A DNA stretch of 64,000 nucleotides from Bdellovibrio bacteriovorus (GCF_001592735.1 NZ_LUKE01000002.1:1-64000), one strand, 5' to 3'; counted from the first letter of the stretch, positions 1-64,000 are shown. Numbers and translations are program-made. The notes: a model not told the origin generated them from the sequence alone.

Positions 1-3
1 TCA

Positions 4-88
4 GTTTTCAAAGAGCGAATTCTTACTCATCATTAATGTTTCGTAATGACGAGGTAGTGTTTTTAACTAAGCCGTTAGGCCTTGTCAA
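4..88 (-). promoter_or_regulatory. Probable rRNA operon promoter and boxA reading out of the left edge
   Basis: On the minus strand a perfect -35 TTGACA (83-88) is followed after 17 bases by TAAAAA (60-65). A long A/T-rich tract upstream (about 100-140) resembles an UP element. Downstream, GCTCTTTGAAAAC (4-16) matches the boxA antitermination element found in rRNA leaders. A strong promoter, UP-like tract and boxA together are typical of an rrn leader, so a 16S rRNA gene is expected just beyond base 1 on the minus strand. The gene itself is not visible. Confidence 0.5.
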
Positions 89-431
89 CACCCAAAAAAT
101 CTTTTTTCAAATTATTTTTAAAATAGTTTTAAAAAAGATTTCTCGCGTTTCTTACGCACCAAAACGCAAAAGCACCCGCTCGAATACAAATCGATTAAGG
201 TAGCTTCTACATCACTTGTTTGGATTCAAACTCGTCGGCGGAAGAGACACGGTTATAAGGGAACTGGGGTTCGGTTGGCAAGAATTATTTATGCTTATAT
301 TAATCGCAATAACATGGCGCTCTCGCCGCAGATTTAGGCAAATGCGTGATTTGAGGGTGTTTTTGCCTAAAATAAAGGCCCTATCTCTTTTACAAGACGG
401 GCCCGGATACAGCCAAAGGCGATTTAATTTC
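89..431. other. Intergenic stretch without a recognisable gene
   Basis: The stretch between the putative rrn promoter and the stress protein gene holds the A/T-rich UP-like tract at about 100-140. The rest has short open frames on both strands with no ribosome-binding site and no recognisable protein features, and no convincing terminator. I see nothing else in it. Confidence 0.5.
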
Positions 432-935
432 TTAATTGAGGTGCACTTTATGGTGCTCTCCCAGAGCTCGGGGGTCTCCAGTAATATAAGCTTTCGCAAA
501 GGCGGCCATTTTAACAACCGTAGAAGACGGAGAATCCCAGTACTCGGCATCCGTCACATCTATCTTTAAAAGAGCGATGTTCGGATCATCAATGCCGCCA
601 GAGAACCACACCTTGTAAGCTTCGCTCCAAAGCTCCTCAAGCTTCGCTCTGTCTTCAACAAGAGCGGCCTTCCCAGAGATAGAAACGTAATGTCCCTTCG
701 GCGAGGCAAAGCTTGCATTTATCTGCGGTTGGGATTGAATATTTTTAGCTAGCTCACAAGAGCGACCAATAATGAACCACAGGTCGCCATCAAATTCCAC
801 GTCTTGAGTGGTTAGAGGACAGCTCTGCAAGGAGCCCTCGGCATTCGTGGACGTTACCATCGCAAACTTGATGTCTTTAATGATCTCACCTAGCTTCTTA
901 ATATCTTCAATAGCAGTCTGATTTGTTGCGATCAT
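432..935 (-). CDS. Pyridoxamine 5'-phosphate oxidase-like general stress protein
   Basis: A 167-residue cytoplasmic protein of the split-barrel flavin-binding family (general stress protein 26 type). The N-terminal half has the pattern KFAMVTSTN followed by SCPLTTQDVEFDGDLWFIIG, which is the usual flavin-fold strand order. The second half has the acidic ELWSEAYKVWFSGG stretch typical of this subfamily. Such proteins bind FMN, FAD or F420, and many have unknown substrates. An upstream in-frame ATG at 1031 exists, but the ATG at 935 has a strong Shine-Dalgarno (GGGGGAGG, four bases upstream) and begins where homology should begin. It is divergent from the peroxiredoxin gene, which fits a stress role. 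Confidence 0.85.
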   Translation of the reverse strand: MIATNQTAIEDIKKLGEIIKDIKFAMVTSTNAEGSLQSCPLTTQDVEFDGDLWFIIGRSCELAKNIQSQPQINASFASPKGHYVSISGKAALVEDRAKLEELWSEAYKVWFSGGIDDPNIALLKIDVTDAEYWDSPSSTVVKMAAFAKAYITGDPRALGEHHKVHLN

Positions 936-1086
936 AAAACCTCCCCCTTTAGAACAACTTAAAACAGGGTGGGAAGAAATCAAAGACGCCTTGTCTTGTG
1001 AAAAACCATAAGAATTGATGTTATAAGGCAAAGATTCTTTCCTTTGGAGTTGAACTTAAAGCCCAAAGACTTCTACAATTTCTTTC

Positions 1087-1599
1087 ATGAAAAACATTAT
1101 TTTGACCACATTATTTAGTTCTCTTTTAGCAACCTCTGTTTTTGCCAAAGATCTGGCGGTGGGCTCAACGGCTCCGCTTTTTAAGGCCACTCTTCATGAT
1201 GGGAAAAGTTTTGACTTAAGACAGCGCCGCGGTTCTTGGACCGTGCTTTATTTCTATCCTAAGGCTGGCACTCCTGGTTGCACCAAGCAAGCTTGCGCGT
1301 TTCGCGATAGCATCGACATCATCCGTAAAGAAGGTGCCGAGGTTTATGGTTTAAGTGCCGACACCAAAGAGGCTCAAGCCGCTTTTCACAAAGAGCATAA
1401 TTTGAACTTCAGCTTAATCGCCGATCCTCAGGGAGAAGTGGTCAAAATGTACGGCAGTCAGATGGAAGGCAAAGAGATGTCCAAACGTTGGACTTTCATT
1501 TTGGATCCCGCCCTAAAAATTCGCGCTATTGAAAAAGACGTGGATCCAGCTTTGGATGCTGAACGTGTCGCTAAAAAAATCGCAGAACTTAAAAAGTAA
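1087..1599 (+). CDS. Exported BCP-type peroxiredoxin
   Basis: A 170-residue thiol peroxidase of the AhpC/TSA family, Bcp/PrxQ branch. A cleavable signal peptide (residues 1-20, ending SVFA) predicts periplasmic location, which is unusual for Bcp. The motif GTPGCTKQACAFRD holds the peroxidatic Cys65 and the resolving Cys70 five residues later, as in atypical 2-Cys PrxQ enzymes. The protein should reduce hydrogen peroxide and organic hydroperoxides. Its electron donor is not encoded nearby. Its stop codon directly abuts the stop of the convergent lipocalin gene, with no bases between them. Confidence 0.88.
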   Translation: MKNIILTTLFSSLLATSVFAKDLAVGSTAPLFKATLHDGKSFDLRQRRGSWTVLYFYPKAGTPGCTKQACAFRDSIDIIRKEGAEVYGLSADTKEAQAAFHKEHNLNFSLIADPQGEVVKMYGSQMEGKEMSKRWTFILDPALKIRAIEKDVDPALDAERVAKKIAELKK

Positions 1600-2139
1600 T
1601 CACCACACCTGCGGAACTTTGCGCAGTTTTGAAACATCAAAACCCAAAGCTTCCGCACGACTGACAAGCCGGGTGTAAATCTCTTCTGGCATTTTTGGCT
1701 GACGTGACATGATCCATACATACGAGCGATCTGGCACGCCAACAAGACTGTAAGAGTAATCTTGAGCGACATCTAAAATCATATAATCAAATTGCAGTGG
1801 CCATATCGGCCGCACCTTCCATTCAGAGTTGGAACGCCCATCGGAAATCCACGCTTCTTGTAAAAATGAAGTCACTTGCCCTTCAGGACTGGAGTGATGA
1901 TGACTGTAGTCGATGTAAATTCTTTTTTCAGCGTCATCCCAACGATAAGACTCTATGGCGTTAACCGCCTCACGTTCGATCATAGTGGGGATATTGGCAA
2001 TCACATACCAATCACCCATATAGCGATGGATCTCTATCGAGGTGCTGGGTTTAAGTTCTTTATGTTCTTGCAAAGAAGACGTCGCGCATCCCAAGATCAA
2101 CGACGACATCACCAAAAGAGCCATCAGTTTCATATTCAA
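1600..2139 (-). CDS. blc: Bacterial lipocalin (Blc-like) lipoprotein
   Basis: A 179-residue lipoprotein with lipobox LILGC (Cys18). The lipocalin signature is clear: YMGDWYVIANIPTMIE near residue 40 (GxW motif) and the later strand block YMILDVAQDYSYSLVG. The C-terminal helix region with MSRQPKMPEE matches bacterial Blc. These outer-membrane lipocalins bind lysophospholipids or fatty acids and are associated with envelope stress or starvation. Length is close to the family norm (about 175). Coding sequence ends convergently on the peroxiredoxin gene. Confidence 0.88.
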   Translation of the reverse strand: MNMKLMALLVMSSLILGCATSSLQEHKELKPSTSIEIHRYMGDWYVIANIPTMIEREAVNAIESYRWDDAEKRIYIDYSHHHSSPEGQVTSFLQEAWISDGRSNSEWKVRPIWPLQFDYMILDVAQDYSYSLVGVPDRSYVWIMSRQPKMPEEIYTRLVSRAEALGFDVSKLRKVPQVW

Positions 2140-2220
2140 AATAATACCTGAGGAGATGAGTTCCTTCGAAGAAATCCAAGGGAATTCAGACTTAGGCCCT
2201 AACGCTCAGCTGCAATACTT

Positions 2221-2706
2221 TTATTTAACACATTCAAAACTTAAATCTGAATACACGGTGGCCGCAGTGCCTTCCGTTTTACCCAGCTGAGTTTTGAGAA
2301 TTTTGTATCCGGTCATTTTTCTTTCGCGACAGAATTGCCCCATCACAGCTTCAATATTTTCCTGGGACGCTTCACCTTCAACTCGGACCGTTCCTCCTGC
2401 AGGAGACGTCGTATTTGCTGAAAGGATCTTGATTGAAGTCGCTGCCGGGGCTTCGCTGAGCTTTGATTTTTCAGTCTCTACCTGTAGGTCTCTTTTTTTC
2501 TTTTCGATGCGTTCTTTCAACGAAACAAAGTTCGGATCGGTCTTCCCCGCCTCTTCAATACACTCAAGTTGTTCTAAGGAAAGATCTTTCAAATAATAAG
2601 TGTCAATATCGATATGACATTGGTTCACGGCCTTTTTATTGGCTTTATAGCTCGCGCAAGAACTTAAGAATAAAAACAACGGCAAGAGCAGAACAAGATT
2701 TCTCAT
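2221..2706 (-). CDS. Small lipoprotein of unknown function
   Basis: A 161-residue predicted lipoprotein (lipobox FLSSC, Cys17). After an N-terminal Cys-containing segment there is a charged coiled-coil-like helix (about residues 55-85, rich in Glu and Lys). A C-terminal mixed domain has two further Cys (near residues 125 and 158) that could form a disulfide. I do not recognise a family. The start has a GGAG-type Shine-Dalgarno. It lies upstream of the lipocalin in the same direction, 81 bases away, and could be co-transcribed with it. Confidence 0.75.
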   Translation of the reverse strand: MRNLVLLLPLFLFLSSCASYKANKKAVNQCHIDIDTYYLKDLSLEQLECIEEAGKTDPNFVSLKERIEKKKRDLQVETEKSKLSEAPAATSIKILSANTTSPAGGTVRVEGEASQENIEAVMGQFCRERKMTGYKILKTQLGKTEGTAATVYSDLSFECVK

Positions 2707-2905
2707 GGAGTCTCCTTACTGTTGATTTAACGATAGTGAAAAATCCGGGTCAAGGAGTGCGCTTTATCACCCCGACCAAGTATTTCACGCCTAGAAACAA
2801 TATTAGTCACTGAGACTTGGGGGTCTCAATATGAAACAGTGCCCGCGATTTAGATGACTTTAAGTGGGCCTTAGCTTTGCACCATAAGGCCTTAAGGAGT
2901 CATTT

Positions 2906-5041
2906 ATGAAATTCAGGGAAATCAAATGGTTCGTGGTCATTCAAGCCCTTGCTGCCCTGTTTGTATTTTGGGGTGCTCGCGCTGAAGCCCAAAGCCAAAG
3001 CGGTGAACGACGCCAATTCCTTTTTAATTTGGGCTTTGAGGATTATTCCAAGCAGATCCGCGAGGCTTTAGATAAAGGCGCTTTTGAGCATGAACTCAAC
3101 CGTCGCCAGATGAATCGTAACGCATTAATGTATGAGTCAATCAACGCGTCCCGCGAATTATCTATTTTTATTTGGAACGCCTTAGACTCTCAAAACTTAA
3201 CCGAGCAAAAGCTGGAAGTCCTGAGCCAGTTCACAGCCAAAATGCTGGCTCTAAAGCCTTTGGCGCCAGAAACAGACTTCCCCATCGAGATCATGGAACT
3301 TGCCGACAATGAGCGCGATATCGAATTGGCGAAGTGGCTTGATAAACAACGCCGCCTGCAAATGGAAACTCACACTCGCAAAATAGTGGCTGATATCGGA
3401 TTTCTTTTAGCTGAACCAGGAAAAGAGCTTTCGTCTCAAGAACTTTCCAAAGTTTATAAATTAGCTTCCGTCATCGTGGAGCGCACCTATTTAGACGAAC
3501 TTATCGGCAACACCCGATTTTTTGGTCGCAGTCTTTTAGCGCTTTTAGCCCGTGAAGAAAAGATCGGTCGCTTGGTAGCCAAAGATACTTTAGCTCGCGT
3601 GGGAGCTCTGTTAAAAAAAGCCTATGGTCTAAGAGTTGAGAATTTTATCGGCGACACCATGGTGATGGACGGTAAAGACGGCGATAAATTAGTAAAAATC
3701 AAGGACGGCACGCAGATGTTAACAAAAAACCTTTCTGCTGAATCATTGACGATTTCTATTGCCGCAATTCCTAAGAATCTTATTTTGCGCTGGAAAGCTC
3801 GTTTTAAAGGTTTAGTGGGGAATCCTTTATCTTCTCCGTTTTACGTTTCGGCACATGATGTAGCCTCGGGGATTACTTTAAATCATCGCGTGCGCGATTT
3901 AGTTTCACAAAGCGATACCATGATTGAAACCGGACTTTCCCATATCGTTTATTATCAAATAAAAGAAGATCCCCGCACCGGCATTAAAATGCCACGCGTG
4001 ATTCACAACTATCCAAGTGCTGTGGCCGATGCTTCGGAAAAAACAGCCAACACGGGCGGTGTCATCATCACTTATCCTGAGCAAGTGATCGATCGCTCCC
4101 ACCATTCTCAAGTTTATTTTGCACACTTCAATGAAGAGCGCTTTAAAACCGAGGCACAAAAATATATCGCGGCTCACGGGTATTCGCCGGAGTTCTTTAA
4201 AGACACCATTCAGTTAGAGCTTTCAGCGGACGGAACACCAACAAAATCCGAAAATGCGGTTTCTAAACCTTGGAAGACAAAAATTTCTGAAAATGATTTC
4301 CGTGATCTTCATGCTGAAACTGATGCCAAGGTATGGAGCGAGAAAGTCCTAAAGCGCTTTACGAAAACATTAGAGAATTTTTCGTTACGAGGTGTCACCT
4401 TTCATTGGCCGGACCCCTATGATTTTTATATCTTAGACTCTGCTTATTGTTCACAAACCGGCGAAATGGCCATGCAGGAAGCAGTGAATTTACCGCTAGA
4501 AATGCAAAAATCATCTTGGCACTGGGGTTTAAAGGCCTTGGCTAAGATTGGTGCTTTGGGTGAATACTTAGAAAAATCAGAGCGCTGGGCCGCCTTAGGA
4601 AAGAAACTAAAATCTTTGCCCGGCGTTGAGAAATCTTTAAAGATCACTCAAATCCGCATTATGGCTCCGTCAAATCTTGTGATTCAAAAATACATGGATG
4701 GCGAACGCATCCCCTTGCGCAGCTTAAACTTAGAACAAAGATTTTCGACTTCATATGGAAGCTATCGTGAGTTTAACGAAATGCGTGTTCGTCAGCTAGA
4801 AAATATTTTGCCCCGCTCAAACCCCGAATTTAAGGTTCTTGAAACTAAATTCATTGATCCCGTTCGCAGCTTTGCCGCTTCGGTCCGGGACATTGAGTAT
4901 TCATTTGTGATGAGAGCTTCGCGAGGATTAACGACTCATATCGATGTCAGCCATATTGCGGCTGAAGGTGGTCGTTTGGGAGATCAAAATCTCAATCGAT
5001 ATAATCACGGCCTATTACAATGTAAGCGTGTGTTTCAATAA
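2906..5041 (+). CDS. Large exported protein with possible YiiX-type permuted papain-like fold
   Basis: A 711-residue protein with a signal peptide (about residues 1-29). The first 300 residues are mostly helical and unrecognised. From about residue 310 the pattern suggests a circularly permuted NlpC/P60 (YiiX/YebB-like) domain. His346 lies in GLSHIVYY, Cys515 in SAYCSQTGEMA, and a later MAPSNLV segment resembles the PSDL-type segment that follows the Cys in such enzymes. Members are amidases or lipid hydrolases. The His-Cys spacing (169 residues) is long because of an insertion. Function is inference. The gene is monocistronic, with a strong terminator right after it. Confidence 0.6.
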   Translation: MKFREIKWFVVIQALAALFVFWGARAEAQSQSGERRQFLFNLGFEDYSKQIREALDKGAFEHELNRRQMNRNALMYESINASRELSIFIWNALDSQNLTEQKLEVLSQFTAKMLALKPLAPETDFPIEIMELADNERDIELAKWLDKQRRLQMETHTRKIVADIGFLLAEPGKELSSQELSKVYKLASVIVERTYLDELIGNTRFFGRSLLALLAREEKIGRLVAKDTLARVGALLKKAYGLRVENFIGDTMVMDGKDGDKLVKIKDGTQMLTKNLSAESLTISIAAIPKNLILRWKARFKGLVGNPLSSPFYVSAHDVASGITLNHRVRDLVSQSDTMIETGLSHIVYYQIKEDPRTGIKMPRVIHNYPSAVADASEKTANTGGVIITYPEQVIDRSHHSQVYFAHFNEERFKTEAQKYIAAHGYSPEFFKDTIQLELSADGTPTKSENAVSKPWKTKISENDFRDLHAETDAKVWSEKVLKRFTKTLENFSLRGVTFHWPDPYDFYILDSAYCSQTGEMAMQEAVNLPLEMQKSSWHWGLKALAKIGALGEYLEKSERWAALGKKLKSLPGVEKSLKITQIRIMAPSNLVIQKYMDGERIPLRSLNLEQRFSTSYGSYREFNEMRVRQLENILPRSNPEFKVLETKFIDPVRSFAASVRDIEYSFVMRASRGLTTHIDVSHIAAEGGRLGDQNLNRYNHGLLQCKRVFQ

Positions 5042-5045
5042 TTAA

Positions 5046-5080
5046 TAAACCCACGAGATATCTCCCGTGGGTTTATTTTT
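5046..5080. terminator. Bidirectional rho-independent terminator
   Basis: The arms TAAACCCACG (5046-5055) and CGTGGGTTTA (5066-5075) form a perfect 10-base-pair stem around a 10-base loop, followed by TTTTT. The matching A-run on the other side makes it usable by both convergent genes (ending at 5041 and 5093). Confidence 0.9.
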
Positions 5081-5092
5081 AACTGCTAAAAA

Positions 5093-5713
5093 CTAATAAC
5101 AGAATTTTGCGCCTTCTTTAGGACTGCAACCTGGCCAATTTAAGCTTTGGCATGAACTGTTTCTTTCCGTTTTCCAGCTGCCATCCGCTGTACAGTACTG
5201 CCAATATTCACTGTTAACATCGGCGGCCTGGGCGTTGAACTCGCGAGTCATCGCTACCAGCAACGCACGACCTTGTTTTTCAGACAGATCGAGTTTTTGT
5301 GAAGCTGTTTTCACACTTTGTTCTGACGGTGGTTGGTGATTCACCATGGCTTTAAAGTCGTCGTCATTTAAACCTAGCGCGCGGAACGGTGTCAGACCTT
5401 GGGTCTCTGCTTTAGCAAAAGCATCCACGAGTTTAGCCGCTGTTGCCGTTGGGATTTGGTAACGAGATGCCAGATCACTGGCATCAGACGCGGCCGTGGC
5501 ATTTGCTTGCTCCATATCCCCCCAGCATCCCCAACGATCACAACGGTGATGTGGTGGACGGCGATGACGGTGATGATCGCCATGATGATGACCGCGACCA
5601 ATACCGATCCCGATACCCACGCCGATAGCACCCGCCCCGATTTCACGAGCGGTACAGCCCGTTCCGAAAATACCCGCACAAATAACCAATGCATAAAGAA
5701 TCAAATTTTTCAT
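5093..5713 (-). CDS. His-rich glycine-zipper lipoprotein of unknown function
   Basis: A 206-residue lipoprotein (lipobox FGTGC, Cys20). It continues with a Gly-rich stretch (residues 24-41, alternating G and hydrophobic residues). A strongly His/Arg/Pro-rich segment follows at about 42-60, with around ten His, then CDRWGCW. A helical domain (70-155) follows, and a Cys-rich tail with four Cys at about 173-205. The His cluster could bind Ni, Cu or Zn, but this is inference. No family recognised. It shares the terminator at 5046-5080 with the preceding convergent gene. Confidence 0.75.
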   Translation of the reverse strand: MKNLILYALVICAGIFGTGCTAREIGAGAIGVGIGIGIGRGHHHGDHHRHRRPPHHRCDRWGCWGDMEQANATAASDASDLASRYQIPTATAAKLVDAFAKAETQGLTPFRALGLNDDDFKAMVNHQPPSEQSVKTASQKLDLSEKQGRALLVAMTREFNAQAADVNSEYWQYCTADGSWKTERNSSCQSLNWPGCSPKEGAKFCY

Positions 5714-5835
5714 ATGAAAAATCCCCTTTCAAATTGGCACCAAGTAAACCCGACAATGAGGTGTCTGACGAGAAGACTTTTAACAATTTTTTGCGCGGGG
5801 TTATCCTAGGGGATGCAAAGATTTTATTTTCGCAA

Positions 5836-6921
5836 TTAACGAAGGGCGGGGCTTAAGCGCAGCATCTGCTTTTGTTGCTTAGAGAAATGCGGGGTTTCAT
5901 CATGAATTCCCGGATCCATCATGTTAGCACCAGTGATGATTTCAGAGGTGTCATCCAATTTATCATACACCGCACCGATTCCGTAATAGCCGTCATCTTT
6001 GGTATGAAACAATCCCAAGTAATGGCCAATTTCGTGAGCTAAGATTTTACCTTGGTTTTCCAAACTGATTTCATCTCCACGTTGATCGGCATACATTGAA
6101 ACAAAGCAAGCATGTCTTGTTTTTAAATCAATAGCCCCACCAATACACGCCAGACCATTAATAGGCTTATTCTGGTATTGCATGGAAGGCATCATGTACA
6201 CATTGACGGCATCCGATTGGTTTTTAGACTCTGCAATGGCGACCATTTCAGAGGGCAAATCCATGGGTTCTGGTGTTTTTTGAGCGAGCATGGTGATTGA
6301 AAGAGTTCTTAAGTTTAATCCAGCTTCAGCAAGACTTTCTTTGGCCCGAGCGATGACTTTTTCAACATGTCCCTTTTCTCGCGTCCAATAACTGTCTGGT
6401 GAAATAAGCACTCGAATATCGACATTGTTTTTTGCAAGCTCTTCTTGAGACTTCACGACAATTTCAAAAGACACCGATTTCATCAACGGCTGATAGTGAG
6501 TGAGTGTGCGCATCTTCCACAATCCGGCCCGAGGCGCCCCGAGGATGGGGTTATTAGGAACCAAGGTAGAACTCATACCTTTAATGACGGCCAAGGTGCG
6601 ATTAAGGCTTAAAACATTTCTTAAGATGGGTTGACTGTATGGTGTCAGTTTTTTTCCCGAATCACTTTGCACAAAGTACGTTCCATCCGGTGCAATCAAA
6701 TCTGTCACTTGAATAAATTCTTCAGGAGAACTAAAGGCGTTGATCTGAAAACTGGCTGTGTTTGCGGGTATTTCAAAATCCACCCACTCACTCACCCAGT
6801 AGGACCCTTCTTTAACAATTTTGATGTCTTTTATGTCTTGGTAGGTGGCCGCTAGAACGAAAGAACTTTGCAGTCCGAGGGTAAGTATAAAAATATATAG
6901 AATTCTTGCAATCGACATCAT
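5836..6921 (-). CDS. Secreted zinc metalloprotease (metzincin)
   Basis: A 361-residue exported protease with a signal peptide (about 1-25). The metzincin zinc site HEIGHYLGLFH occupies residues 296-306 (ligands His296, His300, His306; general base Glu297). A Met-turn GANMMDP follows at 331-337, about 30 residues later, as expected for the clan. The N-terminal 150 residues look like a beta-rich prodomain or substrate-binding domain. Bdellovibrio-type predators export many such enzymes for prey digestion, but no prey-specific signal is visible here. Two ATGs in tandem at the start (6921 and 6918) are equally plausible. Confidence 0.88.
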   Translation of the reverse strand: MMSIARILYIFILTLGLQSSFVLAATYQDIKDIKIVKEGSYWVSEWVDFEIPANTASFQINAFSSPEEFIQVTDLIAPDGTYFVQSDSGKKLTPYSQPILRNVLSLNRTLAVIKGMSSTLVPNNPILGAPRAGLWKMRTLTHYQPLMKSVSFEIVVKSQEELAKNNVDIRVLISPDSYWTREKGHVEKVIARAKESLAEAGLNLRTLSITMLAQKTPEPMDLPSEMVAIAESKNQSDAVNVYMMPSMQYQNKPINGLACIGGAIDLKTRHACFVSMYADQRGDEISLENQGKILAHEIGHYLGLFHTKDDGYYGIGAVYDKLDDTSEIITGANMMDPGIHDETPHFSKQQKQMLRLSPALR

Positions 6922-7011
6922 GGCCTATGATTAGCAATTCCAGGTCCACATTTAACGGCGCTCTAGAGGGCCTTTAATCCTCTTTAAGCGCTGGTGACCA
7001 TTAATGTCTGG

Positions 7012-7761
7012 TCAGGGTTGCAAAATTGGAACTGCGACCGAATCTTCTAGCAATTTAGAGGGCATGCCTTCTTCGCACCATTGCTGAATAAATGTCGCAT
7101 CTTGAGGGGCATCCGAGATATACCGGGGACTCCCAAATTCAACCTCCACTTTCAAAGGAGCCCCCTTCATCAGCGTGAAAAGATGCAAAACTAAATTGTC
7201 CTTATCGATATAAGCCGCTTTTCTAAGTGGCGCATACATTATGCGGATGGGTATGACTGGAATTTTATATTCTTGAGCTATTTCAAAAACACCGCGACGC
7301 CAAGATTCGGACTTCACGATTTTCGTGGTGCCAGAAGGAAAGACGGCGATACTTTTTCTTTCTTTAATAATGGCTTGCGCGATAGATTCTCGCACGGCTT
7401 GACGGGATTTTTTGCATCCGCGCCTTACAAAGACGGTTCCAATTCTTTGCGCGGCTCTGCCGATCAAAGGCCACGCGGCGACCTCGGCCTTACTGACAAA
7501 ACTGGCTTGCGGAACTTTGCACATGATCACTGGAATATCCAGATAGCTAATATGATTACTAACGAAAATGGTGGGAGTTTTCTCTGCCGCCGCCCCGGGA
7601 TTTTTAACTTGGATCTGAAGTCCTAGATGTGTCGTGAGCTCGCGCATGTAGCGGGTTTTAAGCTGCTCGTAATCAGCCCCTTCGATATCGGAAATTTTTA
7701 GATATCGCATAAGCTTCGAAAAGACGTGAATGGTTTTTTTGGATTGATTCAAAAAATTCAT
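7012..7761 (-). CDS. 1-acyl-sn-glycerol-3-phosphate acyltransferase (PlsC family)
   Basis: A 249-residue lysophospholipid acyltransferase-family protein. The catalytic NHISYLD (NHx4D, residues 69-75) and the substrate-binding block FPSGTT (141-146) are present. The canonical block is FPEGTR, so Glu is replaced by Ser and Arg by Thr. A conserved VPVIPIRI-like strand follows. The usual reaction acylates lysophosphatidic acid at the inner membrane. The altered block III suggests a different acceptor, for example another lysolipid or an ornithine lipid precursor. There is no long membrane helix, so it is probably a peripheral enzyme. Confidence 0.83.
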   Translation of the reverse strand: MNFLNQSKKTIHVFSKLMRYLKISDIEGADYEQLKTRYMRELTTHLGLQIQVKNPGAAAEKTPTIFVSNHISYLDIPVIMCKVPQASFVSKAEVAAWPLIGRAAQRIGTVFVRRGCKKSRQAVRESIAQAIIKERKSIAVFPSGTTKIVKSESWRRGVFEIAQEYKIPVIPIRIMYAPLRKAAYIDKDNLVLHLFTLMKGAPLKVEVEFGSPRYISDAPQDATFIQQWCEEGMPSKLLEDSVAVPILQP

Positions 7762-7833
7762 AGGCTCTCCTCACGAAGAGCCTATTACGAATTCATTTCT
7801 TTAAATGACAAGATTTTGTTAGGCCGTCAGATC

Positions 7834-8241
7834 TTAAAGATCCCAATCGCCCGCGGCCTCGGGTTGGTAACGAATGCCGGTGACTTGAAGTTCACGCTTT
7901 TGTCCGTTGGGCATGGGCCACTGAATTGTTTGCCCCACTTTTAATCCAATCAAGGCAATTCCCACCGGAGCCAAAATAGAGACTTTCCCCTTGGTCACAT
8001 CGGCGTCTTTAGGAAAGACTAACGTGATCTGAGACTCTTTATGGGTGTCATGGTCGACAAACTGCACGGTCGAGTTCATGGTGACGACATCATGAGGCAC
8101 TTCTTTTTGAGGCACCACCGTCGCCCGCGCAAGTTCTTCTTCTAAAACTGCCGCATTGCTACTTTCTGTGTGCTGCAAAAGAAGCGCTAAACGTTCGTAG
8201 TCTTGATCTGTAATAACTAAAGATGAGTTTTGAGCCATCAT
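7834..8241 (-). CDS. rnk: Rnk/GreA-C-terminal-domain transcription regulator
   Basis: A 135-residue protein with the layout of Rnk. A short N-terminal helical part (1-45) is followed by a GreA/GreB C-terminal-like domain (about 50-130) containing VSILAPVGIALIGLKVGQ, the strand-turn typical of the family. Rnk binds RNA polymerase in the secondary channel region and, in E. coli, affects nucleoside diphosphate kinase levels. A very strong Shine-Dalgarno (AAGGAGG) precedes the start. Its 5' leader holds a perfect stem-loop (8294-8315). Neighbours are hemerythrin and small stress-type genes. Confidence 0.85.
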   Translation of the reverse strand: MMAQNSSLVITDQDYERLALLLQHTESSNAAVLEEELARATVVPQKEVPHDVVTMNSTVQFVDHDTHKESQITLVFPKDADVTKGKVSILAPVGIALIGLKVGQTIQWPMPNGQKRELQVTGIRYQPEAAGDWDL

Positions 8242-8293
8242 AAGGACCTCCTTAAAAAATACTGTGAATCAATTGTAAAAAAAACCTGTGAGC

Positions 8294-8315
8294 TAAGTCA
8301 GCCGTAGCTGACTTA
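8294..8315 (-). promoter_or_regulatory. Perfect stem-loop in the rnk leader
   Basis: The arms TAAGTCAGC and GCTGACTTA form a nine-base-pair stem closed by a four-base loop. On the minus strand a run of eight T follows about ten bases later, before the rnk Shine-Dalgarno. It may be an attenuator or the end of an upstream transcript. The spacing to the T-run is longer than in a standard terminator. Confidence 0.4.
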
Positions 8316-8364
8316 AATAATAGAAGCCGTCACCCGATCAAGAAATCGCGTGTGAGCGGTGAAA

Positions 8365-8496
8365 TTAGAATGAAGAAAGGACTTTGAACACTTCATCAGT
8401 GATGAGTCTATCGAAAAACTCCGAAAAAGACAAAGGCCAATCGACTTTGGTCTCAAAAGAGTTCCTTGTGAAGAGTTCAATAATGGGCGGCAGGCG
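8365..8496 (-). pseudogene. Possible 3' remnant of a lost gene
   Basis: A 43-codon open frame reads like genuine protein (the tail contains WPLSFSEFFDRLITDEVF). It has an in-frame stop immediately upstream (TAA, 8497-8499) and no ATG, GTG or TTG start. It lies between the terminator at 8502-8531 and the rnk leader hairpin. It may be the tail of a decayed gene. A small gene using an unusual start is less likely. Confidence 0.25.
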
Positions 8497-8501
8497 TTAG
8501 A

Positions 8502-8531
8502 TAAAAAGGGCGGGTTAGACCGCCCTTTTTA
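8502..8531. terminator. Rho-independent terminator
   Basis: AAAAAGGGCGG (8503-8513) pairs with CCGCCCTTTTT (8520-8530) around a six-base loop. It lies directly after the stop of the small membrane protein gene at 8532 (minus strand), so it ends that transcript. Its symmetry also allows use on the plus strand. Confidence 0.9.
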
Positions 8532-8804
8532 TTAATGTAAATTTGCGATCCCCTCACCCTTAAATGGGTTGGGGTCTTTTTTATTAAGCTTTGTATATCC
8601 CCAATAAGCGCCGGCCGCTAGAAGTCCTAGCATGCTGGCTCTTGGAAATCTTTTTAGCAAGAATCCCCCAACCATCATCGCTGCCGGCGTTTTCCAGTCA
8701 AAGCTATTCACAAGAGATGAATTTGACGTTGAAGGATGGATATCCGATGCCATTGATGGAGAAACGAATCCGCGAGTGCGTGATAGTTTTTCGCTTGTTT
8801 TCAT
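8532..8804 (-). CDS. Small membrane-associated protein of unknown function
   Basis: A 90-residue protein with a hydrophilic Ser-rich N-terminal half. One or two hydrophobic segments follow (about 38-50 and 55-70, containing ASMLGLLAAGAYWGY), then a short basic tail. The start has a clear GGAGG Shine-Dalgarno. No family recognised. It lies between hemerythrin and rnk and could be part of a stress cluster, which is inference from position only. Confidence 0.7.
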   Translation of the reverse strand: MKTSEKLSRTRGFVSPSMASDIHPSTSNSSLVNSFDWKTPAAMMVGGFLLKRFPRASMLGLLAAGAYWGYTKLNKKDPNPFKGEGIANLH

Positions 8805-8827
8805 TATTATCCTCCTAAAATGCGATT

Positions 8828-9376
8828 CTAATGTTTTTGTTCTGAAGATGGTTGTTTTGATTCATGAGGGGAATCAAGACCACCTTGCTCTAACATTTTC
8901 GTTTTTAACATCAAGAAGTTTTGGCCCAATTGCATACGCTCAGCTGGCTCCGAATTCTTCTTGAAGTCCGGAAGCAACTCTTCTTCTTCCTCTTCAATGT
9001 GATGCTCTACGAGTTCAGCTAACACTTTTACGCGCGCGGACCAAAGATCTTCGTCTTCCGTGCGCATGATTTCTTCGACCATCTGATCAGCTAGCTGATG
9101 TTCCACATCGCCTTCAAAGCCCTCCTCACGAAGCTCCTCTTCTTTCTTCATGTAAGTATAAAGTGTTTGTTCTTCGGGTTTGGCATGGGAAATTAATAGC
9201 GGAGCAAATTCCGCAAAGGCTTCGGCTCTTTCAGCTTGGTCTTTATCGCTGTCTTTCATGATCGCGATAAGACGTTTTAAAGGCTTATGGTCTTCTAAGA
9301 TGATATTTACAATATCAGATTCCATCGTCATTTTTTTAGACTGTTGAGAATGGGATTGGGTGTTTTGGTTTGGCAT
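8828..9376 (-). CDS. Hemerythrin HHE domain protein
   Basis: A 182-residue cytoplasmic protein with one hemerythrin-like four-helix domain (about residues 20-140). Predicted di-iron ligands are His30, His64, Glu68, His93, His125 or His126, and a nearby Glu129/130. Such proteins bind oxygen, nitric oxide or peroxide, or repair iron centres under stress. An acidic run of seven Glu follows the last His pair. The C-terminal tail is hydrophilic (HESKQPSSEQKH). The ATG at 9376 has GGAGG five bases upstream and was chosen over an in-frame ATG at 9505, which would add a tract unlike the family. Confidence 0.85.
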   Translation of the reverse strand: MPNQNTQSHSQQSKKMTMESDIVNIILEDHKPLKRLIAIMKDSDKDQAERAEAFAEFAPLLISHAKPEEQTLYTYMKKEEELREEGFEGDVEHQLADQMVEEIMRTEDEDLWSARVKVLAELVEHHIEEEEEELLPDFKKNSEPAERMQLGQNFLMLKTKMLEQGGLDSPHESKQPSSEQKH

Positions 9377-9729
9377 ATATCCTCCATGTAAGTTCATACA
9401 GGTATATAGCAAGCGCAATGCCAAGCTCCACGAAAACGTATTGAGAAAGATCCGTCCTGACGGTGCAAAATTCCCCTGCGTGAGAGATTTTTTCCTCTGA
9501 CGCATGCCTTGATCAAGGAGGCTGTATCTTTACACGGAATAAGATCTTTATTTGTCCAATATGTGTGACTTGTCGATAAAACGAGGAGTTTTAAATCAAG
9601 TCTCCTCGAGACATCTTTCATTTGCGAAAGCATTATCATGTGCGCATCGCGACTTGATAGAAGACATGTTTATTTTTTTTCAAATGAGTTTAGCGTTGTG
9701 AATACAAAGCTTTAAAAAGGAGGCTCAAA
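9377..9729. other. Divergent intergenic region with only ribosome-binding sites recognised
   Basis: This 353-base gap must hold the divergent promoters of the hemerythrin gene (left) and the 59-residue Gln-rich gene (right). The GGAGG sites at 9381-9385 (minus strand) and 9719-9723 (plus strand) are clear. I could not identify a convincing -35/-10 pair or operator. Open frames within it have no coding character. Confidence 0.5.
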
Positions 9730-9909
9730 ATGGCAAACAATCAAAACAGCCAAGGTAACCAAGGAAATCAAAGCAACCAAGGCTCTCAAGGCCAAAACCG
9801 CAACCAAGGCAGCCAACAACAAGGCGGTCGTACATCTGGTGAACAAAGCCAGGATCAAAACCAATCTAGTGGTGGCATGGGCTCGAATAAAGGTTCAGGC
9901 CAACGCTAA
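9730..9909 (+). CDS. 59-residue Gln/Asn/Gly/Ser-rich hydrophilic protein
   Basis: A very short gene with a strong Shine-Dalgarno (GGAGG at 9719-9723, six bases before ATG) and a good terminator after it (9928-9970). The protein begins MANNQNSQGNQGNQSNQGSQ and remains almost entirely Gln, Asn, Gly and Ser, with no hydrophobic core. Motifs NQGN, NQGS and SQGQ recur in a loose 3-5 residue repeat. The composition resembles hydrophilins and prion-like low-complexity proteins, suggesting an intrinsically disordered stress protectant or condensate former. That role is inference. Neighbours are hemerythrin, rnk and other small stress-type genes. Confidence 0.8.
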   Translation: MANNQNSQGNQGNQSNQGSQGQNRNQGSQQQGGRTSGEQSQDQNQSSGGMGSNKGSGQR

Positions 9910-9927
9910 TTAGTGAACGTGTTCCCT

Positions 9928-9970
9928 GCAGGCTCCTAGCAATCTCCTTCATTGTGGGGCCTGCTCTTTT
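9928..9970 (+). terminator. Rho-independent terminator of the Gln-rich gene
   Basis: GCAGGCTCC (9928-9936) pairs with GGGGCCTGC (9956-9964) with one wobble. An additional inner CAAT/ATTG pairing closes a seven-base loop. The stem is followed by TCTTTT. It lies 18 bases after the stop codon. Confidence 0.75.
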
Positions 9971-9977
9971 AAGATAT

Positions 9978-10190
9978 ATGAAACTGCTTCTTTCAGACGG
10001 TCCGAAAATAGAAATAAACGATAAAGACAGCTTTACCTGCTTTGAAGTGAATAAAAAGAACTCTTTGTCGGAACCTGCGGAAATTTCTAAAACCGAAGTG
10101 CTTCGCTTACTTGCTGAAGGTGAAGAATTCCATACTTTGTATCGCGTCGGCTGCACCTGGGAAATCGGCGATAAACTGGATTGGGGTTGA
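9978..10190 (+). CDS. Small hypothetical protein
   Basis: A possible 70-residue cytoplasmic protein starting MKLLLSDGPKIEI and ending GCTWEIGDKLDWG. It is mixed alpha/beta in appearance with one Cys pair (at about 21 and 61). It lies between the terminator of the Gln-rich gene and the MFS gene, 32 bases upstream of the latter and in the same direction. The Shine-Dalgarno is weak. An in-frame ATG at 9954 lies inside the terminator hairpin and is unlikely. I do not recognise a family. Confidence 0.5.
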   Translation: MKLLLSDGPKIEINDKDSFTCFEVNKKNSLSEPAEISKTEVLRLLAEGEEFHTLYRVGCTWEIGDKLDWG

Positions 10191-10222
10191 CCCCCATTCC
10201 CTGTCTCTTTACTATCTTGGCG

Positions 10223-11407
10223 ATGACGCATGCCCGTTTTTCTCACAAGACTTTAATTCTTTTAGCTTACATTGGTTTTATCAGCTTAGGTCTACCGGAT
10301 GCGGTTCACGGAATCGCCTGGCCCCGGATTCGACCGGAGTTTGATTTATCCCAAGTCGGACTAGGTTCGATTTTAGCTTTCGGCGGCGCGGGTTACCTGC
10401 TGTCTTCATTTTTTACCGGCAAAATTCTTTCACGCATGCATGTGGGAACTCTTTTGGGTGTGAGCACAAGCTTTGTGGCGTTGGGACTCTTAGGATATGG
10501 CTTTACGACTTCGTGGCCCGTATTTTTAATTTGTGCCTTTCTTATCGGATCAGGTTCGGGCGCCATTGATGGCGGTTTAAACTCTTATGTTTCAAAGAAT
10601 TTTTCAGCCAGTCACATGTCATGGCTGCATGGATGTTATGGTATCGGCGCGACTCTTGGCCCGATTATCATGACACAGTCCTTAGTGTTCGGAACTTGGC
10701 GCCACGGGTACCTCATTTTGGGATTATGCATGACCTCGTTGGCGATGGCCTTTGCGTGGACACGATCCATCTGGGAAATCCCGGCGACATCCCCTGATAA
10801 AGCCAAGCCTGAATCTGCACCCCCTGCGACTTTATTTGAAGCCCTTAAAAGCAAGAGCGTGATCTTACAAGCTCTTTTATTTTTCTTTTACGCCGGTGTT
10901 GAAGTCACCGTGGCGCAGTGGAGTTTTTCTTTAAATACCGGCAGATATGGCATGTCCATTGAACTGGCAGGTTTGATGAGTGTGGCGTTTTGGGTAAGCC
11001 TCACGGCCGGCCGATTCTTGATGGGTTTTTTAGTCGCCAAGTTGGGTATTGATCACCTTTTAAATTTTTCCTTTTTAGGAGCTTGTGCGGGGGCGGTGCT
11101 GCTAAATGTTCCGCTGGTAATAGCCAGCACGCTGGCGCACGTGGTGTTAGGCTTTAGCCTGTCGGCCATTTACCCTTTGTTGATGTCCATCACTTCACGT
11201 CGGGTGGGTCTGCGCTTAACTGATTATTCCATTGGTCTGCAAGTGAGTGCCGCAACTTTGGGAATCATGATTGTTCCTACGATTGCGGGACTTATTTCGC
11301 AAAATATCGGTTTGGTGGGAGTTCCGATCGTGGTGGTTGTCACGGCTGCCGTCTTGGGATCTTTACATCTGTTAGCAAGAAAACCCGCGCGGGGAAGCGC
11401 GGGCTAA
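10223..11407 (+). CDS. Major facilitator superfamily transporter
   Basis: A 394-residue inner-membrane permease with about 12 hydrophobic segments. TM1 contains LILLAYIGFISLGLPDAVHG, typical of the sugar/fucose-like (FucP-related) or YfkF-type MFS group. A GR-containing loop follows TM2, and a second-half TAGRFLMGFLVAKLG block corresponds to the repeated MFS motif A. Substrate is unknown. The ATG at 10223 was chosen because it lies just before TM1. An upstream in-frame GTG or TTG would add a proline-rich stub. The gene converges on the SDR gene, with seven bases between them. Confidence 0.82.
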   Translation: MTHARFSHKTLILLAYIGFISLGLPDAVHGIAWPRIRPEFDLSQVGLGSILAFGGAGYLLSSFFTGKILSRMHVGTLLGVSTSFVALGLLGYGFTTSWPVFLICAFLIGSGSGAIDGGLNSYVSKNFSASHMSWLHGCYGIGATLGPIIMTQSLVFGTWRHGYLILGLCMTSLAMAFAWTRSIWEIPATSPDKAKPESAPPATLFEALKSKSVILQALLFFFYAGVEVTVAQWSFSLNTGRYGMSIELAGLMSVAFWVSLTAGRFLMGFLVAKLGIDHLLNFSFLGACAGAVLLNVPLVIASTLAHVVLGFSLSAIYPLLMSITSRRVGLRLTDYSIGLQVSAATLGIMIVPTIAGLISQNIGLVGVPIVVVVTAAVLGSLHLLARKPARGSAG

Positions 11408-11414
11408 ACATGCT

Positions 11415-12242
11415 TTAACGTTTCTCAGGTGAATTCGGTTTTGACATCTGCCCATGCATTTTGGTTGCGACAGACTGAGGCATCATCTTTGCCGCCGCGG
11501 TTTGGATCTTATTCATCATGGATCCCGCGACCACCATATCATCGCCACGCATAAGAGCTTCATAACCCTGTTTGGCCACTTCTGCCGGGTCATCCTTTTT
11601 TGAACCTCCGACTTTAGTATCTTGCATTCCGGCACGCTCAAAAAATTCAGTTTCGGTAGGACCTGGTAGCAAGGCCGTTACGGTGATTCCTTTATCGGCA
11701 TTTTCTGCACGCAAGGCTTCAGAGAAATGTTGGATAAAGGCCTTGGTACCTGCGTAAACCGCTTCGTAAGGACCTGGCATAATTGCCGCAACAGAGGAAG
11801 TAAATAATATCTTACCCTCCCCGCGTGCGATCATGTCTTTTAAGACGAGCTTAGCTAAATGCACCGTTGAAACAACGTTGAGCTGGATCATATCGATTTC
11901 GGCCTGAAGATCTGTTTTATCAAAGCTTGCGCCGCCGACACCCACTCCCGCATTAATAGCGATGGCATCTACCGGGCAGTTGATGGATTTGATTCGCGCG
12001 TAAAGATTCTCCACGCCATCGAAGTCTTTAAGATCGGCTTGCATTACATGTACGAGACATCCGTGCTCACGAAAGGCCACCGCTGCTTCATGAATACGGG
12101 CCGCTTCGCCGGTGACTAAAATGTCATATCCGTTTTGGGCAAATTGCATCGCCAACTCATAACCGATCCCACTTGAGGCCCCGGTGATAACCGCGAATTT
12201 TTTTTGAAATTTTGCGTCTTGATTTTTATAAAGCTCGCCCAT
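11415..12242 (-). CDS. Short-chain dehydrogenase/reductase
   Basis: A 275-residue classical SDR. The NAD(P)-binding TGASSGIG (20-27), the NAG motif (97-99) and the catalytic Ser150, Tyr163 and Lys167 (YAGTK) are all present. PGPTETEFF after the active site is typical of the SDR substrate-loop start. The C-terminal tail (about 240-275) is longer than usual and Met/Lys-rich. Substrate cannot be read from sequence. The start overlaps the end of the 48-codon gene at 12226-12372 in another frame, suggesting translational coupling. A GC-rich hairpin (11384-11403) follows the stop and may terminate it. Confidence 0.85.
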   Translation of the reverse strand: MGELYKNQDAKFQKKFAVITGASSGIGYELAMQFAQNGYDILVTGEAARIHEAAVAFREHGCLVHVMQADLKDFDGVENLYARIKSINCPVDAIAINAGVGVGGASFDKTDLQAEIDMIQLNVVSTVHLAKLVLKDMIARGEGKILFTSSVAAIMPGPYEAVYAGTKAFIQHFSEALRAENADKGITVTALLPGPTETEFFERAGMQDTKVGGSKKDDPAEVAKQGYEALMRGDDMVVAGSMMNKIQTAAAKMMPQSVATKMHGQMSKPNSPEKR

Positions 12243-12372
12243 TTTTGCTCCTTGCAGATGTTGTATTTAAGGGTGTTTTGTTAAGGCGCTGTCTTTTTTT
12301 AATTTCATCAAGCTTCCTCGCGATAGAAATGATCTTTTGCTCCTCAACAATTTTAAAGTCGATGTAAGACAT
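12226..12372 (-). CDS. 48-residue basic peptide, coupled to the SDR gene
   Basis: A short open frame with a strong Shine-Dalgarno (AAGGAGGAAG) just before its ATG at 12372. The product begins MSYIDFKIVEEQKIISIARK. It appears to be one amphipathic, Lys/Arg-rich helix followed by a Ser/Thr/Asn-rich tail. The stop lies inside the start region of the SDR gene (17-base overlap), a layout that usually means translational coupling. It may be a functional small protein or a translated leader. No family recognised. Confidence 0.55.
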   Translation of the reverse strand: MSYIDFKIVEEQKIISIARKLDEIKKRQRLNKTPLNTTSARSKNGRAL

Positions 12373-12404
12373 TCTTCCTCCTTGATAAAAACACATCCTG
12401 CAAG

Positions 12405-13064
12405 TTACAGACCTGCGTTTAGAACTCCGACGGAGATGTGAAAAGATTCTTCTAAGGATTTTGCCTTATGCCAAAATCCTGCGGGTATATAAAGCCAATC
12501 GCCCGCCGCAAGCTGACAGCGGATCTCCGGACCGGTCGTGTAATCCGAAAGCAAGAATTGCAAAGGCAATTTGGTTTGAGGAATAAGGGGAAGTTTGGGC
12601 GCTCTTAGGCAAAATTCCTTAACGCCTGCGGTTTGAATAACAAACACGTCTTCTTCATCATAGTGCCAATCAAAACCTTCACACCCTGCGGGAGTGGCGT
12701 ACATTTGGACGTCCACTTGGCCCTTAAAACGTTTTTGAAAACACTGAGCAATCGCTTTGATGGAATCATCAGCAAGCTCACCATGTCTGATCACGGCCGA
12801 ATAACCTTTTTCAAATACGGCTAAGAAATCATCATAAGACATTCGGCCCGATTGAAGATCTTTATGCAAAATCCCTTCTTTCACCGCCCAGCAGTTGTCG
12901 TGGGTGTTTAAAACGTCTACTAGATTATGCCAATGGAAAACGCCTTTGAATGCATGGGCCGTCCCGGGCATCGCTAAAGGCATACGACCAAAAAAGTCCT
13001 TTTGAAAATATTCAAAATCCATCCGGCCTAAAAGTGTATCGATGACAGCGAGTGACTTGTTCAT
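12405..13064 (-). CDS. JmjC/cupin-type oxygenase (RoxA/cupin_4-like)
   Basis: A 219-residue protein with the Fe(II)/2-oxoglutarate JmjC-cupin layout seen in bacterial ribosomal oxygenases such as YcfD/RoxA. The iron-binding HxD is His134-Asp136 in FDWHYDEEDVFVIQ. The distal His199 lies in AGDWLYIPAGFWHKA. Family members hydroxylate protein side chains, for instance an Arg of ribosomal protein uL16. This one is shorter than YcfD (about 373), lacking its C-terminal winged-helix part, so the target may differ. The start at 13064 has a moderate AGGAA site. An ATG at 13100 is possible. Confidence 0.72.
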   Translation of the reverse strand: MNKSLAVIDTLLGRMDFEYFQKDFFGRMPLAMPGTAHAFKGVFHWHNLVDVLNTHDNCWAVKEGILHKDLQSGRMSYDDFLAVFEKGYSAVIRHGELADDSIKAIAQCFQKRFKGQVDVQMYATPAGCEGFDWHYDEEDVFVIQTAGVKEFCLRAPKLPLIPQTKLPLQFLLSDYTTGPEIRCQLAAGDWLYIPAGFWHKAKSLEESFHISVGVLNAGL

Positions 13065-13100
13065 GAACGAATAATTCCTGAAGCTTTCAGAGTGTCGCAA

Positions 13101-13460
13101 TTCATTTGTGTATTCTTAGGCCGATGTAACTTATATCAATCCCGCCGCGATGAGTTTTTAGACCAAAAATCCATGGCCAGCCGCGTATGAAGACGGGATC
13201 AGAATGCGACCATTGTGGAGGGAGCTTGATCGCTTAGTCTCCTAACCAGAGACAAAACGTCTCCACTTGAAGTTCTTTAAAAGCGAAAACTGTTGGAATT
13301 TTAGACAACCATGAAAATTGATCAGCATAATTGGCGGAACTTCGGAGCCATAAAGCGCCTAAGCCTTTGAGACCTAAAACTTTTTTTCAAAATGCCAAAA
13401 TTCGTCATAGCCAAAAGGTTTAAGTCTGATAAGTTCAAGTGGTTTTCTTTAGGAGGATTA
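13101..13460. other. Divergent intergenic region with a small hairpin
   Basis: This stretch lies between the JmjC gene and the outer-membrane protein gene. It holds a small stem (GAGAC/GTCTC, 13249-13263) and the strong AGGAGG site (13451-13456) of the downstream gene. I see no coding frame and no convincing promoter boxes. It is long enough to hold a regulatory RNA, but nothing specific supports one. Confidence 0.4.
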
Positions 13461-14480
13461 ATGAAAAATAAGATGTCACTTTTAATCGCGGGCTTAATTT
13501 TAGCTGCGATGCAAGCTGGAGCGCAAACGAGCTCTTCGACTTCTGCAACAACTTCAACAACGACTTCGACTTCAAAAATCGGAGATCTTCAAAAACCCAC
13601 AGAAAAAATGAAAGATATTGATGAAGAGATCACTGATGCCCGCTTGCGCGCGTCTTTGGGATCAAAATCGAAATGGTCCTTAAAGTCAGACCTTTCTTAT
13701 TCGGGTGGATCCGTCAATGACCCTATGGGTTCAATCCGTCCTAATTACCGCGCCTCTGCCACCGCGGAAGCTTTAACTTACCTTTCGGGAAATATCGGCG
13801 TTAACGTTCGTGTTGGTGATAAAGACAGCATCAGCTTTGGTAGCGGTCTTACAATCAACGACCCATTCCATGGCGATATCACAAAACCAGCTGCTGACGT
13901 TCGTTCAGGAAGAAAAGCGGATGCCGTTCTTCCTCGTTACGAAATGTCGACTCCGTATGTAAGCTGGAGTCGTGGTTACAAAGCAATGGGCACACAAATG
14001 AGTTCAAGCCTTTCTTTAACTTACTACACGGATGAAGACACTCGTGATAACCAAAAATACACAGGAAGCGTTTCGTTTTCTCAAGTATTTCTGGCAAATT
14101 TTGGCACGACCAAATGGAATGGTGGCGTGAGTGTAAGTTTGGGTAAATACGTATACTCTGGCGCATTGACTGACGAATATTACGTTAATATGCAATCAGC
14201 AGGTAAGTACAAACGTTCTGATATCTCTGCGGGTCTATTCCCTTTCATGCAATACACTTTCAACGACAGATATTCTTTCAGAACGGTGTTTGGTTACTTC
14301 CAGTTCTCTAAGTACGAGATCGACGATCGCTACTTACAATTAGAACCCTACCAATCCGTTGGCGTAGGTATTTCTATCACTCGTGATATTTATCTTTACC
14401 CGAATATCCAGTTCACTCCGAAAGACATCCGCGACGACAGAACGAACGTGGCTCTTTCCACGAACATCAACTTGTTCTAA
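13461..14480 (+). CDS. Outer-membrane beta-barrel protein
   Basis: A 339-residue protein with a signal peptide (about 1-22, ending AGAQ). A low-complexity Ser/Thr stretch follows (about 23-43) and then alternating hydrophobic/aromatic strands to the end. It terminates in Phe (STNINLF), the usual barrel signature for the Bam machine. Length suggests about 12-14 strands. Function is unknown. The ATG at 13461 has a strong AGGAGG site, and the upstream in-frame ATG (13392) is rejected because it precedes that site. A clear terminator follows (14506-14536). Confidence 0.8.
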   Translation: MKNKMSLLIAGLILAAMQAGAQTSSSTSATTSTTTSTSKIGDLQKPTEKMKDIDEEITDARLRASLGSKSKWSLKSDLSYSGGSVNDPMGSIRPNYRASATAEALTYLSGNIGVNVRVGDKDSISFGSGLTINDPFHGDITKPAADVRSGRKADAVLPRYEMSTPYVSWSRGYKAMGTQMSSSLSLTYYTDEDTRDNQKYTGSVSFSQVFLANFGTTKWNGGVSVSLGKYVYSGALTDEYYVNMQSAGKYKRSDISAGLFPFMQYTFNDRYSFRTVFGYFQFSKYEIDDRYLQLEPYQSVGVGISITRDIYLYPNIQFTPKDIRDDRTNVALSTNINLF

Positions 14481-14505
14481 TCTGAACAAGCTTATGCATT
14501 GAACT

Positions 14506-14536
14506 AAAAAGGCACCCATAACGGGTGCCTTTTTTT
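14506..14536. terminator. Bidirectional rho-independent terminator
   Basis: AAAAAGGCACCC (14506-14517) pairs with GGGTGCCTTTTT (14523-14534) around a five-base loop. It separates the convergent barrel (ending 14480) and subtilase (ending 14561) genes and has T-runs for both directions. Confidence 0.92.
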
Positions 14537-14560
14537 ATTTCTCAATTTGTATGAATCTAA

Positions 14561-15526
14561 CTATTTTAAATTTGCAAGAGCTTTAGCGACATTCAAACGA
14601 CCTTGAGAGCTTACCGGGAAGTTGCCGACGTCGACTCCCGCAAGTAAGGCAGCTTTAATTTCGGCCACCGTCGCTGTCGGCTTATGACTCCACAACAAAG
14701 CCGCGGCACCCGAAACAAACGGAGTGGCGATATTTGTTCCATCCATCACCACGTAATCATTGCGAGGGCCGGTGCTGTAAACTCCCACGCCGGGTGCTAC
14801 GATATCTACAAGCGCTCCATAGTTTGACCATGAAGGATATTGATCTAAGACGTTGGAGGCCCCAACAACAATCATATTCGGCAAATGAAAGCTTGCGGGG
14901 TAACTTGGAAAACGCCCCAGGTCATAGCCATCATTGCCGGCCGCGGTGACAAATAAAACATCGGGATGTTGCGCGATCACGTCATAGAATTCTTGAACAT
15001 AAGGCGCTCCTCCCCAGGACATATTCACGATCTTCGCCCCCCGATTGATCACATAACGAATCGCCATCACCGCATCGGCGATGCGGCCGCTATTGCCTTG
15101 ATCCAAAAAGATAGCCTGAACCAGTTTGGCTTCAGGGGCGATTCCTTGGATACGACCTTGAGAGCTATCAGCCACCATGATACCCGCCAAATGAGTCGTG
15201 TGAATGCTATAGGTTGACGGCGGTCGGAAGTTTACGAAGTCCCAACCGTAGATATCATCCACGTATCCATTCCGATCATCATCAACCCCGGGGCGACCGT
15301 TAAATTCAGCCTCGTTCACGGCCAAGCTTTGACGCAATTGCGGATGTTGATAGTTCATATTTGAATCAACAAGACCAATAAGAACACCGGCACCTTTGAT
15401 TCCTTGATTCCATGCGGAAGCGACTTGGATTTTATCCTGTCCCCAGTTCACGTTCATAGAATCCATACCTGGATTAGCAAAGACTTGAGCCGCACAAAGA
15501 AGAGCACCAAGAATAATAAACTTCAT
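14561..15526 (-). CDS. Subtilase-family (S8) protein with catalytic Ser replaced by Asn
   Basis: A 321-residue exported subtilisin-like protein with a signal peptide (1-17) and no long prodomain. The Asp block (GLVDSN, Asp54), the His block (HTTHLAG, His109; usual form HGTHVAG) and the oxyanion Asn198 (AAGNDG) are all present. The nucleophile block reads DGTNIATPFVSGAA instead of GTSMATP, so position 265 is Asn (codon AAT). This predicts an inactive or altered enzyme. The rest of the fold is intact, so this is not general decay. It could be a binding protein, or the Ser could be restored by one base (AGT). It is transcribed toward the shared terminator. Confidence 0.85.
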   Translation of the reverse strand: MKFIILGALLCAAQVFANPGMDSMNVNWGQDKIQVASAWNQGIKGAGVLIGLVDSNMNYQHPQLRQSLAVNEAEFNGRPGVDDDRNGYVDDIYGWDFVNFRPPSTYSIHTTHLAGIMVADSSQGRIQGIAPEAKLVQAIFLDQGNSGRIADAVMAIRYVINRGAKIVNMSWGGAPYVQEFYDVIAQHPDVLFVTAAGNDGYDLGRFPSYPASFHLPNMIVVGASNVLDQYPSWSNYGALVDIVAPGVGVYSTGPRNDYVVMDGTNIATPFVSGAAALLWSHKPTATVAEIKAALLAGVDVGNFPVSSQGRLNVAKALANLK

Positions 15527-15607
15527 AGATTCCCCCTATTAAGACCTTATCGTTGTCAAGGACACGGGGTTGTTCAAGACATAGCTAGAGGCGTTACCCC
15601 CCTGGCT

Positions 15608-15877
15608 TTACTTTTCTTTTGCGATGATGGTGGCGGTGATAAAAGTTCCGCCTTTGACCGATTTGAGATTAAGCGCGATTTCTTTTGTGCCATCTTTGAT
15701 GGTCAGCTTTGATTTTTTGGTTACAGGTTTAGGCGAAGTGAATGTGCATTCATCCATGCCTTTGCTGGAAAGAATTTCTTTGCCTAAGACGTTTTTATAA
15801 ACCGGCGCCAAGGAAGTGACCTTCCAGTCCGAGATCTCGCCGATTTTCTTACCTTCATCAAATAATATCATGGCCAT
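15608..15877 (-). CDS. Small hypothetical cytoplasmic protein
   Basis: An 89-residue, Lys-rich protein with an alternating beta-strand appearance. There is no signal peptide and one Cys. I do not recognise a family. The start has an AAGGAAT-type site; a second Met (residue 3) is an alternative. It sits among small genes of unknown role on the minus strand. Confidence 0.6.
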   Translation of the reverse strand: MAMILFDEGKKIGEISDWKVTSLAPVYKNVLGKEILSSKGMDECTFTSPKPVTKKSKLTIKDGTKEIALNLKSVKGGTFITATIIAKEK

Positions 15878-15918
15878 AAGAATTCCTTAATATGCGGCTA
15901 TGATAACTGACTTAAATA

Positions 15919-16296
15919 TTAGTAACAACGAATCTCTGAGTCCCCGATTTCGGCAATCGCTTTATGACGCCCCTTGGGAACAATCACTCCAACGGTATTG
16001 CCGCCATCACAAGCGTCAATCACCGTGCGGTAATACGTAAAGACGTCCCCTGTTGCGACTTCTTTCACTTGGGCGGTGCGATAAGCGCCGCGACATTTGT
16101 ATTTTGTAAAATCACGGAAAAACTTTTCATTGGCCCAAAATAAATCCCGCGTGATGCGCCCTTGAGTTTCTGGCGTTACAACAAAACGCGGATCTTGTTT
16201 TAATTCGTAAATATACATTCCATCAAATGGACAGACCGCAAAACTAAATGAAGAATATAGAAGAATAGAAAGAGCGGCACCTAGCAGCTTCATCAA
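15919..16296 (-). CDS. Small exported Cys-containing protein
   Basis: A 125-residue protein with a signal peptide (about 1-20, ending SFA). The predicted mature part is about 105 residues with four Cys (near 22, 68, 95 and 124), consistent with two disulfides in the periplasm. I do not recognise a family. The start has a GGGAGG site. It lies between two other small minus-strand genes with separate spacing, so operon membership is uncertain. Confidence 0.68.
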   Translation of the reverse strand: MMKLLGAALSILLYSSFSFAVCPFDGMYIYELKQDPRFVVTPETQGRITRDLFWANEKFFRDFTKYKCRGAYRTAQVKEVATGDVFTYYRTVIDACDGGNTVGVIVPKGRHKAIAEIGDSEIRCY

Positions 16297-16380
16297 AGCC
16301 TCCCGTATAAATTGCTATCCTAGTTTATAGCGAAGAGGCTTCACTCTTTTCATTTAAAACTTGTTTTTGTAAATAATCAT

Positions 16381-16572
16381 TTAAAACAGGCGTCCCGACA
16401 TTAACATCAAGTAAGCCATGCGTTCTTTATCTAGGCGTGCTCGCAAAACTTCAATTTCGACATCGTGAATTTCGGCATTTGCGGGTCTCGCGTCGACGGA
16501 TGTCTTGGGCAAAGAAAATGGCGACATTAATATAACCGCGCGAATAATTTTAGAAAGAATATTTGATTTCAT
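16381..16572 (-). CDS. Small exported hypothetical protein
   Basis: A 63-residue protein starting MKSNILSKIIRAVILM, a short N-terminal hydrophobic signal-like segment. A charged helix follows (about 38-55, DVEIEVLRARLDKERM) and a hydrophobic end. The ATG at 16572 has a GGGAGG site; an in-frame upstream ATG at 16653 is rejected. No family recognised. The inverted repeat at 16674-16731 lies about 100 bases upstream and may control it. Confidence 0.55.
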   Translation of the reverse strand: MKSNILSKIIRAVILMSPFSLPKTSVDARPANAEIHDVEIEVLRARLDKERMAYLMLMSGRLF

Positions 16573-16673
16573 TTTAGGCCTCCCTGGCGTTTCATGTTTC
16601 TGCCAAAAAGGTATTGCAGCGAAAGTGCCAAGAGAGATTTTGTGTATTTTCAATAACTTAAAGCGATTTCACC

Positions 16674-16731
16674 CTGCCGGTTTCTCGGCAATGCCGAGTT
16701 CTCGGTGGAACTGTTGCCGAGAATCCGGCAG
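16674..16731. repeat. Long near-perfect inverted repeat in a divergent intergenic region
   Basis: Two 18-base arms (16674-16691 and 16714-16731) are reverse complements with a single mismatch (arm sequence CTGCCGGTTTCTCGGCAA). The 22-base centre carries a further small palindrome (CCGAG TT CTCGG, 16694-16705). The module TCTCGG/CCGAGA recurs four times. There is no T-run on either side, so this is not a simple terminator. A dyad operator or structured RNA between the divergent genes at 16572 and 16843 is plausible. Confidence 0.7.
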
Positions 16732-16842
16732 GTTAATAAATCAACTCATCTAGAAATAGCGTATTTTTATTACTTGATAAACACATGACTAGGGAGTCGA
16801 AATCCAAAAAAATAACGTTAACGAATTCAAAGGAGATGTATT

Positions 16843-17106
16843 TTGGGTTTTAATGACATCCTGGGTTGGCTGGCTTCACTGATCTTAGTTTTCACGATGA
16901 TTTCGCAAATCAAAAAACAAATTCATCATCGCAGTGCCGACGATGTTTCATACGCTCTTTATGTGGGGCAGCTGCTTTCGGGTCTGGGGCTGGTGCTATA
17001 CTCTTACAACTTAAAAAACTATGTTTTTATTTTTTTGAACGTGGTCATGATGGGCGTTAATTTTACGGGGCTTTACTTTACCTACAAGTTTAAGAAAAAT
17101 TCATAG
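16843..17106 (+). CDS. SemiSWEET-like small membrane transporter
   Basis: An 87-residue protein with three hydrophobic helices (about 4-20, 38-56 and 60-80), the three-helix size of SemiSWEET/PQ-loop half-transporters, which act as dimers on sugars. The block GWLASLILVFTMISQIKK matches the family's first helix, with SQ in place of the usual PQ. DVSYALYVGQLLSGLGLVLY corresponds to helix two, and an Asn in FLNVVMMGVNF fits the pocket-Asn position. The start is TTG at 16843, eight bases after AGGAG. The last 17 bases overlap the convergent DUF4112 gene. Confidence 0.72.
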   Translation: MGFNDILGWLASLILVFTMISQIKKQIHHRSADDVSYALYVGQLLSGLGLVLYSYNLKNYVFIFLNVVMMGVNFTGLYFTYKFKKNS

Positions 17107-17554
17107 AAAGAAAAGAGATCATCAGCCATAAAAGATAAAATCCACCCGCCACAAAACACCCAATCAAAGCGAAAATAATAAATAGCACCACAAAAACCCA
17201 CAGACGACTTTGCCATTGGGTTCTGCGCTGATCAAAAGTGAAGCTTTGCAAAAGTCGCACGTTTTTTTGATTGGCTTTCCACGCAAAATCAAAAATCCAT
17301 CCTAATACTGGAACCACATCAAAAACATTATCAATAAGAACATTTAAGCCCATGCGAGCAATAATCACGGGCGGCGCGCCCATCGCAGCGGCACGAAAGA
17401 TGATGTAAAAAGAAAAGCTTGAGGTGACCAAATCCCCCACCCCGGGGATTAATCCTAAAATTCCGTCCCAGCCAAAGCGGAACCCCAGAGGTCCCCGAAA
17501 GCGTGTGTCCATTTGGTTGGCGATGTATTCTAAATCTTGGATTCCTTGAGCCAT
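17090..17554 (-). CDS. DUF4112 membrane protein
   Basis: A 154-residue protein of the DUF4112 family. The conserved core GWDGILGLIPGVGDLVTSSFS is followed by a hydrophobic segment, then DNVFDVVPVLGWIFDFAWKANQKN, both hallmarks of the family. A final transmembrane helix lies at about 117-148. Function is unknown across the family. The neighbouring 88-residue gene lies 21 bases upstream in the same direction and is probably co-transcribed. The 3' end overlaps the SemiSWEET-like gene. Confidence 0.82.
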   Translation of the reverse strand: MAQGIQDLEYIANQMDTRFRGPLGFRFGWDGILGLIPGVGDLVTSSFSFYIIFRAAAMGAPPVIIARMGLNVLIDNVFDVVPVLGWIFDFAWKANQKNVRLLQSFTFDQRRTQWQSRLWVFVVLFIIFALIGCFVAGGFYLLWLMISFLSMNFS

Positions 17555-17575
17555 CGATGTCCCTTGGGAGTAAAC

Positions 17576-17842
17576 TTATTCCATGCGTGCGATTCGTTTT
17601 AGGGAATCAAGCTTGCGACGCAGGTCATACACGCGTTCGCGAGCGACTTCGATATTGTCTTCAATGGAGAGTTCATCATCGTAGAGCAGACCAAAGTGCT
17701 CGGGAATTTCATCCATAGAGCGAGAGGCTCTTAGAAATCCGATAAAACGGACCACGTCTAAAAGTTCGTCTTCGCAAAATTCGATTTTGGCGTGGATGTT
17801 ATTATCGCTGTCTTTTTGGGATATCATGGATTGATTCGGCAT
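17576..17842 (-). CDS. Small acidic hypothetical protein
   Basis: An 88-residue soluble protein. The first half holds an acidic stretch (IEFCEDELLDVVRFIGF). The second half is a likely coiled-coil helix (about 55-88, NIEVARERVYDLRRKLDSLK). The ATG at 17842 follows a GGAGG site. It is 21 bases upstream of the DUF4112 gene and probably in the same operon. No family recognised. Confidence 0.65.
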   Translation of the reverse strand: MPNQSMISQKDSDNNIHAKIEFCEDELLDVVRFIGFLRASRSMDEIPEHFGLLYDDELSIEDNIEVARERVYDLRRKLDSLKRIARME

Positions 17843-17999
17843 TGCGTACCTCCGATGAGAGGGATATTGGACCAAAATCTGGAATTAATAAATTCTTCTA
17901 GACCTTCGCTGTGCAAATACATTGGAAAAGAGATAACGATTTCCAAACTAAGAACGAGCCCCCTGAACTGCCGAGTGGGTGCCCGCGCATTCTTTTATA

Positions 18000-18013
18000 A
18001 ACAATATATTGTT
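18000..18013. promoter_or_regulatory. Perfect 14-base palindrome upstream of the LRAT-like gene
   Basis: AACAATATATTGTT is a perfect dyad about 57 bases before the TTG start of the next gene, inside an AT-rich stretch that could hold its promoter. It could be an operator. The AT content makes chance occurrence possible. Confidence 0.3.
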
Positions 18014-18069
18014 ATATTCCTTAAGTACTTTTACCATTACAATATAGTCATAATCAGAAAGGACTCACC

Positions 18070-19125
18070 TTGGATCAAGGAAATCTAACCTTCTCAGAAA
18101 GAATGATACTCAAAGCAGCGAATTTCCCAAATAAGCCTTTGATGTTTTTAGCAAGACTTTACGTAAAGCCTTTCCTGGGACGACAGGAAGATTTAGATAA
18201 TATACTTAAAACATGGTATCAGACTCATGCAGAAAATACCGGCCTGGTTTTGTCTTCTCAAAATCATGAAATTGTGGATGTTTACCTTAAAAACTCAGGC
18301 GAACAGACCAAGGTTATTATTCACACTACTCCTGCATTCGCTGCAGGAATTAACGATGCAAATGCAATTCCCATGGTGGCAACATCTCTTCGTGGGCTAA
18401 TTCAGCGGGGCTTAGTCCGCTATCACGGCCTTCTTAATCCTCGCTTCACGCCTTTGGCGGGCACTCCAGCGCCAAACAGCAATCTTGTGACCTTGACGGC
18501 CTTGTTGGAGATTTTCACCAACTTCTTGGAGCTTAGCTCTGATTTACCCAACTTTAGGGAGCGAATTTTTTCAAGACACGACCTAAGAAATATATACGGT
18601 CTTCACATAGATCCAACACCTCCGACCGCAACTATCAGTTATTACATCCCCTCCGTGAAGATTACGGCTGATTTACTCATCAAAGCTTATCTGATGAACA
18701 GCATGAATTTCGTGCGGTGGCTTTCAGTGAAACGCTTCAAAAAAGATAAAGTCACATATGAACATCACGCCTTAGAAATTGCGGGTGGTTTTTTTATCCA
18801 AAACACGATCGATTCCGACATTATAACAACAACGGGAAGGGAATTTATCTGGACGAGCACCGAAAAAGACGTGACTCTTATTCCAGCAAATTTAAATCTT
18901 CAGAACTTTTACGAAAGGATTGAGACGGTACTTGCCAATCCAAAACTTTACTCACCCTCCGCCTTCAACTGCGAGAGCTTTTGTCATCAGGTAATGAAGG
19001 GAGAGTGCCGATCTTTACAAGTAGAACAAGCGGTGAAACGCCTGAACCCTGTCAACATAATCCGCAGACTTAGAATCATCAAAAAGTTCCAAAAATTCAT
19101 TGAACAAAATAGGATGAAACCTTAA
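18070..19125 (+). CDS. LRAT/NlpC-P60-like protein of unknown substrate
   Basis: A 351-residue protein without a clear signal peptide. About the last 130 residues resemble the LRAT-type permuted NlpC/P60 fold. A His block HHALEIAGG (232-240) parallels the family's HWALYVGDG, and FNCESFCHQV (299-308) parallels the nucleophile block NCEHFV, with Cys301 as candidate nucleophile. LRAT-like enzymes are thiol acyltransferases or phospholipases acting on lipids. The N-terminal 220 residues have no recognised domain. The start is TTG with AGAAAGGA upstream; an ATG lies 33 bases in. Codon use and base composition look AT-richer than the neighbours, which suggests possible transfer. Substrate is not inferable. 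Confidence 0.6.
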   Translation: MDQGNLTFSERMILKAANFPNKPLMFLARLYVKPFLGRQEDLDNILKTWYQTHAENTGLVLSSQNHEIVDVYLKNSGEQTKVIIHTTPAFAAGINDANAIPMVATSLRGLIQRGLVRYHGLLNPRFTPLAGTPAPNSNLVTLTALLEIFTNFLELSSDLPNFRERIFSRHDLRNIYGLHIDPTPPTATISYYIPSVKITADLLIKAYLMNSMNFVRWLSVKRFKKDKVTYEHHALEIAGGFFIQNTIDSDIITTTGREFIWTSTEKDVTLIPANLNLQNFYERIETVLANPKLYSPSAFNCESFCHQVMKGECRSLQVEQAVKRLNPVNIIRRLRIIKKFQKFIEQNRMKP

Positions 19126-19201
19126 ATACTTGTTTTTATTGAATTGCGCTGAGTGATAAACAGTAAAATGAGAAGAGCCGAGCCCATATAGAGAAGAAAA
19201 T

Positions 19202-19278
19202 TGGGGTGACCGACGGGGCTTGAACCCGCGACACTCGGAATCACAATCCGATGCTCTACCAACTGAGCTACGGCCACC
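19202..19278 (-). tRNA. tRNA-His (anticodon GTG)
   Basis: A complete cloverleaf is readable on the minus strand. The acceptor arm GTGGCCG pairs with CGGTCAC (one G-U). The D-loop has AGCTCAGTTGGTAGAGC, the anticodon loop TTGTGAT centres on GTG, and the T-arm has GGGTTCAAGCCCC. The CCA end is encoded. The G at position -1 opposite C73, required for histidyl-tRNA synthetase, is present at 19278. Confidence 0.97.
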
Positions 19279-19329
19279 ACAAAAGAGAGATCTTTATATT
19301 AGTCTTGCGGACGAAGTGCAAGAAAGAAT

Positions 19330-20307
19330 TTAATAATCACAAGGGGCTACAAGGGGCTGAGCTTGGCAAATGCTGCTGGCTTTTTCGGCATCTAAGAGCG
19401 TCACTTCGGCCCATTGACCATTAGCGTTACAGCGCTGGCGAACGCAGGAAACCCCGGAATTGGAAGCCAAACAGCGCTTCTTTTCCTTTTTAGGGTTGTT
19501 CTGGCAAACCCAAGCACACTGATTGAACTTCGCAAAAGGGCTACTGCAGATAAAGCCCTCTTTTTTAAACTTAGCCTCGGCCGCCTTGTGCTTTTTCTCG
19601 CTGGCGGCTTTTTCAGCCTGAATTTTTTTTTCGTTTTCGGCCCGTTTATTAAGTTCGCTCGCATCCACGGCCGTGATCGCAGTCAAACGACCTTTCGGGA
19701 TCTTTTTACCTTTTAGCAAAATATCGTAAGCAATCTCGCCCTCTTCCAAAACTCCTTGAAAGCCGACCTGCTGACCTTTTTGGACTTTCACGCTTTCTTC
19801 GGCATTCATGGCTGAAAAAACCATGCTGCCTTCTAACATCTTAACGGAGGCGAAGGCCTTGGCCGGGTTCATCGATAAAACGTAAGCCCCGGGGGCCGCG
19901 ATAAACTCAAAAAGATCCGAACGAAGAGCCGTGTTATAGGCCGCTGGCTTTTGAGGATCTTGTTCCCAAAAAATATCCCCGGAACGGATGAATAAAACGG
20001 GTGCTTCCCCGCCTTCCCATGAAATGGCCGGAATCGAAACTTCACTTGAAGCCAGAACGCTAAAGCTGCGAGAATCATCTAAAAGAACTTTGGCAAAACC
20101 CGTTGCCGAAGTTTGGATCACGGCTTTTTCACGCAGAACGGTCTTCTTTTGCACGACCTCTTTTTTTCCGTCTTTCCCAGTCAACCACACCTGTCCCTGG
20201 AATTCGCTGATCAACGGATACTTGGGAGGAGCCGCAAAAGCCGACACCCCTACAAAACCGATAAAAACAAAAAGTACTACTTTAAGATCTCTTTTGAACA
20301 CGCTCAA
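19330..20307 (-). CDS. FecR-domain exported protein with Cys-rich tail
   Basis: A 325-residue protein with a signal peptide (about 1-25, ending AFA). A FecR-like beta domain follows (about 30-200), with the pattern SEFQGQVWLTGKDGKKEV and later VKVQKGQQVGF, as in FecR and related envelope proteins. An Ala/Lys/Glu coiled coil comes next (about 215-250). The C-terminal domain has about eight Cys (KFNQCAWVCQN, SCVRQRC, APCDY) that probably form disulfides. There is no FecI-type sigma gene nearby, so it is not a classical iron-signalling FecR. It is probably cotranscribed with the upstream glycosyltransferase, with a 26-base overlap. Confidence 0.72.
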   Translation of the reverse strand: MSVFKRDLKVVLFVFIGFVGVSAFAAPPKYPLISEFQGQVWLTGKDGKKEVVQKKTVLREKAVIQTSATGFAKVLLDDSRSFSVLASSEVSIPAISWEGGEAPVLFIRSGDIFWEQDPQKPAAYNTALRSDLFEFIAAPGAYVLSMNPAKAFASVKMLEGSMVFSAMNAEESVKVQKGQQVGFQGVLEEGEIAYDILLKGKKIPKGRLTAITAVDASELNKRAENEKKIQAEKAASEKKHKAAEAKFKKEGFICSSPFAKFNQCAWVCQNNPKKEKKRCLASNSGVSCVRQRCNANGQWAEVTLLDAEKASSICQAQPLVAPCDY

Positions 20308-21100
20308 TCTCCCAAAGCTTTGCCCATTTTAAAAATACGGAATAAGCCGCACTGACGGAAATTAAAAAACCTGGAAGGCCATCTAAAATACCGGCCTTAA
20401 AAAAGTAGGTTTCCACAAACTTGGTTGCGGGTTTTGTAAGCAAATTAAAATAAGAAAAACGACGTCCCTTGTCTGCCAAGCCTTGAGCTCCCAAACTGGA
20501 GTAGCGGTTGTTGGTCTGAACTTGGTCCGCCACATCATCAAAGACCCAATGATGTAAATCATGTTGAAATTTAAGCTGCCTCTTCACTTCTACTTTTTCG
20601 TGTAAAGCAGCGGAATTCCATTGTGATTTGTCTTTATTAAACATGCGCAATTGGTAGTCGGGATACCATCCACCATGGTTGATCCAGCGCCCCAAGTAAT
20701 AAGACCGCCGCGGAACTAAGAACCCCGCCTCGGGATCAAGCCCAGAGAATTTCGCGATGATTTCAGCCGCCAGCTCTGGGCTGAGAGCTTCATCAGCATC
20801 TAAGGAAAGTATCCAGGGATTTTTTGCTTGAGCCGTGGCGAAAGCTTTTTGAGGACCAAAGCCTTTCCACTTTTCATTGAAAACGCGGGCGCCCATTTTG
20901 GTGGCAATTTCAACGGTGCGATCCGTCGAGAAACTGTCCACCACCACCACGTCATCAACAAAGGGGCATGAACGAATACAACGCTCGATATGGGCTTCTT
21001 CATTGAAAGTGATGATCACTAGGGAAATTGGCAATTTCGTCACCCATCCAGATTCTCTTTGGATCAAGGTCTTGTCAAACGATTCGCGACTCGATACCAT
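20282..21100 (-). CDS. Family 2 glycosyltransferase (WaaE/KdtX-like)
   Basis: A 272-residue GT-A fold enzyme. The N-terminal block LPISLVIITFNEEAHIERCI and the DxD-type motif LSLDADEALSPE are typical of GT2. The downstream block WINHGGWYPDYQLRMF, followed by LHEKV, is characteristic of the WaaE/KdtX LPS-core branch, which adds a glucose to inner-core heptose. It probably acts at the cytoplasmic face on lipopolysaccharide, but the acceptor is inference. The C-terminal hydrophobic region may be amphipathic. A GTG at 21043 is an alternative start closer to the domain. Confidence 0.8.
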   Translation of the reverse strand: MVSSRESFDKTLIQRESGWVTKLPISLVIITFNEEAHIERCIRSCPFVDDVVVVDSFSTDRTVEIATKMGARVFNEKWKGFGPQKAFATAQAKNPWILSLDADEALSPELAAEIIAKFSGLDPEAGFLVPRRSYYLGRWINHGGWYPDYQLRMFNKDKSQWNSAALHEKVEVKRQLKFQHDLHHWVFDDVADQVQTNNRYSSLGAQGLADKGRRFSYFNLLTKPATKFVETYFFKAGILDGLPGFLISVSAAYSVFLKWAKLWEIERVQKRS

Positions 21101-21147
21101 TTTGCATAGACAGATACTTTTAAAAAGTCTTTGAAAGGCGCTACGTT

Positions 21148-21774
21148 ATGAAATTTGCTAAATCCCTGGTGTTAGGTGTCTTCTTAGCTTCGACAATAGC
21201 AAACCAAGCCCATGCTTATTTAAGCATTGCAGAGTCTGGCGAAATTTTGCCTGCAGGAAAATATCAAGTCGGACTTGAGCCCCAAGTTCTTTTGAACCGC
21301 GGTGGCGGAGCGAACTTAAATGTTTTCTTAGACACTTCCTTTAACGAATCCACCAGCGGCCGCATTACGATGGGCGCAGGCTCTGTGGATTTTAATGCTT
21401 TTGCGAGTGTAAAATGGATTCCCTTTCCTGATGTCGACAATCAACCGGCAATGGGCTTACGCGCCGGTGGCGGGATTGCTCGCGATGAAGATGAAAATAT
21501 TGTGCAGCTACAACTGGCTCCGCTGATCAGTAAAAAGTTTGGGACGGAGTACGGCCTGACAGTTCCTTATATTGCGATTCCTTTTACCTACTTAAATATG
21601 GATAAAGAAAACGTCACGGCCTCCAATTTAGCTTTGGGCAGCGAGTGGCACCCCGTGGACTGGCAATACGGCGTTGTCGGCGGAGAAATTGGTTTTGAAC
21701 TTAACAAGTCTTATTCTTATATTTCGATTTTTGCGACATTCCCATTTGATGATCAAAAAGGTTTCGGTAAGTAA
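21148..21774 (+). CDS. Outer-membrane barrel-like protein upstream of mreB
   Basis: A 208-residue exported protein with a signal peptide (about 1-23, ending AHA). The predicted strands alternate with Gly-rich loops (GRITMGAGSVDFNAFASVKW, MGLRAGGGIARDEDEN), consistent with a small eight-strand barrel. Unlike a typical barrel it ends in Gly-Lys, not Phe. Its stop is two bases before the mreB start, so it is probably cotranscribed with mreB. Function unknown. Confidence 0.72.
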   Translation: MKFAKSLVLGVFLASTIANQAHAYLSIAESGEILPAGKYQVGLEPQVLLNRGGGANLNVFLDTSFNESTSGRITMGAGSVDFNAFASVKWIPFPDVDNQPAMGLRAGGGIARDEDENIVQLQLAPLISKKFGTEYGLTVPYIAIPFTYLNMDKENVTASNLALGSEWHPVDWQYGVVGGEIGFELNKSYSYISIFATFPFDDQKGFGK

Positions 21775-21776
21775 TT

Positions 21777-22820
21777 ATGTTATCTTGGTTCTTTAAAGAC
21801 GAAGCTGGAACAGCCGCAGATCTTTATGTAGATCTTGGCACCGCTAATACGCTGATCGCCGCTCGCGGCAAAGGGATCATTTTAAATGAACCTTCACTGA
21901 TTGCTTACCAACAAACAAGTCCCGGAAAAAAACGCGTGATTGCGGTCGGAACGGATGCCAAAGAAAAATTGGCAAACAACCCTGGCAGCATTTTCCCGCA
22001 AAAACCGATCCGTGATGGTGTTATTGCCGACTTTGACACCACCGAAGTGATGTTAAGACATTTCTTAAGTCAGCCCGGCGTAAAATCGGCCTATTCCCGT
22101 CCACGCGTTGTGGTGTCATTACCTTATGGGGTTACGGAAGTGGAGAAGAAAGCGGTCATCCAATCTTGCAAGGCCGCGGGAGCCAAAGAAGTTTATTTGA
22201 TTGATGAGCCCATGGCGGCAGCCATTGGGTCCGGCTTAAATATCAAATCGGCTGAAGGCAGCATGATTATCGATATCGGCGGAGGAACCACCGAAGTCGC
22301 CGTGATTGCTCTTGCCGATATCGTTTATTGCGAAGCGGCCAGAGTCGGCGGTCATAGAATTGATGATGCGATCATTGATTATTTCCGTCGCTATAAAAAA
22401 ATCATTATTTCTGAATCCACCGCCGAACACTTAAAAGTAACTATCGGCACCGCCGTTCCGAAGAAAGATATTCGAACTGAGACCATCACCGGCCGTGATG
22501 CCGAGACCGGAATGAATAAAAACATGGAAGTCAGCTCTGAAGATGTGGGATTGGCGATGAATGGCAACATTCAAGAAGTTATCAATGCGATTCACAAAGC
22601 TTTAGAACACACGCCGCCCGAGTTGGTTTCAGATATTATCGAAAACGGTGTTGTCCTAGCCGGAGGCGGCGCTTTGATTCGTGATTTTGATTTACGCATT
22701 CAAAACGAAGTGCGCCTGCCCGTGAGAGTGGCGGAAAATCCGTTAACCGCCATCGCCAAAGGTGGCGAAGCGGTCTTAAGCGATCCAGAATTGCTCGACA
22801 AGATTCAGCTAGAAGTCTAA
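21777..22820 (+). CDS. mreB: MreB rod-shape actin homologue
   Basis: A 347-residue actin-fold ATPase that organises cell-wall synthesis at the inner membrane. The phosphate-1 block DLYVDLGTANTLI, the phosphate-2 block IIDIGGGTTEVAVI, the adenosine block GVVLAGGGALIRDF and RPRVVVSLPYGVTEVEKKA are all intact. mreC and mreD are not adjacent. Bdellovibrio bacteriovorus has two MreB proteins with separate roles in prey invasion and maturation, and a lone copy next to an outer-membrane gene fits this. Convergent on the aminotransferase gene, with a four-base overlap. Confidence 0.95.
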   Translation: MLSWFFKDEAGTAADLYVDLGTANTLIAARGKGIILNEPSLIAYQQTSPGKKRVIAVGTDAKEKLANNPGSIFPQKPIRDGVIADFDTTEVMLRHFLSQPGVKSAYSRPRVVVSLPYGVTEVEKKAVIQSCKAAGAKEVYLIDEPMAAAIGSGLNIKSAEGSMIIDIGGGTTEVAVIALADIVYCEAARVGGHRIDDAIIDYFRRYKKIIISESTAEHLKVTIGTAVPKKDIRTETITGRDAETGMNKNMEVSSEDVGLAMNGNIQEVINAIHKALEHTPPELVSDIIENGVVLAGGGALIRDFDLRIQNEVRLPVRVAENPLTAIAKGGEAVLSDPELLDKIQLEV

Positions 22821-23782
22821 ATCGCGGTGGCCTTCGGGCCGCTTTTCATATCTTCTCGTAAAAGACTTAAAAGCTCTTTAGCGACGGGACCTTGCCGTCC
22901 CTCGCCGATTTTTTGTCCTTCGTACTCGGAAACGGGCAACACATCTAAGGTTGTTCCGATCATCATGGCTTCTTTTGCCGTTTGTAGATCTTTTTCCGTG
23001 AGATTTTTTTCAGAAATGGATTTGATTTTTCCAGTCTTTAAAAGGCTGTCCGCCAATTCTAAAGTGCGAATCATCGTGGTGCCCTTCAAAATCTGGCGAA
23101 GCTCGGGTCTTAAAAGATTTCCGTCTTTATCAACGATCACGATATTTTCAGTGCTGCCTTCAGTTAAAAAGCCTTGATGGTCGATACCGATTGTAAAATC
23201 AAGATGGCGATCCACACTTTCTTTTTTCATCATCACATTGGGCAAATAATTGCAGGTTTTTATTTTTGCAAGCCAGGACTCTTTGGGCGGAATTTTACTT
23301 TTCCCGATCTTAACACCGTCTTGATATTTTTGATCCGACAACCGCGTAAGATGGGTCACCACCAGATACATTTGCGACCCAATGCTGTCATAAGGGTTGG
23401 TTGAAAAATGACCCGGCCCGCGAGAAATATAAAGCCGCAAAACCGCATTCTCGGTTCCTGACACCTTCGTGGTTTCAAGTAACACATTACGGATGTTTTC
23501 TAATGGCATGGGTAACGGGAGACCAATAATTTGAGCCGAGGACTCTAAACGCTTTAAGTGTTCTTCCATCAAGTAAACCTTGCCATCAACCACTTTAATG
23601 GCTTCAAAAACACCATCACCCCGATGAACCAAATGATCATCAATCGGAACCATCATCATTGCAGGGTCCTTGATAATTCCGCCCCACCAAGTGCTATACA
23701 TGGCCAAATAGGTTTTTTGCGCAGGATAACTGTGTTCAGAGATCTTTTTTTGGATGTCAGAGGTCGTTAATACAGGAATCAC
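22817..23782 (-). CDS. Class IV PLP-dependent aminotransferase
   Basis: A 321-residue fold-type IV PLP enzyme, the group that includes branched-chain and D-amino acid aminotransferases and aminodeoxychorismate lyase. The PLP lysine is probably Lys175 in KTCNYLPNVM, matching the family's KSLNYLPNV. DDHLVHRGDGVFE near residue 50 and GFLTEGSTENIV (the EGST block binding phosphate) are present. The substrate cannot be fixed; the length and NYLPNV pattern slightly favour the BCAT/DAAT branch. It overlaps the mreB end by four bases. Confidence 0.85.
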   Translation of the reverse strand: MIPVLTTSDIQKKISEHSYPAQKTYLAMYSTWWGGIIKDPAMMMVPIDDHLVHRGDGVFEAIKVVDGKVYLMEEHLKRLESSAQIIGLPLPMPLENIRNVLLETTKVSGTENAVLRLYISRGPGHFSTNPYDSIGSQMYLVVTHLTRLSDQKYQDGVKIGKSKIPPKESWLAKIKTCNYLPNVMMKKESVDRHLDFTIGIDHQGFLTEGSTENIVIVDKDGNLLRPELRQILKGTTMIRTLELADSLLKTGKIKSISEKNLTEKDLQTAKEAMMIGTTLDVLPVSEYEGQKIGEGRQGPVAKELLSLLREDMKSGPKATAI

Positions 23783-23912
23783 CGCTTTTGCTCCTTCATG
23801 GGATGATCTATTCTAAAACTCTAGCAAGAGGTGGCAAAAGTTTTTTTGTTTTTAATTTGACCTCCCTCGATAGAGGTCCTGACAATAGAGGTGTCTTATT
23901 CACGGAGGAAAT

Positions 23913-24668
23913 ATGTTAAAAATTATCGTCATGGCTTTAGTGGCCGTTTCTTTAAGCGCTTGCTCAAGCTTTACCCGCAGAGCACCACAACAATCAGATG
24001 AAATGAAAGTGGTCCTCAAGGACAAAGATGGAAACATCAAAGAGGCGTCAGGACTGCCTGCGACTTCAAATGGAAAAGAAGTCACCAAAATCGCCCCGGA
24101 CGAACAAGTCGCTGAAAGCAAAGCCGCTTCCGAAGTGAAAGAAGCGGTTTCAGCGGCGGCCGACCATATTGCGGCCACTCATGGCAAAGAAACTCAAACT
24201 CGTAAAGTTGGTAAAGTTCCTGCTTACAAAGCCTTGGGGTGGTTAAAAAACGGAAACACGCGTTTTATGAAAGGCCGCTTCCGTGCGGACGGCGTTTCAG
24301 CTAAAGATCGTGCTCGCTTAGCGGGGGCCGAAACTCCTCACGCGATCGTGGTGGGATCTAGTGATTCTCGCGTTCCGCCAGAAATCATTTTTGACCAAAA
24401 ACTGGGCGAGATCTTTGTGGTTCGTGGTGCGGTGGCCGCTTCAGATTTAGGCCTGCTTTCAAGTGTTGAATACGGCGTTTTGGATCTTGGACCTAACTTG
24501 ATCGTGGTTTTAGGCAATAATTCGAAAGATTCTTGGGAACATGTCGATCGTTTAGCCCAAGAGCTTCAAGATCGCTCTGATATCGTGCGTGACGCTATTG
24601 CTTCGGGAGATGTAAAAATCGTCACAGCCATGTATAACCTTGAAACGGGCCGCGTAGACTGGCGCTAA
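23913..24668 (+). CDS. Beta-carbonic-anhydrase-like lipoprotein lacking the zinc ligands
   Basis: A 251-residue lipoprotein (lipobox LSAC, Cys17). After a long Lys/Glu/Ala-rich linker (about 18-100) comes a beta-carbonic-anhydrase domain. The DSR dyad is present (SSDSRVPPE, 149-157) but the zinc Cys before it is Ser149. IFVVRGAVAA matches IFVVRNAG. The second ligand block VVLGHxxCG reads VVLGNNSKD, so His becomes Asn202 and Cys becomes Lys205. All three ligands are missing, so it cannot be a normal zinc enzyme. The end block YNLETGRVDW is conserved. A structural or bicarbonate-binding role is possible. It lies 35 bases upstream of metG. Confidence 0.82.
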   Translation: MLKIIVMALVAVSLSACSSFTRRAPQQSDEMKVVLKDKDGNIKEASGLPATSNGKEVTKIAPDEQVAESKAASEVKEAVSAAADHIAATHGKETQTRKVGKVPAYKALGWLKNGNTRFMKGRFRADGVSAKDRARLAGAETPHAIVVGSSDSRVPPEIIFDQKLGEIFVVRGAVAASDLGLLSSVEYGVLDLGPNLIVVLGNNSKDSWEHVDRLAQELQDRSDIVRDAIASGDVKIVTAMYNLETGRVDWR

Positions 24669-24703
24669 GCCACTCCGCCCCAAGTTTTGAAAGGTTTTTG
24701 CTC

Positions 24704-26779
24704 ATGACTGCCAAACGTAAGATTCTGATGACCTGTGCTTTACCCTATGCCAATGGATACATCCATTTGGGCCACTTGGTAGAGTATCTGCAAGCCGATT
24801 TCTGGGCGCGTTTTCAGACCATGCGCGGTCATGAGTGCACTTTTATTTGCGCTGATGACACTCACGGCACCCCGATCATGGTGAAAGCGCGTGAACAAGG
24901 TATCACGCCAGAAACTTTGATCGCCAAAAGTTACGAAGAACACACCAAAGACTTTGCTGATTTCCAAGTGAAGTTTTCCCGATACGGCTCTACCAATTCT
25001 GAAGAAAACCGTCTTTTGTGTGAATATTTTTATAAAAAATTCGTTGAGGGTGGTCACACACGCACTCAAGCCATCCAACAACTTTACTGTGAACACGATA
25101 AGATGTTCTTACCGGATCGCTTTGTGAAAGGAACCTGCCCGAATTGTAAATCCAAAGATCAATACGGTGATTCTTGTGACGTGTGTGGGGCGACTTATGC
25201 GCCCAGTGACATGAAAGACGTTCACTGTTCTTTGTGTGGCACCGCACCTGTTTTAAAAGGCAGTGAGAGTATTTTCTTTAAACTGAATGACTTTAAAGCC
25301 TACCTTGAAGAATGGATCCCGAAACATTGCGCGCCGGAAGTCGGCAAAAAAATGCTCGAGTGGTTCAGTGCGGATCTTTTAGATTTAGATATTTCGCGTG
25401 ATGAGCCGTACTTTGGTTTTGCGATCCCGGGCACGAACAACAAAAAATTCTTTTATGTTTGGGTGGATGCTCCAATGGGATATATGTCCACGACCGAACA
25501 ATGGGCAAAAACCCATGGCAAAACTTTAAAAGACATCTGGCAAGATCCGGATCGCGAGATCTATCATTTCATTGGTAAAGATATTGCCCGCTTCCACACG
25601 ATTTTTTGGCCCGCGTTCTTAAAAGCCGCCGAGTTCCGTTCACCGAATCAAGTTTTCGTTCACGGTCACTTGATGGTGAATGGTGAAAAAATGTCTAAAT
25701 CTAAAGGGACATTTATCGCCGCTAGAACTTATTTGAACCATTTAAATCCTGAATATTTACGTTTTTATTACGCGACAAAATTGACTTCATCCGTGGATGA
25801 CATTGACTTGAACTTGGAAGAGTTCGTCAATCGCGTGAATTCAGAGCTTGTGGGTAAGATCACGAATCTTGGCTCCCGCGGGGGCCAGATGTTAAAAAAG
25901 AAAATGGACGGCGTGATGTCGACTCCGGATTCTGAAGGGCTTCAACTGCTGGAAGCAGCCCAGAAAAAAGCGGAGGTTATCGCGGGATTTTATGAAAACC
26001 GTGATTTCGCGAAGGCTTTTGCGGAAATTCGCACCTTGGCGGATGACGCCAATAAGTACTTTGACGAAAAAGCTCCGTGGAAAACTTTAGAAGCAGATCC
26101 TGCCGGAACTAAGCAAGTCATCACGACGACTTTAAATATTTTCCGCATGCTTGCGATCTTTATGAAGCCCGTGTTGCCAGAGTACACTCTGAAAGTGGAA
26201 AAACTTTTAGGTGAAAAAGACTATATCTGGGACGATGCTCAAAAAATTCTGACCAATCGCCCTATTAACGACTATGAGCACTTAGCGACTCGTGTAGAGG
26301 CCGACAAAGTGAAAGCCATGGTGGAAGAAAGCCGCAAGATCAATGAAGAGATCGCAGCGGCTAAAGCGGCGAGTTCAAAACCCGCAGCTGCGGCGAGTGC
26401 GCCCACAAAATCGGCAAAGGCAGAGCCCGTCGATCCTAACGCTTACGCGCCCGAGATTGAATTTGCAGATTTTGAAAAAGTCGATTTACGTATCGGGCAT
26501 ATCGTTGAGGCTGAAGAAATCAAAGAGGCCGACAAATTGCTTCGCTTAAAAGTCGATATCGGTGGTGGACAGATTCGTCAGATTATTTCTGGAATCAAAG
26601 CGGCTTACAAGGCGGAAAGCATGGTGGGCCGTCAAGTTTTGGTGTGCGTGAATTTAAAACCACGCAAGATGAAATTTGGTATGTCTGAGGGCATGATTTT
26701 AGCGGCCGGCACAGGTGGCAGTGATCTTTTTGTCCTGTCAGCAGATGCAGGTGCCAAAGTCGGTCAACGCGTGAAGTGA
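24704..26779 (+). CDS. metG: Methionyl-tRNA synthetase
   Basis: A 691-residue class I aminoacyl-tRNA synthetase attaching Met to tRNA-Met in the cytoplasm. The HIGH motif is HLGH (21-24) in ALPYANGYIHLGH, and KMSKS is at 329-333. Zinc knuckles are CPNCKSKDQYGDSC, CDVC and CSLC. An Ala/Lys linker (about 540-585) joins a C-terminal EMAP/Trbp111 tRNA-binding domain (about 588-691, FEKVDLRIGHIVEAEEIKEA). Size fits bacterial long-form MetG. The ATG at 24704 is chosen over a TTG six bases upstream. It shares the TGATG stop/start with the next gene. Confidence 0.98.
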   Translation: MTAKRKILMTCALPYANGYIHLGHLVEYLQADFWARFQTMRGHECTFICADDTHGTPIMVKAREQGITPETLIAKSYEEHTKDFADFQVKFSRYGSTNSEENRLLCEYFYKKFVEGGHTRTQAIQQLYCEHDKMFLPDRFVKGTCPNCKSKDQYGDSCDVCGATYAPSDMKDVHCSLCGTAPVLKGSESIFFKLNDFKAYLEEWIPKHCAPEVGKKMLEWFSADLLDLDISRDEPYFGFAIPGTNNKKFFYVWVDAPMGYMSTTEQWAKTHGKTLKDIWQDPDREIYHFIGKDIARFHTIFWPAFLKAAEFRSPNQVFVHGHLMVNGEKMSKSKGTFIAARTYLNHLNPEYLRFYYATKLTSSVDDIDLNLEEFVNRVNSELVGKITNLGSRGGQMLKKKMDGVMSTPDSEGLQLLEAAQKKAEVIAGFYENRDFAKAFAEIRTLADDANKYFDEKAPWKTLEADPAGTKQVITTTLNIFRMLAIFMKPVLPEYTLKVEKLLGEKDYIWDDAQKILTNRPINDYEHLATRVEADKVKAMVEESRKINEEIAAAKAASSKPAAAASAPTKSAKAEPVDPNAYAPEIEFADFEKVDLRIGHIVEAEEIKEADKLLRLKVDIGGGQIRQIISGIKAAYKAESMVGRQVLVCVNLKPRKMKFGMSEGMILAAGTGGSDLFVLSADAGAKVGQRVK

Positions 26780-27558
26780 TGCTCAACGCTCAAGATAAAA
26801 AATCCCTTGAAGAAATTCATAAGCTTTTTTTAGAGCTTGAAAAATCCTCAAGGGATTTTTCTTTTTCAGGCCCCCTACTTTCAGATTTAAAAGAAAAGAT
26901 AAAAAATCTAAACAAGAGCGCTAACGACGATGTGTCACGCCTTAGTGATTTGGAAAAGCACTTAGTGCCCGACATGACATTAAAGCATTTTTCAGGATTT
27001 GCGGTGCCCTTTGAGCGTTTGCTGAATAAGAATCTGCAAGACGATGATTTTTTAATTATAGAAAATGATCGCTCTGCCATCGAAGTGGCAGAGAAATTAC
27101 CACTGGTCTTTGTCTTAGATAATATCCGCTCAGCCTTTAATGTGGGCTCGATCTTTCGCACGGCCGAGTGTCTAGGAGCCAGCAAAGTGTATCTTTGCGG
27201 TTACACCCCGACGCCTGAGCAATGGAAGGTTGAAAAAACCGCTATGGGCACGCAAGAGTACCTTGAATGGGCGGAAGCTGGGAAACTTTTAGAGTGTTTA
27301 GAAGAACTGAAAGACGAAGGCTATCGCATTGTGGCCTTAGAGACGGCCGCCACCGCGCTTGATCTTTACGCGCCCTTTAGTGCTGAACCCACCGCCTTTG
27401 TTTTAGGGAATGAGCGCTTTGGCTTAGATGCTGAAATATTAAAAGTGATTGATGAAGTTCGCATCATTCCTTTGCGCGGACGAAAAAATTCCCTGAATGT
27501 GGGAGTGACGGCCGCGATTGCGGGATTTGAATGGATGAGACAGTGGCGCACAAAATAG
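26779..27558 (+). CDS. TrmH/SpoU-family rRNA or tRNA methyltransferase
   Basis: A 259-residue SAM-dependent 2'-O-ribose methyltransferase of the SPOUT (trefoil-knot) class. An N-terminal helical extension (1-105) is followed by the SpoU domain (about 110-255). The three motifs are NIRSAFNVGSIFRTAE, VLGNERFGLD, and LRGRKNSLNVGVTAAIA. The target could be tRNA Gm18 or an rRNA ribose; the N-terminal extension is not the standard TrmH one. It is translationally coupled to metG (TGATG) and overlaps trmO by 28 bases, making a translation-related operon. Confidence 0.88.
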   Translation: MLNAQDKKSLEEIHKLFLELEKSSRDFSFSGPLLSDLKEKIKNLNKSANDDVSRLSDLEKHLVPDMTLKHFSGFAVPFERLLNKNLQDDDFLIIENDRSAIEVAEKLPLVFVLDNIRSAFNVGSIFRTAECLGASKVYLCGYTPTPEQWKVEKTAMGTQEYLEWAEAGKLLECLEELKDEGYRIVALETAATALDLYAPFSAEPTAFVLGNERFGLDAEILKVIDEVRIIPLRGRKNSLNVGVTAAIAGFEWMRQWRTK

Positions 27559-28310
27559 AAATCGAAGCTATTGGAACTTTTAAATCTGACCAAGTGCAAC
27601 CCTATGAAGCCGGAAGACAACCTGATGAGTTTCATTCCGAAGGTTGCATCGAACTTTTTGCAGGCTCTAATTTTGAACAAGCCTTAATGGGTCTAGAGGG
27701 GTGTGAATACATCTGGGTTCTTTTTCAGTTCCATCATAATCCAAATTGGAATCCGATGGTGCTGCCACCTCGCGGACGAGATACTAAAATTGGCGTATTT
27801 GCCACCCGCTCCCCTTACCGTCCGAATGGTATTGGCATGAGCTGCGTGCGCGTGGAGCGCATTGATAAATTAAAAATCTATGTGGCGGGAGCAGATATCT
27901 TAGATGGCAGTCCGATCATTGATATTAAACCTTACGTGGCCTATGCCGATTCTATTCCGGGGGCGGAGCCTGAATGGCTAAAAAATGCCGAACGATTTGA
28001 AATATCTGTGAGCCCGTTGGCCGAAAAAAAGATTTCTTGGCTTGAAAGCCACGGCGTCTCACAGTTGCGAGGCTTTATTCGTCATCAATTAGAATATGAA
28101 CCCACCAATTCGAAAAAGAAGCGAGTCAAAGCCCAGGAAAAGGACTATATCTTAGCTTACCGCACTTGGCGCGTGCAGTTTCAGATTAAAGGAACCTTGC
28201 TTGAGGTTTCAGATGTCTTTTCGGGATATTCAGATCACGACCTGAAATTAGAAGAAGATACCTACAGCGATAAAGATCTTCACCGCCTGTTTTTAAAGAC
28301 TTTTATTTAA
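27531..28310 (+). CDS. trmO: tRNA N6-threonylcarbamoyladenosine methyltransferase
   Basis: A 259-residue TrmO (YaeB/TsaA) homologue, methylating t6A37 to m6t6A37 in tRNA for decoding fidelity. Key blocks are IGTFKSD at the start, CEYIWVLFQFHHN, the SAM-binding GVFATRSPYRPNGIGMS (about residues 88-104), and LDGSPIIDIKPYVAYADS. The C-terminal domain (about 150-259) matches the family's extra domain. Its overlap with the preceding SpoU gene indicates cotranscription with metG. The start codon may be GTG at 27543. The stop overlaps the convergent phosphatase gene by eight bases. Confidence 0.9.
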   Translation: MDETVAHKIEIEAIGTFKSDQVQPYEAGRQPDEFHSEGCIELFAGSNFEQALMGLEGCEYIWVLFQFHHNPNWNPMVLPPRGRDTKIGVFATRSPYRPNGIGMSCVRVERIDKLKIYVAGADILDGSPIIDIKPYVAYADSIPGAEPEWLKNAERFEISVSPLAEKKISWLESHGVSQLRGFIRHQLEYEPTNSKKKRVKAQEKDYILAYRTWRVQFQIKGTLLEVSDVFSGYSDHDLKLEEDTYSDKDLHRLFLKTFI

Positions 28311-29778
28311 ATTCCACCATCATCCAGGAAAAATCATCGTCGACGGGATGAATCGAGCGCATATCTTTAAGTCGCGAGGCAATATGCTGAGTTAATGAGG
28401 GGCCTTTTTTAGTCAGTGATTCTTTAAGAAGTTTGATCATCCGGCGATCGCCTAAACTCTTAGGTTGCCCCTCTGCGGGTCCAATTTTCATTTCTGGCAC
28501 CCCGTCGGTGTACACGAAAAGCCAATCGCCTTTTTTTATAACACATTTATTATCCGTAAAAGAAGTCTGACTTTCGCTGCCCAATAAGGGACCGGCATCC
28601 CCTAAGATAAATTCACTGTTCCATTCTCCGGAAGATTTATTCAATAACAAAGGCGAACAGTGGCTGGCATTGGAGTAGGTACATTCGCCCGTCGTCATAT
28701 CTATTTTTGCTAAAAAGAAAGTCATCGTTAAACTTCCTTGAGCGACCTTATATAAAACCTTATGCAGATTTTCTAGCATCCTGGCCGGAGAAATCTTGGG
28801 ATCGTCTTCAAAAACCGAGAATACGGCGCGACTCACGCCCGTAAGCAATGCCGAGGACAGCCCGTGACCGGTGACATCCCCGACGCCCAAATAAAGCATA
28901 TCACCTCGCCGAAAATGATAAAGCCAGTCCCCGCCGCAGCCATGCAATTGCTCACTGTACCCTGAGATAGAATAATGCCGCTCATCCACGTGAAGTTCAG
29001 GAAAAAAACTTTTCTGAACTTTTTCGGCAGTGCGAATCTCTGCATCCATGTAAGACTTTTTTTCTTTAACTAAGATCAAATCTTCGATGTTTTTAGCCAT
29101 CGAGTTAAAGGCATTCGCCAATACTTCGATTTCTTGGGCACCCAGTTTATGCTTAATACGCGCTTTAAGATTTCCCTGACCGATATTATCAACTTCTTTC
29201 GAAAGAACTTCTAACCCCAAAGTCAGACGATTTAGTACTGCGGAAAAAAGCAAAAGACCGAAGGTTAAAATTAAGATCGTGATGATTCCCACGCTGAGCG
29301 CTTGAAACGCCATGGATTTTTGAATTAGAGATACGGGGGCCACGGATAAAATCAATCCCACGCCGGGAACTTGATTGTAACCTAAAAACACCTCGCCATC
29401 GGCAAAGCTGACATCGTTAAAAAGTCCTTCACTGCTGCCGCCACTAAGAACCTGACGCAAACGATCGCTTTTCAAAAGAACATCATCATGCTGGGACTTG
29501 GAATAAGAGTCTTGAAAAAGGATCTTGCCATTTTTATCAATCAACATCGTTCGCGACCACTCGGGCACGCTGAGCTCTTCGTTTAAAATTTGGGGGATTT
29601 TAGAAAATTCCGCTCCCTGAATGGCGCGACTTAAAAAACGATTTTTTTGCAAGATAAGATCAGTGATCATTTCCTTTTTTTCAGTGAACTGTGATTTCAG
29701 AAAAATCACCCCACTGGTTAAGACCGCAAAAACCAACAGGACTGAAATCAATATTTTAATTTGTGAATTGAGTTTCAT
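28303..29778 (-). CDS. Membrane-anchored PP2C/SpoIIE-type phosphatase with HAMP domain
   Basis: A 491-residue inner-membrane signalling protein. TM1 is at about 9-28, a periplasmic sensor segment at about 30-155, TM2 at about 160-185, and a HAMP domain at about 185-240. A PPM/SpoIIE phosphatase domain follows (about 245-491). The metal-binding blocks GGDWLYHF, GDVTGHGLSSALLTG, FVYTDGVPEM and DDDFSWMMVE are present. These phosphatases usually dephosphorylate anti-sigma antagonists. No antagonist or kinase gene is adjacent; the neighbours are trmO and a FecR-like gene. Its promoter region is divergent to the latter. Confidence 0.87.
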   Translation of the reverse strand: MKLNSQIKILISVLLVFAVLTSGVIFLKSQFTEKKEMITDLILQKNRFLSRAIQGAEFSKIPQILNEELSVPEWSRTMLIDKNGKILFQDSYSKSQHDDVLLKSDRLRQVLSGGSSEGLFNDVSFADGEVFLGYNQVPGVGLILSVAPVSLIQKSMAFQALSVGIITILILTFGLLLFSAVLNRLTLGLEVLSKEVDNIGQGNLKARIKHKLGAQEIEVLANAFNSMAKNIEDLILVKEKKSYMDAEIRTAEKVQKSFFPELHVDERHYSISGYSEQLHGCGGDWLYHFRRGDMLYLGVGDVTGHGLSSALLTGVSRAVFSVFEDDPKISPARMLENLHKVLYKVAQGSLTMTFFLAKIDMTTGECTYSNASHCSPLLLNKSSGEWNSEFILGDAGPLLGSESQTSFTDNKCVIKKGDWLFVYTDGVPEMKIGPAEGQPKSLGDRRMIKLLKESLTKKGPSLTQHIASRLKDMRSIHPVDDDFSWMMVEFK

Positions 29779-29802
29779 CGCGGAATCCGTTTTACTAAAA
29801 GA

Positions 29803-30585
29803 GTGAAAATCACCAAACTTGATATACTTCTTACAACACTTTTGGTCTTTGAGTCGTCGGCTTTAGCCGTTTTGCATTCCAACCAAAAATATTTTTTTGC
29901 AGGCAGTGCTGAAAGTCAAGACTTAGCTTTAGTCACAGAAGCCACGAACGGTGATCTTAGACCCTTTGACTCGCTCAACTTCTTCCCGGTGGAATCAGGA
30001 CAAACCGTGCGAAATGGTGATCTTCTGCGTACCCGTGAGGCCCCGATGATTATTGAAGTCTTGGGAGATAACACGGAAGTCATTATCAATCCTTACTCCC
30101 TTGTTCGGGTGACCTTACACAACCAGAAGATCCAAATTGATTTGCGCCATGGTAAATACACTTTTAAAGCGCCAGCTCTAACATCAGCCCCCATCGAAGA
30201 GTCTAAAAACAAAGACCAGAAGCCCGAAGAAATAAATTCGGAGGTCCAGGATAAAGTGCCCGACAAAGGAAAACAGTTTTATCCAGCCCCCGGCAGTGTC
30301 CTTTTGTATCTTCCCGGAGCCACACTCAAAGTCATCTTAGAGGCTCGCTGTATTGGAGAGTGCCGAGTTTCCATGAGCTTTAATAATGAGCCTTATCTGA
30401 AGCCATTTATCTATCGCCCCATGGAGCCCATTCAAATTTCATTAAATGGTCTAACGGGGCAGTTTCACTGGACCCTGCAAGCTGATGACGGAAACTATAA
30501 AGGTGATTTTGAAGTTCTTCCTTTTAACAAAGACACAATGAAACAGATGTTGGACGCAGGCAAAAACGTTGAAGTCGTTTATTAA
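29803..30585 (+). CDS. FecR-like exported protein
   Basis: A 260-residue protein starting GTG, with an N-terminal signal/anchor (about 1-25). A FecR-type block GQTVRNGDLLRTREAPMIIE then LGDNTEVIINPYSLVRV lies at about 66-108, where family members have the strand repeat. A Pro/Glu/Lys-rich linker follows (about 128-155) and then a second beta-rich domain to the end with one Cys pair. It has no cognate sigma factor here. It is divergent from the PP2C phosphatase gene, 24 bases apart, so the two may form a signalling pair. It abuts the convergent barrel gene. Confidence 0.65.
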   Translation: MKITKLDILLTTLLVFESSALAVLHSNQKYFFAGSAESQDLALVTEATNGDLRPFDSLNFFPVESGQTVRNGDLLRTREAPMIIEVLGDNTEVIINPYSLVRVTLHNQKIQIDLRHGKYTFKAPALTSAPIEESKNKDQKPEEINSEVQDKVPDKGKQFYPAPGSVLLYLPGATLKVILEARCIGECRVSMSFNNEPYLKPFIYRPMEPIQISLNGLTGQFHWTLQADDGNYKGDFEVLPFNKDTMKQMLDAGKNVEVVY

Positions 30586-31188
30586 TTAAAAAACGTAGTT
30601 AAGACCCATCCAAAAAACATTTTCTTTGATTTGCACGCGTGGATCACTGCCCGCAAAACTAAACGCCGAGGTTGAGACTTCCATATTAAATTCAAAACTT
30701 GAATTCAGTCTTAAATCCCCGCCAAGTCCGATATTGATCACGTTATAGTCCCCGGACAATGATTTTGTCGGATCTAAGGATTCTAAATCCGCCCCTAGAT
30801 AAAATTGCCTTTTTCCGTAAAGCGTCGACACATAAGGATTCCAATTTCTTTGAAAGATGTATTCGCCCCAGTTTTCTTTCTGCACAACGCGAGAGGCGCG
30901 GTCTTTTAAATAAATCCTTCCTAAAAGTTCTAGACCGGAAATGGGAACGCCAGAAGAGTTTAAGTCAAACTGCGCCATGTAACCAAAGCCGAAGGCCAAG
31001 CGGTCATTTAAAAAATGCACATACTGAAAGTTAAACCCACCCGTACTGACCGCCGAGCCTTTATTAGTACCGGTATTTTCATAAAGCCCCGCCCCCGTGC
31101 GCAAGACTATTTTGGAAAAAACTTGTAAATTTTCAGCGTGAACCGCGTATGGAGACAAAATAAAAAGGAGTGCTAGAAAAATTCTCAC
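30586..31188 (-). CDS. Outer-membrane beta-barrel in a MotAB operon
   Basis: A 200-residue protein with signal peptide (about 1-18, ending VHA). Alternating strands include GGFNFQYVHFLNDRLAFGFG and NIGLGGDLRLNSSFEFNMEV. The terminal Phe (LNYVF) is the Bam-type barrel signature. The size suggests an eight-strand barrel. It is the last gene of the operon starting at motA (35014) and overlaps the previous gene by four bases. It may be the outer-membrane element of the envelope assembly proposed there, which is inference from context. Confidence 0.78.
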   Translation of the reverse strand: MRIFLALLFILSPYAVHAENLQVFSKIVLRTGAGLYENTGTNKGSAVSTGGFNFQYVHFLNDRLAFGFGYMAQFDLNSSGVPISGLELLGRIYLKDRASRVVQKENWGEYIFQRNWNPYVSTLYGKRQFYLGADLESLDPTKSLSGDYNVINIGLGGDLRLNSSFEFNMEVSTSAFSFAGSDPRVQIKENVFWMGLNYVF

Positions 31189-32912
31189 GCCGCTGACGCC
31201 TTTCGATCCATGGACACGAGCCCTAGCGTTGGCAATACGGGTAACTTCTGATTCATATGAGCTCTTAAGGCGTCATCTAAAAGATCCCGCGCCATGGCTA
31301 AGCTTTGCTCTTTATCTAGTGTTCCGTCACCACGTTGAGCTTTATTAAATAGATCCATAACAATGGATTTTTTAATACCCTCGGGCAAAAGACCGATCAG
31401 GAAATCACGATCATTTTCGGGCGAACAAATTAAAAGCGCGGCTAAAGAGTCGTTGGCTTGCATCGCCACAAAGGCTTTTAAAGCCGCGGGCTGAACAGAT
31501 TTTAAATTTCGCAACGTCCAAATCTGCTTATCCAGCTCACGCTTCAGGGGCGGTTGTTTATCGGCGATGCGATCAATAAAATCCTGATCTTGCCCCAAAG
31601 GCATCGCTTTAATCGAGCTTACCAGGGAAAGAATCACTTTTTGTCCCACCCCGTTTTCATCACGCACCGAAGAAATCTGGGCAAAGACACGAGGCTTTAA
31701 CATCGAGAACTGTGTTTTCACATCTTGGGGCTGAAGCTTTTCACCCTCAATCACGCGGTCCCATTCGTCTTGAGAAATTCTTTGTGCGTTTTTAGATAAA
31801 ATTTCAGGCGGCAAGGCTTCGAAAACGATTTTCCAGAGCCAGCTCTGACGCTCTTTTAAAGCCAACTCAAACAAGGCTTCGCCGTCTACCCGGAAAAGCA
31901 AAGACAGATCTTCGGGAGATAAAACTTCCTCAAGGAAAACGCGACGGTCCATCGTGAGCAGAGTCAACTTTTCCACAGTTTCTCGCGCCCATTGCGATAA
32001 AACGAAGTTTTCCCCATGCGGATCTTCTTCCACCATGCGTTTGATACGGTCTTTACCTAAAAATACCGAAATATTTTCTTTTTCATCGGCTTGCAAGTGG
32101 CTTAACAACCAACGCAATCCCGCACGATTTTCTGGAGAGTCTTGCAAATAAGAGGTCACGCGGTAGGGTTGGCTTGCACAAAGATGTCTTAAAACTTTCA
32201 GCGAGTGAGCCAGATCCGTTTGCGAGTGCTGAGTTTTTTTTGAAGCCAAGGATTTCTTTTCTTTCCCCTTACCCTCTTCTGTTTTTTGCTTCATTGACAA
32301 CATATTGCTGCTAAATATTTTAGCCGCTTTAGTTATGTAGACGCCGGCTGTCCTAAAAGCTGCATAGATCACCACGCCGATAAAGAATACACAAGCCGCC
32401 ATAAAGCAGTAATTCAGAATTTCAGTGCGTGTCAGGGGTTTTTCTTTTGGCTCCTCAATTTTCTTTTCTTCGATCACTTTTTTAACTGGCTCTGCAAAGT
32501 CCACCAATTGCACGGCAATGACGGGACGATACACCGCAAAGCTGCGACGTAAAATATCTCTGAATTTTGCGATGGCTTTAGAGTCTAACCGACTGGAAAT
32601 CACGAGGTTGATGTTGGTCGCTTCAATTCTTTCTAGCAGTGGCTTTTCGTTTTCAAAAAATCTTGTCGATGAGTTCATATTGGGAAGATAACCCATATCA
32701 AGTTCTTCGGTGATGACCTGAGGGCTATTTCTTAAGCGCATATTCACTTCAACCGCAATATAAGCCGTTTCGCCAAACTGAACGCGAGCGATATTTAAAA
32801 TATTTTCGCGTATGGAACGACTTAATTCTAAGGTCACGTCCGACTGCGAAAACGCCGTCGAGTGGCTCAAGATGATCATAGCGCTGATCAACCATCGGGT
32901 TAATAATCTCAT
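31185..32912 (-). CDS. Inner-membrane protein with FliF/FliG-like features, in a MotAB operon
   Basis: A 575-residue protein with signal peptide (1-22), periplasmic domain (about 23-160), one transmembrane helix (about 165-187) and a cytoplasmic helical domain (about 195-575). The periplasmic part has an alpha/beta ring-building-like look (NLVISSRLDSKAIAKFRDIL then VIAVQLVDF). The cytoplasmic part has segments reminiscent of FliG middle/C-terminal repeats (EVLSPEDLSLLFRVDGEALF; FEALPPEILSKNAQRI; IGLLPEGIKKSIVMDLF). FliG is the flagellar rotor protein that stators push. A membrane-tethered protein combining both, translated with MotAB, could be a rotor-like partner. The FliG likeness is by eye only. 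Four-base overlaps join both neighbours. Confidence 0.62.
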   Translation of the reverse strand: MRLLTRWLISAMIILSHSTAFSQSDVTLELSRSIRENILNIARVQFGETAYIAVEVNMRLRNSPQVITEELDMGYLPNMNSSTRFFENEKPLLERIEATNINLVISSRLDSKAIAKFRDILRRSFAVYRPVIAVQLVDFAEPVKKVIEEKKIEEPKEKPLTRTEILNYCFMAACVFFIGVVIYAAFRTAGVYITKAAKIFSSNMLSMKQKTEEGKGKEKKSLASKKTQHSQTDLAHSLKVLRHLCASQPYRVTSYLQDSPENRAGLRWLLSHLQADEKENISVFLGKDRIKRMVEEDPHGENFVLSQWARETVEKLTLLTMDRRVFLEEVLSPEDLSLLFRVDGEALFELALKERQSWLWKIVFEALPPEILSKNAQRISQDEWDRVIEGEKLQPQDVKTQFSMLKPRVFAQISSVRDENGVGQKVILSLVSSIKAMPLGQDQDFIDRIADKQPPLKRELDKQIWTLRNLKSVQPAALKAFVAMQANDSLAALLICSPENDRDFLIGLLPEGIKKSIVMDLFNKAQRGDGTLDKEQSLAMARDLLDDALRAHMNQKLPVLPTLGLVSMDRKASAA

Positions 32913-33496
32913 TGCGACCCTCGCTCTTTTTTCAAACGCTCAACAAGACGAGCTGCGACAGCGTCATCCGGATCAAGAGTCAAAGCGCGCTGTAAATTCT
33001 TAAATGCCATCGTAGGATTTTTATTTTCAAGATCCAAGGTCGCCTGCAACACATAAGCGGAAGCCACATTAGGATATTCTTTCATAAAATTATTCAGTCG
33101 TTCTTGAGCTACCGGAAACTTACCGGAAGCAATAAAGCCTTGAATCTCTAAGATCCCACGCGATAGGCCGTTGACTTGTCTTGAGAAATTTAAAAGCATG
33201 CGTTCTTTGAAATATTCCGCTGTGTAAGCTGTCAGATTAAAATTCAAGGTCTGACTTGCCCCCGAATCAACAAACACGTTCTGCGATTCAAAACCAGGTT
33301 TACTGATTTTTACGCTCAGTAAGGGTTTAGCAAAGGCTTCTGGATTCATTTCGGGTTTAATATCTAAAGGAGTCATGCCAACAACTTTGTTATTGATTTG
33401 AACTTCGGCATTAGCCGGCTCGGTTTCAATACGAAAATGGGCTGTCGCACATGAAGTAAGAAATAAAAAAGACGTCAACCCCAAAAGCTTATTCAT
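32909..33496 (-). CDS. PEGA-domain/TPR lipoprotein in a MotAB operon
   Basis: A 195-residue lipoprotein (lipobox FLTSC, Cys16). A PEGA-type beta domain (about 20-90) contains FRIETEPANAEVQINNKVVG and the conserved TPLDI. Two TPR-like helical repeats follow (about 120-190; AYVLQATLDLENKNPTMAFK, ALTLDPDDAVAARL). PEGA domains are found in envelope and surface-layer proteins; TPRs bind partner proteins. It overlaps motB by eight bases and the following gene by four. It may link the complex to the outer membrane, which is inference. Confidence 0.78.
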   Translation of the reverse strand: MNKLLGLTSFLFLTSCATAHFRIETEPANAEVQINNKVVGMTPLDIKPEMNPEAFAKPLLSVKISKPGFESQNVFVDSGASQTLNFNLTAYTAEYFKERMLLNFSRQVNGLSRGILEIQGFIASGKFPVAQERLNNFMKEYPNVASAYVLQATLDLENKNPTMAFKNLQRALTLDPDDAVAARLVERLKKERGSQ

Positions 33497-34229
33497 TTAA
33501 AGCCTCTGCAGATTTGATGATTTTAATAACCACACGACGATTCTGCGCCTGGTTGGCGGGAATATCGAGGCCGTTTGCATCTTTATTGGGGACGATCGGA
33601 CGAGTATCTCCCCATCCTAAAGCTTTCATCTTATTGCGCGCAAACTTGGCCACTTCAAAAAGATGCAAAATACGACAAGCGCGCAGGCTTGAAAGTTCCC
33701 AGTTGGATAAGACTGGCCCCTTGCCGTTTAAGGGGACGTCGTCGGTATGTCCTTCAACCACGATCCCAAAATCACTGGCTTGCGTGGAAATCACCGGAAT
33801 GATTTTTTCCATCAAAGCCAGGGCTTGAGGTTTTAACTCCATGGAACCCGGATCAAAAAAGAGCGCTCCGCGGAAAGTCACGGTCAAACCCTTTTCTGAA
33901 GGTTCGATGACCACTTGGTTTTTGATTTGCGGGTCCGTTAAAACATTTTCAATGCTTTTTTTAAGGTCTTCAAACGGAACTTTGTATTCGCCGCCAAAAA
34001 GTAATGTGGTTTCTTTTTTAACTTTCTCAAAAGACTGATCGTCGATCGTGGAAAAGCTTTGCAAAACGATAAAAAAGCCCACTAAAAGCGTCATCAAGTC
34101 GGCATAGGAAATCAGCCACCCCTCGCCGTCCTCGGATTCATGAGGCACGCCCTCGTAAGGATTTAAATCCTTCAACGCACGAGGCTTAAGCCTTTCTTTT
34201 TTAGTGAAGTCAATTCTTGGCGCCGCCAT
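33489..34229 (-). CDS. motB: MotB-family stator protein
   Basis: A 246-residue stator subunit with one transmembrane helix (about 39-58) carrying the proton-channel Asp44 in WLISYADLMTLLVGFF. The periplasmic plug/linker spans about 60-115. An OmpA-like peptidoglycan-binding domain follows (about 120-235: VEGHTDDVPL, LSSLRACRILHLF, NRRVVIKI). With MotA it forms the 5:2 ion-driven stator. It is translated with MotA (one-base overlap) and followed by non-flagellar envelope genes, so its partner rotor may not be the flagellum. Confidence 0.92.
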   Translation of the reverse strand: MAAPRIDFTKKERLKPRALKDLNPYEGVPHESEDGEGWLISYADLMTLLVGFFIVLQSFSTIDDQSFEKVKKETTLLFGGEYKVPFEDLKKSIENVLTDPQIKNQVVIEPSEKGLTVTFRGALFFDPGSMELKPQALALMEKIIPVISTQASDFGIVVEGHTDDVPLNGKGPVLSNWELSSLRACRILHLFEVAKFARNKMKALGWGDTRPIVPNKDANGLDIPANQAQNRRVVIKIIKSAEALNE

Positions 34230-35014
34230 TATGCCGCCCTCTTCACCGCACTACGCTCTGCCGGAGAAAGATAACTTTTAAGGTATTCTTCCACGAGCAA
34301 GGCATGTTGTTTTTCGCGCAAAAGCGCAATCCCGTCGATCACGATTTCCCGCATCTGATGATCGTCTTCATTGAGCTTTGAAAGATTCTCTCCTACCGGA
34401 ATAAATACAAAGTTGGCCAAGGCGATTCCGTACAACGTCGCCACAAGACCAATAGCCATCGCCGGTCCCAATTTTTTGTAGGCATCCGCAGAGCCCAGGC
34501 TTTGCAAAAGGGCGATCATACCGATCGTTGTTCCCATCAACCCAAAGGCCGGTGGAAATTTCGCTAAGACTTTGAAGGTGGAAGCTTCTTTAGTGTGACG
34601 TTTAAATGTAACCAAAGCTCTTTTTTGTAAAACACTTTCAAGCTGCTCTCCGGATAAAGCGCCATCTAACATCAGTAACATGCCTTCTTTTAAGAATTCA
34701 TTTTGAACACTATTCACGCGGTCTCTGAGTTGCGCCGGATTTTCATCTTGGATTTTTGCTAGCTCCACGATTTCATTGATCACCTTTTCGCGACGGTGAT
34801 CAAACTTACCGAAGAACTTACTCACGATAACTTTAAATGAAGTAAAGATCGTCGCTAGCGGGAAACAAAGCATGGCCGCCGCCGCGGTCCCCCCAAATAC
34901 GATCAGGATCCCATGAGGATCTAAGAAGATTTCGCGTGCTGTGGTCGCTGTAAATAGCGCCGTTAAAAATACAATCACCGCAACAATGAAGCCAAAGATA
35001 GTCGAAAAGTTCAT
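34229..35014 (-). CDS. motA: MotA-family stator protein
   Basis: A 261-residue four-helix stator subunit. Helices lie at about 5-22, 36-55, 145-168 and 183-202. The signature AKFPPAFGLMGTTIGMIALL (TM3 region with the conserved Pro) and LYGIALANFVFIP (TM4 with Pro) are present. The cytoplasmic loop holds LKEGMLLMLDGALSGEQL, a typical charged MotA segment. It is the first gene of a five-gene operon. Bdellovibrio carries several MotAB pairs. The associated downstream genes here are unusual for a flagellar stator locus. Confidence 0.93.
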   Translation of the reverse strand: MNFSTIFGFIVAVIVFLTALFTATTAREIFLDPHGILIVFGGTAAAAMLCFPLATIFTSFKVIVSKFFGKFDHRREKVINEIVELAKIQDENPAQLRDRVNSVQNEFLKEGMLLMLDGALSGEQLESVLQKRALVTFKRHTKEASTFKVLAKFPPAFGLMGTTIGMIALLQSLGSADAYKKLGPAMAIGLVATLYGIALANFVFIPVGENLSKLNEDDHQMREIVIDGIALLREKQHALLVEEYLKSYLSPAERSAVKRAA

Positions 35015-35171
35015 GTTATCTCCTCGCGCATCTTATCGGGACAGTTTTAGTGAGAAAGAGTCTAGAGTCGCCGCTAAGGAGTGTTAAGCTCCATTAAGTG
35101 TTCACGATTTGGCGCACACTAAATACCCCTGTATTCTTTAGGGCGAACATTTCGACCCCGATGAATATGAC

Positions 35172-38100
35172 ATGAAGAATATTTTTTGCATTTCGGTTCT
35201 TTTTGGATTTTGCATAGTGATGACGGGATGCTTGGAAACATCGTCTCTTTCCGGCCAGCAGTCAGCACAGAGTCAATTCAATGGCTGTACTTCCGCTTTC
35301 GGATTAAGCAATAACTCTGTCCAAATTAATTTTGAATATCCCTCAAACGCCACCAAAGTTATTGTCTTAAGAAATGGTGTGGAAATCGGCAGCTCTTCAT
35401 CTTCTTCAACCACATCCGTTATCGATTTTAATTTAACGGAAGGCGTGACGTACACGTATACTTGCACCGCTTACAACGGACCTCGCCCGATTGTGGGATT
35501 AAGCCAAGCGTTCGCGGCCCCGATCAATACCAACGCTCCGACATTTAGTGGTATTTCAAGTGTCAATGCTTTGAGTTTTTCTTCGGGCAACGCGACGTGG
35601 GCGCCCGAAGCGGCCACGGGAGCGAAAGCTTCTTCTTATAAAGTCTATGCAAATCCCGGCGCCCATGTCGACTGGAATGCAAGTCCACGAGTCATATTAA
35701 AAGCCGATGGAAATATTAGCTATAAATTAGAAAACCTGGGTGATGAACTCACCTACGCCGTCGGCGTTCGCGCGTGTACGGAAGGTGGGATCTGCGACAA
35801 TAACACTCACTTTTTACCACTCACTCTTCCAGATGGCGGCGCGCCCAAAACTTTGGGAGTGTCGAAGGTGTCCGCTTATAATTTGATGGCTTTTTTAGAT
35901 GCGCCTTGGATGGATTCTCAAGGAGCTATTTTAAAGCGTCAGATCTTTATGTGCAAAGTGAGCAGCGGCACGACGTGCAGCTTTTCTAATATCCCGACAA
36001 AAACTTATGCCGTGACGGATCTTGCCGCTCCTCCGACGCAATTGGTTTTAGAAAATATCGAAGAATATGCGGAGTATCGTTTTAAAGTGGTCGACATCGA
36101 CCCATCTGGAAATTCCAATGCAAGCACCACGATTGCTTCCTTAACCACGGGGGATCTGACGGCTCCGTCCTTTGGAGGAATCACGAACTTAACTCGCGGC
36201 ACCCCCGCCAATAGCACGGCCGAGTTTTCATTTATCGCCTTACCAAGAGAAGGAACTTCCGATTCTGGCGCAACGACCGGAGTGACATCGTATCTTTTGT
36301 ATATGAACTCCGCCGATTATCCGGGCACGCCGGCCAACGCTTGTAACAACGCGACTTACTTTAAGAAAATATCTGCTGCCGGTTTTTCCCCCGGCATTGC
36401 CACTTATAATCTGACCGGCCTCAAAGAAAGAACGACTTATTCTTTTTGTTTGCGTGCCCAGGACGCCGCGGGAAATACTTCCGCCAACACCACCGACAGC
36501 CGCGTTTTAACCTCTGATCTGACCGCCCCTAGTTTTGAAGGAATTCAGTCGATCACCTTTAATACGGGCTCAAGAAAAATCATTATCAACTGGAATGCGA
36601 CGTCCTCATCGGATCTGCGCAATTATATTTTAAAAATTTGGAAGAACACTCCGACGCCGGCCGTTTCAGATATCACAAGCTTTACCTTAGCGCCAAGTAT
36701 CACCACACGCGAGTTTACCAGTGCCGATATCGCGATGAATGACTATGACAAAGTTTATGCGGTGGTGGAAGCTTGCGATAATGCCGCGAACTTGGGACTT
36801 GCGGGTTTAAATGACAATTGCACTTTAACCAGCGCCACCAACACGAAATCTATCACCCTGCCCGACATCAATCCTCCGTTGGGATTTACAGGTATTAAGC
36901 CGAGCCTCACCAGCCCCGCAGAAGGAAAGGCGTTGGTTGAGTGGTACGTGCCGACAGCTTGGACATCGGACTATTACGGGTTTCGTATTTATCAAGTGGA
37001 CACTAGCAATAACTCGATTTCCTTAATCACATCTTGTTTGTGCGCGACGCCGGGGTCATGCAATAACACCGATAAGCAGTGTTTGGTCTCTGGCTTAACG
37101 CCCGCAAAATCTTATCGTCTGCATGTCCGGGCCTTTGACGCCTTAGGAAATGAAACAAATTATATCACACCGGATATCAGTTTTGCGGATCTTAAGATCT
37201 CTGACACCACGGCCCCTTCGTTTAACTCCGGCCTTACAATCAATCTTTTAACTCTGAGTTGGAGTGCGGCGACGGACAATCAATTTAATGGCGAAGGGAA
37301 CACGATCACCTACCGCGTCTATCGCAAAGCCAACGCGACATTTACCAATCCTTTAGATCCCAGCGCCGATGGCAGTACCATTGCTACACTGTCAACTCGC
37401 ACCTTTACGGACAACACACTTTCATTAGTGGGAACTTACTATTACACCGTCTGTGCGATTGACTCCGCAGGAAATAGAGCTTGTGACGGCAATATCAAGT
37501 CTATCACCGTGAATGATATTACGCCTCCCACGATTGGTTCATTTACTAGTACGAAGTCCATTGATGATACTTTACTTAAACGATGGTCATTGTCTTGGAC
37601 AATTTCTGATGATGTCACCGCAAGCTCGGCTTTACGCACGCGTATTTACCAAAAATCTTCAGCGACGGATGCCGGAGTTCTGGCGACCACGGCCGATACA
37701 AAAATTTTGGACCAGGTCGGAACTGTTACTTTGGGTCCCCTCACCGGTGACGCCAATACTTCGCAGTTTATTAATTATCTTTTATGGATCCAGGATGCAG
37801 CCGGAAACGTCTCCACCCGAAATATCACGGTCCATTCCGTCAACAATATTGCCATCACGAGTGTTAACTCCACCGTCGGCTCCATTGCCGGAGGACGCAC
37901 CATCGTCATTAAAGGCAGCGGCTTTTCAAAATCAAGCACGAATGGTTATAGTTCAAGCACCGTGGTTAAGGTCGGAGCTCAAGATTGCAATAACATCCAA
38001 ATTCTTTCGGATCGATACATCAGTTGCACGACTCCTTCATCGGTGGCGGGCGTGGTCGCCGTGAGCGTGACAAACCCGGAAGGATCTAGCGCCATTTTAA

Positions 38101-39530
38101 CAAATGCTTATACTTATATTGGAATTTCTTCGTCGGACATTTGTGGCAATCCGAGCAGCTGGGGATCGACCTTTGCTGCGGGCGTGGGTTCTGCCGGAAA
38201 TCCGTTTATTATCTGCACGCCGACACATTTTAATAACATCTTTCAAACAACCCCGATCAACTATGTTTCGGCGAACTATTATTACGCCTTGGGCGACAAT
38301 ATTGATCTTGCATCAAATCCGACAAGTATCAATAGTTGTTCAACCGCCACCAACCTGTTTTTCATTGGAACTTTAGATGGCCGAGGGCATGGGCTTTTAA
38401 ATAATAACGTCTCGACGACCGGGGCTAACGCGTGCATGTTCCAGTTGGGTCATGGGGGAAACACCGTCACCCTTAAAAATATTTCGTTTTTAAATCACAC
38501 CTATACGACGACCTATGCCACCGCTTCACAGTCGGTTTATATGGCCCTTTTTGGACTTGCCGGAAATGCGACCATAAACCTTGATAAGGTTTCTGTCTTA
38601 GCCACTTTCAATCAACCCTCAACGGCGGCCATGACAGTACGCATGGGCGGACTGTTTCACAGTGCCAATATCATTGCCATTGGGGTTAATGTCACCAATT
38701 CGGATGTCGACGTCACATTTTCGACAGCCTCTACTTCGGGAGCTTCAACGGGGGGCATAACAGCCACGCACGGTTACGGCACCCTTTCTGTCGCAGGCTC
38801 TCGCGTGGCGGTCACGCAAAATGTTCCCGCCACCTCCCGTTACTACACTGGCGGAATTACTTATTCTCTAGCAAACTCTTTACTCTCAGTCTCTAAGTCG
38901 GAGGTGTATGTGAAAGTATCCTCTTCTTCCGCCAATAGCACAGCCGGAAGCCGCCTTGCCGGAGTGATCCCCTATCTGGGTGGAAGCTTGATCGTGGATC
39001 AGACGAAAGTTTCTTTTGAAACAAAAAATATATTAGCCGGCTATCAAGGAGGCATTGCGGGACGCGGCAGCGCCTCGGGCTTTGCAAATATCTCCATCAC
39101 CGATTCCTATGTGGTCGGCAGTATGGACGGCGTTGATATCCGCGGCGCCTTGATTGCAGGAGCCGAGGCCGCAAGCTCCAGTTCCACGGTGACATTAGCC
39201 AGAAACATCAGCCATTTGAATTGGAACTATTTTTCTGGCGCACGCTCCGCGGGAGCTTTTTTATACGCACTGGATGGTTCAAGTGCCTATAACGGAACTT
39301 TAAATGCTTCTGGAATTATCTATGACTCATTAAAAAGTGACAGCGGTTCTTTAAGCGGATCTGCCACTAGTGTAAGTGCTACGGGATATTCAACCACCGC
39401 TTTACATGATCAAACCCCGACCACCAATCCTTATGCCTCCGCAGGTTTTGATTTTACGGCAGGCACCGGTAAATGGAAGTGGTGCTATAGCAATGACAGA
39501 CCGTATTTAATGTGGGAGACGTGCCAATGA
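35172..39530 (+). CDS. Giant FN3/TIG/GLUG-like surface lipoprotein
   Basis: A 1452-residue lipoprotein (lipobox IVMTGC, Cys20). About eight fibronectin-type-III-like repeats fill roughly residues 45-890, many starting with an Asp-x-Thr-x-Pro-Ser-Phe block (DLTAPSFGG, DLTAPSFEG, DTTAPSFNS). An IPT/TIG domain follows (about 895-985, ending VSVTNPEGSS). The C-terminal domain (about 990-1452) is Ser/Thr/Asn-rich, has GLUG-like turns (GTLDGRGHGLLNNN) and is probably a beta-solenoid. The composition fits an extended surface adhesin. It is the first gene of a five-gene operon; its stop overlaps the next ATG. Confidence 0.8.
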   Translation: MKNIFCISVLFGFCIVMTGCLETSSLSGQQSAQSQFNGCTSAFGLSNNSVQINFEYPSNATKVIVLRNGVEIGSSSSSSTTSVIDFNLTEGVTYTYTCTAYNGPRPIVGLSQAFAAPINTNAPTFSGISSVNALSFSSGNATWAPEAATGAKASSYKVYANPGAHVDWNASPRVILKADGNISYKLENLGDELTYAVGVRACTEGGICDNNTHFLPLTLPDGGAPKTLGVSKVSAYNLMAFLDAPWMDSQGAILKRQIFMCKVSSGTTCSFSNIPTKTYAVTDLAAPPTQLVLENIEEYAEYRFKVVDIDPSGNSNASTTIASLTTGDLTAPSFGGITNLTRGTPANSTAEFSFIALPREGTSDSGATTGVTSYLLYMNSADYPGTPANACNNATYFKKISAAGFSPGIATYNLTGLKERTTYSFCLRAQDAAGNTSANTTDSRVLTSDLTAPSFEGIQSITFNTGSRKIIINWNATSSSDLRNYILKIWKNTPTPAVSDITSFTLAPSITTREFTSADIAMNDYDKVYAVVEACDNAANLGLAGLNDNCTLTSATNTKSITLPDINPPLGFTGIKPSLTSPAEGKALVEWYVPTAWTSDYYGFRIYQVDTSNNSISLITSCLCATPGSCNNTDKQCLVSGLTPAKSYRLHVRAFDALGNETNYITPDISFADLKISDTTAPSFNSGLTINLLTLSWSAATDNQFNGEGNTITYRVYRKANATFTNPLDPSADGSTIATLSTRTFTDNTLSLVGTYYYTVCAIDSAGNRACDGNIKSITVNDITPPTIGSFTSTKSIDDTLLKRWSLSWTISDDVTASSALRTRIYQKSSATDAGVLATTADTKILDQVGTVTLGPLTGDANTSQFINYLLWIQDAAGNVSTRNITVHSVNNIAITSVNSTVGSIAGGRTIVIKGSGFSKSSTNGYSSSTVVKVGAQDCNNIQILSDRYISCTTPSSVAGVVAVSVTNPEGSSAILTNAYTYIGISSSDICGNPSSWGSTFAAGVGSAGNPFIICTPTHFNNIFQTTPINYVSANYYYALGDNIDLASNPTSINSCSTATNLFFIGTLDGRGHGLLNNNVSTTGANACMFQLGHGGNTVTLKNISFLNHTYTTTYATASQSVYMALFGLAGNATINLDKVSVLATFNQPSTAAMTVRMGGLFHSANIIAIGVNVTNSDVDVTFSTASTSGASTGGITATHGYGTLSVAGSRVAVTQNVPATSRYYTGGITYSLANSLLSVSKSEVYVKVSSSSANSTAGSRLAGVIPYLGGSLIVDQTKVSFETKNILAGYQGGIAGRGSASGFANISITDSYVVGSMDGVDIRGALIAGAEAASSSSTVTLARNISHLNWNYFSGARSAGAFLYALDGSSAYNGTLNASGIIYDSLKSDSGSLSGSATSVSATGYSTTALHDQTPTTNPYASAGFDFTAGTGKWKWCYSNDRPYLMWETCQ

Positions 39531-41095
39531 GAATTTTAATCTTCGTCTTGCTCTCAATTTCAGCCTTTGCAAGCCAAGCGCAGACCTTAACTCCTTTGGC
39601 GTTTTTTGCACGGTGCTATGGTCATTTAACGGGACAGCCTTTGCCCTTAAATCATGCTTTGCGCGCCCCGCTTACGGCCGGAACTCTTTCTGGCCAACAG
39701 GCTTGCGCGGATCTGCTTGATAGTGCGGTGATTGATGGCACTTCCCATCAAGTTAGCAACGCTGAAGGACAATTGGTTTTAAATCGTCTTTATGAATTTC
39801 ATCGCTCTTGGGTGACGAACGGCGTGTTTGAGCAAATGGAGGCTTATCTTCCCACCCCAGGCACTTATAATATTTTAGATTCGACAGAAACCGCGCTGGC
39901 CATCACTTACAATGGTTTATATTCAGGAGCTCGCTATGAAAATGTTCTTAAAGGTGACAAGGGCTATGTCGCTTTAAGAACTCCAGATCCTGCGATCACC
40001 GCAAGATATTATTCCACGGCCCACAGCATGCCGATCCGCCGAATCAAGCCCGGCGCCGAGGCTTCTGCCCCTTACGTGCCATTTAAAATCCCCGGTACTT
40101 GGAGCGGAAGTGATTACGCGACCAGTGAAGTTCAGCTTTTTCCGGCGATTCAAATCGGCAGCTTAACGGGTATTAAGCTGCAAGATCAGACGGCGAATGT
40201 TGCCAACTATTGGCCGGGATTTTCTCGTTTTAATGGCAGTCCTTCAAAAACCGAAACCGCGACCGGAACTGCGGGGATGGCGGTGAATTTTGATTTCTTT
40301 AAAAATCAAGGCGGCGGAGTTTTGGGCTTAAATACGAATATATTAATCAACTATGGACACCCCATCGGACAACTCTCAGACGGTGCTTTAAAACTCCCCC
40401 GTCGTTGGGTTAAAGAAACCTTGCACACACTTCTTTGTACGGAACTGCCCGCGTTACGGGAAAGCGACGTTCAAGCCTATATTGATTCTCGCACCGGCGA
40501 TGACGTGGCCCCGTGGAGATCCAGTGCGGCTTGTTTACAGTGCCACACAACGATGGACCCACTGGCTAGCACCGCACGAAATTTAACAATCAGCCAAACC
40601 GACTACAGCACACGCACAGTGGTGAACCCCTCCACAAACAAGATCGCTTATAGCTCTTATATGCTTGGCAAGTTCACCGTGAATGACAACTCGGCTTTTT
40701 CTTGGTCGTCTACACCCGTCCCCAACTTTCATCGCATGAAACCCACTGGCAAAGTCATCATGCGCACTTTTTCAGGGCGTTTAATTAATTCCACGGTGAA
40801 TAATATGGAAGAAGCCGGCTCTTTACTTTCACAAAGTGAAGACCTTTATCAGTGCGCCACAAAAAGATATTTTGAACTTTTAACGGGAATCTCGGTCCCC
40901 CTTTATGACCGTGGTGATCCGCGTTTTGCGCAAACCACGGCAAGCCTTTCAACGGCCGCCCTTAAGAATCGTCTGTTCATTGAAGGGGTTGCAAAACGAT
41001 TTAAAGAGTCGCAGTCCTTACGTTCGATGATCAAAGAAATTATCAATTCAAATTACTATCGTGATGCCAATTACCTTGCGGGAGGTACAAAATGA
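39527..41095 (+). CDS. Exported CxxCH protein resembling the DUF1592/1588 group
   Basis: A 522-residue exported protein, signal peptide about 1-18. Early it has FFARCYGHLTGQPL, similar to the YxRLTGR start in planctomycete DUF1592-type proteins. A heme-binding-type CLQCH (336-340) sits in the block AACLQCHTTMDPLAS, which corresponds to the CASCHxxMDPLG of DUF1588. A single CxxCH could hold heme c. A long C-terminal region resembles DUF1585. Planctomycetes often pair such proteins with a DUF1501/1552 partner, as here. The start (39527) overlaps the previous stop as ATGA. Confidence 0.75.
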   Translation: MRILIFVLLSISAFASQAQTLTPLAFFARCYGHLTGQPLPLNHALRAPLTAGTLSGQQACADLLDSAVIDGTSHQVSNAEGQLVLNRLYEFHRSWVTNGVFEQMEAYLPTPGTYNILDSTETALAITYNGLYSGARYENVLKGDKGYVALRTPDPAITARYYSTAHSMPIRRIKPGAEASAPYVPFKIPGTWSGSDYATSEVQLFPAIQIGSLTGIKLQDQTANVANYWPGFSRFNGSPSKTETATGTAGMAVNFDFFKNQGGGVLGLNTNILINYGHPIGQLSDGALKLPRRWVKETLHTLLCTELPALRESDVQAYIDSRTGDDVAPWRSSAACLQCHTTMDPLASTARNLTISQTDYSTRTVVNPSTNKIAYSSYMLGKFTVNDNSAFSWSSTPVPNFHRMKPTGKVIMRTFSGRLINSTVNNMEEAGSLLSQSEDLYQCATKRYFELLTGISVPLYDRGDPRFAQTTASLSTAALKNRLFIEGVAKRFKESQSLRSMIKEIINSNYYRDANYLAGGTK

Positions 41096-42741
41096 GTTTG
41101 AACTCACGCCGCCGTTTTCTAAAACAGTCAGGCCTGGCCGTGACGGGTTTGACTTTAGGTGCGCCCGAGGCTTTAGCATCAGCCTTGGTCAAAAATCTTT
41201 TTTCTTCGTCCCGCGCCGAAGCGGCCGATCTAGTTTCACCTCGATATTATTTAAATATCTATGCTGAAGGGGGGCCTCCGCGCCACGTCTTTGATCACTG
41301 GCTTCGCACCAATACCGAGGATCCCAATTTAATCTTTAATCCTTCCACGGGCACCGCCTTCACTTACGACAACAATCGTCTAGTGACCGGCACCGAATAT
41401 AGAACTATCACCCACAACGGCGTTTTAGTTCCGCAGATGTATGCCCATTTAAGTGCGGCGGATCGAGCGGCGTTCTTAGATTCATTTTTAGTGATCCGTG
41501 GTTATGGCTCCGGCATCGATGGCCATGGTTTTAATGCGGCTTTGCAAATGCACCCGCTCGCGGCAGCACCGTCGTTATCGGGGCACGTGGCGGATCACAC
41601 GGCCAGGTATTTTGAGGCCTTGCAATACAGATCTCGTTTTTCATCATCGCGCTTTGTTTCGTCAAAAAACGTGTCTTTAAATTTCTTAACCGGCGAAGAT
41701 CCTCTGTCGGACTTGTTAAAACCACTTTTAGCATCCACCGATAAAGCACGCGCTTTGCGCACGGGATACCAAGATGTGTTCACCAATGTTCGGGGCTATT
41801 TGAATTCTTTAAGCAGCGAGCGCAAGTCCGTGACCATCGCTAAAAAGAGTCTTTCAAACGCCTATGACCTTTTTAAATCAAACATCGCCGATTTTTCTAG
41901 CATTTGGCCAGCATTGCTCTCTGAATACCAAACGGTGGTAGAAACAGCGATTCGAGCTACGGGACTTGCGGGCTTTAATGCCACCCTGGATGGTTCGCAA
42001 AGTATTGCGGCGATATCTAATGGTGAAGCCTCTAAATATAAAATGAACGGCACTTCTTCGTTTATTATTGGGACCGGAAAAAATCTTTTAGACACCGGCA
42101 GCAGTATGACGATGACTCGTTTAATTAGCGGTCTGGCGTTAGCGGATTATTGTATTTCAAATGATCTGACCGGGGCGCTAGAGATCGTCTCGGGAAATTC
42201 GTCGGAAGATCTTTTGATGGATCCAACAGGGGGAGCCGTTTCAACCAACATGTATAGCATGCCCAATGACATGCATAACACCACTCAATATGGCACCGTG
42301 TTTGTAACAACACTTTACTTCCGCGGTTTGATGGCGGGGCTTTTGCATTTACGTAGTAAACTGATCAGCGCCGGAAAATGGAACCAAACCATCGTGCAAC
42401 TGGTTTCTGATTTTGGACGACCTTACACCACGAACGGCAGTGGCCATGGGTATGACCAAATGATTTCTTCGGTCTTTTCTGGTGTGATCACCGGAGGCCC
42501 TTACGTGGTCGGGAATGTCGCGGTCAGCGCGAAAGGACATGTCGGCTCTGACGGATATGCTGCCCCGATTGAGGGTTACAACCAAAAAGGAAAACCCGAT
42601 CCTAAGATGATGGCTTCAACCGTTTCAGAACTTATGGGCGTGTCGGACAATCCCTGGAAGAATTTCGCCCAACCCTTGGTGAAACTGAATTCCAACGGAA
42701 CGCTTTACCTTCCATTTGGGAAAGGAAAGTTGATCGAATGA
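41092..42741 (+). CDS. Tat-exported DUF1501-like protein
   Basis: A 549-residue protein with a twin-arginine signal (SRRRFLKQSGLAVTGLTLG, residues 4-22). This implies export of a folded or cofactor-bearing protein. The body has a sulfatase/alkaline-phosphatase-fold pattern as in DUF1501, including VQLVSDFGRPYTTNGSGHGY near residue 440, close to the family's FGR ... GRDH motif. DUF1501 proteins are usually encoded beside DUF1592/1588 proteins; function is unproven. It overlaps both neighbours by four bases (ATGA type), so it is translated as a unit. Confidence 0.82.
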   Translation: MSLNSRRRFLKQSGLAVTGLTLGAPEALASALVKNLFSSSRAEAADLVSPRYYLNIYAEGGPPRHVFDHWLRTNTEDPNLIFNPSTGTAFTYDNNRLVTGTEYRTITHNGVLVPQMYAHLSAADRAAFLDSFLVIRGYGSGIDGHGFNAALQMHPLAAAPSLSGHVADHTARYFEALQYRSRFSSSRFVSSKNVSLNFLTGEDPLSDLLKPLLASTDKARALRTGYQDVFTNVRGYLNSLSSERKSVTIAKKSLSNAYDLFKSNIADFSSIWPALLSEYQTVVETAIRATGLAGFNATLDGSQSIAAISNGEASKYKMNGTSSFIIGTGKNLLDTGSSMTMTRLISGLALADYCISNDLTGALEIVSGNSSEDLLMDPTGGAVSTNMYSMPNDMHNTTQYGTVFVTTLYFRGLMAGLLHLRSKLISAGKWNQTIVQLVSDFGRPYTTNGSGHGYDQMISSVFSGVITGGPYVVGNVAVSAKGHVGSDGYAAPIEGYNQKGKPDPKMMASTVSELMGVSDNPWKNFAQPLVKLNSNGTLYLPFGKGKLIE

Positions 42742-43514
42742 AAAATTTAAATTGGTCCTTTTATATTTTTTTAAGTGCTTCGATGATTTCGTGCGTCCGT
42801 CTAGACCCCACGAAGGTCAGTGTTTCCAAGACGGATGGCAGCTTGGAAGAGCCTTCTATTTCGCCTTCGCCGACACCCTCGCCCTCTGCTCCCAGCGACG
42901 ATCCTTCAACGGATGAACCCGTCCAAAAGGCGTCTGTGGAAACAAATGGATCTTTGGCGCCCCGTTCTTATGTGTCGCAAGTTCTTAAAGAGGCATTCGG
43001 CAGCACGGTGGTCACCGTTACAAACTTAGAAGTGAACCTGGATAATTATATTAATATTAAACCCGGTGCTTTTGGCGTGAGTTGCAATCCTTATTCGACT
43101 TACACGGGTCGAGATTGTGGTGGGGTTGGTGGCGATTTTATTTCCAATGCAAATTCCACCTTTGATCCAGCGGCTTCCACGGTTCGTCAGCTCAATACTT
43201 CCAAAGTGTGTGAGGTTATTTTAGGACGGACCGAAAATTCTGCTGTTTACGCCATCGCCAAACTTATTGGCGAATACAGTGGAACTTCGGCCACAAGTTA
43301 CAATGTGAATCTCCTTAATGAGTTGAACGAAGCCAACATCGTAAAACTTTTTGGCGTGTTTTATCGCGGTCGCGATATCACGCCAGAAGAGTTAAGTATC
43401 TATGTCGGTATGAATGCCGATCTTATCGCAAAATCCCCGACGGTCGCCAAAGTCGATCGTTGGAGAGCGCTGGCGCTGATGATGTGTGAAAGTCCAGATT
43501 GGGGCGTGCTATGA
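42738..43514 (+). CDS. Lipoprotein of the DUF1501 operon
   Basis: A 258-residue lipoprotein (lipobox MISC, Cys19). A Pro/Ser-rich flexible linker (about 35-65, SPSPTPSPSAPSDDPSTDEP) leads to a globular domain (about 75-258) with four or more Cys (FGVSCNPYS, GRDCGG, KVCEVI). The helical end (VFYRGRDITPEELSIYVGMN then RWRALALMMCESPDW) resembles the C-terminal helices of DUF1592-group proteins. It may be an outer-membrane-anchored partner of the adjacent exported proteins. Overlaps both neighbours by four bases. Confidence 0.72.
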   Translation: MKNLNWSFYIFLSASMISCVRLDPTKVSVSKTDGSLEEPSISPSPTPSPSAPSDDPSTDEPVQKASVETNGSLAPRSYVSQVLKEAFGSTVVTVTNLEVNLDNYINIKPGAFGVSCNPYSTYTGRDCGGVGGDFISNANSTFDPAASTVRQLNTSKVCEVILGRTENSAVYAIAKLIGEYSGTSATSYNVNLLNELNEANIVKLFGVFYRGRDITPEELSIYVGMNADLIAKSPTVAKVDRWRALALMMCESPDWGVL

Positions 43515-44635
43515 GATATATTGTTTTTCTGATCTTACTTATAACGACAGCTTGCAAAACAGAAAAACAGCAATTCGGGGGCACTGCTGCTTATGTACCG
43601 CCGACGTCGGGATCAGGAGGCACTGTCGACGATTCAAGCCTTGCAGTGGAATTAATCAATTCCAATTCCTTAAAGCTTTTTTATTCGGCAGAGCAAACCA
43701 CCTCTACCGCCGGAAAGATTGATTCCATTTTAAATCAAAAATCACCCGCCGATACGACGACAACATCCTATTACCATCTCATCCCCAATGATTCTAACCT
43801 CGGCACATTAGAAAACGGCTGGATTAAAATCAATCCCAGCACGTCGTCTCTTTCTTACACCGGATCCTTGCAACAAGATTTAATCTTTAATGCGGTCACC
43901 ATTGTGGCCTTAGTCCGTGGGGATTCCCTGGGAGATTTTATATCGTTAGATCCTTTAGACCGCGAAAGCCAAGCTTTTGCGGTGTCTATCGATGGCGGGA
44001 CCTTGAGAGCAAGATTTTACTCTTCCCCTTCTGATCACTATGAAACAAGCGAAACAGTCACGTCCTCCGGCAGTAATATTATTGTGGCAAACTTTGGGGA
44101 TGATGTGGGCTTAATAACTTTATCTTTAAATGGCAGTCTGAAGACCAATGCTGTGAGTTTGGGAACACCCACTTCGCCCTTCAGTGTGGCGCGGTTCTTA
44201 TCCTTGGGCTCAAGCCTGGCAAATCAGGTTTCTTATATCAAAGAGTTGTATTTATTTAATCGCTCCCTGACAAAAAAAGAAATGGGATCCATGATTCGTA
44301 AAGTCGCTAAAGATCACAGTATCACTGACATCACTCTTCATCCGGACCTTCAAGCCCCAACGACAACCACACCGACGGGCGATCCCAACTTTGCTCCCGC
44401 CAAAGCAGTCTTACAGTCTAGCTGTACTCAGTGTCATGCTTCTTGGGCTTCAGGATCGGCGACCTATTTTAAAAATGTCGGCTTAGTGGTTAAAGGCAAT
44501 GCCGAAGCTTCACCTCTTTATTATCGACTCAAAAATAGCACAGGGTCGAGTGGACCCAAAACAATGCCGCAAAATAGCACGATCTCAAACAGTGAGGCTG
44601 ATTTGATCAAAACATGGATTAATAATATGAACTAA
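43511..44635 (+). CDS. LamG-like/cytochrome-c-like lipoprotein
   Basis: A 374-residue lipoprotein (lipobox ITTAC, Cys15). The middle part (about 45-275) has the strand pattern of a LamG/concanavalin-like domain. A Pro/Thr-rich linker (about 276-290, TTTTPTGDPN) leads to a cytochrome-c-like tail: CTQCH at 305-309 and KTMPQNSTISNSEADLIKTW near the end, the usual Met-containing distal segment. It could transfer electrons at the cell surface. Last gene of the five-gene operon. ATGA overlap with the previous gene. Confidence 0.75.
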   Translation: MRYIVFLILLITTACKTEKQQFGGTAAYVPPTSGSGGTVDDSSLAVELINSNSLKLFYSAEQTTSTAGKIDSILNQKSPADTTTTSYYHLIPNDSNLGTLENGWIKINPSTSSLSYTGSLQQDLIFNAVTIVALVRGDSLGDFISLDPLDRESQAFAVSIDGGTLRARFYSSPSDHYETSETVTSSGSNIIVANFGDDVGLITLSLNGSLKTNAVSLGTPTSPFSVARFLSLGSSLANQVSYIKELYLFNRSLTKKEMGSMIRKVAKDHSITDITLHPDLQAPTTTTPTGDPNFAPAKAVLQSSCTQCHASWASGSATYFKNVGLVVKGNAEASPLYYRLKNSTGSSGPKTMPQNSTISNSEADLIKTWINNMN

Positions 44636-44646
44636 GATTCTGGATT

Positions 44647-44949
44647 TTAAAAAAAGCGTTCTTCGTCTTTGATTTGCAAAATCGCACGAAAACCCTGGCT
44701 TCCGGAAATACTTTGGACGATCGTGCGCAAAGATTCAATGTTTTTGCCGCGTGATCCTACCAGGCGTCCAAAGTCCACCTTATCCACATCGACAATAAAA
44801 AGTGTGGTGCGTTCCCCTTGCTCAATCTCCACACTCATTTTTTCAGGGTATTTTAGCATGCATTGTAAGATGTTTATTAAAATCGCTTGGATCTTTTTTT
44901 TAAAAAATTCAACATCCGGAACAACCTCAGAAATATTTTTTTCACCCAT
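44647..44949 (-). CDS. KH-domain RNA-binding protein (KhpA-like)
   Basis: A 100-residue protein. A short N-terminal helix precedes a single type-II KH domain (about 25-95) containing DFGRLVGSRGKNIESLRTIV, with the GxxG loop as GSRG (65-68). This layout matches KhpA/YlqC, which binds RNA and partners KhpB in envelope and division regulation in Gram-positives. The usual neighbour rpsP is not present. It is convergent with the preceding operon. Some KhpA-like proteins are shorter (about 80). Confidence 0.85.
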   Translation of the reverse strand: MGEKNISEVVPDVEFFKKKIQAILINILQCMLKYPEKMSVEIEQGERTTLFIVDVDKVDFGRLVGSRGKNIESLRTIVQSISGSQGFRAILQIKDEERFF

Positions 44950-45068
44950 TTAGCACCCCACATGGCGTTTTTATTGTCAGTGAGATTTTTCTTAAAAAAA
45001 AGTGAAAGAAGGTGCCGACCTAGCCCTTCCACTCAAGAAGTGTTTGGTGTCTACAAAACACAGGACAC

Positions 45069-45701
45069 TTAAAAGATATAATGCAAACTCCACCGCCAAA
45101 AAGAGGAGCGATCAAAATCCAAGGCCGTCCACGTTTGCACAAACGAAAATTTCGGGGCTACCTGAAAGCGCAAACTCAATTCGGGCGCGATTAATTGGTC
45201 ATTAGCGGCTTCAACCAAAATACTTTGATCTCCAGGCTCCCAATCAATTTTGCGCAGGCGGTATTGCACCCCGGGGCCGATCATAAAAACACGATTGATC
45301 CGATAATGCATAAATCCTTGAAAGCCGCCGCCGTACCAAGTGCGCCCCACGCCATCTTCAAAAGCCACATCTTGAAAACCTGTCGCGCCCGCCTCTCCCG
45401 CTTCGATATTAATTCCCACTCCCCACTGCCAACGAAGGCGGGTCCAGTTGTATTCTAAGCTTAAACCCCAACCCACGTAGTTCGCGTAACCGTTCGCAGA
45501 GTTCGGGCCTTGATAAAGCTGCATGTCTTCATTCCAATGCACATAGTTTAAGCCCAACTCCCAGCGGCCTTTAGCAAATCGAGATATTTTTGGTTTTCCT
45601 TTCAGAGGCGCTTTCACACTGGGAGCTTCGGGTGTTGACGGTGAAACTTGCGCGTAAGAAAAGCTCGAAAGAAAAATTAAAATCATTTTACATAGAAACA
45701 T
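45069..45701 (-). CDS. Outer-membrane beta-barrel protein
   Basis: A 210-residue exported protein, signal peptide about 1-18. A Pro/Lys-rich segment follows (about 20-42), then strands with alternating aromatics (LGLNYVHWNEDMQLYQ; YVGWGLSLEYNWTRLRWQWG). It ends RWSLHYIF, a Bam-type Phe terminus. It overlaps the upstream cytochrome-barrel gene by 14 bases and is probably cotranscribed with it. No family recognised. Confidence 0.75.
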   Translation of the reverse strand: MFLCKMILIFLSSFSYAQVSPSTPEAPSVKAPLKGKPKISRFAKGRWELGLNYVHWNEDMQLYQGPNSANGYANYVGWGLSLEYNWTRLRWQWGVGINIEAGEAGATGFQDVAFEDGVGRTWYGGGFQGFMHYRINRVFMIGPGVQYRLRKIDWEPGDQSILVEAANDQLIAPELSLRFQVAPKFSFVQTWTALDFDRSSFWRWSLHYIF

Positions 45702-46857
45702 GCACTTGCCCCTGAATCATCCACGCGTCGGGCTCTCCGCCTTGATCATTGTAAGCTTTTTGTTGGACCGCGCTGCCACGGATTTCCACTCTTTGGAATG
45801 GGAAGGTCCATAAACCAATCGCCCACCTTTGACGATCTGGCGATCCGGGAGAAGCACTTTCTTGCACCCGCTCTAAAGAAGTATAAAAGTTGTAACCGCG
45901 AGTGAGATTCACCAAGGCCTCAAGATATCCATACACTCCTTGAGAAAGTTTTGAGATACCGACCACGTTTTTTTCTACGAATCCCAACTCCCCTAAAAGA
46001 CTGGTCCCCTTGGAACCTTCAAATCCCATGCGGTGATGGAGGGCAAAAAGCTTTTCTTCAATGCCGGCGGTGTTTTCAAATAGAGCGCCCGACATGCCGA
46101 AGCGATTTAAGCTGGCAACTTCATATTCTCCTTGAAAAGAAAATCCTTTTTGATGCATCTTTTCATTTTTTTGCAAATTGCCGACGAAATAGTTTACCGA
46201 GAAATCAAACTGAGATTGAAGCCATTGTAAGACGATGCCGTGGGCTTGGTTTTCTTGACCAAATCCCAAACCTTGCCGATTGTAAGCGGTGTGATCAACG
46301 GTTCGTAGCCCATAGACCTTGTCCATCAGACCCACCGAAAACAAGATACTCCGCGTGAGGTAAGTTCGAAGGTAATAGTCCCTTAACACCCAAGAGACTT
46401 CCTCTTCATTTCCATAATAGTCTCGGGGGACTTGCAGATTGTTGTAAGTGAAACTAAAAATTGTTTTATAACCGCGATCCCAGGAAAGAGTGGCCCCGAG
46501 CTCCATCTGCATATTGATCCATGAGTACTGAGCCATCGAACTTGTGGGAGCTCGCTCGAGATACAATCCCCGATACTTGGCCGACGGTCGAAACCAATAC
46601 GGCAGCTCCACACCCGGAATAAAACTTGAAAGTGTCGCTAAATCCTCGTCAGACAGGGCTTTAGAGACCCAGGGACGTGCGGCAATTTCTTGAGAAAATA
46701 ACGCGCGACCGTAATCGGTCAAAGCGCCATTCCCGTTGCTATTAAAATGACAGGTAATGCACGTGGTGTAGCCATAACCGATGAATTCCGGGTACGCCGC
46801 CGCAGGAAGACATATCAAGAATAGCCAGAAGCTGACTCCAAAATTAAATAAACTCAT
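45688..46857 (-). CDS. Outer-membrane barrel with an N-terminal CxxCH heme site
   Basis: A 389-residue exported protein with signal peptide (about 1-21, ending AAA). A heme-c-like motif CITCH (33-37) sits in GYGYTTCITCHFNSNGNGAL. The rest is a barrel-like series of strands with frequent aromatic girdles (about 75-389). The fused heme segment suggests electron transfer or sensing across the outer membrane, similar in idea to porin-cytochrome modules; this is inference. It ends in SM, so the C-terminal Phe rule does not hold. It overlaps a second barrel gene. Confidence 0.7.
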   Translation of the reverse strand: MSLFNFGVSFWLFLICLPAAAYPEFIGYGYTTCITCHFNSNGNGALTDYGRALFSQEIAARPWVSKALSDEDLATLSSFIPGVELPYWFRPSAKYRGLYLERAPTSSMAQYSWINMQMELGATLSWDRGYKTIFSFTYNNLQVPRDYYGNEEEVSWVLRDYYLRTYLTRSILFSVGLMDKVYGLRTVDHTAYNRQGLGFGQENQAHGIVLQWLQSQFDFSVNYFVGNLQKNEKMHQKGFSFQGEYEVASLNRFGMSGALFENTAGIEEKLFALHHRMGFEGSKGTSLLGELGFVEKNVVGISKLSQGVYGYLEALVNLTRGYNFYTSLERVQESASPGSPDRQRWAIGLWTFPFQRVEIRGSAVQQKAYNDQGGEPDAWMIQGQVHVSM

Positions 46858-46997
46858 CCACTCATGCTAACGATCAAACACCGGTGAGGCAGGTGGATTT
46901 CCGATAGGAGTTCAGAAACTGTTCGCCATTTGGCGGTCAAAAATAATTCACAATTAAAGCTTGCAACCATGAGCATGGCTCGTTAAATTTCGCCTCC

Positions 46998-47774
46998 ATG
47001 TGGCAAAATGAATTTTCAAAAAGCTTAAGAGAGCATTTCTTAATCTTACAGTCTAAGAACAAAAGATTTTCTCTTCGCGCTTTCGCAAAAAAGCTCTCTA
47101 TCGCCCCCAGCACTCTTTCCCAGATTATTTCTGAACACGGAAATAAAGAGACTTTGAAAATTTCTGCCGTTCGCGCCGCCAAAATCATGGATCGCTCTGG
47201 CATGCGCACTTCCACGCAGAATTACATCCGTGCGTTGATGGGGCTTGATCCCATGCGCACCACCGAAGAATTTCCTCCAGAACACTACCCCACACTGCTG
47301 GATTGGTCTTACATGCCGATCCTTTTAAGTTTTTCGTTAGAGCCCGCAGAACGGGCCTTACCCCGAATTGCGAAAAGACTGGGCTTGACCGAAGAAAAAG
47401 TGCAAGCCGTGGTTGATGATTTAGAACGCCGTAAACTTTTAATTACCAACAGTGAGGGCGTGCGTGAACCTCACTTTGAAAATCTTCAGACATCGGATGC
47501 GATCTCGGCCGAGGTGATTAAAAAGCATCATCAAGAGAGTCTCGCGATCGCCGAGCGCATGCTTTATGTGGTTCCTGCCCCAGAGCGCGATTTCACGTCG
47601 ATCACTCTGACCGGCAGTTCGGAACAAATTGAAACTCTTCGTAAAGAGATCCGTCATTTCTACCAAAAAATGCAAACCTTGATGGAATGTGCGCCTCGCA
47701 ACGAAAAAGTCTATCGACTTTCTGTCCAACTATTTCCATTTGACCATATTCCACCTTCGGAGACTCTCAACTAA
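46998..47774 (+). CDS. TIGR02147-family regulator
   Basis: A 258-residue predicted transcription regulator of the TIGR02147 (DUF4423) family. An N-terminal helix-turn-helix-like region (about 25-60, SLRAFAKKLSIAPSTLSQII) is followed by the typical linker (RTTEEFPPEHYPTLLDWSYM) and a second winged-helix-like part (about 105-160). A C-terminal effector-like domain contains the block TSITLTGSSEQIETLRKEI. This family is abundant in Bdellovibrio and Fibrobacter and its targets are mostly unknown. It is coupled (one-base overlap) with the following secreted protein gene. Confidence 0.9.
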   Translation: MWQNEFSKSLREHFLILQSKNKRFSLRAFAKKLSIAPSTLSQIISEHGNKETLKISAVRAAKIMDRSGMRTSTQNYIRALMGLDPMRTTEEFPPEHYPTLLDWSYMPILLSFSLEPAERALPRIAKRLGLTEEKVQAVVDDLERRKLLITNSEGVREPHFENLQTSDAISAEVIKKHHQESLAIAERMLYVVPAPERDFTSITLTGSSEQIETLRKEIRHFYQKMQTLMECAPRNEKVYRLSVQLFPFDHIPPSETLN

Positions 47775-48817
47775 TGAAATCAATTTTTGCGTTGCTTGGT
47801 ATTTGGATCTTTGCTCAATCTGCCTTCGCTCATTCCGTTTTTGTAGGCAATGCGTGTGAAGTATTAAAACTTAAAGACACATATCTTTTACGCGATTTCT
47901 ATGAAGATTCTTACTATACATCGGAAGCTCCCGTGATTGCGCAGGGAAGTCTTCGTTATTTGCCAGATGTTGAAGCTTCTCCGATCATTAATATTTCTAT
48001 TTCTGCTGAACTCTTGGCGCAAAAGCTGGATCAGCTGAGCTTGGTCCATCCCGATTTGCCTTTGTATTTACTGGAAGTTATGAAGTCGTATCACTGGCTA
48101 GCGCTGAATCACCGCTTTGGCTTGCTTCAAGAAGACGGTGATTCACTTCCTGCTGAAATGCGCATGACTTTGGCGAATCGCTATTTAAAGACCATCCGAA
48201 TTTCTTTACCGGTATGGACTCTTTTAGACGAGACGCAAAAAACGGCCGCCGTTTTACATGAAGTCCTTTTCAGTGTCGTGAAAACAGAAACTTCGGGCGA
48301 AGTGGCCCTGCAACGCAGCCTTGCCGTCAAAAAAGTGATCGCAGAAATATTTAAAAAAGATTTTAATCCCGCGCTGGTGAGAGATTTTCTGATTAAAAAC
48401 TTTTCTTTGCCCTTAGAAGGTCCTCTTTTAAAACCTGAAAATCGCGCTTTTCCCGACGAGGTGTCATTTTCTGTTTTACTAAAGTCAAAAAAATCCGGGT
48501 TTGAAACTAAAAAATATAAAGTTCAAGATGCCTCCAAAGAAGCGGACCTTACTGCGGCGGTGGTGGGCTTTTGCGGCCAAGAGGTCTCTTCTTTTTCGCA
48601 ACCGGTTTCTTATAGCTTCATCGCCAACCGCTCCGCGATCGGCATTTCTGAGAATTCATATCCAACCTTAGGCGGAGTGCAAATCGCTTTAAAGCTTTCG
48701 CAACGCTCGACCACTTTGAGCCGCGCAGAGGCCTGGTCTTTTAAAAACAGTGACGACTGTCAAAAGACTCTTTATTCGGAGATTGCAAACTGGCGAAATC
48801 AACCTACCGATTTATAA
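47774..48817 (+). CDS. Exported protein, tandem paralogue 1
   Basis: A 347-residue exported protein with signal peptide (about 1-19, ending AFA). It begins GNACEVLKLKDTYLLRDFYE, very like the start of the next gene product (NSCDVVTINGKYILRDFFE). Both then share a helical middle block (AELLAQKLDQLSLVHPDLPL versus VKLLAHKLQDLEQVHAQLPY). The Cys pattern is sparse, with one near each end. No recognised domain. The adjacent TIGR02147 regulator overlaps its start by one base, so it is likely its direct regulatory target or partner. Confidence 0.75.
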   Translation: MKSIFALLGIWIFAQSAFAHSVFVGNACEVLKLKDTYLLRDFYEDSYYTSEAPVIAQGSLRYLPDVEASPIINISISAELLAQKLDQLSLVHPDLPLYLLEVMKSYHWLALNHRFGLLQEDGDSLPAEMRMTLANRYLKTIRISLPVWTLLDETQKTAAVLHEVLFSVVKTETSGEVALQRSLAVKKVIAEIFKKDFNPALVRDFLIKNFSLPLEGPLLKPENRAFPDEVSFSVLLKSKKSGFETKKYKVQDASKEADLTAAVVGFCGQEVSSFSQPVSYSFIANRSAIGISENSYPTLGGVQIALKLSQRSTTLSRAEAWSFKNSDDCQKTLYSEIANWRNQPTDL

Positions 48818-48843
48818 GAATCTGCCTTTTTAGTCTTCTGGCT

Positions 48844-50007
48844 TTGTTGTCGACCATGGCACTCCCGGCTTTGGCGGCAGGACCTTATATAAACTCCTGT
48901 GATGTCGTTACGATTAATGGCAAGTACATACTTCGCGATTTTTTTGAAAATGGTGTGACCCCAGCCATTGGGAAAGACACCTCACCGCTACTACAGCTGC
49001 TCAAAGAAGATCCCGTCGCCCGCACCGGCGTCTCTGTTAAATTGCTTGCTCACAAGCTTCAAGATTTAGAGCAAGTTCACGCCCAACTTCCTTACTTTAT
49101 ATTTTTAACCATCCATCATCATCAATGGTTCGTGCAGGATCGAAATTTTGATCGTTTGCCAGACAGCTCGCCGATCATTGATGTGACCTCGGAACAATGC
49201 CACAGCTTGGTGGCTCGTCAAGGTTCGCAAGTTTACTTTAATAAACCCATCTGGCAACGTCTGGATACCGAACAACAAGTCGCCGTGGTTTTGCGACAGG
49301 CCTTTTTAAGTCTGCTCAAGCCCGAACTATTTTCGGCCTCATCCATGCCGCCAGAAACCCCGGTCAGAGAAATTATCGCCGAGCTTTTTAAAAAGAACCT
49401 CCGCATCCCGTCTATTCGCGACGCTCTCCATCGCTACTTTCAAATTCCGATTCGTCCATTTTTAGATGATAATTGCAGCCCCAGTAATTTTGTTCCAGGC
49501 TCCGTGCACACTTTTAATTTCATCAATTATGCCGAACCCAATTCCATTTCCATCGCCGTTTCCGCGGATCGAAATTTTTATTCACCGATCCTTTTAGAAT
49601 TCGAAGAGCGTATTGAAAGGCCGGAAAAGAAAAAAGACAAACTCGGTCAAGCCGTGAAAAATGCCTGCACGGCCATGCTCGCCTCCGAAGGGCAAATTGT
49701 CATTGAAGCTTCGCGCCTGCCAGGAAAGCTGAGCGAACAGCAGGTGCCCATCCGGTACGGCACCCATTTTTCGCTTTCTATTCAGGCTTTGCACGGCATT
49801 TTGAATTTTCAAGCCTATGACTATCCGACGGTTGAAGAATGTTCTAGCTCGTTACTGAAACTTGTAAACAGTTGGATTGATGGAGAGGACTTCACGCCCT
49901 CCCCAGATAACGATGCCATCTGCTACAATCAGGCCACTTCGCTTGATGACGCCGCTGCGGCGACAGAGGCGGGAGATGCCGCCGCTTTGCCCTTAGCTAA
50001 GAAATAA
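48844..50007 (+). CDS. Exported protein, tandem paralogue 2
   Basis: An approximately 387-residue exported protein paralogous to the preceding one. With the TTG at 48844 the signal peptide is truncated and lacks basic residues. The same frame continues upstream to a CTG at 48790 (eight bases after GGAG), which would give LAKSTYRFIRICLFSLLALL, a normal signal. The true start is therefore probably upstream and non-ATG. The C-terminus is Ala-rich (DDAAAATEAGDAAALP) and overlaps the convergent MFS gene by 79 bases. Four to eight Cys occur, some conserved with the paralogue. Function unknown. Confidence 0.7.
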   Translation: MLSTMALPALAAGPYINSCDVVTINGKYILRDFFENGVTPAIGKDTSPLLQLLKEDPVARTGVSVKLLAHKLQDLEQVHAQLPYFIFLTIHHHQWFVQDRNFDRLPDSSPIIDVTSEQCHSLVARQGSQVYFNKPIWQRLDTEQQVAVVLRQAFLSLLKPELFSASSMPPETPVREIIAELFKKNLRIPSIRDALHRYFQIPIRPFLDDNCSPSNFVPGSVHTFNFINYAEPNSISIAVSADRNFYSPILLEFEERIERPEKKKDKLGQAVKNACTAMLASEGQIVIEASRLPGKLSEQQVPIRYGTHFSLSIQALHGILNFQAYDYPTVEECSSSLLKLVNSWIDGEDFTPSPDNDAICYNQATSLDDAAAATEAGDAAALPLAKK

Positions 50008-51194
50008 AGCGGTAAGAAACCCGCCATACGCCCCACGCCCGCAATTGCAAATAAGATTTGATAGCTGATAAACTTTTCGCCAAAGTACCACAAGAGCTTC
50101 CCGCCGATAAAAGTTCCCAAGATGATCGCCACGGAGTTTAAAAGATTATAAACCGTGAGCACCGGAACTTTTTCTTCGTGTTTGAGGTCTTTAAAAAAGA
50201 TCAGGGCTAAGCCCACTTCCACAAAGGCCCACAAAAGGCCACTGACAAGTTGAAGCGCATAAATAAATTCAACTGTCGTGCTCGCCGCCCACAACATGGG
50301 CAATGGCGAAATAGTGGCGGCACCAAAAATAAATAAACTTAATCCCGAAGAAGACCCTCGAAATTTTTCAATCGCCATGGTGGTCAGAGCTTTACCCACG
50401 AATAAAAGCCCGGTGGCGATCATAAACTGACTATAGTCCATCTTTACTTGCGCCAACATGAAGGGCGTCACGAAAGGTGATGAGATAAAGACAGCAGCCT
50501 GAAAGGGAGCGAGTCTAAAAAAGAAGGTGCGCTTTTCTTCGTTGTTCCAAAATACTTTCCATGAAGCCCGGAAGCCCAATTTAGGTTCTTTGCGCCAAAT
50601 CGGATCAAAATGCTGCCTTGATAAAATCCAAGACGACATCAACCGAGCGCCACAAGCAAAAACGAAAAGCAAAGTAAAGACCGAGGTGAATGGACCAATT
50701 TCAACTTTGTTGTGAAGGGCCACTCCCCCACCAATCAAACCAATTAAAACCCCTAGCTGAGTGATGCGGGCACGCTTTGAAAAGAACTTGTTTCCTTCTT
50801 CGATATTTACTAAACGCCCCATCCAATAGTTCCACGCCAGTCCCGCCGAAAAACCAGATCCCCAGTACAGTGTGAGAATTAAAAATAACGTCCAAAAATT
50901 CGGGGCGTGCGTGGCAGAAAAATAAATAAGCGGTACGAAGGTCAATGCTTGCAATGAACTGACCGCCACCACCCAGTGCTTGTGAGAGCGAACTTGTTGC
51001 AATCCTCTGGGAGTGATGAGTTGTAAAATCGCGCCGCTGACAAGGGGAAGACTGGCTAGAACGCCCGCAAAAACTTCGCCCATACCAATAGAAAGTGAAT
51101 AAGCCGGTAAATAGGTTTCACCCGCCCCAATAACCAACGCACTTAAAAAAGCGTCAATCAAACTTAATCGCAGACTTTTTTCACGTTGGCCCAA
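49929..51194 (-). CDS. Major facilitator superfamily transporter
   Basis: A 421-residue permease with about 12 hydrophobic segments. The first is LIDAFLSALVIGAGETYLP. The middle block WNYWMGRLVNIEEGNKFFSK resembles a family motif of MFS proteins with a charged cytoplasmic loop. The C-terminal tail is Ala/Ser-rich (about 20 residues), from overlap with the convergent paralogue-2 gene. Start: TTG at 51194 with AAAGGA ten bases upstream. An ATG at 51371 would add 59 residues unlike an MFS and overlap exoD. Substrate unknown. Confidence 0.78.
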   Translation of the reverse strand: MGQREKSLRLSLIDAFLSALVIGAGETYLPAYSLSIGMGEVFAGVLASLPLVSGAILQLITPRGLQQVRSHKHWVVAVSSLQALTFVPLIYFSATHAPNFWTLFLILTLYWGSGFSAGLAWNYWMGRLVNIEEGNKFFSKRARITQLGVLIGLIGGGVALHNKVEIGPFTSVFTLLFVFACGARLMSSWILSRQHFDPIWRKEPKLGFRASWKVFWNNEEKRTFFFRLAPFQAAVFISSPFVTPFMLAQVKMDYSQFMIATGLLFVGKALTTMAIEKFRGSSSGLSLFIFGAATISPLPMLWAASTTVEFIYALQLVSGLLWAFVEVGLALIFFKDLKHEEKVPVLTVYNLLNSVAIILGTFIGGKLLWYFGEKFISYQILFAIAGVGRMAGFLPLYFLAKGKAAASPASVAAAASSSEVA

Positions 51195-51351
51195 GAGCGC
51201 AAAATCCTTTATTAGAGAAGATTTCCCGCGAGATAAGGGGAATCTTTCTAAAGTGTAACAGGGCGCTGTTATTGGACATGAAGGAAGTTGAGAAGCTAGA
51301 CCTTTTTTAAGAAACCCCGACCAGGGTCGAGCGGATATCAATTCAGAAACT

Positions 51352-51954
51352 TTAGAAAAGCTTGATGGCACCCACGGTCAACGTCGTGAAAAAACTTGCC
51401 ACGATAAAGCACCAGGCGTAACTCAGCAAAATCATCACCCCGTCTCGCTCCATATAACCGATCGCACTTAAAAGGATGCCAATCACGGGAATGGTGTTGG
51501 AAAACGGAATAGGCAATGGGAGCGATAACAAAATCGCGTATACCACCACCAGAATAAGATTGATAAAACGAAACACGGCAAAATCATGCAAGAAAGTCAG
51601 ACGTGCCGTAACGACCTTCGAGGCGTAGCCCCAGATTTTTTCAGCGACATTTGAAACTTTGATTAAAACTTCAGAAGAGATTTTTAAATGTTCAAAGCGT
51701 TTCGGAAGCCAGGGCGGCCGATTTAAAAAAAGAAATACTGCTACGGCCGCAATCAAAAATCCCAGAGGTGTTGAAAGTCCCGGAATCGGGATGGGTTGCA
51801 TAAACGGCAGACATAAGAAAATCATTAAAAGGGCGTGCCCTTCTTCACCCATGATCGCAAAGACCCGCTGAAGAGTGAGTTCTTCTTTGGCGGCTTCTTC
51901 TTGAAGTGCATCCATCACAGCGATGAATCGACTTTTGGGGTTCGGAGTTATCAT
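51352..51954 (-). CDS. ExoD-family membrane protein
   Basis: A 200-residue integral membrane protein of the ExoD family, first described in Sinorhizobium exopolysaccharide synthesis. Two to five hydrophobic segments occur. Conserved segments are GHALLMIFLCLPFMQPIPIPG and LSLPLPIPFSNTIPVIGILL, with the tandem Pro typical of the family. Molecular function is unproven. The ATG at 51954 is chosen (MITPNPKSR); an in-frame ATG at 52035 would add 27 residues. It overlaps a longer potential start of the downstream MFS gene. Confidence 0.82.
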   Translation of the reverse strand: MITPNPKSRFIAVMDALQEEAAKEELTLQRVFAIMGEEGHALLMIFLCLPFMQPIPIPGLSTPLGFLIAAVAVFLFLNRPPWLPKRFEHLKISSEVLIKVSNVAEKIWGYASKVVTARLTFLHDFAVFRFINLILVVVYAILLSLPLPIPFSNTIPVIGILLSAIGYMERDGVMILLSYAWCFIVASFFTTLTVGAIKLF

Positions 51955-52038
51955 GGAGTTTATTTTAGAGATTGATGAGCAAATAGCAACAAGGACTCCG
52001 AAGTCCTTGTTAGAAAGTATGATGCAAACTGACAATCT

Positions 52039-53184
52039 CTATTTAGCACCTTTTGCAGGCGTTAAACGAGGTTGTTTTTCAGTTGTCCGTGCTGAAGTCG
52101 ATGTTTTTTCTTCAGTTTGTGATAGCATACAATTCATCGTGGTGCGCCAGTCTAGCATTCTTAAAGGCGTCATATGACCGCCATTTTTAAACACCACCGT
52201 GCGAAAAGGATAACTGGGATCTGCTTTATGAACTTTTTCTGCTAACTCTAAGACCTCGTCCGGATAATCCTTTTCTCCTTGTGCTAAGAGCACGGGAATT
52301 TTTTCTTTGCTCACATTAGAATTTTGAAAATCATAGGGAGCACCTCCCCCAATTAAAACCATCCCGGATAATTCTTTGGTGATTTTTTCTTCATTCGCCA
52401 CTTGCCAACAAGTGCTCACACCTGCCGATCCACAATTCAAAATGATTTTTCCGTTTGGACAAGATTTCTGACGGATATGGCGGATTAATGCAGCCAATCC
52501 TTTGGTGTCTCCAAAGTTTTGAATCGTAGGACTATAATAAAGTCCCTCGTTATCTTGAGCTAAATGCTTCATGCGGTTAAACGCTCCACCAAAAATCGTA
52601 TCATTCATTCCCAGGCCACCGCGCCAGGGTGTCGCACCATGAACCCAGATCGTCGCCCACTTACAACTCTTTGCCGCCACATCGCCCACCTCATAAGTCG
52701 ACAAAGCCTTTGTCGACTCATCAGGCTGAGCCAAGTCTTCATTGACGGAAACGACAGGGGCTTTGACGTCTTTGTAAATTTCTCGAACTTGTTCTTCGGT
52801 ATCCGCACTAAAGATTGCGCCCGCCGAAGCTTTCTTTATTTCCGTCACGTTATAAGGAGCTTCTAAACCAATCGAAATTTTTCGTTGCTGAAGACCGTTA
52901 AGGTCAAAACGTTCTGGCTTTGCTAAGCCTCGCTTGGGCACGATATCCCGACCATTAACATGCTTCATTTCATCATAAGGCATCTTCATAGACTTGCAAA
53001 GGTCTGCGCAATTCGAAGTACGCAGAGGATAATTACACATGACATGCGGTTTTTCTTCGGCAAAGAGTTCATCTTTTGAAGAGGCTTTCAGAGGAACGGT
53101 TTCTGCGGCCTGCAAGATCAAGGGAAAGAATAAAAAAGAGCTTAAGACTATCAATATATTTTTATTACTTTTTCTTTTTGGCAT
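52039..53184 (-). CDS. Exported alpha/beta-hydrolase-like protein
   Basis: A 381-residue exported protein; signal peptide about 1-26. The nucleophile-elbow-like motif CGSAGVS lies in KIILNCGSAGVSTCW (Cys in place of the first Gly of GxSxG). Candidate partners are the Asp in GEKDYPDEV and the His in GGHMTPL near the C-terminus, the order of an alpha/beta hydrolase. The N-terminal part has several Cys (VMCNYPLRTSNCADLC). Substrate unknown. The ATG at 53184 follows GGGAGG and overlaps the upstream gene by 20 bases. Confidence 0.72.
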   Translation of the reverse strand: MPKRKSNKNILIVLSSFLFFPLILQAAETVPLKASSKDELFAEEKPHVMCNYPLRTSNCADLCKSMKMPYDEMKHVNGRDIVPKRGLAKPERFDLNGLQQRKISIGLEAPYNVTEIKKASAGAIFSADTEEQVREIYKDVKAPVVSVNEDLAQPDESTKALSTYEVGDVAAKSCKWATIWVHGATPWRGGLGMNDTIFGGAFNRMKHLAQDNEGLYYSPTIQNFGDTKGLAALIRHIRQKSCPNGKIILNCGSAGVSTCWQVANEEKITKELSGMVLIGGGAPYDFQNSNVSKEKIPVLLAQGEKDYPDEVLELAEKVHKADPSYPFRTVVFKNGGHMTPLRMLDWRTTMNCMLSQTEEKTSTSARTTEKQPRLTPAKGAK

Positions 53185-53674
53185 TTTTGCCTCCCACCTT
53201 CGCAGGTTTTCTTGCCGGTGACTTGTCAAACGTTCCGACGGTGAGCCATTTAGGACCTTGGGATTTTTCAAACAAGCTGCACATCTGCTCTAAGCTCATC
53301 ACCGGTTCGATGACCTTTCTGCTTAATGGCCATTTTTGTATCGCCTGCTGAACCTGCACGCCCTTCAGATTTAAATACGCCAGCGCCTTAAAGTATCCAT
53401 TTAGATCATCATCAATAGCACTGCCAGCCACATAGGCGATAAGAGGAACCGCCATCGGTTTTGAATGACGCAGAAGAAGCTCTCCCCAGATCATTTGCAC
53501 CATCTGCACGCGGTCCATGGTGTTGAGCTCTCTGACGATATCCGACAATGGCATATCGCGATCATAGGGCCACACTTTCGTATCACACCACACCGGCAAT
53601 GATTTTTTTGTTTGCCCCTGTGCTGACACCGTTCCTAAAAAAATTAAAAAGAGGATGAACGTTATTTTTTTCAT
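53165..53674 (-). CDS. Exported hypothetical protein of the lysozyme-like operon
   Basis: A 169-residue exported protein with signal peptide (about 1-20). The mature part is mostly helical (about 40-140), with two Cys (near 30 and 131) that might bridge. The C-terminus is a Lys/Gly basic tail (GGKNAKKKK). No recognised family. It overlaps the lysozyme-like gene by four bases and the hydrolase gene by 20, so the three are probably one transcript. Confidence 0.7.
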   Translation of the reverse strand: MKKITFILFLIFLGTVSAQGQTKKSLPVWCDTKVWPYDRDMPLSDIVRELNTMDRVQMVQMIWGELLLRHSKPMAVPLIAYVAGSAIDDDLNGYFKALAYLNLKGVQVQQAIQKWPLSRKVIEPVMSLEQMCSLFEKSQGPKWLTVGTFDKSPARKPAKVGGKNAKKKK

Positions 53675-56079
53675 TCGGCAAATTTCCCTTTTCGCTCTTT
53701 AGGTTTCCTTATAGGGGTGTCGCTAGAACAAGACCCTTGGGTGGTAAAACCGATTTTATCTCCGGGTAAAGACACATCCCTGACAATCCGTGCTTTGGCA
53801 TTAGCACTTAATAAAGGCATGATATCCGGATCTCCGACTAGAACTGTTGACACGCAAGGCGAGTTCGCCAGTTCCTCTACGGCCTTCACGGTGTTAAGGC
53901 GGTTGTAGTTACAACCCTTCAGGATGTCCTCCATCGCCTTCGTCGAAGAAGCCGAAGAGTATATAATAGTACTACCCTGACCTGTTGAAGCATAGGCCGC
54001 CGCACCAGTCTCAATTTCCGAGAGAGGGCCATTTACGATGGACTCATAGTCCTGTGGCGACAAATCAATAGCGACTAGCATGTCTAACGAAGTCTGGATG
54101 AGACTGCTGGATCGGGTTCCCGTCCCGATAGTGCAATTCACGGGTTGATCTTCTTGCCATTCACGTTCGCCCGTCTCTTTGGCTTTCGCGACCATCCGCA
54201 CGGAGTTGCATGATTGCACTAAGCCTTCGATGGAACTAGACGAAACCCTCACCATCGTCGCTTTTTCTAAGTCTTTTCTAGTCTTCGCAAAACGATCGTT
54301 CAGGCTAGGAACCACTCGTGCGGCGTCTTTGCATTTGGCAACTGCATCGTCATATCGACTTACCAGCTGAGCAATCATCTTTTCTTGAATCGCCGCTTTT
54401 TCTTTGGCACTGCGATCCATATCTTTTTTCATGCTGTCGGCCAATTCTTGATCTGCTTTTTTTCTAGCTTCTGGCGAAAGTTTGGGACGCGCGGAAATAC
54501 CATATTGCTTTGACATCAGGTTTTGGAGAGCTCCAACCCCCTTAAGCTTGCCAAAGTCGGTATTAAGAATTTCGGTGAGATCTTTATAATTGCTGACTTC
54601 ACACTGAGTGGATTTACACGCATCCAAACTGTCACTGAAAAAAAAGAGGGGCCGAAAGATGTTCTTCGGATCGTTAAAATCTTTGTACTTAAAATTTTTA
54701 ACAATCTCCGCCTTCTTTGCTTCCGTCTTTTTCAGAATCGACTCAAGCTCGGACTTAGAAAGCTCTTGGAATTCCGGTGGTGTGTAACCGTTGATTTGTC
54801 CCTGATAGGCTTTTTTCAAATCCTCATAACTGCCGTAACAATAGCCGTATCCACCTTGACTGGGATCCTCACTGCCCCGAGCGCGCCAATCCACCGGATC
54901 GTCGTCATTATTCTTTTTAACCGGCAATAATTGGACTCCCTCGTGACTTGTACCGACCCGCATGGGTTCAATTTTGTCTTTGGTATTGTAAGCTTTTTTG
55001 ACTTTATCTAAGCAATCCGCCGAAGGCGCTTCGCAAGTGCGTGGCATCACCAAGTCATTTCTTTCCGTGGCGGCATCATCAAGCTGCTCGCGCTTCATCC
55101 AACCGATATCGCCGCGATCGGTGCGCACCTGAACCCAGTCTTGCATTTGGCAATCCACGGTGGCGCCAATGACATCTGCAAAAAGCCCTCCCGCAGGAAT
55201 CGTTTTATATTCTTTGTAAGTAAGACGCATATTGGTCTCACCCACTTGCCCGGCACCGGCCGTTTTACACGTGGGAGGGGCTGCTTTTAAGGTCAAATTA
55301 TTGTCTTTATTTAAATAGGCAAAAGTTCCCGAGGTTTCAAAAGACTTATTGAGTTTTTTAAACTGACCTTTTTCAGGGCTCCAGCCAATTGTATCTTCGA
55401 CGGTATCCATGTTCTCTTGGACGAAGTAACCAAAATAATTGGGTTTCGGAAGAGTCCCCGTCTTTTTTGATTTTTCGGCACGCTCTTCATACTTTCCAAG
55501 ATTGTAAAGAGTTGCCAACACTTCGGGCTTTTTTGAAATATCAATTCCCTGCTTAGCGTAGGCATCTTGCGCTTGGCGAATGATCGCCGCCGCATATTCT
55601 GCAGAGCCTGAAGGGGTTAAGAGCAAGGCCTGCACCTCTTCCGGAGTTCTTTCGGGCCGGATACCTAAGGAGGCGATGTGTTTTTCCGCCTCCATGGCTG
55701 GAGCTAGATTAATTTGTCCCGGACCTACGGACATACCCGCCTTCGACATCGCCTTCGCACTTAAGGAGCTGTTTTTTGCTAACCAAGATTGCAAGGCATC
55801 ATCAATCTGGACGTTCAAGGTATTTTCGGTAAGAATGGCGCCCCCCACCGCACGTGGGTCCACGCCATACATTTTAGAATATTCCATAATGGACGGCGCC
55901 ATTTTTTCGACCATCTTTTTTACGGAAGCTTTCGGCTTTTTTAGCGAGCTATCGTTTTCCTTAAGCTGGCCACAAAATTGATCATAAGAACAAAGCTCAT
56001 CAAGAGTGATCTTTTTTTCCGCGGCTCCGGAAACAGAAAAGACAGCCATTAAAAATAGAAATAGAATGAAGTGCTTCAT
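53671..56079 (-). CDS. Exported lysozyme-like protein with SH3-like domain
   Basis: An 802-residue exported protein, signal peptide about 1-20. The first 200 residues resemble a goose-lysozyme/DUF1402-type fold: YSKMYGVDPRAVGGAILTEN with the candidate catalytic Glu, then MSVGPGQINLAPA and LATLYNLGKYEERA. A SH3-like segment follows (about 270-345, LTLKAAPPTC ... WVQVRTDRGDIGWM). A Lys/Glu-rich helical region and a large unknown domain make up the remainder. It may cleave peptidoglycan. Start 56079 is supported by the signal peptide; an ATG at 56130 is possible. Its promoter lies in the terminator-containing gap before hppA. Confidence 0.72.
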   Translation of the reverse strand: MKHFILFLFLMAVFSVSGAAEKKITLDELCSYDQFCGQLKENDSSLKKPKASVKKMVEKMAPSIMEYSKMYGVDPRAVGGAILTENTLNVQIDDALQSWLAKNSSLSAKAMSKAGMSVGPGQINLAPAMEAEKHIASLGIRPERTPEEVQALLLTPSGSAEYAAAIIRQAQDAYAKQGIDISKKPEVLATLYNLGKYEERAEKSKKTGTLPKPNYFGYFVQENMDTVEDTIGWSPEKGQFKKLNKSFETSGTFAYLNKDNNLTLKAAPPTCKTAGAGQVGETNMRLTYKEYKTIPAGGLFADVIGATVDCQMQDWVQVRTDRGDIGWMKREQLDDAATERNDLVMPRTCEAPSADCLDKVKKAYNTKDKIEPMRVGTSHEGVQLLPVKKNNDDDPVDWRARGSEDPSQGGYGYCYGSYEDLKKAYQGQINGYTPPEFQELSKSELESILKKTEAKKAEIVKNFKYKDFNDPKNIFRPLFFFSDSLDACKSTQCEVSNYKDLTEILNTDFGKLKGVGALQNLMSKQYGISARPKLSPEARKKADQELADSMKKDMDRSAKEKAAIQEKMIAQLVSRYDDAVAKCKDAARVVPSLNDRFAKTRKDLEKATMVRVSSSSIEGLVQSCNSVRMVAKAKETGEREWQEDQPVNCTIGTGTRSSSLIQTSLDMLVAIDLSPQDYESIVNGPLSEIETGAAAYASTGQGSTIIYSSASSTKAMEDILKGCNYNRLNTVKAVEELANSPCVSTVLVGDPDIMPLLSANAKARIVRDVSLPGDKIGFTTQGSCSSDTPIRKPKERKGKFAE

Positions 56080-56246
56080 ATGTGGCTGCTTATCGGAAAA
56101 ACTAGGCGTCCTCTTAATCTCGACCTTCATCTAGGGGAAATTGAGGTCGCGTGCTCATCAAAGATGTGGGCCATACACCGATTCAATCAGCTGCCGACGC
56201 CGGCAGTGCTGTGCATAAGAGATCCGTTTTCCAGCATGACAAAATA

Positions 56247-56274
56247 AAAAACCCAAGCCGAAGCTTGGGTTTTT
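56247..56274. terminator. Rho-independent terminator after hppA
   Basis: AAAAACCCAAGC (56247-56258) pairs with GCTTGGGTTTT (56263-56273) around a CGAA loop. On the minus strand, T-runs follow. It lies about 100 bases beyond the hppA stop, separating it from the lysozyme-like gene. Confidence 0.88.
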
Positions 56275-56303
56275 CATTTCTTAAGTTGTGATTGCAGAGA
56301 GCT

Positions 56304-56375
56304 GCTTCAGCTACGCTCTGCGGGCATCCGCCCCTTCAGCTACGGGCCGCTGGCCCTACGCTCTGCGGGCATCCG
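56304..56375. repeat. Interlaced direct repeats beyond the hppA stop
   Basis: A 20-base unit CTACGCTCTGCGGGCATCCG occurs at 56311-56330 and 56356-56375. A shorter unit CTTCAGCTACG occurs at 56304-56314 and 56334-56344. A GGGCCGCTGGCCC palindrome lies between (56344-56356). It sits between the hppA stop and its terminator, so it is transcribed as 3' untranslated RNA. It could be a fragment of an intergenic repeat family. Confidence 0.7.
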
Positions 56376-56377
56376 AC

Positions 56378-58447
56378 CTATCCACCAATGGTCGCAACAA
56401 GTTGCGCGATTAGCAAAGAGACTACCGACATAACTTTGATCAAGATAGCGATACCTGGACCTGAAGTGTCTTTGAACGGGTCACCGACAGTGTCACCAAC
56501 GACTGCGGCTTTGTGTGCGTCTGAACCTTTAGGATGACCTGGCAATCCACCCTTCTCAATAAACTTCTTAGCGTTATCCCAAGCTCCACCGGCATTGGCC
56601 ATATACAACGACATTGTTGCACCAACTGCCAAACCACCCGCAAGAAGACCTGCTAAAGCTTGAGGTCCCAACAAGAAACCAACAGCCACGGGAGAAAGAA
56701 TAGCGATCATCCCTGGCAAGATCATTTCCCAAAGTGCGGCTTGAGTCGCAATATCCACGATCTTAGCAGGTTGTGGTTCTGCTTTACCTTCACGAAGTCC
56801 TGGGATTTCTTTAAATTGACGAGCAATTTCTTTCACGATTTTTTGCGCCGCTTTTCCTACCGCCGTCATCGTTGTTGAACCCACTAGGAACGGAAGGATG
56901 GAACCAAGCAAGATACCGATCAAAACGCCTGAGTTTGTGATGTCTAAAGACATTTTCACTAAGCCCGCTTTTTCACGCACATGGTTTACTTCCATGTTGA
57001 ATGCAGAGAAAAGCGCGAGAACCGTCAAGATCGCTGAACCAATCGCAAAACCCTTACCGATAGCTGCAGTGGTGTTACCAACCGCATCTAATTCGTCAGT
57101 GATATCACGAACGTTTTTACCAAGACCTGACATTTCAGAGATCCCGCCGGCATTGTCAGCAATCGGACCGTAGGCGTCCACCGTCATCACAACCGCAGTT
57201 CCTGCTAGCATACCGACTGCAGAAAGCGCGATACCGTAAAGACCCAAAGCTTGGTCAGCAACATAGGCCGCCACAACCACGATCAACATCGGAATTGCTA
57301 CGGATTCCATACCCACAGCCAAACCACGGATAACGCCAGTACCCGCACCCGTTAGAGCTGCTTCAGCAACCAAACGAATTGGACGAGCCGCTGTGTAGTA
57401 CTCAGTGATAAGACCGATCAAAGCTCCACCAAACGCACCCGCTGCCAAAGCAACAGTCACTGATTGAGAGATCCCGAACATGGGCATCACAATGTAAGAC
57501 GCAATCGTCAAAAGAATTGGTGGAATGATCAAAGCATTGCGAAGAACCGTTGCGGGCTTGCCGTTTTTAAACGCGCGCGCGGCAAAGATCACAACAATTG
57601 AGATCACTAAACCAAGAGTAGAAAGAAGAAGTGGAAGCACCACACCCGTTAAACGAGTCGCCTCAGCATCAGCTGCTGAAGTTAGAAGTTGAGACAAACC
57701 TTCAACTGGGATTGTCAAAGCAATCGCCATTGCCGAAACGATCGCCGCCACCATCGATTCATAGATGTCAGCCCCCATACCGGCAACGTCACCGACGTTG
57801 TCACCCACGTTGTCAGCAATAACGCCTGGATTGCGAGGGTCATCTTCAGGAATGTTTTCAACAACTTTACCCGCGATATCCGCGCCGACGTCAGCCGCTT
57901 TAGTATAGATACCACCACCGATACGCGCGAAAAGTGCAATAGAAGAAGCACCTACGGCGAAGGAATGCATGATTGTTCCCATGATTTCTTGACCTTGGAA
58001 TGCGATGTAAAGAGCGCCCAAGCCGACAAGTCCAAGACCCGCGACGGAAAGACCCATCACCGCACCACCATCAAGAGCGACAAGCAAGGCACCCGGTTTT
58101 GAACCCAAAGCTGCTGCTTGAGAGGTACGAACGTTGGCATAAGTGGCCGCTTTCATACCGAAGAAGCCTGCAAGTAAAGACAAGAAAGCACCAAGGACAA
58201 AAGATCCCGCTGCGATTCCGCCTAACGCAAACCAAAGTGCTGCCGCTACGACAATGGCGTAGACGAAAAGGACTTTGTACTCACGCACTAAAAAGGCCAT
58301 TGAGCCTTCGCGAACATAACCCGCGATGCGATTCATAGTTTCATTGCCGGCTGGTTGCGCTTTCACGCGCAGGTACAGACCCAAAGCAACGATCAAACCA
58401 ACCACCCCAGCAATAACTGGAGAAATTAGCAAAGATTCACTGAACAT
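56378..58447 (-). CDS. hppA: Membrane-bound ion-pumping pyrophosphatase
   Basis: A 689-residue, about 16-helix integral inner-membrane enzyme hydrolysing pyrophosphate to pump H+ or Na+. Substrate-binding blocks [40 protein letters not shown] and the C-terminal [18 protein letters not shown] are present. The [10 protein letters not shown] block has Ala where K+-independent enzymes have Lys (GNTTKA), so it is predicted to be K+-dependent, a group that includes Na+ pumps. It is a single gene with its own terminator (56247-56274). Confidence 0.96.
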
Positions 58448-58587
58448 TGTTGCACTCCATGTTTGATTTTCGTTTCAATTACGAAGGCTTAAGAAGTACA
58501 GACTTAAGCCCAGCGAGTCAACGAGAGGCGAATTCTCGACCCCACCTTTTTCGTGGCACGGCGCATTTTGATTATTTTTTAAGCAGA

Positions 58588-59391
58588 TTATTTAGTTAAG
58601 GCCTGAACGGCTTGCGAGATCCATGAGAAATACTTTCCGGTGAGTGTCGCAATTGTAGTGCGACGACAGATATCTCCCACCTTGCCGCCAAAGAGGGTGC
58701 GCGTGTTTTCAGCTTGAGTGGTGATGGCCACCAAAACAGGTTGTCCTTTTGTATAAGTAAAATGCGGACCGCCAGAATCCCCTTTGCAAACACCTTTGCC
58801 ATTGCTTTGACGGTATTGCAAAAATGACGGGCGTGCTGAAGTCACGCTGCCTTGGAGGTTCACCATGCGCATCTCACCAGAATCAAAATTGCCTGAGGCG
58901 GTGCGACCGATGCCGAATGCGCGAGTTTTATAACTCCCCGGCTTTAACGCCGCTCTCGGCAATTGCGCAATCTGAGTTCCTGCAGGAGCTGGCTTTGTTA
59001 AATGCAGGACGGCGATATCATCTTCATTTTCTGAAAGTCCATAACCCATGTGCCGCAAAGCCATGTCGTATTCAACAACCGAGCCATCAAAAAACTGCAC
59101 CCCTTTATCTAAGGCCATTCCCGATTGCACACAATGAGCAGCCGTTAAAACTGTTTGCGGACTGATAATGGTGCCGGTACAAAAAAGTTTTTGAGTTTGC
59201 AAATTGATTAAGGCCACAGTGGCTCTTAAACCTAAATCATCTTGAGAAAAAGCTTCGGCCCCGACGATACCGCCAGAGTCTGACACGCCCTCCGCTTCCA
59301 TCTCATATTCTTCAGCCGGCGTTTCAGCGCAACCCATAAGACTTAAGCCTCCTAAAACTAAGATAAGATTTAAAGCGATAAGTCGTTTCAT
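58588..59391 (-). CDS. Trypsin-like serine protease lipoprotein
   Basis: A 267-residue chymotrypsin-fold (S1) protease anchored as a lipoprotein (lipobox SLMGC, Cys21). The triad is complete: His86 (LTAAHCV), Asp125 (EDDIAVLHL) and Ser206 (CKGDSGGPHF). A short prosegment precedes the mature start GGIVGAEAF (40-48), which fits zymogen activation near that Ile. Disulfides are likely between Cys pairs around the His and the Ser. The ATG at 59391 follows GGAGACC; an in-frame ATG at 59505 is rejected. Extracytoplasmic, perhaps outer-membrane anchored. Confidence 0.9.
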   Translation of the reverse strand: MKRLIALNLILVLGGLSLMGCAETPAEEYEMEAEGVSDSGGIVGAEAFSQDDLGLRATVALINLQTQKLFCTGTIISPQTVLTAAHCVQSGMALDKGVQFFDGSVVEYDMALRHMGYGLSENEDDIAVLHLTKPAPAGTQIAQLPRAALKPGSYKTRAFGIGRTASGNFDSGEMRMVNLQGSVTSARPSFLQYRQSNGKGVCKGDSGGPHFTYTKGQPVLVAITTQAENTRTLFGGKVGDICRRTTIATLTGKYFSWISQAVQALTK

Positions 59392-59520
59392 AAGGGTCTC
59401 CGGCAAAACTCGAACGCCCCTTATAGAGCAAGGCCTGTACCGCCTTATAAACGATCTAATAGCATTTAATACGAACCTAAAGCAATTAACGTCACTGCAA
59501 GGCAAAAACCGATCAACAGC

Positions 59521-59922
59521 TTAAGAAGGACTTAAGATCGGAGCCAAAAATGCGAAGAAAAATCCTACTAAAAAAATGACGACCGAGAGCCCATAAACCC
59601 GCGCAGAAAAGCGTCGGCCCGAGATGCAGGCATTGCGCAGTTCAGGATCTAGAGGGCATGGCGCATTTCGATTGCGCCACAGCAGAACTCCGTTTAGTGC
59701 CAACATCACTCCCGCAAAAATAAAAACAAAACCCTTGTTTTCTGAAACCCAGATAAGACCCGGGACATTCCCCGCAAGGCCTGCAAGCACGGCCCCCATC
59801 CCTAGGCTTACTAAAAGTGCGGGCAGCGCACAGCAAATCAAAGTGCCCGTGGAACTAAACAGAGTCAGAAAAGTAACAAACTTATTTGTCTGTATTTTGG
59901 GTGTTACCGTTGACGACGTCAT
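59521..59922 (-). CDS. MerT-like metal-transport membrane protein
   Basis: A 133-residue protein with about three transmembrane helices. TM1 holds the vicinal Cys pair C30-C31 (GTLICCALPALLVSLG). A second Cys pair, C89 and C99 (NAPCPLDPELRNACISG), lies after TM2. MerT has the same arrangement for passing Hg(II) inward. The target metal here is not certain. The start overlaps the HMA protein gene by 41 bases; AAAGGAATC precedes it. There is no merA or merR in the window. It is the last gene of the barrel-HMA-MerT unit. Confidence 0.72.
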   Translation of the reverse strand: MTSSTVTPKIQTNKFVTFLTLFSSTGTLICCALPALLVSLGMGAVLAGLAGNVPGLIWVSENKGFVFIFAGVMLALNGVLLWRNRNAPCPLDPELRNACISGRRFSARVYGLSVVIFLVGFFFAFLAPILSPS

Positions 59923-60172
59923 AGCCTGATTCCTTTAATAAATTGGAGATCTTTTCATCACTTAATTTCTGCCCGTCTTTATAGGTCAGCTTGACGTATT
60001 TTTTTTCTAAGCTGACTTCGACACTTTGAACTTCGGGCTGTTCTTTAAATTTTTTTGTAATGCCTTGAGCGCAGAATGAACAGACCATGCCTTTAACACC
60101 GACGGTTTGTGTTTCGCCTGCAAAGGCCAAGCTTGAAAGTAAAAGTATGGTTGAGAGAATGAGTGTTTTCAT
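59882..60172 (-). CDS. Periplasmic HMA-domain protein (MerP-like)
   Basis: A 96-residue exported protein: signal peptide about 1-19 (SLAFAG), then a heavy-metal-associated domain. The metal site GMVCSFCAQGITKKF has Cys31 and Cys34 (CxxC). The domain ends LLKESGYDV, as in MerP/CopZ. Adjacent to a MerT-like gene it most likely delivers a thiophilic metal such as Hg or Cu to that transporter. The ATG at 60172 follows GGAG; the in-frame ATG at 60235 is rejected. Confidence 0.85.
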   Translation of the reverse strand: MKTLILSTILLLSSLAFAGETQTVGVKGMVCSFCAQGITKKFKEQPEVQSVEVSLEKKYVKLTYKDGQKLSDEKISNLLKESGYDVVNGNTQNTDK

Positions 60173-60182
60173 AAAATCTCCA

Positions 60183-60812
60183 TTAGTAGTGCGCCATAAA
60201 GTTAAGGGCTCCGCCGCCGCCAAGAGTGGTGCCAAGTTCTATTAAAACATTGCGATAAAAAAGGCGGACAAATTGAGTGACCTCTATATCTTCATTATCT
60301 TGTTTCTTAAATTGCGCAATAAACCAGGTGTTCAAATCATTGTATTCCGCTAAGTAAGGCGCAAAGCCCGCGCGCACTTTTCCTTGTTTGATGTCTTCAC
60401 GTTTTACAAAATCAGAATCTTGCCTGAAAAACTGCGCATAGCTTGCGGCCACATAGTATTTACGCGATTCCCAGTCCGCATCAATTTGCGCTAAGCCGAC
60501 ACCTTTGGATTCGTTAAACGACTTTTCTAAACCATAGCCCACGCCAAGATAAACATTTCCTTGAGAGTCTTCGTTGTTCCAACGTTTTGCCAGTAAAGAC
60601 GCGCGCGGCAGGGTTGCCTCGATAATATCTTCAAACTTATAAAAGCTAGTTGCGGCGGAAAAATAACTTTTAAAAGAATAGTTTAAAGTCAGCTCATTTT
60701 CCTTGTTGTCATTGTAAGACATCAACCCCCACGCCCCTTCAAAAGAAACCGGGTGGGCCCGTGCAGACAACGAAATGGCGCTGACGAATGTCAGGAGAAG
60801 TATTTTTAGCAT
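60183..60812 (-). CDS. Outer-membrane-type protein of the metal module
   Basis: A 209-residue exported protein, signal peptide about 1-19 (SLSARA). Strand-rich with alternating aromatics (WGLMSYNDNKENELTLNYSF; NVYLGVGYGLEKSF), suggesting a barrel. It ends LNFMAHY. No family recognised. It lies ten bases upstream of the HMA gene and divergent by 58 bases from the sigma-factor gene. The ATG at 60812 follows GAGGGA. Confidence 0.7.
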   Translation of the reverse strand: MLKILLLTFVSAISLSARAHPVSFEGAWGLMSYNDNKENELTLNYSFKSYFSAATSFYKFEDIIEATLPRASLLAKRWNNEDSQGNVYLGVGYGLEKSFNESKGVGLAQIDADWESRKYYVAASYAQFFRQDSDFVKREDIKQGKVRAGFAPYLAEYNDLNTWFIAQFKKQDNEDIEVTQFVRLFYRNVLIELGTTLGGGGALNFMAHY

Positions 60813-60870
60813 CTTGATATTCCCTCTTGAGAAGCCTTTCAAACCTCATTAGGATGGGGCAAACAGGTTT

Positions 60871-61404
60871 GTGACAAAAATGACGAAAAAATTAACCGAA
60901 CAAACAGATGAAGAGCTTTTATTAAGTCTCGCCGAAGGCGAAACGAAGGCTTTGGATATTCTGTTTTTAAGACACTCTGGAAGAGTGCTCGCCTATGCGC
61001 TTAAAAAGGGCCTGTCGCCGGAACGCGCAGACGATGTCTTACAAATCGTGTTCTTACAATTACATCGCAAAAAACACCTTTATGACCCCAAGCATGCGGC
61101 CCTAGCCTGGATCTATGTCATCACCCGCAGTGAACTAAAGGATTATCGCAATCGGGAAATAAAGGATTTTAAGGAATGGGATGATTCCTTGTCACAAACC
61201 GCCGAGATGGCTCCTATGTTAGAGACGAAGGACGAGGCTTTAGGGCTGCTCTCGGGCTTGCGAGAAAAAGACCAAGAAATCGTTAAAATGAGATATTTAG
61301 ATGAAATGGAGTACGCGGAGATTGCTAAAGTTTTAAATGAATCTGAAGGCAATATTCGTCAAATCGTCAGCCGCAGCTTGCGCTTATTAAGAGGTCGATC
61401 ATGA
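60871..61404 (+). CDS. ECF-type sigma factor
   Basis: A 177-residue sigma-70 family protein lacking regions 1 and 3, i.e. ECF type. Region 2 (about 20-80) contains ALDILFLRHSGRVLAYALKK and ERADDVLQIVFLQLHRKK. Region 4 (about 130-175) contains LREKDQEIVKMRYLDEMEYA and EGNIRQIVSRSLRLLRG. It starts GTG (60871), with an ATG nine bases on. It overlaps the anti-sigma gene by four bases. It is divergent from the metal module, so it may be its regulator, which is inference from position. Confidence 0.88.
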   Translation: MTKMTKKLTEQTDEELLLSLAEGETKALDILFLRHSGRVLAYALKKGLSPERADDVLQIVFLQLHRKKHLYDPKHAALAWIYVITRSELKDYRNREIKDFKEWDDSLSQTAEMAPMLETKDEALGLLSGLREKDQEIVKMRYLDEMEYAEIAKVLNESEGNIRQIVSRSLRLLRGRS

Positions 61405-61916
61405 AAGACTTAAAAAAAGATTTTGAATCTTTCGTTGCCGCAGAACACCCGGCGGGATCTTCTTTTGTTTTAGAAAAAATCCATTCGCAATTAGATCTGC
61501 CGTCCCCATGGAAAGCAGCGACAAAACTGGGTCTCGCCCACGTCATAAGCTCGGTGGTGATTTTATCAGCCTGTGCTCAGTTTGGCATCCGACTCTTTTT
61601 CCCCGGCCATGGATTGATGCATTACTTTATGCAAATCAGTCCGACTTTTTGTATGAGCTTTTGTGGAGGGCTTTACTTAGCTTCGACGTTCTTACTGGCG
61701 CGTCTGCTTTTAACTCGCGATGAGTTTTTGGTGATTTATCGCTCTAAGATTTTAAGCATTCTGTCTTTGGGTTTGATTTCTTTAGGCGCGTTTGCCCTGG
61801 TCAGTCATGAAGTGACTTTTCAGGCAGGGCTTTTATGGCTTTTTGGAGCCATCATTGGGGCAGAACTTGCGAGCCTTTCAAAGACTCGCGTGCGACAATT
61901 CTTAGCAAAGATCTAA
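61401..61916 (+). CDS. Membrane anti-sigma factor
   Basis: A 171-residue protein with a short N-terminal cytoplasmic part (about 1-40) and four hydrophobic helices (about 44-65, 72-102, 110-135 and 140-158). It starts inside the sigma gene stop (ATGA), the usual arrangement for an ECF/anti-sigma pair. The N-terminal part lacks a classic zinc-binding HxxxCxxC. HPAGSSFVLEKIHSQL could form the sigma-binding helix. TM segments hold several Cys/His (SACAQFG, HYFMQISPTFCMSFCGG), a possible metal-sensing feature. Confidence 0.68.
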   Translation: MKDLKKDFESFVAAEHPAGSSFVLEKIHSQLDLPSPWKAATKLGLAHVISSVVILSACAQFGIRLFFPGHGLMHYFMQISPTFCMSFCGGLYLASTFLLARLLLTRDEFLVIYRSKILSILSLGLISLGAFALVSHEVTFQAGLLWLFGAIIGAELASLSKTRVRQFLAKI

Positions 61917-62641
61917 TTGCTTTTTTTAGCTTGCAGAGTTTGCGATTCTGCGACGTTATTATCTTGATGCGCTTTCACGTGCGACCAGATTTTTTGACTG
62001 ACAGGCCCTGGAAGACTGGCTTCGATTTGCGCGTCAGCTTTAGGATCTAACGAAGACCAGTTCAATAAAACTTCGGCCTTCACCCCGGCCAGTGCTTTGC
62101 GTGAATCCAGAGAATTCGAATTGTTTTCAATGGTCGTATCCGCGACCACATCTCTTAAAACTGCGGCCACTTCATCACGGGCCCCGGCCTGCAAGGCTTC
62201 AAAAAGATAATCCAAAGCTGCATTTTGCAAAGAGGCGGTGTCCTTTGAAGCCTCCGCCAACAGCAAAGGCTTCATGCTTTGAATCAGCGTGCGATCTTCA
62301 AGCAGCTCTTTTTTATCGCGCTCTTCATTTTTGGCCATTAACACTTTTTTGCGAATGCCAAGATATCTTTCTAAATCCGCCCGGTATTTAAAATCGGTGA
62401 AGGCTTTATTTTCGGCAGATTTTTGAACCGGAGACGAAGTCGCCCTCTCAGAAGGCACCACCGCTTCCGCCTTTACTATGGCTTTGGGCCCGGGCTGAGG
62501 AAGCTGAGGAGGCGAATTCGCCGGAGTCTCTTTTGAAGACTCCGGCCCTTTAGTTTTTTCTTCGGGAGATGCGGAGAGGAAGTAAACTCCCAATCCGATA
62601 CCGACGACCACCACCACAGATAAGGCTATTTTCTTAATCAT
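61913..62641 (-). CDS. Single-pass membrane protein of unknown function
   Basis: A 242-residue protein with one N-terminal transmembrane helix (about 5-24). A Pro/Ser/Lys-rich linker follows (about 25-75, ANSPPQLPQPGPK), then a helical domain (about 80-220, with LLEDRTLIQSMKPLLLAEAS and LDYLFEALQAGARDEVAAVL). It resembles a HEAT-like helical repeat but no family is recognised. It overlaps the upstream Hint-domain gene by four bases, so they are one transcript, and ends overlapping the convergent anti-sigma gene by four bases. Confidence 0.7.
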   Translation of the reverse strand: MIKKIALSVVVVVGIGLGVYFLSASPEEKTKGPESSKETPANSPPQLPQPGPKAIVKAEAVVPSERATSSPVQKSAENKAFTDFKYRADLERYLGIRKKVLMAKNEERDKKELLEDRTLIQSMKPLLLAEASKDTASLQNAALDYLFEALQAGARDEVAAVLRDVVADTTIENNSNSLDSRKALAGVKAEVLLNWSSLDPKADAQIEASLPGPVSQKIWSHVKAHQDNNVAESQTLQAKKSN

Positions 62642-64000
62642 TTGTCAAAAACTCCGCGAGTTAATTTTTGACGGAAGAGCGAACGATTCATATCTTTCGC
62701 ACCTTCATTTTGGAAGTAAGCCGAACCATTTAAGTAACCATTCGTCACCAGGATGTTGTGATGAATAGCACTGGATTGGACAAACACGTTATACACCTTA
62801 CCGAAGTGTTTAATCGGAGTGATGGACACGATGGGATCCAGTGCGCCACCCACTTGGACTAAAGCTTCGCCTGATTTAAACTCACCGGCTTTTTTCATCA
62901 TACCATCCGCTGTTACCACGGGATGGTTCGGAGTTAATTTCAACTCGCGACCGGACTGCATTTTGAAGACCAAGATGTCATGTTCGGTATCGATAAGCTC
63001 CGTCACCCATTGGTCGACTTTCGTTTTAACTACAGTCTTGCTTCCCATGCTTTGCGCACTTTGCAATGAAGCGACATAACCTGCATTTTTAGTTAAAGCA
63101 TCAATGAATGGCATGTATTTCAATTTGCCGTTCGCATGCTCTTGCGCCAGGATTTGTTGCTCGGGAGTGGCGCATGAAGATACGCAGACTGTTGCCACAT
63201 AAGCTGTCGCAGGCATTGTACAAGGAGCACTTGCCACTTTCGGAGCAATCCATGGTTTTTCTGGTTTATAAGCGTAGTTCATGAATGTTGGATACAACTC
63301 ACGACCTTTACCGCCGACAGACACCTCTTTACCGTCAACTTTGATTGTCACGTTTTCGAAGTTCGTTAAAAACTCTTTAATCACTGGCAAGTCATTTTGA
63401 CATTTCACCATCCAGTCGTAACGACCTTTGGCTTCGGTGTTATTTAAGCTGTCTTGCGAACAACGACGAGCCACATAGTCACGGCAGAAGCTTTCTTCAA
63501 CCCACGCCGTTGGCACGGAAACATCGCTTTCAAGTTGCACGCTGTGATTGATACAAGCGTAAGTTTTCGTATTCACAACTTCGCGAGTTTTTACAATCAA
63601 ACCAATTTGGTTTTTAGGGCAAACTTTAGAGCTGTTGGCCTCTTCTGTTGTTGAAGAGCTTTCTTGACGACGAACCGCTTCAGGGTTGCCATCACAAACT
63701 CGTTCTTCAACCGGCGCTACCTGATCACCGCAACGGCTGTTATCGACCTGGTTGCCTTTATCATCACGGCACACGAAAACGCGTGTTTGCTTACCGCCGC
63801 AATCGGCTGAGCATGATGAATAATTATCAGTTCCGGCATAGCTGTAAACAGGGCATGAACCTGATGTTTTAATATCCCCCTGACGAGTGTTCGAATTTAC
63901 CACGGAACCATCTTGACATGTTTGATCCGTTACTTGGTTAAAGATGTCAAAGATGCCTTGTTCTTGGAACTGACATTGTTTTTGAACTTGGATTTCACCA
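62638..64000 (-). CDS. Hint-domain protein with TSP1-like repeat (5' end beyond the window)
   Basis: A partial gene: the frame is open to base 64000 with no start, so the true N-terminus lies beyond the window. The visible 454 residues include a thrombospondin-type-1-like segment (SSCSADCGGKQTRVFVCRD and RCGDQ...RVCDG), a Cys-rich middle, and a C-terminal Hint (hedgehog/intein) domain. Hint evidence: ELKLTPNHPVVTADGMM (block with conserved Thr and His) and AIHHNILVTNGYLNGSAY near the end. Hint domains cleave or splice proteins. A likely N-terminal nucleophile lies among the CVSSCATPEQQ Cys. It is coupled to the downstream gene at 61913-62641. Confidence 0.78.
   Translation of the reverse strand, partial: GEIQVQKQCQFQEQGIFDIFNQVTDQTCQDGSVVNSNTRQGDIKTSGSCPVYSYAGTDNYSSCSADCGGKQTRVFVCRDDKGNQVDNSRCGDQVAPVEERVCDGNPEAVRRQESSSTTEEANSSKVCPKNQIGLIVKTREVVNTKTYACINHSVQLESDVSVPTAWVEESFCRDYVARRCSQDSLNNTEAKGRYDWMVKCQNDLPVIKEFLTNFENVTIKVDGKEVSVGGKGRELYPTFMNYAYKPEKPWIAPKVASAPCTMPATAYVATVCVSSCATPEQQILAQEHANGKLKYMPFIDALTKNAGYVASLQSAQSMGSKTVVKTKVDQWVTELIDTEHDILVFKMQSGRELKLTPNHPVVTADGMMKKAGEFKSGEALVQVGGALDPIVSITPIKHFGKVYNVFVQSSAIHHNILVTNGYLNGSAYFQNEGAKDMNRSLFRQKLTRGVFDK

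Follow-up and report, generated by a model that had tools for sequence, protein, structure and literature searches.

Gene content and layout of the locus

The analysed window (a stretch of 64,000 nucleotides from Bdellovibrio bacteriovorus) harbours five overlapping ORFs on the minus strand, which encode a MotA-type and a MotB-type stator subunit, a PEGA/TPR lipoprotein, a protein of 575 residues (hereafter FliFG) and a candidate outer-membrane protein (OMP; Table 1). Consecutive genes share 1, 8, 4 and 4 bases (in order from motA). A sequence-only reading of the window had described such an operon with overlaps of 1-8 bases, had regarded the MotAB assignments as firm and had seen in the products a stator, a peptidoglycan-binding domain, a lipoprotein, a rotor-like candidate and an outer-membrane component; gene layout and composition were recovered as described, and the stator assignments were confirmed by Pfam (MotA_ExbB, MotB_plug and OmpA).

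The transmembrane (TM) segment of MotB bears the ion-carrying Asp (in SYAD) and its OmpA domain is of the peptidoglycan-binding type, with the motifs YAD, GH[TA]D and NRR kept in all 28 module MotBs inspected. Homologues of the PEGA/TPR lipoprotein were present at 36 of the loci compared, and the last residue is F, Y or W in 32 of 36 OMPs of the family. The neighbouring genes recur as well. Homologues of the divergently transcribed giant lipoprotein flank a second module copy of this genome (on C1) and the copies in G040, G088, G365 and G368 (HMM neighbourhood scan), and one lies on the same fragment as a third own-genome copy (on C6), while homologues of the FecR-like protein adjoin the C6 and G040 copies. 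The PP2C phosphatase adjoins many copies, the HD100-type one included, and was counted at 11 of 25 long-flank loci (i.e. FliFG loci flanked on each side by 6 kb or more). In general, the giant FN3/TIG lipoprotein is often present at type II loci (among them the three copies of the window genome) and the phosphatase at type I loci (among them the HD100-type one).

Table 1. Features of the module and its surroundings (window coordinates)
Feature	Position	Strand	Evidence
MotA-type stator subunit, 261 aa	34229..35014	-	Pfam PF01618 (MotA_ExbB) E 1.5e-19; MotA tree
MotB-type stator subunit, 246 aa	33489..34229	-	PF13677 (MotB_plug) 1.8e-14; PF00691 (OmpA) 8.1e-12
PEGA + TPR lipoprotein, 195 aa, lipobox LTSC	32909..33496	-	PEGA E 8.3e-7; weak TPR
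FliFG, rotor candidate, 575 aa: signal peptide, RBM3-like periplasmic domain, one TM, FliG-like cytoplasmic domain	31185..32912	-	Profiles and predicted structure
RBM3-like (FliF S-ring/collar) periplasmic domain, residues 23-140	32493..32846	-	AF2 topology, VIA, hhalign
FliFG transmembrane helix, about residues 165-190, placed like the second TM of FliF	32343..32420	-	Hydropathy, AF2
FliG-like cytoplasmic domain (N, M, C segments), residues 226-555	31248..32237	-	hhalign, Foldseek
Candidate for a small outer-membrane beta-barrel, 200 aa, with signal peptide; ends in an aromatic residue (..NYVF)	30586..31188	-	Weak TIGR04565 E 0.056
Giant lipoprotein, 1452 aa, divergent from the operon, fn3 + TIG domains, candidate surface adhesin	35172..39530	+	fn3 4.5e-18, TIG 6.6e-12
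FecR-like secreted protein, 260 aa	29803..30585	+	Weak FecR E 0.027
HAMP-PP2C (SpoIIE-type) membrane phosphatase, 491 aa, candidate regulator	28303..29778	-	SpoIIE 7.3e-34, HAMP 1.5e-8

A FliG-like protein with a predicted ring-building domain

Single-sequence searches with FliFG were too weak, hence profiles were needed: phmmer against the PDB returned nothing relevant, with FliFG of the window as the single query, a genome scan gave no match, BLAST in relatives reached only the paralogues and one other genome, and the score against Pfam FliG_C (15 bits) fell under the cut-off of 23.3, which the two same-genome paralogues exceeded (26.4 and 34.5 bits). By using a four-member family profile, the sole PDB match was FliG of Aquifex (E 0.008). 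With a seven-member profile (applied to 369 genomes) flagellar FliG was matched directly after the family itself (E about 1e-9 to 1e-12), aligning to the C-terminal half of the profile (columns about 350-580). Profile-profile comparison of the family with the phylum's own FliG gave a probability of 98.4% over 286 columns (hhalign; FliG versus FliF as control, 0.2%). On the predicted structure, Foldseek ranks 1-11 were all FliG, and VIA-align superposed FliG with Z 12.5 over 221 residues, following its N-M-C helical architecture; the equivalent of the torque-helix Asp is D520. The cytoplasmic half of the protein is thus firmly FliG-like along its length, and a resemblance that had been noticed by eye now has profile, profile-profile and structural backing.

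The comparison with FliF, which the same reading had suggested alongside that with FliG, uncovered a second likeness. The AlphaFold2 (AF2) model of FliFG (39 sequences, mean pLDDT 82.5, pTM 0.43) shows a periplasmic domain of H-E-[insert]-E-H-E order followed by a TM helix (residues 162-211 in the model; hydropathy peak at residues 168-186), i.e. the ring-building-motif topology, with the insert sitting where FliF RBM3 has its collar and a conserved D[VIM]GYLP motif within this beta1-beta2 insert. The best superpositions on FliF RBM3 reached Z 10.4-10.8 with an rmsd of about 3 over 92-99 residues (top: 8zdt_A, Z 10.8, rmsd 3.1 over 98 aa); since unrelated small folds reach Z values of up to about 9.3, the RBM3 fold is not decisive by itself. 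In hhalign, the first helix and strand matched RBM3 over 41 columns (E 4.8e-5), and with type I members the entire domain aligned in register with FliF (145 columns, probability 21%, E 0.001), pairing GDSV with RGDSV of FliF (reversed control weaker, 4%). The Pfam families YscJ_FliF and YscJ_FliF_C gave no match in FliFG, and RBM1, RBM2 and the first TM helix of FliF are missing, one ring motif following the signal peptide. The periplasmic domain is thus predicted to fold like FliF RBM3, strongly by structure and modestly by sequence.

Considering that an RBM3-like periplasmic domain is joined to a FliG-matching cytoplasmic half, with RBM3, TM and FliG in the order of FliF followed by FliG, the protein looks like a natural FliF-FliG fusion, in which the FliG part is firm and the FliF part stems mainly from predicted structure. 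Both the RBM3 likeness and the conservation of the module in multiple copies (below) go beyond the sequence-only account.

Copies, distribution and co-evolution

The host genome (3.93 Mb, 9 contigs) carries, on C1 and C6, two further complete copies of the module, with rotor identities of about 30%. Across 369 Bdellovibrionota genomes the profile search recovered full-length FliFG in about 40, and the named family matches belong to Bdellovibrio, Bdellovibrionaceae, Bdellovibrionales or Oligoflexia. A two-pattern scan that reached beyond the phylum found 12 loci, all of them in Bdellovibrionota (a single scan, with thin coverage of the outside). Of the 25 long-flank loci, 20 have all four partners; counted singly, MotA and MotB occur at 20 loci, the OMP at 21 and the lipoprotein at 23. 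In two of the exceptions MotA lies at a distance, namely about 9 kb (G004) and about 20 kb (G086). As 20 of 25 loci are complete at rotor identities down to about 12-20%, the five-gene linkage is not a matter of chance, and phyletic co-occurrence, proposed earlier as a check on the operon, speaks for it. Some conserved clusters of neighbourhood ORFs were rejected, being antisense shadows of the MotA, MotB and lipoprotein genes. In one clade, FliFG is preceded by a second, related protein that lacks most of the FliG part.

FliFG distances correlate with those of MotA (r 0.93), MotB (0.93) and the lipoprotein (0.94). Controlling for flagellar FliF left a partial r of 0.92 between FliFG and MotA (FliFG versus FliF, just 0.45), and the correlations with MotB and the lipoprotein likewise held.

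Relation to the flagellum

In the MotA tree each of the two flagellar groups is a supported clade (100/99 and 100/100), and the module MotAs fall into two other clades, apart from both flagellar types (G048 remained unplaced). The contacts between stator and rotor differ too. MotA E98, the contact partner of FliG R281 (PMC12505986), is kept in 9 of 9 flagellar MotAs and in none of 17 module MotAs (the window MotA has R at the equivalent position); at the R281 position FliFG carries K/R (type I) or G (type II), while flagellar FliG keeps R281. The D289 position is acidic in 40 of 42 FliFG sequences, the equivalents of K264, D288 and R297 are lost, and the EHPQ motif for FliM binding, present in 7 of 7 flagellar FliGs, is not kept in FliFG members. 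The two-sided conserved FliG-MotA salt bridges that we had expected beforehand were not found; the contacts have shifted instead. Taken together, the changed contacts, the separate MotA clades and the lost FliM motif point to a stator and a rotor that fit one another rather than the flagellum.

The claim that flagellar genes are absent is true of the locus (flagellar neighbours were found at none of the module loci inspected) but not of the genome, which encodes flagellar FliF, FliG and FliM elsewhere. Among the 40 module genomes, FliM and FliF were each detected in 39 (the misses being incomplete assemblies); judged by either gene all 40 are flagellated, and the flagellum-less carrier that we looked for among them, as proof of a non-flagellar role, was not found. 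Conversely, 49 genomes gave no FliG-type match, and the module occurred in none of these (P 0.002, ignoring relatedness). MotA genes map to 0.129, 2.919 and 3.172 Mb of the HD100-type genome, and from their order we take them to be Bd0144, Bd3021 and Bd3254. This order makes the module pair of that genome MotAB2. According to its title, a paper on HD100 attributes a contribution to single-flagellum motility to all three stator pairs.

These observations lend some weight to a flagellar accessory, in which MotAB2-type stators and a FliFG ring would add to, surround or tune the polar motor (e.g., as an extra inner-membrane ring): the module is confined to flagellated genomes, its HD100 stator is reported to contribute to swimming, and the B. 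bacteriovorus flagellar motor has enlarged P/L rings and a small inner-membrane ring of unknown composition (PMC5758724). However, an accessory would sit poorly with loci devoid of flagellar genes, with the loss of the E98-R281 contact from module MotAs while flagellar FliG keeps R281, with a ring domain of its own and with lipoprotein and OMP partners that accompany FliFG (the lipoprotein co-evolving with it). Moreover, the inner-membrane ring of the flagellar motor has 12-fold symmetry, against 33-35-fold in solved RBM3 rings (as given in structure titles). We regard the accessory role as less likely than a separate motor, but as a serious rival. The label 'non-flagellar', given to the module beforehand, stands as regards location, MotA clade, contact residues and the lost FliM motif; it is qualified by the flagellated state of all carriers and by the reported help of MotAB2 in swimming.

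A candidate second rotary motor

Three copies of a stator encoded with a fused protein that resembles the membrane ring and torque ring of the flagellum, and with outer-membrane parts, suggest a second rotary motor, apart from the flagellum. We reason, with moderate confidence, that the module is a dedicated ion-driven motor acting at the outer membrane or the cell surface. MotA and MotB would form a peptidoglycan-anchored proton-channel stator, FliFG would assemble into a ring whose FliG part is the track pushed by this stator, and proton flow through MotAB would turn or step the ring. Since the locus encodes no rod, hook, FliM/FliN or export gate, the output would have to pass through the periplasmic ring, the lipoprotein and the OMP; the periplasmic side of the ring may couple to the latter two and, possibly, transmit movement to the FN3/TIG giant lipoprotein at the cell surface. 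What is observed comprises homologies, a predicted fold, linkage of the genes, co-evolution and residue changes; from these we infer ring assembly, rotation and the outer-membrane connection.

A static role for FliFG, as an adaptor or scaffold in an ExbBD/TolQR-like energiser whose MotAB drives the lipoprotein and OMP directly, appears improbable. For several MotAB relatives the outer membrane is indeed the target, with no FliG-type rotor involved (PMC9389320), and the torque charges of FliFG are kept only in part (those lost including K264 and R297, with G for R281 in type II); yet the entire FliG-like domain and the D289 acid persist where identity has dropped to 12-20%, and the divergence of FliFG parallels that of MotA. 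A duplicate of flagellar genes that is decaying or selfish, and devoid of own function, would suit the patchy distribution and the several copies in one genome, but is very hard to reconcile with intact reading frames, a channel Asp and peptidoglycan-binding motifs in 28 of 28 MotBs, and a gene set deeply conserved across the phylum.

As to what the second motor does, adhesin-driven surface movement or work at prey contact is the most attractive guess, and a speculative one. The adjacent FN3/TIG lipoproteins would suit the adhesin role, and no motor has so far been identified for Bdellovibrio gliding, which makes gliding an attractive but unproven job for the module. A full-length FliFG match was found in just 10 of the 24 genomes of the genus, so the module is not needed for predation or gliding genus-wide and cannot be the universal gliding motor of Bdellovibrio. 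Still more broadly, one may tentatively see here a third lineage derived from the flagellar motor (alongside flagellum and type III injectisome), in which a minimal MotAB-driven FliF-FliG rotor without export apparatus would move adhesins of the outer membrane or surface and would be the gliding motor of the Bdellovibrionota that carry it.

The module offers a concrete and testable candidate (with named genes, in a genome matching HD100) for that gliding motor. A separate motor would change the interpretation of the published MotAB2 pair and, by showing a flagellar rotor stripped down, would bear on the evolution of the flagellar motor. Neither the fusion nor the module was found described in open full texts (subscription papers and preprints lying outside this scope).

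Comparison with known systems

The Zorya anti-phage system (ZorA and ZorB with ZorC/D/E) was considered and rejected: the module MotB matches ZorB merely as a MotB relative, and MotA and the other module proteins had no match in this comparison. The stator-driven AglRQS-Glt (Myxococcus) and GldLM (Bacteroidota) machineries act through the periplasm and outer membrane without a flagellum, and the module would resemble them in being stator-driven and working through the same layers; neither is known to have a FliG-type rotor or an RBM ring. MotAB2 (Bd3021/Bd3020) of B. bacteriovorus HD100 is, from its position, presumably the type I homologue of the module stator. It has so far been read solely as a flagellar stator; as in the window, its operon also encodes FliFG, a lipoprotein and OMPs, and unlike the window module it lacks the FN3/TIG lipoprotein and has extra genes.

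With the flagellar motor the module shares MotA and MotB (with channel Asp and peptidoglycan domain) and the order RBM3-like domain, TM and FliG. It differs in joining the FliF part and FliG in one polypeptide, in lacking RBM1/2, the first TM, the FliM-binding motif, rod, hook, filament and export gate, and in having lipoprotein and OMP partners and changed MotA-FliG contacts. Engineered FliF-FliG fusions are reported to form rings (PMC6079021, PMC11481574); they have the same order of FliF, TM and FliG as FliFG, and while they are laboratory constructs of flagellar proteins, FliFG is natural, divergent and retains only the RBM3-like part of FliF.

Additional proteins, at module loci and elsewhere

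In sequence L089, a protein akin to the periplasmic part of FliFG (the rotor candidate) is encoded directly upstream of the FliFG gene, the two genes overlapping, which hints at a ring of mixed composition. The HD100-type operon (L034) carries two additional genes between those of the lipoprotein and FliFG: one for a helical protein with a membrane anchor, the other for a second OMP. Without linkage to the MotAB-FliFG module, our own genome (contig C6) encodes a separate small soluble protein with a FliG_C match (28 bits, above the cut-off) and a C-terminal coiled coil, whose relatives in L036 and L037 adjoin ruv genes.

Locations of the additional features
Feature	Location	Length (aa)
Second FliFG-related protein	L089:7475-8506	343
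Additional genes, HD100-type operon	L034:10151-11712	325 (helical protein)
Soluble FliG_C protein	C6:5241-5942 (L019:5241-5942)	about 233
Secreted-protein genes	window 39512-44635	
Candidate ion pump	window 56378-58447	

Following the giant lipoprotein gene, the overlapping genes for secreted proteins run in one direction and possibly form an operon; a CxxCH motif and a Tat-like signal each occur in one product. Judged by eye, the candidate ion pump resembles a membrane pyrophosphatase.
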